From assembly GCA_029938505.1 (NCBI GenBank), contig JAOZUV010000004.1, forward strand, positions 1-18,449: a stretch of 18,449 bases of DNA, in the 5' to 3' direction. This document shows positions 1 through 18,449 of the stretch, piece by piece. Numbering within the stretch: position 1 is the stretch's first letter; the number at the start of each line of letters is the position of its first letter. The stretch is from Bacteroidales bacterium. GTDB taxonomy: Bacteria > Bacteroidota > Bacteroidia > Bacteroidales > GCA-2711565. The notes beneath the pieces were generated by a model, which was given only the letters and a program-made list of their open reading frames with translations, ran no database searches and was not told where the DNA came from. The position numbers were made by a program, and so were the translations under genes.

Positions 1-48
1 TGGGATATGTTTAGTAATTTCCTGATATACGTAAAGTAACCATTCCAT
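1..48 (-). CDS. Partial unknown protein, 5' end only (runs off left edge)
   Basis: An ATG at 46-48 on the minus strand opens a frame of 16 codons that is still open at the window edge, beginning MEWLLYVYQEITKHIP. A purine-rich AGAGAGGGA ribosome-binding site lies just upstream. It is in the same direction as the left operon and is probably its next gene. Too little is present to assign a function. Confidence 0.55.
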   Translation of the reverse strand, partial: MEWLLYVYQEITKHIP

Positions 49-117
49 ATTTCCCTCTCTCAATTAAATACATTAAAAGCATTACAGTCCGTGTTATTAA
101 ATCAATTGCCGGTTTCA

Positions 118-390
118 TTATATTTTTCCTTCATTCATTATATCCGCAAATTCTTTAACGGAAATATCTATTTCCCTTTTTTGAATTATTTCCCAGATTT
201 TTCGGATGGATTCTTTGCATTGTTTGAGGGTGTCTTCGAGGTAACCATCAGCAAATTTGTATCTGGTTATGTATTTAGGTTTCTTTGGTATCCATTCCCC
301 CGATTTTAATACTCTCCAAGCTGTTCCCACAATTTCTTCTTTGTCCCGGTATATTCGTACTCCAAGATACTTCGCACAGGCTTTAGGCAT
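118..390 (-). CDS. Unknown small protein, 90 aa
   Basis: Lysine-rich protein with several aromatic residues, starting MPKACAKYLGV. The ATG is preceded at good spacing by AAAGGAG. No catalytic motif, membrane segment or Cys/His cluster is visible; the second half (from about residue 48) looks helical and amphipathic. It lies downstream of the SbcCD-like genes in the left operon, separated from its upstream neighbour by about 130 nt that hold only short open frames. Function not recognised. Confidence 0.65.
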   Translation of the reverse strand: MPKACAKYLGVRIYRDKEEIVGTAWRVLKSGEWIPKKPKYITRYKFADGYLEDTLKQCKESIRKIWEIIQKREIDISVKEFADIMNEGKI

Positions 391-521
391 TTTATCTCCT
401 TTACACGTAAATGACTTTCCGGTAATTTGCTATTGTCATTGGCTCCGGTGAATATTGGCATTGTCAAGGACAGTTTTCTTTTTGTAATGAGATCATTCTT
501 CTGGTTCCTTAAATATATTAC

Positions 522-752
522 TTAACTTAATAAATGACTAAATTCTTTTTTAAACTTTTCCACACCGGACATATAGTGGGTATTCATTTTATCAAGTTTG
601 GTTTTGAGATTTTCACTTTCTTTTTTGGCTTCCCCTAAAGTTTTAAATCCTAATTTTTTTAAATTATCAACAAGCATTGACTTCTGACCGAGTAATTTAT
701 TTCGTGCATTGTCTTTTTCCTGTACTTTCTTTTTTAACTGTATTAAATCCAT
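522..752 (-). CDS. Small coiled-coil protein, 76 aa
   Basis: Almost the whole protein reads as a charged amphipathic helix, with Lys/Glu-rich heptad-like spacing of Leu, Val and Met (MDLIQLKKKVQEKDNARN at the start). This suggests a coiled coil or helical bundle. A TATAAGGAAA ribosome-binding site precedes the ATG. It follows the nuclease genes with short spacing. There are no enzymatic motifs. It could be an accessory subunit or a structural oligomer; neither is shown. It does not carry the missing C-terminal ATPase half of the Rad50-like gene upstream. Confidence 0.65.
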   Translation of the reverse strand: MDLIQLKKKVQEKDNARNKLLGQKSMLVDNLKKLGFKTLGEAKKESENLKTKLDKMNTHYMSGVEKFKKEFSHLLS

Positions 753-808
753 TTTATTTCCTTATAATAATTTTTTGCATATTTGGCAGTAGTCATAAAA
801 TTCTTCAA

Positions 809-1120
809 TTACTTCCGGATTTGCACAAACACATCTTTTTCAATCGGGTATATTTTCATATATGAATCTATAGCTTCCCGCACACTATCCACTGAATTAT
901 AGTTTTTACTTTTTGTTTGATGAAGACGAAATCCCCTGCCCCTTGTCGAATTTCTGCAAATTACTTTTCCTTTTAAAATAGATTGGAGAAAATCAAGTCT
1001 GTCTTTGTCCGTTATTTTATTTTGGTCTTCCTCTCTGTCTATGTCTTCTTGTCTTGAAGGGGAAACTCCATTTGCCTTTGCTCTGTCCATAAAATGCATC
1101 CAACTTTCATTTCTACGCAT
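809..1120 (-). CDS. Unknown basic protein, 103 aa
   Basis: Starts MRRNESWMHFMDRAKANGV after a strong GGAGG site that lies inside the end of the SbcD-like gene. The start overlaps that gene by 8 nt, so translation is probably coupled. Net basic, with an Arg/His/Lys-rich centre around residues 50-72 (RNSTRGRGFRLHQTKSK) that could contact nucleic acid. No known fold is recognised. Its position directly behind the Mre11-like nuclease suggests an accessory role in DNA end processing, but this is inference from position only. Confidence 0.65.
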   Translation of the reverse strand: MRRNESWMHFMDRAKANGVSPSRQEDIDREEDQNKITDKDRLDFLQSILKGKVICRNSTRGRGFRLHQTKSKNYNSVDSVREAIDSYMKIYPIEKDVFVQIRK

Positions 1121-2036
1121 TTTGTATATCCTCCATTGTGTTGTTTATTATATCCATTACAGTTTGTTTTGGATTAGCATGGGCTACAATATTGTTTAGA
1201 GTAGTTTTAAAATTAGGCTGTTCCTCTTCATTCTTCGGCAATGTGTCTATAAAAGCGGATATTTTTTCTTCAGCAAGCTTTCTGGATTCATCTTTTATTT
1301 CGGCAATTGCTATTTTATCAAAGTCAAAACAATGTTCTGCATCAATAATTGGGATTTTAATTAGTTTTACTGACCAATCATTTGTATCAATTTTTTGAAT
1401 ACGCGGTTGAAAATCTATTTGTGTTTTTGTGGATCTTATCATTGATCCGCAATTAATTTGAAGTTTTTTGGATTTTGTTTTGAGAACATGTGGTGCATGA
1501 TTATCGCCTGTCACAATGCATTTTGCCCAAGAATATTTTCTTAGAATAGAATGTGCTGTACTGTAGTTTGTTTGTCCAGGCCATAAAGGATCTTTTTTAG
1601 TAACCATCAAATGCATGACTACTACATCTGCCTCAACAGAAGGCGTTTCATTCCAACCGCATCCCATAAAACTAATCCCATTTATTTCAGTAATAGAATC
1701 AGGTTTTAATATCTGTACAACTTTTGCCGTTTCAAGAATTCCAAGTGGTGTATTATCCAATCCTGCTGCGTGGTATCTTAGATCATGTTGCCCAGGAACA
1801 GCAAGAATAGTTATTTTATATTTTTTAATTATTTGCAGAACTTTCCTAACTACTTTGTATGATACTGTAGGAGAATCAAAGAAATCACCCGCAATTACTA
1901 ATATTTTAGAGTCTGTCTTTATTGTAGTTTTTAGAATAAATTCAAATTTATTCATTATTTGAGAAAAATAATCACCTTTACGATTCACAGGAACTTTTGA
2001 ATTAATATGAAGATCTGCACATGTTATGAATTTCAT
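1113..2036 (-). CDS. sbcD: SbcD/Mre11-like DNA exonuclease subunit (T4 gp47 type)
   Basis: Calcineurin-like metallophosphoesterase of about 307 aa, expected to cut DNA ends together with a Rad50/SbcC ATPase. With the start used here the metal-binding motifs appear in order: D8-x-H10 (ADLHIN), GDFFD at 50-54, GQHD at 82-85, H142 (VVMHLM) and GDNHAPH at 177-183. The usual GNHD is GQHD here. A longer frame opens at an upstream ATG (2057), but AAGGAA sits about 6 nt before the ATG at 2036, and that start gives MKFITCADLHI, the normal beginning of the family. The gene starts 1 nt after the stop of the Rad50-like gene, the usual SbcCD arrangement. T4 gp47 is needed for recombination-dependent replication and host DNA breakdown; the same role here is inferred. 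Confidence 0.9.
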   Translation of the reverse strand: MKFITCADLHINSKVPVNRKGDYFSQIMNKFEFILKTTIKTDSKILVIAGDFFDSPTVSYKVVRKVLQIIKKYKITILAVPGQHDLRYHAAGLDNTPLGILETAKVVQILKPDSITEINGISFMGCGWNETPSVEADVVVMHLMVTKKDPLWPGQTNYSTAHSILRKYSWAKCIVTGDNHAPHVLKTKSKKLQINCGSMIRSTKTQIDFQPRIQKIDTNDWSVKLIKIPIIDAEHCFDFDKIAIAEIKDESRKLAEEKISAFIDTLPKNEEEQPNFKTTLNNIVAHANPKQTVMDIINNTMEDIQNA

Positions 2037-2037
2037 T

Positions 2038-3126
2038 CTATTTTCCTTTACGCCCACATGTGGGACACTCAGTTTCTTCCCTTAAAATTTCATATTTATG
2101 TAAATGTATAGCATAATCTTTTTCGGCACAATCTAATTTATTTGTACAAGCAACAAAACCATTTATGATAAGATTTATTACTGATAATTTTTGATCTGTC
2201 ACACAAATATCAGCATCGAGCTTTTCAAGCGATTTAACAGCCATAAAAGCTTTATCTATATCAGTCATAGTGTCTAAGTGTGAATCAACAGATTTGATAT
2301 CAAGAATCAAGTTTGTTATGCTTGTTTTTCTGTTTTTAGTCTCATTAATATTACGTTTTTGATCTTCGAGCATATCAAGAGCAATTTTTGATTCATCAAT
2401 GCCGTCAAATTGTTTTAATTTTTTATCTGTTTTTTCTAAGGAAGTGATTATGTCAATCAAGATATTCAATCTTGTATTAATTGTTTTTAATTTACTCTGA
2501 TAACCTTCAAGTTTTTTAGCAATAGTTTGTGCCTTATTAACCCATTTAGTTTCTTTTAATTCTTCTTCCCTGTTCTCTATTTCATTTTGCGACACAGTAA
2601 TTTCAGCATTACAGGATCTTATCTGGGAATTGATACTTTTTATAGCATCGTCCATAATAGTTAAGCCTGCTACTTTGTTGAATTGTTTTGCAACTGCTCC
2701 GGGTTTATCGGCAAGCATGAAATATTGATCCACAGGATGTTGACTTTGAATATTTACACTTTTCATTTTTGATTCATTTTTTACTTCATCTGGAACATCC
2801 GTGCGTAAGGCACGTAATGGTTCCATATTCCCAATTTGATAATGATTTGTATTTCCTCCATCTCTGACTCTTGAGATAATATTTGAATCTTTGTAATCAA
2901 TTGTGACTTCTGTAGGTTTTAGTTTGTCTTTTTTATTTTTAGGATCTAATTGATCATTTCTATAAGAATCCCCCGAAGGCCTATTTTTTATATTCCACTC
3001 AATAGCTCTGATAATCCCGGATTTCCCTTCATCACTTTTACCGATCAGTACAGTTACACCGGGATGAAATTCAACAAAGGTTGAAATATGTGATTCAAAG
3101 TTTTTTATTTTTATACTGTTAATCAT
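2038..3126 (-). CDS. Rad50/SbcC-like ATPase, N-terminal half only, ending at the zinc hook
   Basis: 362 aa. The start (MINSIKIKNFESH) and the Walker A motif GKSDEGKS at 29-36 are typical of the N-terminal ATPase lobe of Rad50/SbcC. A long charged coiled-coil region follows (about 160-345), then a zinc-hook motif CPTC at 354-357, and the protein stops five residues later. Full-length relatives (T4 gp46, 560 aa) continue into a second coiled coil and a C-terminal lobe with the ABC signature and Walker B; neither is present here or in the neighbouring reading frames. AGGAAA precedes the ATG. The gene sits directly before the SbcD-like nuclease. It may be a naturally half-sized variant, or a second-half gene may lie outside the window. 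It does not look like a recent frameshift, because the next gene starts immediately. Confidence 0.85.
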   Translation of the reverse strand: MINSIKIKNFESHISTFVEFHPGVTVLIGKSDEGKSGIIRAIEWNIKNRPSGDSYRNDQLDPKNKKDKLKPTEVTIDYKDSNIISRVRDGGNTNHYQIGNMEPLRALRTDVPDEVKNESKMKSVNIQSQHPVDQYFMLADKPGAVAKQFNKVAGLTIMDDAIKSINSQIRSCNAEITVSQNEIENREEELKETKWVNKAQTIAKKLEGYQSKLKTINTRLNILIDIITSLEKTDKKLKQFDGIDESKIALDMLEDQKRNINETKNRKTSITNLILDIKSVDSHLDTMTDIDKAFMAVKSLEKLDADICVTDQKLSVINLIINGFVACTNKLDCAEKDYAIHLHKYEILREETECPTCGRKGK

Positions 3127-3141
3127 TGGATATTTCCTATT

Positions 3142-3342
3142 TTATTTCTCCTGATTAAATATTTTTACAAGAGTGTGTGGAGCTTTAGATGACGGTTTAG
3201 TATCATCATCAAATTGAATCTTTACCCTCTGACTTGTGTATCCTGTAACGGTTCCAATTCTGACTTTAATACCACAAAGATTGTCTGCTGCTGCAATTCT
3301 TGTTCCTATTATGAGATCATTTCCTTGTAAATCTTGTATCAA
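3142..3342 (-). CDS. Small SH3/KOW-like beta protein, 66 aa, TTG start
   Basis: Short beta-rich protein with the pattern LQGNDLIIGTRIA...VRIGTVTGYTSQRVKIQF..LVKI. This resembles small SH3- or KOW-like proteins common in phage early regions; the match is by pattern only. The start codon is TTG at 3342, supported by AGGAG about 8 nt upstream, and no ATG fits. It lies between the dCMP deaminase and the Rad50-like gene. Function unknown. Confidence 0.65.
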   Translation of the reverse strand: MIQDLQGNDLIIGTRIAAADNLCGIKVRIGTVTGYTSQRVKIQFDDDTKPSSKAPHTLVKIFNQEK

Positions 3343-3362
3343 TTTTAAATCTCCTATGTTAT

Positions 3363-3830
3363 TTAATTAAAAGTCCATTCTATAAATTTTTTTTTCTTAA
3401 TAGATGTAGCGCATTCATTTAATAATTTTAAAGAAAAATCATCCGGATAATTATTCTTATATAGAACTTTTGTCGGCTGTAAACTTATGATTTTTTTAAT
3501 GCAAAGACTGCAAGGTTGATGTGTGCAATAAATTTCACATCCTTTCAGACTAATTCCGTGAAATGCTGCTTGCACAATCAAATTTTCTTCGGCGTGAACG
3601 GCGTAGCAAAGATGAGGTTGTTCTCCTGAAGGAATATTTAATTGCTTTCGCATACAACCACCTCGATCAATACAATGTTTAATTCCCGTAGGTGCCCCAT
3701 TATATCCTGTTGCAAGAATTCTTTTGTCCTTAACAGCAATTGCAGCTACTTGTCTTCTTAAACAAGAAGATCGAAGCGATACTACTTCAGTTATCTTGAA
3801 AAAATATTCTGCCCATTCGGGTCTATTCAT
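3363..3830 (-). CDS. Deoxycytidylate (dCMP) deaminase family protein
   Basis: Zinc-dependent deaminase converting dCMP to dUMP, which feeds dTMP synthesis for phage DNA replication. About 155 aa from the start chosen here. Visible motifs are TGYNGAP at 41-47, the catalytic HAE at 79-81 (VHAEEN) and the zinc-binding PCSLC at 106-110. A Cys/His-rich insert (CIDRGGC, 53-59) is like the extra zinc site of phage and eukaryotic dCMP deaminases. The frame is open to an earlier ATG at 3860, but AAGGAAG lies just before the ATG at 3830 and MNRPEWAEYFF is the natural beginning. It overlaps the upstream gene by 8 nt. ComE-like or other deaminases of the same fold are the main alternative. Confidence 0.9.
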   Translation of the reverse strand: MNRPEWAEYFFKITEVVSLRSSCLRRQVAAIAVKDKRILATGYNGAPTGIKHCIDRGGCMRKQLNIPSGEQPHLCYAVHAEENLIVQAAFHGISLKGCEIYCTHQPCSLCIKKIISLQPTKVLYKNNYPDDFSLKLLNECATSIKKKKFIEWTFN

Positions 3831-4221
3831 CTTTATCTTCCTTTGATTGAATAACTTCAATCATAATATTAGGGGCGTTTACTATTAGACGATCTTTTAA
3901 CATCGTCACTGCCTGATATTCAATATCTTTAGAATGATGGACTATAAGAATTGCTCCTTCAGGGATGGGTACTTTGCCTTGGTGTTCAAGATTATCGGTG
4001 TTTGTGTCTGGTTTATCCGGAAGCATTCCGGGAAGAGCATTAAGAGATATTAGTTCTTCAATATCGGAATCGTCTAAATCATAACTTACATCATAACTGG
4101 CATAATCATCACTCTTGCCGGCAAACATGAGATACCACTCAAAATCCCCGTCAACATTTTCCTCACTGATCCAAGTTCCATCCGGCCATACATAAATTGT
4201 TAATGTATCTTTATCAGTCAT
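3823..4221 (-). CDS. Unknown acidic protein, 132 aa
   Basis: Strongly acidic protein beginning MTDKDTLTIYVWPDGTWI, with Asp/Ser/Tyr-rich residues at about 38-55. The C-terminal half (IPEGAILIVHHSKDIEYQAV onward) has a beta-alpha-beta character. The start at 4221 is chosen because AAAGGA lies 8 nt upstream and the ATG overlaps the previous stop (TAATG), giving coupled translation; an earlier in-frame ATG at 4251 lacks this. No family recognised. Confidence 0.65.
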   Translation of the reverse strand: MTDKDTLTIYVWPDGTWISEENVDGDFEWYLMFAGKSDDYASYDVSYDLDDSDIEELISLNALPGMLPDKPDTNTDNLEHQGKVPIPEGAILIVHHSKDIEYQAVTMLKDRLIVNAPNIMIEVIQSKEDKDE

Positions 4222-4412
4222 TATAAGAATCCTTTTGTGTTTGCAAGCCAAAGAGGGATAAGAAATCTAATTTCTTTACCTTTTACAGGCTCATCAATAT
4301 AATCAGCTATTGAATCAGGAATCCATCCGGTGAGTCCGTCAACGTTAATGAGGCATGATTTATCTCTAACATTCATTACTAATCCGGTGAATTCCAGCAT
4401 TTGATTACTCAT
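4221..4412 (-). CDS. Unknown small beta-rich protein, 63 aa
   Basis: Reads as short beta strands (LEFTGLVMNVRDKSCLINVD, then GKEIRFLIPLWL), possibly an OB- or SH3-like barrel; this is a weak inference. AGGAGA lies about 8 nt before the ATG. It overlaps the upstream gene by 8 nt and its stop overlaps the next start, so it is tightly embedded in the operon. No function recognised. Confidence 0.6.
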   Translation of the reverse strand: MSNQMLEFTGLVMNVRDKSCLINVDGLTGWIPDSIADYIDEPVKGKEIRFLIPLWLANTKGFL

Positions 4413-4620
4413 TCGTCATTTCTCCTAATCCTGTATTAATTATTTCTCTGGTAAATTTTCGGCGTTTCTTTTTTACTCTTTTACCGCTTATTTTTCCGGC
4501 AATATAAAAAGTTTTTCTCCAATGCCAACGACTATTTTCAAGATCATCCCAATTAGGAGAAGCTCCTCTTTTTGACCCCATCCCCGGATTTATTTTTTCT
4601 CGATTCGTATTTCCGATCAT
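4405..4620 (-). CDS. Unknown very basic small protein, 71 aa
   Basis: Rich in Lys and Arg, with a run GKRVKKKRRKFTR at about 46-58 that could bind nucleic acid. AAAGGATTAGTC precedes the ATG. Contains three Trp residues (NWDD, SRWHW). It overlaps the downstream gene by 8 nt. Family not recognised. Confidence 0.6.
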   Translation of the reverse strand: MIGNTNREKINPGMGSKRGASPNWDDLENSRWHWRKTFYIAGKISGKRVKKKRRKFTREIINTGLGEMTNE

Positions 4621-4635
4621 GACTAATCCTTTTAA

Positions 4636-5085
4636 TTATTCTTTCATCATTTCCTGGATTATTTTCCAACTCTTATCAAATTCCTCCCCATTGTAAATAT
4701 CTCTGTATGTTATGTTGTCTTGACGCTCGTAATAATCCAGTATATCAAATAGATACTCATTCAATTTTTTGTCATATATGGATTTTGATCTTTCAAGGAA
4801 TGCAAGACAGAAGGAAATAACAGTTCCTATATGTGTTTCTCCGTTAACCCAATTAAGAGCATCAGATAATGTTTGAAGATAAATAGTTATTTCTTCTTTA
4901 TTATCTACAAAGAAGTTTTCATCCTGTTTTCGAATTGCTCTCAATTCAGAATCCACTATCATTTTGATAAATTCAAATCTGGTTTTAAGTCTTCCTGGTT
5001 TTAGAGGTTTAACAAGAAAACTCTCCATAGACCTTAGTATACCTAATTCCGCAGTTTTTATAATTAAACTTTTATTAGCCTTCAA
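4636..5085 (-). CDS. Unknown helical protein, 149 aa, TTG start
   Basis: Mainly helical, mixed-charge protein with no Cys cluster and no catalytic motif. The start is a TTG at 5085, with AAGGAG 7 nt upstream; it overlaps the previous stop as TTGA, equivalent to the common ATGA coupling. Residues 65-100 (VDNKEEITIYLQTLSDALN and following) look like packed helices. Function not recognised. Confidence 0.65.
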   Translation of the reverse strand: MKANKSLIIKTAELGILRSMESFLVKPLKPGRLKTRFEFIKMIVDSELRAIRKQDENFFVDNKEEITIYLQTLSDALNWVNGETHIGTVISFCLAFLERSKSIYDKKLNEYLFDILDYYERQDNITYRDIYNGEEFDKSWKIIQEMMKE

Positions 5086-5360
5086 ATTACTACTCCTTGC
5101 ATATTATTTTTGACCCAAATTTTTTGATCTTTCTTTGTAAGGTGTTTGCATTTAACTTTTCTGGTGCCAGATAAACCCAAAGAACAAAATTCAAGCTTTG
5201 CACAACTCTCTTTTCCGGGTTCATTTTCATGAAGTCTGCCGTGAATGCATTGAGTAAGGCAGTGTTCGCTTTTTTTAGGAACATTACAAATCACTGCTTT
5301 GCCTATGTAAGCTTCCAGTCTTTGTTTTTTATTAGATATTTTATTAGGTATTTTATTCAT
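5082..5360 (-). CDS. Unknown cysteine-rich protein, 92 aa
   Basis: Six cysteines in the central part (IGKAVICNV, EHCLTQCIHG, ESCAKLEFC, KVKCKH) suggest a bound metal, probably zinc. Net basic. The ATG at 5360 is used: it overlaps the end of the zinc-ribbon gene by 8 nt, the same overlap seen at several junctions in this operon. A TTG at 5393 in the same frame would start inside that gene and has no better ribosome-binding site. The Shine-Dalgarno for the ATG is weak (AAGA), so translation probably depends on the upstream gene. Function unknown. Confidence 0.6.
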   Translation of the reverse strand: MNKIPNKISNKKQRLEAYIGKAVICNVPKKSEHCLTQCIHGRLHENEPGKESCAKLEFCSLGLSGTRKVKCKHLTKKDQKIWVKNNMQGVVI

Positions 5361-5493
5361 TGGAATCTTTTGACATATCTTTAGTACGCTCAATATTCCA
5401 ATACTTTGATTTACACGATGGACATAAAGTTGGCTTTTTAGGACTTCTTGGATACCATGTGTGTTGACATCTTAAACATTTTAATTTTTTCAT
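5353..5493 (-). CDS. Small zinc-ribbon protein, 46 aa, first gene of the left operon
   Basis: The frame reads MKKLKCLRCQHTWYPRS, continues with CPSCKSKYW and ends at a TAA. The CxxC...CxxC pattern (C6, C9 and C24, C27) with the HTWYPR segment is the usual layout of short zinc-ribbon proteins found in many phages; such proteins may bind DNA or act as adaptors. AGAGAG precedes the ATG. It lies about 25-30 nt downstream of a clear leftward promoter and overlaps the next gene by 8 nt, so it leads the operon. It is short enough to be missed by common length cut-offs. Confidence 0.8.
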   Translation of the reverse strand: MKKLKCLRCQHTWYPRSPKKPTLCPSCKSKYWNIERTKDMSKDSNE

Positions 5494-5524
5494 TTTATTC
5501 TCTCTAATTATTTACATTATTTGC

Positions 5525-5554
5525 ATACTATCATAAGTAAGAATTGAATGTCAA
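5525..5554 (-). promoter_or_regulatory. Leftward sigma70-type promoter of the left operon
   Basis: On the minus strand a perfect TTGACA (5549-5554) is followed after 18 nt by TAGTAT (5525-5530). The expected transcript start is about 25 nt before the zinc-ribbon ATG at 5493, leaving room for the AGAGAG ribosome-binding site. Confidence 0.7.
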
Positions 5555-5590
5555 ACTAAAATAAAGTATTATTAAATTACTACAAAATTA

Positions 5591-5619
5591 TTGATTTCTT
5601 AGTGTTCATGTGATATATA
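5591..5619 (+). promoter_or_regulatory. Candidate rightward promoter for the winged-helix gene
   Basis: TTGATT (5591-5596), a 17-nt spacer and TATATA (5614-5619). It lies in the intergenic region between the two divergent genes and would give an mRNA leader of roughly 140 nt before the ATG at 5765. The -35 and -10 boxes each deviate from consensus, so this is a moderate call. Confidence 0.45.
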
Positions 5620-5664
5620 AGTCTTGTTTTTCATATTTATCTTTGATAGACTTGTTATTGAAAA

Positions 5665-5761
5665 AGGTGGGAATAGATGCAGCTTTATAAACTGTATCGA
5701 AAATTGGCTTTGTTAACCAACTTTTCCACCTCCTTTAAATGACACACCGTAACAAAGGTGA
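5665..5761 (+). promoter_or_regulatory. Structured mRNA leader with possible ribosome-site switch
   Basis: In the leader of the rightward gene, AGGTGGGAA (5665-5673) can pair over 9 bp with TTTCCACCT (5723-5731). The latter segment, read on as CCACCTCCTTT, matches the anti-Shine-Dalgarno 3' end of 16S rRNA. It can instead pair, by CACCT or CCTTT, with the gene's own ribosome-binding site AAAGGTG (5754-5760). The two pairings exclude each other. The pairing is seen in the sequence; a regulatory role is inference. Confidence 0.35.
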
Positions 5762-5764
5762 AAT

Positions 5765-6427
5765 ATGATTAACAAAAAAAATCAATCCAAAGAAGATCTC
5801 TATTTCGAAAGAATTCAAAATAAAAATCACAAAGAAATTCGCTTTGTGGATTCTAATTTTTTCAGAACAAAAAATCCGCTACAAGAATTAAGAAAAGTCG
5901 GCAAAGAATTTAATAAAATTGTTGAGTATGAAACAAACGGCATTGAATACTCTGTAATTTTAAAATACGGAATTACAAAAATATCGGCAGATTTTGAATA
6001 TCAATATATAATGTTTCGAAAGTTTATACGAAATAATGGTATTCCTCATTATGATATTTTACAAGAATTAAAATTATGTGGCGCTTATGCATTAAAGAAT
6101 TGTATATTTTGGAAAAATGCCACTGGGGAGTTTGCAATGAGACGAAATATATTTGAAGAATTAATTCAAAATAAAAAAGATGAAGAAAAATTAAGCCCGT
6201 CTGAATTTATTTTACTAAGTCTCTATAAAGCCTTCTCCTCTACTCCAAATAAAGCTTCAAATGGTTCTGAAGGAGGTATTACAGGTTTGAGTGATATAAG
6301 GGCTTCAGAGCTTTTATCCTGTACTTCTAAAACAATTCAACGCAATAGAATAAAGCTTATGAACAAAGGGTTAGTTGAAGAAATCTATTTTGATGGTCGG
6401 TTCAGGAAATTAAGAATAAACATTTAA
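5765..6427 (+). CDS. Winged-helix-type DNA-binding protein (regulator or replication initiator candidate), 220 aa
   Basis: The only rightward gene. The C-terminal 78 residues fit a winged helix-turn-helix: LSPSEFILLSLYKAF (143-157), then SDIRASELLSCTSKTIQRNR (176-195) as the helix-turn-helix, then KGLVEEIYFDGRFRKLRI as the wing. The N-terminal 140 residues are mixed alpha/beta and very basic and are not recognised. AAAGGTGAAAT precedes the ATG. The gene is divergent from the left operon and reads into a 1-kb repeat-rich non-coding region that starts 4 nt after its stop. An orphan DNA-binding protein next to clustered inverted repeats could be a plasmid-type initiator or a repressor acting on those repeats; neither is proven. 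Confidence 0.75.
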   Translation: MINKKNQSKEDLYFERIQNKNHKEIRFVDSNFFRTKNPLQELRKVGKEFNKIVEYETNGIEYSVILKYGITKISADFEYQYIMFRKFIRNNGIPHYDILQELKLCGAYALKNCIFWKNATGEFAMRRNIFEELIQNKKDEEKLSPSEFILLSLYKAFSSTPNKASNGSEGGITGLSDIRASELLSCTSKTIQRNRIKLMNKGLVEEIYFDGRFRKLRINI

Positions 6428-6431
6428 CATA

Positions 6432-6488
6432 TATAGTTAGACATCTGTGTCTCTCATAAGTATAGTGTGACACAGATGTCTAACTATA
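6432..6488. repeat. Perfect 20-bp inverted repeat (copy 1)
   Basis: Left arm tatagttagacatctgtgtc (6432-6451) and its exact reverse complement (6469-6488) with a 17-nt spacer. Each arm holds a nested GACA-N4-TGTC half-palindrome (6440-6451 and 6469-6480). It begins just after the stop of the winged-helix gene, so it could act in transcript ending, although no T-run follows it. Confidence 0.9.
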
Positions 6489-6496
6489 GAAAAGAC

Positions 6497-6569
6497 CTTA
6501 GTCTTATGTTAGAAACAATACTATGTATTATTTCAGTATGATTAACATCATACACAACATAAGATTAAG
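6497..6569. repeat. Nested inverted repeats forming a three-way-junction-like fold
   Basis: A 14-bp outer stem, cttagtcttatgtt (6497-6510) with aacataagattaag (6556-6569, one G-T pair), encloses two inner hairpins: aatac/gtatt (6517-6529) and gtatgat/atcatac with a 4-nt loop (6536-6553). Confidence 0.75.
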
Positions 6570-6575
6570 TTCTTA

Positions 6576-6602
6576 TAGACAATTGCATTTTGCAATTGTC
6601 TA
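6576..6602. repeat. 12-bp hairpin with 3-nt loop, followed by conserved tail copy 1
   Basis: tagacaattgca (6576-6587), ttt, tgcaattgtcta (6591-6602): a perfect stem, followed at once by an A-run and the conserved tail element. Confidence 0.85.
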
Positions 6603-6646
6603 AAAAAGGCTTTGCTGTTGTTCAAGGGATTTTCAGTATATGAATC
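6603..6646 (+). repeat. Conserved tail element, copy 1
   Basis: A-run, GGCTTTGC, then the 19-nt core tgttgttcaagggattttc (6616-6634) and AGTATATGAAT. The core is identical at 6829-6847 and 7271-7289. Strand is assigned by convention only. Confidence 0.85.
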
Positions 6647-6668
6647 AAAATATTGCGAAAAGATTAAT

Positions 6669-6716
6669 TAATCCAAATGAATTTTATTTAAGAAAACACT
6701 AATTAATCTTTATTAA
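6669..6716. repeat. AT-rich repeat pair, copy 1
   Basis: A 25-nt segment, TAATCCAAATG followed by AATTTTATTTAAGA (6669-6693), matches 6921-6945 at 23 of 25 positions. It is followed by gaaaacactaattaatct (6692-6709), which recurs exactly at 6899-6916. The order of the two blocks is reversed in the second copy. A 12-bp palindrome, gattaattaatc, lies at 6662-6673. Confidence 0.75.
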
Positions 6717-6747
6717 TTTTAATATACGTCTGAAGCGTATATTAAAA
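6717..6747. repeat. Perfect 12-bp inverted repeat
   Basis: ttttaatatacg (6717-6728) and cgtatattaaaa (6736-6747) with a 7-nt spacer. It is AT-rich and could form a cruciform or unwinding site. Confidence 0.8.
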
Positions 6748-6756
6748 ACTCAAACA

Positions 6757-6815
6757 TATAGTTAGACATCTGTGTCCCACTATATGCTTATTAAAGACAC
6801 AAATGTCTAACTATA
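6757..6815. repeat. 20-bp inverted repeat (copy 2, one mismatch), followed by tail copy 2
   Basis: The left arm (6757-6776) is identical to the left arm of the copy at 6432. The right arm (6796-6815) differs from a perfect complement at one position. The 19-nt spacer is unrelated to that of copy 1. Conserved tail copy 2 follows directly. Confidence 0.9.
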
Positions 6816-6858
6816 AAAAGGGGCTCGTTGTTGTTCAAGGGATTTTCAGTACATGAAT
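6815..6858 (+). repeat. Conserved tail element, copy 2
   Basis: AAAAAGGGGCTCGT, the 19-nt core (6829-6847), then AGTACATGAAT. It matches copy 1 through both the core and the following 11 nt, with one difference in that stretch. Confidence 0.85.
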
Positions 6859-6898
6859 AAAATATAACAAAACTTCTTGACGCAAAGATTTTATTTGC

Positions 6899-6945
6899 GA
6901 AAACACTAATTAATCTATTTTAATCTAAATGAATTTTATATAAGA
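6899..6945. repeat. AT-rich repeat pair, copy 2 (order reversed)
   Basis: The 18-nt block at 6899-6916 precedes the 25-nt block at 6921-6945; in copy 1 the order is the opposite. A short CGCAAA/TTTGCG inverted repeat lies just upstream (6881-6899). Confidence 0.75.
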
Positions 6946-6946
6946 T

Positions 6947-6973
6947 TTAAGATCGTAGTGACTACGATCTTAA
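6947..6973. repeat. Perfect 13-bp palindrome built on the ctacgatctt motif
   Basis: ttaagatcgtagt (6947-6959), one central G, actacgatcttaa (6961-6973). It carries two of the four ctacgatctt motifs in the region and is followed by an A-run, as are the other hairpins. Confidence 0.85.
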
Positions 6974-6980
6974 AAAAGCA

Positions 6981-7048
6981 CAAACTACGATCTTGAAATA
7001 TATAAGGTATTGATTTTATTGAATGTAAAATTTTAAGATCGTAGTTTG
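6981..7048. repeat. Perfect 14-bp inverted repeat with 40-nt spacer, same motif
   Basis: caaactacgatctt (6981-6994) and aagatcgtagtttg (7035-7048). With the adjacent palindrome this gives four ctacgatctt motifs within about 100 bp, as two inverted pairs. Confidence 0.85.
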
Positions 7049-7236
7049 ATAAAAAATTCAAAATCTATATCATCAATTATTTCAAGAGGTTACACGCAAT
7101 TTTCAAAATTAAAGAGAATTCTTAGTAGAAAAACATATATTCTATGCATATATAAAAGAACTTTTCTGATCAGCTATCACTTCGTTCAGCGTTATGTTAT
7201 CACATCCCTTTAGCTTACTCAGAATAGTTTCTTACA

Positions 7237-7289
7237 GCGTTGCAAGCAACGCATTAAAAAAGGGCTTCGCTGTTGTTCAAGGGATTTTC
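7237..7289 (+). repeat. GC-rich short hairpin and conserved tail element, copy 3
   Basis: gcgttgcaagcaacgc (7237-7252) is a 16-nt palindrome-like hairpin. It is followed by ATT, an A-run, GGGCTTCGC and the 19-nt core (7271-7289). Beyond the core the sequence diverges from copies 1 and 2 (TTGATGAATCG). Confidence 0.8.
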
Positions 7290-7296
7290 TTGATGA

Positions 7297-7408
7297 ATCG
7301 TTTTCTAAGCTGATTTAATAAGCTTTGAATCAATCTGATACTCTGCATTGAATTATCTCTGAATATCATTGTATCATTGCATCATTGCTTAACAGCTTAG
7401 AAAACGAT
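7297..7408. repeat. 16-bp inverted repeat bracketing 80 bp with short tandem repeats
   Basis: atcgttttctaagctg (7297-7312) and its exact complement (7393-7408). The interior holds three head-to-tail 8-bp units, ATCATTGT, ATCATTGC and ATCATTGC (7365-7388). It lies immediately downstream of the HU gene in that gene's reading direction. Confidence 0.85.
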
Positions 7409-7416
7409 AGAGTTAG

Positions 7417-7440
7417 AGTTGTTAAAGTTGTTAAAGTTGT
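7417..7440. repeat. 9-bp tandem repeat next to the HU stop codon
   Basis: agttgttaa is repeated at 7417-7425 and 7426-7434, followed by a partial third unit. It abuts the HU stop codon at 7441. Confidence 0.7.
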
Positions 7441-7713
7441 TTATTCGTTGATATGATTTTTCAATCCCGAAGCAGGTTTAAATTTTACAATCTTTTTTGC
7501 TGCAATTTTTATTGCTTTTCCTGTTGCCGGATTTCTTCCCATTCGTTCTGCTCTTTCTGTTACTGTAAATTTTCCGAATCCATAAAAAGTAACATCTTCT
7601 CCTTCTTGCAAAGATGTTTTAATTTCCTCCAAGATTGCATCCAGAATGTCTTTTGTTGCAACTTGTGTGAATCCTGTTGTTTCTGCTACATTTTTAATTA
7701 GTTCTTTTGACAT
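7441..7713 (-). CDS. hup: HU-family DNA-binding protein
   Basis: 90 aa, the normal length for HU/IHF. It begins MSKELIKNVAETTGF and contains the beta-arm signature GFGKFTVTERAERMGRNP followed by ATGKAIKIAAKK, including the RNP tip that inserts into DNA. The C-terminus (KFKPASGLKNHINE) is typical. HU binds and bends DNA non-specifically and helps origin opening and recombination. AAAGGAAATT precedes the ATG. It is the last gene of the right leftward unit and borders the 1-kb repeat region, where it might act architecturally. HU versus IHF subunit cannot be decided by eye, but HU is likelier for a single gene. Confidence 0.95.
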   Translation of the reverse strand: MSKELIKNVAETTGFTQVATKDILDAILEEIKTSLQEGEDVTFYGFGKFTVTERAERMGRNPATGKAIKIAAKKIVKFKPASGLKNHINE

Positions 7714-7749
7714 GGTAATTTCCTTTGTTGGTTATGGGTTATTGATTAC

Positions 7750-9084
7750 TTACCTGTTTTGCACATCATCAAGAGTATCTGTATCTGATCTATCTGGGCG
7801 AAGAATTAAGTTTCTGGGAAGATATAAAGAATAAACTCCAGGTTTACTTTTATCCGAAATAAGACCCTCAAATTCAAGGGTAGCTATCATTCCGATTCTT
7901 GGTGCCCAGTCTTGCAATCTCTCTTCATCAGTGAACCCGCTTACAGAAACAAAGATCTTTTCATCATCTGAAGCAAGTTGAACTGATCCAAGACAATCTT
8001 TGAATCGAGTATCTTTCTTTCCAAATTTCCATCCAACTATTCTTAGCTCAATGTCTGAAATATTTTTTAGTTTAATCATATCATTGGAAGTTGTGTTTTT
8101 CCATTTCGCATTAAGATTTTTTATAATAGCTCCTTCTTTGCCCTCATTCCTCATTCTTTTATAAAACTCCCTTGCTTCTTTTAACGAATGTACTTTTTTG
8201 GATGTAATAAGAGAGAATAAATCTTTATTTCCCATTTCTTGTACAAATTTTGCGGCTCTAAATAATCTTTTTGAATAACTTATGTTACATGATCCATTCC
8301 AAAAATCTTTTACTGGTATAGCATCCCACAATTTAATTATGGTGTGTTTTGCTTTATCACTTGGGGCAGCATTTTGGATCATTTTATTTAGAATACCATT
8401 TCCTGTTTTTCTTGGTAAAATTTTACCTTCAATTTTAATTAATAATTCTCCCATAAAAACTGTGTTATAATATTCTTTTGGTAATTTTTTAAAAAAGTCA
8501 TGTAAATGATCCATTTGATAAACTTCTTTTCCATTTCTTGATCTAAATATAATTTTTCCTTCTTTGTCAATGATGATATTAACAAAACTTCCATCAGCCT
8601 TTTCTTGCGCAATTGCCCCTTTGGTAAAGTCAATGTTTGAAATCTTTTTTTCAGTGCTGCATCGAGCATACGGTATTAATTTTAATAGACCTGAATAAGC
8701 GGAATTTATCGTTTTTCCGGAAAAGCCAGCTTTCGCATCTTTGTTGACGATTTTTTTTACCACTTCGTAGGTTTCTTTATCCATTGAAGCAAGTCGGCAT
8801 AATTCGTGTTTGTCAGCATTTGAAGCCCCTTTTTGATTAGATAATTTTTCAAGAAAATTAAATAATTCTGTATTGGATGATTTGCTGGAATACAGACTTG
8901 ATTGGGAAAGGAATGGGGGAAGCGCATTAATTTTAAAATGATGTTCATCAGAGTACATTAATTCAATAACGTGACGAAAAATTTCATCATTGTGAAGCTT
9001 ATCAGACAATATTGATATCTTAGCATTAGTTGAGCCTGTATCTTTGATAAGCAGTATGTCAGAGTATATATTTTTAAGAGACAT
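7750..9084 (-). CDS. ATP-dependent DNA ligase (T4 gp30-like)
   Basis: 444 aa. Seals nicks using ATP through a covalent lysine-AMP. Motif I is KADG with the nucleophile K162 (AQEKADGSF). Motif III includes FMGELL (210-215, E213), motif IV is EGAIIK (317-322) and motif V is MIKLK (336-340). The N-terminal ~150 residues align in pattern with the T4 ligase N-terminal domain (KDTGSTNAKISIL..., VNKDAKAGFSGKTIN). The C-terminal ~100 residues are the OB-fold. AAAGGAAG precedes the ATG. It lies downstream of the recombination genes, consistent with sealing Okazaki fragments and repair products. T4 gp30 is 487 aa, so this version is slightly shorter. Confidence 0.93.
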   Translation of the reverse strand: MSLKNIYSDILLIKDTGSTNAKISILSDKLHNDEIFRHVIELMYSDEHHFKINALPPFLSQSSLYSSKSSNTELFNFLEKLSNQKGASNADKHELCRLASMDKETYEVVKKIVNKDAKAGFSGKTINSAYSGLLKLIPYARCSTEKKISNIDFTKGAIAQEKADGSFVNIIIDKEGKIIFRSRNGKEVYQMDHLHDFFKKLPKEYYNTVFMGELLIKIEGKILPRKTGNGILNKMIQNAAPSDKAKHTIIKLWDAIPVKDFWNGSCNISYSKRLFRAAKFVQEMGNKDLFSLITSKKVHSLKEAREFYKRMRNEGKEGAIIKNLNAKWKNTTSNDMIKLKNISDIELRIVGWKFGKKDTRFKDCLGSVQLASDDEKIFVSVSGFTDEERLQDWAPRIGMIATLEFEGLISDKSKPGVYSLYLPRNLILRPDRSDTDTLDDVQNR

Positions 9085-9095
9085 AATTTCTTCCT

Positions 9096-9356
9096 TTACC
9101 CCATATATTGATCTATTATTTGTTTTTTAGTAATCTCCAAAAGAGCAATTATTTCGGAAGCACTCATACCTGCTTGGTTAAATGACCATGAATATTTATC
9201 ATCATTATCATCAAGTCCTATAACTATGAGTTTTTTACATTCTTTGAATGCCCCTCTTTTTCTGATATCATTTTCAAGGCAATCTCTTAGACATTCTTCG
9301 GGAGAAATTAAAGTTGCATCATTTTTTAGATACCCTATACTTGTTATTTTGCTCAT
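9096..9356 (-). CDS. Unknown small alpha/beta protein, 86 aa
   Basis: Pattern KKLIVIGLDDNDDKYSWSFN, then AGMSASEIIALLEITKKQII: a beta strand, an acidic loop and a C-terminal helix. It resembles small phage proteins that I have seen only as hypothetical. AAAGGAAATTT precedes the ATG. It sits 11 nt before the ligase gene. Function unknown. Confidence 0.65.
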   Translation of the reverse strand: MSKITSIGYLKNDATLISPEECLRDCLENDIRKRGAFKECKKLIVIGLDDNDDKYSWSFNQAGMSASEIIALLEITKKQIIDQYMG

Positions 9357-9389
9357 TTTAAATTTCCTTTATTTAGTTTTATTGTTCTT

Positions 9390-9968
9390 TTAAAATGGAA
9401 GATTATCTACTATCGGAAATTTTAAACAGTCGGCCGTACTGAGCATATCTAAAGTATGGATGAATAAAACAATTGGGGGATAATCATCAAATCGGAATAT
9501 TTCACCTTTTGGAATGCTCTTGCTCCACTGACCAGAGTGGTACCTTACTCCTATAATCATCATCTCCATTTCAGCCTCAGAAAAATGTTTCAGCAAGGCA
9601 TTTCTATTTTTCTCCAATAAATCAGCCATGCCCCGATCATGATAATTGTATGTGTGTGGTGTATTTCCCTTCTTGCCGTATTTCATACAGTCGTGTAATA
9701 CAACAGACATGAAATAAATATCATTTTGGGTTGAAACTAATTCTCCTCCAAACATACGAATGATTTTAGATGCAGAAAATAACATCTCAAATACATGGTG
9801 AGCATTAGAAGGAATTGAACCGTCTTCTTTCTTATGATATTTACCAGATGATGAAGTAGGTCTATCCCAAATGTCTACCATCTTTCCTTCAATAAACATT
9901 AAGAGTTCAAACCCTTTCGGGGTCATACTTTCTTTAGCTAAATCAATAATTGCCTCTGTATAGTTCAT
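9390..9968 (-). CDS. HD-domain metal-dependent phosphohydrolase
   Basis: 192 aa, with the HD-superfamily metal-binding layout: H57/H58 (SNAHHVFEM), H92-D93 (VVLHDCMKYGK), H110-D111, H144 (RYHSGQWS) and D174 with D180 (HTLDMLSTAD). HD proteins in phages include nucleotidases, dNTP or cyclic-nucleotide hydrolases and 5'-deoxynucleotidases; which one applies is not visible. The ATG directly follows the stop of the preceding gene, with a GGGGGA purine run as the likely ribosome-binding site. Among replication genes, a role in nucleotide metabolism is likeliest, but degradation of a signalling nucleotide in anti-defence is also possible. Confidence 0.8.
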   Translation of the reverse strand: MNYTEAIIDLAKESMTPKGFELLMFIEGKMVDIWDRPTSSSGKYHKKEDGSIPSNAHHVFEMLFSASKIIRMFGGELVSTQNDIYFMSVVLHDCMKYGKKGNTPHTYNYHDRGMADLLEKNRNALLKHFSEAEMEMMIIGVRYHSGQWSKSIPKGEIFRFDDYPPIVLFIHTLDMLSTADCLKFPIVDNLPF

Positions 9969-10151
9969 TTATACGTCCCCCAAATCTAAATCAATATACT
10001 TAACATCATTTAATGGGTAGCATCTAAGAATTTTTCCATAGTAAAAACTAATAACTCTTTCATGTTCCCCAAAAGGACAATCAGGAAGTTTTTTATTTTC
10101 AAATATTTCCCCAGCCTTCATCACAATTGTTGCGGTTTGCTCTTTTGCCAT
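9969..10151 (-). CDS. Unknown small protein, 60 aa
   Basis: Begins MAKEQTATIVMKAGEIFENK and contains CPFGEHERVISFYYGKI; it appears beta-rich. AAGGAGAAG precedes the ATG. Its stop abuts the start of the HD-domain gene, so the two are probably co-translated. No function recognised. Confidence 0.6.
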   Translation of the reverse strand: MAKEQTATIVMKAGEIFENKKLPDCPFGEHERVISFYYGKILRCYPLNDVKYIDLDLGDV

Positions 10152-10173
10152 TTTACTTCTCCTTGTTAAGTGA

Positions 10174-10866
10174 TTACTTTTTAAATTCCGGGGTTATCCC
10201 GAACTCTGCAAATAGAGTTTCTAATCCTGCCGTAAGAGTTTTGTCCTTATCTTTTACAACTCCTCTCTTGGTAGTTTTCTGTTTATAAATCAAGACTTCT
10301 GGTATTTTCTTCTTTGGATATTTCTCTTTGAATGCTTTAATTACTTTGTTGATACTGGTCTTTTTGAGTTTCTTGACTTTTGGTTTTTCCGCAGGGTGCA
10401 GATAGTTCAAATTTGTCATAGGGGGGTTTTCAATAAAATCAGCAAGATTGCGTAAAAATTCAGGTAATGTAATGTCCGTTTTATGCAGACCAGTTCTTAT
10501 GAATGAATTGGTAATTTTTCCTTCTACTACATTTGCAGATCTATGAATTACGCCTCTAATTATTCCGGCTTCGTCAAGTTTTCCAAGATTATTTGCATTA
10601 TTCGTGTGATTGTGATCCACAACCATATCAGTAGTATCATATTTTATTTTTAATATCGGGCAAATTTCATTTTGGTTTTTATGAAAGTGCTTCCTAATCT
10701 TTGCTAATTCATTCTGTTTGATTTGTCTCAGTTTTCTGATCTTCGGGGGATCAATACCAAGTTCCCCGCCATGCCCATTAATACACACATCTCCAGAAAA
10801 AGTTTCAAATTGAGGCTTTTTGCATATTGGACACAATAGTCCATTATATTTCTTCTTTGCTACCAT
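10174..10866 (-). CDS. Endonuclease VII-like Holliday junction resolvase with altered zinc site
   Basis: 230 aa. The core matches T4 endonuclease VII: DHNH at 84-87 for DHDH, GIIRGVIHRSANVVEG (101-116) for VRGLLCNLCNAAEG, a later SFIRTGL and LPEFLRNLADFIE helix, and NYLHP for NIHP. T4 endonuclease VII (157 aa, dimer) cuts branched DNA before packaging. Three of the four zinc cysteines of the T4 protein are missing: only C69 remains, and CNLC has become HRSA. An additional N-terminal motif, CPIC (12-15) with C28 and H32, could form a new zinc site. A Lys-rich C-terminal extension of about 60 aa is also extra. The ribosome-binding site is weak. Junction cleavage is inferred from the family. Confidence 0.8.
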   Translation of the reverse strand: MVAKKKYNGLLCPICKKPQFETFSGDVCINGHGGELGIDPPKIRKLRQIKQNELAKIRKHFHKNQNEICPILKIKYDTTDMVVDHNHTNNANNLGKLDEAGIIRGVIHRSANVVEGKITNSFIRTGLHKTDITLPEFLRNLADFIENPPMTNLNYLHPAEKPKVKKLKKTSINKVIKAFKEKYPKKKIPEVLIYKQKTTKRGVVKDKDKTLTAGLETLFAEFGITPEFKK

Positions 10867-10868
10867 GA

Positions 10869-11189
10869 TTAATTTCGGTCATGTTTAAATCTAATATTAT
10901 TGGCAGAACAAATTTCTTCCAGAAATTTACTTAGTGGTTTGTCCATGTGATCTTTTATAACACTTACACTTTCGCCTGCCTTTTGTACTGCTTCAGCAAG
11001 ATTAAGATAAGTTTCAATTATCTTGTCAACCTTATGTTCTCTAAATTTCTTTGTTGGTTTTTTACACCTGCCTTCTTTGATAGATCTTTTTTGATAACAT
11101 GTGCAGCATACCTGTAAATCATGGTCAATAATACGTGTTGCTATTTTACTACACCCAGGGATATCGCATTCGTTCACCTTTGTAACCAT
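10869..11189 (-). CDS. Small putative zinc-binding protein, 106 aa
   Basis: N-terminal cysteine cluster ECDIPGC...VCCTCYQKRS...GRC (within about residues 8-42) suggests a treble-clef or zinc-finger fold. The rest is helical and Lys-rich. The ATG at 11189 is chosen because AAAAAGGAG lies 7 nt upstream; an in-frame ATG at 11249 would begin inside a hairpin-rich leader. The gene stands directly before the endonuclease VII-like gene. Function unknown, nucleic-acid binding likely. Confidence 0.7.
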   Translation of the reverse strand: MVTKVNECDIPGCSKIATRIIDHDLQVCCTCYQKRSIKEGRCKKPTKKFREHKVDKIIETYLNLAEAVQKAGESVSVIKDHMDKPLSKFLEEICSANNIRFKHDRN

Positions 11190-11282
11190 TGTATTCTCCT
11201 TTTTGTGAGGAGGGACAGGGCAGGGATGTAGAAAATTAAAAAAAGACATCCCAATCGGCCGATCCGAACCTGTCCCAAACTT
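11190..11282 (-). promoter_or_regulatory. Hairpin-rich leader with possible ribosome-site occlusion
   Basis: On the minus strand, GGGACAGG (11269-11276) pairs with CCTGTCCC (11212-11219). Nested inside are GGGATGT (11246-11252) and ACATCCC (11223-11229), enclosing a T-rich loop. A 10-bp palindrome, ATCGGCCGAT, lies between the left arms. Next, CTCCT (11208-11212) can pair with the AGGAG ribosome-binding site (11196-11200) across a 7-nt loop. It could be an attenuator or a translational control site; no protein or ligand is known. Confidence 0.45.
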
Positions 11283-11681
11283 TTAATCTTTTAAATCAAA
11301 TACCTTGTTAATGTTTTGTGCAAGAACTTTAATTTCTTTTCCGGTGGGTGTCAATCTGATGCGAACATAATTGTGACGTTTGGTAGATTTAAAAGTCTTC
11401 CAACTCCCATCACCCATTCCCTGTTTTATGATAGATCCGTCAAAACAAAACCCGAACCCTACAATCCATCCTGTAGTAAACCCTATTTTAGGAGTGAATT
11501 GTGCTGTTTTCCATTTAACAGGAACTACTTCAGGATAACCCATAACATTAGAATAGAAAAGATCTGAAATTGTTTTTTCTTTGATTTGTTTCCTGCTGTA
11601 TGTTCTATGAAATTCACCTTTAACGAATCTACACAATTTGCCCATGAAAGGAATCATATCTTTCTGTTTAGGGTGTTTCAT
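11283..11681 (-). CDS. Unknown protein, 132 aa
   Basis: Basic protein with a Gly/Phe-rich centre (IGFTTGWIVGFGFCFDGSII), then Arg/Lys-rich strands (RHNYVRIRLTPTGKEIKVL); probably beta-rich. GGTGAATAT precedes the ATG. It overlaps the upstream gene by 4 nt (ATGA). No motif recognised. A hairpin-rich leader separates it from the next gene. Confidence 0.65.
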   Translation of the reverse strand: MKHPKQKDMIPFMGKLCRFVKGEFHRTYSRKQIKEKTISDLFYSNVMGYPEVVPVKWKTAQFTPKIGFTTGWIVGFGFCFDGSIIKQGMGDGSWKTFKSTKRHNYVRIRLTPTGKEIKVLAQNINKVFDLKD

Positions 11682-11968
11682 ATATTCACCGCATCACTGC
11701 CCCATATATTTCTTTTTTCCTTACTCTTGAATGACTTTCCAGTTTTAGTGTACTTTACTCCATAATAAACAGCTTCAGGATAGTCTCTCGAAAAACCATA
11801 AGCAACGGCGATTTTTTCAACTTTTATGGTACCAAGATGATCTTTTACAAAATCACCTATTTCTACTGAGGTATTGCTGAGAACGAATTCCTTGTCAAGA
11901 TTGTATTGCTTTTTTTCAGCTTCTTTTCTGAGTTCTGTTTTTTTATTTAAATACTCTTCTTTTAGCAT
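11678..11968 (-). CDS. Small protein with helical N-terminus and SH3-like C-terminus, 96 aa
   Basis: The first ~27 residues form a charged helix (MLKEEYLNKKTELRKEAEKK). The remainder has a beta-barrel look: VEIGDFVKDHLGTIKVEKI, then YPEAVYYGVKYTKTGKSFKS. A recurring type in phage early regions, without known function. AAGGAG precedes the ATG. Confidence 0.65.
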   Translation of the reverse strand: MLKEEYLNKKTELRKEAEKKQYNLDKEFVLSNTSVEIGDFVKDHLGTIKVEKIAVAYGFSRDYPEAVYYGVKYTKTGKSFKSKEKRNIWGSDAVNI

Positions 11969-12123
11969 TATAGAGTCTCCTTAATAATCGTTCATCGGAA
12001 AATATGATATAGACTAAAACTTATCTTGATTGTTCATAATCATCTTTTAATCGTTTAAATTCTTTGTTTAAGAGCATTTTAAACTTTTTTAGTATCAGTG
12101 TATCAATTAAAATTCTATCAGTC

Positions 12124-12453
12124 TTAATCAGTCAATTCAACGACTTCAGATTTCAGTTTTTTCATTAAATCTTTGGTTGATCCAATGATACTACTTATTT
12201 TTCTAACGTGGTTTGAAAGTTTTAGAAATCTTGTTTCCAATGCTTCAAAAGTTTCAATATTTTCAGAGGATAGTTCGTTTAGAATAAGATCAGAAAAAAG
12301 TTTTTTAAAAAGTATTTCTAATGAAGGATAATATTTACTATTTACTTCATATGGTTCCCCTTTGTTTTTACCCTTTTCTGAAATTTTTAAATCAAATATG
12401 ATAAACTGCCGTTCATCGGCTCGAAGATATACATTCTTGTAAAGTTTAATCAT
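12124..12453 (-). CDS. Unknown protein, 109 aa
   Basis: The N-terminal half appears beta-rich (IKLYKNVYLRADERQFIIFD); the C-terminal half is a long amphipathic helical region (LETRFLKLSNHVRKISSIIG and onward) that may form a coiled coil. AAAGGAAAAG precedes the ATG. It directly follows the flap endonuclease gene. Family not recognised. The 155-nt gap downstream contains only one very short open frame. Confidence 0.65.
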   Translation of the reverse strand: MIKLYKNVYLRADERQFIIFDLKISEKGKNKGEPYEVNSKYYPSLEILFKKLFSDLILNELSSENIETFEALETRFLKLSNHVRKISSIIGSTKDLMKKLKSEVVELTD

Positions 12454-12464
12454 TTACTTTTCCT

Positions 12465-13358
12465 TTATTTTAATTTTAAAATTTGTTTCCATGGATGTAT
12501 ATTCTCAATTATTGCCTCGAATCGGTATTCTATGCATAGCTTTATAAAATTACGTAAGCTTGTATGATCAGGACGAATTACATAATCAGGAGTGCCTTTG
12601 AATGGTAGAATCACAAGAGCTTTGTTCCTGTTGATGATATCTTTGCCGGCACGACTTTCAATTGCTTTATAAGCCTGGGTAGTAGGCTTCATTTTGCCTG
12701 TAATATAATTCAATGCACCTTTTTCGGCAACATGCATTTGCTTTTTTGTAGGGTCTGTTTTTGGTATTTCAACACCTTTGACATTATCGGAGGAACAACC
12801 ACCAATTGCCTTAACTCTTTTCCACATTTTTGGTTCAATATTAAACTCGCTTTTGAAATCTGTAATGGTGTAGTAATTGTTTGTTTTGGGATTCAGGACA
12901 CATACGTTATTGGTAAGAAGTTGATACATGTCATGATCGGTAGAGCATATAATTATTTGGGCATTTGGATATTTTTTGCAAATTACACCAATGGAATCAT
13001 CAGCCTCAAATCCTTCTGAGCCGAATAGATTTCTATATCCTATTGTTGGAAGAATATAATCAATTATTTCTTTAAATTGAGGCCTTGCTAATTCATCTAA
13101 TTCAATTTGTTTTTGAGTTCTATTTTGTCCCCGTTTCTCTTTGTACAGACTATACATATCTTTTCTTTTAGATGAATGGCTATCAAGGGCAAAGACAATA
13201 GAGTTCGCTCTTGTTTTCTTTAGAAGAAAATTTAATTTGAGAAGGAATCCGTAAATTAAGAACGTTTCTTTATCTTTTTCTGTTAATCTATTTTTGCCTA
13301 AAGAAAATTTGATAACATGGCCCACTGACAAAAAATCAATAATGAGAATTCTATTCAT
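12465..13358 (-). CDS. 5'-3' exonuclease / flap endonuclease (T4 RNase H type)
   Basis: 297 aa. Structure-specific nuclease that removes RNA primers and 5' flaps behind the replication fork. The acidic metal-binding residues are all visible: D8 (LIIDF), D59 (FALDSHSSKRK), E118, D120 and D121 (GFEADDSIG), D141 and D143 (STDHDMYQLL), and the helix-3-turn-helix GGCSSDNVKGV (186-196, with D191). Length is close to T4 RNase H (305 aa). AGGAATAAATT precedes the ATG. A hairpin terminator lies just upstream, so expression may be lower than that of the SSB/recombinase genes before it. It probably acts with the SSB and ligase of the same unit. Confidence 0.9.
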   Translation of the reverse strand: MNRILIIDFLSVGHVIKFSLGKNRLTEKDKETFLIYGFLLKLNFLLKKTRANSIVFALDSHSSKRKDMYSLYKEKRGQNRTQKQIELDELARPQFKEIIDYILPTIGYRNLFGSEGFEADDSIGVICKKYPNAQIIICSTDHDMYQLLTNNVCVLNPKTNNYYTITDFKSEFNIEPKMWKRVKAIGGCSSDNVKGVEIPKTDPTKKQMHVAEKGALNYITGKMKPTTQAYKAIESRAGKDIINRNKALVILPFKGTPDYVIRPDHTSLRNFIKLCIEYRFEAIIENIHPWKQILKLK

Positions 13359-13373
13359 AATTTATTCCTGTAA

Positions 13374-13395
13374 AGGGGGCTACAAAAAGCCCCCT
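13374..13395 (-). terminator. Hairpin terminator or attenuator
   Basis: On the minus strand, AGGGGGCT pairs perfectly with AGCCCCCT across a 6-nt loop, followed by TTTA. It lies between the acidic-protein stop and the flap endonuclease start. The T-tail is short, so read-through is likely; it may reduce rather than stop downstream transcription. Confidence 0.6.
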
Positions 13396-13427
13396 AAGAT
13401 TAAAAATTAAATCAGATGCTCAAGGGA

Positions 13428-14006
13428 TCAATCATCCTCCCATTCCTCATCAGACCATTCCTCATCGCTGTCATCGTCTGCATCTTCTTCCTCAAATAAT
13501 TCATCAATGACAGCAGTTCGGAGATCGTTGATTTTTTTGAATTTTTTGGGATCAAGTTCCAGTTCTTCATCGGTGATCAATTCAATGAGTTCGTTCCTTT
13601 TCATCTTTTTGATATCATCTTCAGTGATGTCCTCTTCATCATCAGCTTCATCATCAGCTTCATCATCAGCTTCATCATCATCAGCTTCATCATCATCTTC
13701 ATCAGAAGCTTCATCAGCTTCATCTTCAGCTTCATCAGCTTCATCAGCTTCATCAGATCCGGCAAGACGATCAAATAGTTCGTCCAGTTTTGGTTCCAGA
13801 ACTTCATAGATCTCATCAATCATTTCCGGTACATCTACACTATCTTTGATATTTTCAGAAAGTGTCAGAGCAACTTTCTCTTTGCCAAAATCGGAAGAAA
13901 TGCCCACTGATACAGTCAACCTTCTATCTTTCAAGAATACTGCTTCGATTGTTTTCTTTGTTGCAACTTCAGTCTTTTTTGTTCCTGTTTTTTTACGAAT
14001 AGCCAT
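13428..14006 (-). CDS. Acidic repeat protein with possible SAP/HeH-like segment, 192 aa
   Basis: Three parts. Residues 1-20 are basic (MAIRKKTGTKKTEVATKKTI). Residues 20-80 look folded, with beta strands then a helix (LTVSVGISSDFGKEKVALTL, VPEMIDEIYEVLEPKLDEL). Residues 84-125 are an Asp/Glu/Ala low-complexity stretch made of EADD-type repeats. Residues 128-170 (ITEDDIKKMKRNELIELITD and LRTAVIDELFEEE) resemble a helix-extension-helix SAP/HeH motif. The last 20 residues are again acidic with two Trp. AAGGAGATT precedes the ATG. It follows the recombinase gene. A DNA-mimic or SSB/recombinase-partner role is possible but not shown. Confidence 0.7.
   Translation of the reverse strand: MAIRKKTGTKKTEVATKKTIEAVFLKDRRLTVSVGISSDFGKEKVALTLSENIKDSVDVPEMIDEIYEVLEPKLDELFDRLAGSDEADEADEAEDEADEASDEDDDEADDDEADDEADDEADDEEDITEDDIKKMKRNELIELITDEELELDPKKFKKINDLRTAVIDELFEEEDADDDSDEEWSDEEWEDD
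13633..13757. repeat. Coding minisatellite of tcatca/gcttca units
   Basis: On the plus strand, imperfect 9-15 bp units built from TTCATCATCAGC run for about 125 bp and encode the acidic repeat of the overlapping gene. Such an array is prone to copy-number change in steps of three bases. Confidence 0.8.
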
Positions 14007-14028
14007 TTTTGAATCTCCTTAAAAATTA

Positions 14029-15126
14029 TTAATATTTTCGCTTCCTGTTGGATCTCAATTTTTCAATTACATTGTCATATGTTATTTGACACAGAGCAAA
14101 TAATTCATCTTCCAGATTATTGTCTTCAATATGCATAACCAATTTGGACAGTGTCATTTTTTCAGCGAAATTTTTACTATTTATCGCTGCTTTTGTTCCT
14201 GACCAATTTCCTTCATCAACCATGAAAATGATACATGAAGTTATATTATCAATACCATAATCAAATTGAATGGGAAATGTTGCCTCTCCGTGTCTGCCTG
14301 TTAATTTGTTCTTTGTAATCTTGGCTTGAACATTAGTCGTTATTGTTCGTTTGCCTTTTTTCTCTTTTTTCTGACAGGCTAACCAAATCTCATGTGCTGC
14401 ATAAAATTTAAGAGCTTTGCCGCCTGATCTTACCTTCGGAGTAAATCTTGCCCCAAATCCAATGTTATCTCTTGTTTGTGAAATAATAATAAGCATAGAA
14501 CCATGTTCACAATGATCAGATAAATCTTGAGTTCTTTGAGAAAACATAGCTGAAGCCATTTTAGCTTTTCCATCTCCATAACTTCCAGTTGTTTCATTTC
14601 CTTTTTCTCTTTTTCTTCTGTTCTCTTTATCTTTATCAACTGCTGCTTCTGATGTTAATGCATCAAATGAATCCAGAACATATATGAAAGGTTTATCCCC
14701 TTCTAATGATCTTGCCAGATTATCATTTAAATCCTCAATAGTTTTTGAACGAATATCCAATTCAATCCTGTCACTAACTTTTTTACCAAAAAGATAAGTA
14801 AGATCAAATTCATTAGCTGCTTCAACATCATCGAAAATGAATCTAAAATCATCAAATCTTGATTTTAATGAACATTCAGCAAAAACAGTCAGAGCAAACA
14901 AGGTTTTGCCTGCGTGAGAATCTCCGATTAAATTTACCAGTTTACCGAGTTTGAATGCACCTTCAATCCTTCCTGAACATTCAAGATTAAACGTTGTTGA
15001 TCCTGTGGGGACTAAGATCAAAGGATCAACTGTTTTAGTTCTTTCGATAACTGCATAATCTTCTACATTCTTAGCAAACTGATCTGTAATTTTTTTAGTC
15101 TTACTTATCCTTTTAAGTTTGCCCAT
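14029..15126 (-). CDS. uvsX: UvsX/RecA-like recombinase
   Basis: 365 aa. ATP-dependent strand-exchange protein. Walker A GDSHAGKT is at 68-75, and Walker B is FIYVLD at 147-152 with the following SFDAL. The DNA-binding L2 region reads SQTRDNIGFGARFTPKVRSG (216-235). The centre carries a charged insert (KDKENRRKREKGNETTG). Length is near T4 UvsX (about 390 aa). AAGGTAAAT precedes the ATG. It lies directly behind the SSB gene and near the UvsY-like gene, the same partners as in T4 recombination. The C-terminus ends in a basic RSNRKRKY. The main alternative is another phage RecA-family ATPase, which would not change the general role. Confidence 0.88.
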   Translation of the reverse strand: MGKLKRISKTKKITDQFAKNVEDYAVIERTKTVDPLILVPTGSTTFNLECSGRIEGAFKLGKLVNLIGDSHAGKTLFALTVFAECSLKSRFDDFRFIFDDVEAANEFDLTYLFGKKVSDRIELDIRSKTIEDLNDNLARSLEGDKPFIYVLDSFDALTSEAAVDKDKENRRKREKGNETTGSYGDGKAKMASAMFSQRTQDLSDHCEHGSMLIIISQTRDNIGFGARFTPKVRSGGKALKFYAAHEIWLACQKKEKKGKRTITTNVQAKITKNKLTGRHGEATFPIQFDYGIDNITSCIIFMVDEGNWSGTKAAINSKNFAEKMTLSKLVMHIEDNNLEDELFALCQITYDNVIEKLRSNRKRKY

Positions 15127-15131
15127 GATAT

Positions 15132-16073
15132 TTACCTTTTACGGGTTCTTTTTCTTTTGAGTTTTTTCTCATCTGAAGGTTTGCGATCAGTTGTCCGTTT
15201 TCTTTTTTTCTTTTTGTCATTGGAACCAAAATCGCTGTCATCAATATCTTCATCTTCATTTTCATCTTCCCAGGGATCTTTTTCATCAGGCTCTGGTTCA
15301 TCAAGAAGCTTCATTTTTTTCAGAGTGCCCCGAAATTCTTTTTCAATTTCTTCATAGTCTGGATGCATATTGATTACACTGTCCAGCGGGAAAGTCATAT
15401 CGAGAATCTTATCGGGAATAGGAGATTCTCTTTCAATTAAACGATGACCAATGTGTGTAGTGTTTGTCATGCCTGCGCCTTTACGTTCCCAGGCAAGAGA
15501 TCTTCCTGAATCTGGATCGGAGAATTTAACGTATCCTCCTCCCTTGGGTAATTTTGATATGGCTTCAATGTTTGCTTCCATAAAATAGTGAGAAGCCTCA
15601 TGAATTTGAATGCCCTTTTTTTCTTCCTCCCTGCTATCATGAACCCACAGAAAGTAAACAACCCGATGTTTTGCAACGAGATTTTTCCAATCTTCTTTTT
15701 CAAGTTTGTTTGCTTTCATAAATTCACAGATCGGACAAGGAAGACCAAAGTTTTCATATGGACAAACATACGGTTTAAGCATTTCTCCTACATTCGTATG
15801 AACGAATAAATCCATAATATAATCTAACTTACCTTCAGGAGTTACCGGCTGTAGACGTTCATCTAACGGCATATCTGGTCCTGCTTCAAAGGGGATTATA
15901 TCAACAATATGCTCACCCTCTTTGCAAAACCAAAAATTTATTCCTTCAGGAACTTTATCCTTTAAGAATATTGTGGGAAATCTCCCGCCTCCAGTAGATT
16001 TGGTACCTGTATTGTGCCTATTACCAAGACTTTTAGCGCCCTTGTTTTTTGCCATACGATCACGGAACCCCAT
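15132..16073 (-). CDS. Single-stranded DNA-binding protein, T4 gp32-like
   Basis: 313 aa. Residues 1-30 are basic and Gly-rich, as in the cooperativity region of gp32. The zinc motif H92...C104...C113-x2-C116 (CPYENFGLPCPICEF) closely follows the H-C-C-C spacing of gp32. The core OB-type region reaches about residue 250. The tail is unusual: an acidic stretch (about 256-286) is followed by 27 residues rich in Lys and Arg (287-313), whereas gp32 ends acidic. AGGAGAATTACGT precedes the ATG. It stands between UvsY-like and UvsX-like genes, the expected working partners. It coats ssDNA during replication and recombination. Confidence 0.85.
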   Translation of the reverse strand: MGFRDRMAKNKGAKSLGNRHNTGTKSTGGGRFPTIFLKDKVPEGINFWFCKEGEHIVDIIPFEAGPDMPLDERLQPVTPEGKLDYIMDLFVHTNVGEMLKPYVCPYENFGLPCPICEFMKANKLEKEDWKNLVAKHRVVYFLWVHDSREEEKKGIQIHEASHYFMEANIEAISKLPKGGGYVKFSDPDSGRSLAWERKGAGMTNTTHIGHRLIERESPIPDKILDMTFPLDSVINMHPDYEEIEKEFRGTLKKMKLLDEPEPDEKDPWEDENEDEDIDDSDFGSNDKKKKRKRTTDRKPSDEKKLKRKRTRKR

Positions 16074-16129
16074 ACGTAATTCTCCTATTTAATTGTTAAC
16101 CTTAATTGGGACAATGCCCTTAATTGATT

Positions 16130-16633
16130 TTATTTTCGTCTTTTTCTCTTTTTGGTTGTTTTATTTAATGATTTTTTCTGTGCCAGATAAGCTCCTTTTT
16201 GTTTTAAATTATCAATATCTCTTTGCGTATTTCTTGGCTCTGCATAAAATCCACCGATTTTTAAAGATGTAAGATTCCCAAGAGCTAATTTTCTATGCTC
16301 AAATGCAACCTTTACACCCAATAATAAATTAGCATCTTTGGAAGCATTGATGAATTTTAATTCTGCATCTTTATATTTTTTTGATTTGGCAATATACTCT
16401 TTGATGGCAGGTTCAGTAGGCTTTGAATCAAAATATTTTTTCCAATCTTTTTTGATAGTTGAGTACATTTGAGCATAGACAAGATCTGTTTTTGCTTTCA
16501 TCATATCTTTTTCATGAACTGCTTCAGCATGTTGTTCTGCGTAATACAAAAAATGAGAAGCTTGCTCAATCCATTCATTTACCAGATCAAACTCATTGAT
16601 TTTAATGTCAGAATTATAATCTCTTATATGCAT
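16130..16633 (-). CDS. Probable UvsY-like recombination mediator, 167 aa
   Basis: An all-helical protein (FDLVNEWIEQASHFLYYAEQ... KTDLVYAQMYSTIKKDWKKY ... AFEHRKLALGNLTSL) whose pattern resembles T4 UvsY (137 aa) and related phage mediators that load UvsX on SSB-coated DNA. The match is by pattern and by neighbourhood (SSB and UvsX genes follow), not by a defined motif. It ends with a basic tail, KTTKKRKRRK. The ATG overlaps the clamp loader stop (TAATG), with GGAGAAG upstream. Another helical replication accessory protein is the alternative. Confidence 0.55.
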   Translation of the reverse strand: MHIRDYNSDIKINEFDLVNEWIEQASHFLYYAEQHAEAVHEKDMMKAKTDLVYAQMYSTIKKDWKKYFDSKPTEPAIKEYIAKSKKYKDAELKFINASKDANLLLGVKVAFEHRKLALGNLTSLKIGGFYAEPRNTQRDIDNLKQKGAYLAQKKSLNKTTKKRKRRK

Positions 16634-18018
16634 TATTCTTCTCCGGCTCCAAAGATAGATTCGTAGCAGGCCATTGTCAGCCCTGCTTTTCCACTATCAA
16701 AGAAGTTTTCTTTAAATGGCTGCATAATAAAAAATGTATCATCCCCGCCATTATTTAACAATACCGAGTTAAAATATCCAAGAATTGGTCTACGGGCAGA
16801 TTCACCATCACCTTTGAATTCCTTGAGAAGTTTTTTTACTTTAGCCCATTTTGTTTTGGGGGGCATATTATATGATATAAGCGTTCGGCAGATATCAATA
16901 ATCTCAGACTCTCCTGTTCCCACTGATTTTAAAGTATTCAGTGCCCTTTCAACGTCATCCATGTCAATTACTTGATCCAGAAGTTTTAATGCTATTCCAG
17001 CAGATCCATCAGAAAGTTCAATTATTTTATCTCTAACTGCTGGAGTAATTGATTCTCTTTTTTCTTTCTTTAGAATCATTCTCATAAGTTTGTGAAGATC
17101 CGCATCTTTCAGAGATTCAAGTTCGTATGAATGACAACGCCTTTTTAGAGTTGGTTTAAGTACTTCTGGATTTGTCGTACATAAAATCCAATGCATATAG
17201 GAGGGAGGTTCTTCAAGGGATTTAAGGAGTGCTTCTTGGGCAGTCTTGGTTAACATATGGCAATTATGCACCATATTTCCATTTGCAATATATGAATGAT
17301 TTGTTTTTATCTGCAAATCATAAAATTTTACAAAGCCCTGATTTCTTTCTTTATCTCCAATAATACTTGAGAAAGATTCATCATTATCTCCTCGTTTGTA
17401 AATTTCAACACCACACACCCTTTGAATTCCTTGTAATTTATCTTGTTCACTATATTTTACAAGACGTATTTTTGTCAAGTCTTTTGCTTTAATCCATTTT
17501 TTATTGTTATAATATTCATGATCTTCTGAACAAAATGTGTGAGTTCCATCAGATTTATTTACTTTTACAACTCTGTTTAACGCAACTTTATTTATGAAGA
17601 TTTTTTCAACTTCATCAGTTCCGTTTAAATTATTAACAATATCGCCAATGTTAATATTATCTATTCTTATATTCCCATTATTAGTAAGAACTGACGTATC
17701 AGCGGAGAAGCATTCATCGAGAAGAAATACTTTTCTATCGCCGTAAGGAGTAAATTTCATATCATTTATAAGTTTTCTTATACCGTCTATACCCCTATCA
17801 TCTGCGGCATTTAATTCTTTCCAGTCAACATCTTTGCATTTCAAAGTACTTTTAACAATACGGGCAAGGGTTGTTTTCCCAGTACCTCCAGGACCAGTGA
17901 ACAGGAATGCGCTTGGTGGATTTTCTCTTTTCAGTAATGTTTGCAAACTGGATACCACATCTTTATTTCCAACGAATGTTTTGAATGATTTTGGCCTATA
18001 CTGTGTCTGGAGACTCAA
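16633..18018 (-). CDS. Sliding clamp loader ATPase subunit (T4 gp44/RFC type) interrupted by an intein
   Basis: 461 aa precursor, about 311 aa after splicing, close to T4 gp44 (319 aa). AAA+ motifs: conserved start QTQYRPKSFKTFVGN, Walker A GPGGTGKTT (42-50), Walker B KVFLLDE (96-102) continued after the intein by CHMLTKTAQEALLKSLEEPP, sensor 1 CTTN, and LKRRC, where the SRC arginine finger normally stands. It opens the sliding clamp and loads it on primed DNA. The start is TTG at 18018, right behind the previous stop (TAATTG), with GAGGA upstream; no ATG fits the conserved N-terminus. A small partner subunit (gp62) was not found in the window. Activity depends on intein removal, because the insert splits Walker B from the adjoining helix. 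Confidence 0.93.
   Translation of the reverse strand: MSLQTQYRPKSFKTFVGNKDVVSSLQTLLKRENPPSAFLFTGPGGTGKTTLARIVKSTLKCKDVDWKELNAADDRGIDGIRKLINDMKFTPYGDRKVFLLDECFSADTSVLTNNGNIRIDNINIGDIVNNLNGTDEVEKIFINKVALNRVVKVNKSDGTHTFCSEDHEYYNNKKWIKAKDLTKIRLVKYSEQDKLQGIQRVCGVEIYKRGDNDESFSSIIGDKERNQGFVKFYDLQIKTNHSYIANGNMVHNCHMLTKTAQEALLKSLEEPPSYMHWILCTTNPEVLKPTLKRRCHSYELESLKDADLHKLMRMILKKEKRESITPAVRDKIIELSDGSAGIALKLLDQVIDMDDVERALNTLKSVGTGESEIIDICRTLISYNMPPKTKWAKVKKLLKEFKGDGESARRPILGYFNSVLLNNGGDDTFFIMQPFKENFFDSGKAGLTMACYESIFGAGEE
17263..17712 (-). other. Mini-intein (150 aa) at the Walker B site of the clamp loader
   Basis: Residues 103-252 of the precursor. Block A starts at C103 (CFSADTSVLTNNG). Block B is SDGTHTFCSEDHEYY with S164-x-x-H167, followed by KKWIKAKDL. 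Block F is VKFYDLQIKTNHSYIANGN, and block G ends MVHN (penultimate H251, N252), with C253 as the +1 residue. All residues for class 1 splicing are present. There is no LAGLIDADG or other homing endonuclease domain; the middle is only a short linker. The insertion between DE and CHML joins into a perfect clamp-loader sequence. To my recollection, cyanobacterial DnaX inteins use an equivalent DE/CHML site. Confidence 0.95.
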
Positions 18019-18276
18019 TTATTTTTCCTCCTCATTATTATAACCTACGCAAGTAATGGCTTCATTTTGTGGGGCAATGCAAGTCATTTGAAAAAAGTCA
18101 CACCATTTATTATTCTGATGATCACATTTATTTGTCGGGAGATTTCTTTTAGTCTGCCAGTCAAGCAATAGATTTCCGATAAATCTTGATCTGGAAATAC
18201 CAACTTCATCAGCATCACTTTGTAGATCGGTTACTAATTTATCCGGTATGGTAATTGATATTGTTTTGCTCATCAT
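18019..18276 (-). CDS. Ribbon-helix-helix (CopG-like) regulator with Cys-rich tail, 85 aa
   Basis: Residues 1-42 match a ribbon-helix-helix: the beta strand SKTISITIPDKLVTDL, helix 1 and the turn at SDADEVGISRSRFIGNLL. The C-terminal half holds four Cys (at about 51, 59, 66 and 76), possibly a metal site. AGGTGATCAG precedes the first of two adjacent ATGs; the first fits best if AGGTGA is aligned with the end of a full Shine-Dalgarno. It is the first gene of the right leftward unit, 35 nt behind a strong promoter with direct repeats, so it may repress its own operon. That is inference from position and fold. Confidence 0.8.
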   Translation of the reverse strand: MMSKTISITIPDKLVTDLQSDADEVGISRSRFIGNLLLDWQTKRNLPTNKCDHQNNKWCDFFQMTCIAPQNEAITCVGYNNEEEK

Positions 18277-18310
18277 CTGATCACCTATTTAATATTTATT
18301 TTATATTTTC

Positions 18311-18339
18311 ATTATATTTGATATTAATGATAATGTCAA
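18311..18339 (-). promoter_or_regulatory. Consensus leftward promoter of the replication operon
   Basis: On the minus strand, TTGACA (18334-18339), exactly 17 nt, then TATAAT (18311-18316): perfect sigma70 consensus boxes and spacing. It lies 35 nt before the ribbon-helix-helix start codon and probably drives the clamp loader, UvsY-like, SSB and UvsX-like genes. Confidence 0.85.
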
Positions 18340-18365
18340 TAAAAATATTAAGATATTAATGATAA
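18320..18365. repeat. Two 14-bp direct repeats at the promoter, candidate operators
   Basis: gatattaatgataa occurs at 18320-18333 and 18352-18365, identical and 32 bp apart (about three helical turns). One copy fills most of the spacer between -35 and -10; the other lies upstream. This layout suits a repressor that blocks RNA polymerase. Confidence 0.65.
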
Positions 18366-18390
18366 ATTCAGAAGTAATTAAGAAGTACTT

Positions 18391-18449
18391 CTATATTTTA
18401 TTTTCTTTAATTTGTTCAAGACTGTACTCTGTCATCTGACCAAAATTAC
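18391..18449 (-). CDS. Possible C-terminal end of a further leftward gene
   Basis: A frame open from the right edge ends with NFGQMTEYSLEQIKENKI and a TAG at 18391-18393. A 12-bp palindrome, agaagtacttct (18381-18392), overlaps the stop. It is too short to be sure that it is coding; no function can be given. Confidence 0.4.
   Translation of the reverse strand, partial: NFGQMTEYSLEQIKENKI

Follow-up and report, generated by a model that had tools for sequence, protein, structure and literature searches.

Inteins are usually pictured as splicing domains with an endonuclease inserted in the same reading frame, both functions residing on one polypeptide. The gp41-1 intein is split in nature. Fractured genes, which Dassa 2009 is said to have described, reportedly combine split inteins with a free-standing EDxHD endonuclease. 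A different arrangement is known from actinobacteriophage methylases, where the open insertion ShiLan carries an HNH homing nuclease out of frame and, as far as the account in PMC11855218 goes, is neither an intein nor an intron. A genome announcement (PMC12613952) names this kind of out-of-frame insertion. Overlapping frames are described as frequent in actinobacteriophages (PMC11855218, which cites, among others, Gorbalenya 1998, 'Non-canonical inteins'). The EDxHD homing endonuclease I-Bth0305I (PDB 3r3p) is reviewed together with mobile group I introns and, in what that review says of it, overlaps no intein (PMC3943268).

We analysed a stretch of 18,449 nucleotides from a Bacteroidales bacterium (contig JAOZUV010000004.1), called the window below, which contains a clamp-loader gene with an insert. 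With a probability of about 0.8, this insert is a cis-splicing class-1 mini-intein descended by deletion from a mobile intein with an overlapping endonuclease in the +1 frame. By Pfam and PHROG profiles, the region 1113-16633 contains a T4-like replication and recombination set: an SbcC/SbcD-like pair (1113-3126), an ATP-dependent ligase, endonuclease VII, a 5'-3' exonuclease and a UvsX-like recombinase. At 13428-14006 the reverse strand encodes a protein of 192 residues that includes a long acidic stretch of Asp-Glu-Ala repeats. The small genes flanking the clamp loader have similar-looking counterparts in the same order in the viral contig L001, as judged by eye.

The clamp-loader precursor gene (16633..18018; this and all features below are on the reverse strand) has 461 codons and a TTG start, and matches PHROG 5846 (E 8.7e-62). 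The match to TIGR02397 dnaX_nterm (E 7.9e-47) reaches 160 bits, under the 250-bit cut-off of that profile. Fold searches with the precursor return clamp loaders, and by profile and fold the product belongs with the DnaX/gp44-like proteins. The N-extein (residues 1-102, 17713..18018), delimited by translation and alignment of relatives, contains the Walker A motif GPGGTGKT (residues 42-49, 17872..17895) and ends in Walker B, FLLDE (residues 98-102, 17713..17727), immediately ahead of the insert; both motifs were read from the translation. The C-extein (residues 253-461, 16636..17262) matches Pfam DNA_pol3_delta2 (E 4.5e-18).

The first-pass annotation had placed a mini-intein exactly between DE and CHMLT, with all splice residues present and the homing endonuclease missing, and on each of these points our analysis agrees, with identical coordinates (residues 103-252, 17263..17712). 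The insert has the residues of a class-1 intein: Cys1 (C103, 17710..17712), the block B motif S-x-x-H (S164-E-D-H167, 17518..17529), the C-terminal His-Asn (H251 and N252, 17263..17268) and, as first residue of the C-extein in the alignment, the +1 Cys (C253, 17260..17262), which is Ser in the relative P0019. Among 31 aligned relatives C103, H251 and N252 are invariant, and H167 and C253 occur in at least 90%; block B has S or T and H in all ten mini-inteins. The intein C-terminal profile TIGR01443 scores 21.7 bits against a cut-off of 15.6, whereas the N-terminal profile TIGR01445 (21.0 bits against 24.5) and Pfam Intein_splicing (PF14890, 27.4 bits against 35.8, E 3.3e-6) remain below theirs. 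The nearest solved structures by sequence are the gp41-1 intein (E 1.6e-5) and the Spl DnaX mini-intein (E 2.3e-4), represented by PDB 6riz, 6qaz and 7cfv; the latter, like the window intein, resides in a clamp-loader gene. The AF2 model of the precursor (mean pLDDT 87.0, pTM 0.56) has strands throughout 109-251. With its 150 residues the insert lacks an endonuclease domain between blocks B and F, and scans of the intein frame with Pfam and TIGR profiles reveal no nuclease family. The corresponding sequence in intein-free relatives is, for example, LLDEAHMLTK; comparison with it shows that the junctions are exact, with the +1 Cys in place of the A of DEAH. Since the intein divides Walker B, no active ATPase is expected before splicing. 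From its sequence, the insert is probably a small element of a phage replication gene that cuts itself out; excision would join DE to CHMLT and yield a clamp loader of 311 residues.

Related inteins at the clamp-loader site are mostly longer (340-434 residues), with some 190-280 additional residues of odd composition compared with the window intein. A Pfam scan of this extra segment in the precursors of L001 and P0006 found no nuclease. In the DNA of L001, which is the viral contig of the long-intein protein P0004, an ORF on the same strand in another frame (4309-5103) specifies a product with paired cysteines and, at the C-terminus, a DUF559 nuclease (E 5.1e-13). A search of viral contigs with this endonuclease gave eight loci, including its own contig and two near-copy pairs. 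The host frame is open across the entire endonuclease in all eight, and in L015 it ends just behind it. Among annotated phage records 42 match the endonuclease, and eight were inspected: Vibrio phages CP-T1, 1.088.O, 1.027.O, K391, 159E43-1b and 104E43.1, Pseudomonas phage MR14 and Corynebacterium phage phi673. Each has a single CDS over the match in a different frame, named as a helicase, P-loop protein, 'coil containing' or hypothetical protein, and at that place a separate nuclease annotation is absent in all eight.

An alignment search with the endonuclease covered the best 80 of 327 viral loci and 37 genome loci. In this sample 109 loci contain the endonuclease in full, and 106 of them have it nested within an open host frame; after clustering at 90% nucleotide identity the figure is 76 of 78. 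The phase is the same in all, the endonuclease codons being one base downstream of the host codons (+1). Clustering absorbs duplicates (L001, L008 and L024 are one contig; L010/L011 and L014/L015 are near-copies), and L082, whose contig ends inside the gene, is uncovered, though its cluster counts as covered. The counts leave aside a partial match (L116) and 24 short bacterial DUF559 genes outside inteins (L117-L140), 20 of which have no covering open frame, three another phase, and one (L139, 141 codons) the same phase.

Nested endonucleases occur both in clamp loaders and in SF2/SNF2 helicases, including those of isolated phages. With the viral loci again the best 80 of 327, 37 of the 76 hosts are clamp-loader-like by a custom profile; the intein follows DE or EE in 69 of the 75 that could be placed; and the C-terminal junction is HN-C in 61, SN-C in ten, HN-S in three and not found in two. 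Ten hosts scanned with Pfam comprise two SNF2 proteins, seven ResIII/DEAD-type helicases and one clamp loader, and Intein_splicing exceeds its cut-off in five of them. The nested genes begin directly after the N-terminal splicing block; endonuclease domains of inteins are described as occupying one conserved position (PMC6801210). The EDxHD set (E209, D211, H215, D224) is invariant in 45 endonuclease sequences, and the fold is the Vsr-like PD-(D/E)xK one. Foldseek gave no PDB match to the endonuclease at E 0.001 or better, the best being I-Bth0305I (2.6e-3). The SNF2-type protein of L014 (849-4955) seems to bear two inteins, one at Walker A with an in-frame LAGLIDADG_3 match (E 2.5e-10) and one at Walker B with the out-of-frame enzyme. 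L081 also matches LAGLIDADG_3 (E 2.8e-6).

Both frames of the overlap are under selection. The number of host-frame stops over 78 loci (viral ones from the best 80 of 327) is 28, against 939 predicted by synonymous shuffles, and 27 of the 28 lie in the free-standing relative L083, where 28 are expected. Few stops are expected in GC-rich loci, and in L112 (3.5 expected) 1.7% of the shuffles are stop-free, so one might ascribe the open second frame to base composition or chance. However, stop-free shuffles make up less than 1% in 75 of the 76 nested loci, the third frame is full of stops, and the host phase of L083 is as interrupted as predicted; we regard an artefact as practically negligible. 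The converse, that the nuclease frame is the meaningless one, is rejected by the codon-position pattern, the DUF559 matches and the fold. A nested start with a ribosome-site match of at least five bases is present in 45 of the 76 nested loci, against 22% expected; this falls to 34 when no choice of start is allowed, and in 13 loci the match is under four bases. Ribosomal frameshifting, producing the endonuclease as a fusion to the N-terminal half, is unlikely in view of these sites. In its favour, the phase is constant in 76 of 76 nested loci (viral ones from the best 80 of 327), and two database proteins, P0151 and P0162, run in one frame from the N-extein through the N-terminal part of the intein into the endonuclease. 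However, each is represented by one sequence, and the two contigs measure 2.0 and 2.9 kb; they are possibly broken or 'fractured' forms, or frame errors. P0162 was sought in the viral contigs and not found there.

Two loci depart from the common layout. In L083 (1513-3370) the free-standing endonuclease directly precedes an intein-less helicase gene, and perhaps acts on the neighbouring or a rival allele. L038 (3298-5439), otherwise an ordinary clamp-loader intein with a nested endonuclease, has a single host-frame stop inside the overlap, possibly an initial step towards a split gene or a sequencing error.

The window retains a trace of such an endonuclease. The +1 frame of its intein has an open piece of 42 codons (17331..17456), followed by a stop codon at 17328-17330. 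The part at 17337-17423 matches positions 206-234 of the 235-position endonuclease profile (E 3.1e-9 among 1961 pieces, the runner-up having E 0.77). The piece and the L001 endonuclease share their end point, and their last 33 codons have 86 of 99 bases in common; the likeness comes partly from DNA shared by both frames, and so demonstrates descent and not function. Because the +1 frame still reads the C-terminal end of the endonuclease, we consider the window intein a deletion derivative. The E-D-H-D catalytic residues are absent, their region lying in the deleted part. Two of the seven near-invariant positions in the matched part, W236 and R240, show no variation in 45 relatives but are changed here, as expected after loss of the enzyme. 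The tail could persist since in the host frame the same DNA encodes the segment ahead of the conserved YDL...VHN block. The earlier suggestion of a decaying element thus holds for the endonuclease and fails for the splicing domain, whose splice residues are intact. The fossil was tested on the window DNA; a search for the DNA of other mini-inteins yielded no intact one, and at the protein level P0005 and P0019 apparently keep longer remnants.

Among the candidates that a protein search scored, 757 qualified as relatives (E 1e-5 or better). From the 120 best-ranking ones, minus the fragment P0105, a tree of 119 clamp loaders was built. The Walker B site is empty in 87, and occupied by a long intein in 21, a mini-intein in ten and an unrelated intein in one (P0042); for the 21 long inteins the nested gene was read in DNA in some cases (P0004 = L001, P0006 = L025) and is assumed from protein likeness in the others. 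The presence of the intein requires 15 changes on this quickly built tree, in which 41 of 116 inner branches have support below 80 and distant rows have long branches. The mini-inteins alone require nine changes (eight forced), which is not a count of deletions, since label shuffling gives a similar figure (mean 9.7). The window is the sole intein bearer among the nine rows of its smallest well-supported clade. The first-pass annotation had proposed a fixed or decaying intein and a comparison with relatives for intein-free alleles; such alleles are the majority, and fixation is not supported.

Closely related alleles differ in the same way. P0017, with a long intein, and the empty P0114 have exteins that are 99% identical, and one segment of the intein-free allele L142 is 97% identical to the mini-intein protein P0091. 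The near-identical P0006, P0042 and P0051, which form one group on the tree, have, respectively, an intein of the nested-endonuclease type after DEAH, a different intein after DE (in which a Pfam scan names no nuclease) and no insert. The position two codons downstream, after DEAH, is used in P0005, P0006, P0019 and L027; three rows of this kind have alignment gaps at H251/N252, yet direct reading gives the VHN end. The related clamp loader P0092 has an apparent intein at Walker A (GPGG, insert, CGKT) and an intact Walker B. Overall, with its empty, active and endonuclease-less alleles, the element resembles a parasite that goes through cycles; homing endonucleases with several alleles of one gene have been modelled at the population level (PMC3229294).

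This distribution bears on the remaining alternatives. The first-pass annotation suggested a timing or redox switch acting through C103, in which late splicing would usefully delay clamp loading. The division of Walker B agrees with this, and a review notes the preference of inteins for such sites and asks about regulation (PMC5874633). However, a conditional intein would be kept across orthologues, whereas 87 of the 119 clamp loaders lack the insert, including the eight other rows of the window's clade; near-identical proteins occur with and without it; and C103, conserved without exception in the family, is simply the usual catalytic Cys1. The distribution gives the switch no support, and we consider it very unlikely. 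It is still less probable that the intein is splicing-dead and the gene dead in this genome: the endonuclease is lost, the element is past its mobile stage and two intein profile scores are under their cut-offs, but all splice residues and the 461-codon frame are intact and the neighbours are other replication genes. A deletion that occurred elsewhere, with the mini-intein entering this lineage by recombination already free of the endonuclease, is doubtful, though it deserves more weight than the foregoing. There is no second intein in the clade of nine, and intein and extein likeness agree only partly (Spearman 0.49 over 465 pairs). On the other hand, intein and extein of the window are about equally close to the long-intein P0004 (0.74 and 0.73) and to P0003 (0.73 and 0.73), as expected if they travelled together, and an identical mini-intein was not found among the other sequences.

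Under the preferred reading, descent by deletion from a mobile intein, the ancestor would have held two genes on one stretch of DNA. Its host frame would encode an uninterrupted intein, the middle of which was a mere read-through linker. Its +1 frame would encode a separate homing endonuclease, comprising a zinc finger and an EDxHD/Vsr domain and having a start codon of its own within the intein gene. By cutting intein-free Walker B alleles, this nested enzyme would trigger repair that copies the insert into them. In the window lineage an in-frame deletion would then have removed most of the endonuclease with its catalytic residues, sparing the tail, since the C-terminal portion of the splicing domain is encoded by the same DNA. 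The present allele would be unable to home by itself, and its still occupied target site would presumably be protected from re-invasion.

The layout resembles ShiLan in that an insertion without stops in the host frame conceals a homing-type endonuclease in a different frame, and is patchily distributed in phages (PMC11855218). ShiLan, however, has an HNH nuclease and, according to that account, lacks a splicing domain, stays in the protein, uses the host's 'third frame' and has no visible ribosome binding site, whereas here we observe complete inteins at Walker B sites of ATPases, with DUF559 or EDxHD/Vsr nucleases in the +1 frame and frequent ribosome-site matches. The window and 76 of 78 distinct loci (viral ones from the best 80 of 327) have one open frame for host and intein, which the nuclease overlaps. 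Fractured genes reportedly share the EDxHD/Vsr nuclease between the N- and C-terminal intein parts, but have the host gene broken into two ORFs. Within the reach of our literature search, which did not extend to Gosselin 2025, Gorbalenya 1998 or Dassa 2009, no intein with an endonuclease in an overlapping frame was reported; part of this layout may already be described in Gorbalenya 1998 or other work cited by PMC11855218. We see an even chance that these loci form a widespread, undescribed class of mobile inteins, in which a complete cis-splicing intein carries an EDxHD endonuclease overprinted in the +1 frame and spreads via the Walker B sites of unrelated ATPases.

If so, splicing and mobility, usually pictured on one polypeptide, here look like two genes on shared DNA. 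Such a layout would explain why annotation missed the nuclease in eight of eight phage records and why the middles of long inteins look meaningless. The dozens of cases defined by sequence, some in isolated phages, offer material for the study of overprinting, internal initiation and homing. The overprinted class would naturally link ordinary inteins with 'fractured' genes that carry split inteins, and suggests a concrete route to split inteins, because a single stop or shift in the host frame would separate two intein halves, a free-standing endonuclease already in place between them. In the window we would then see the other exit, loss of the nuclease.
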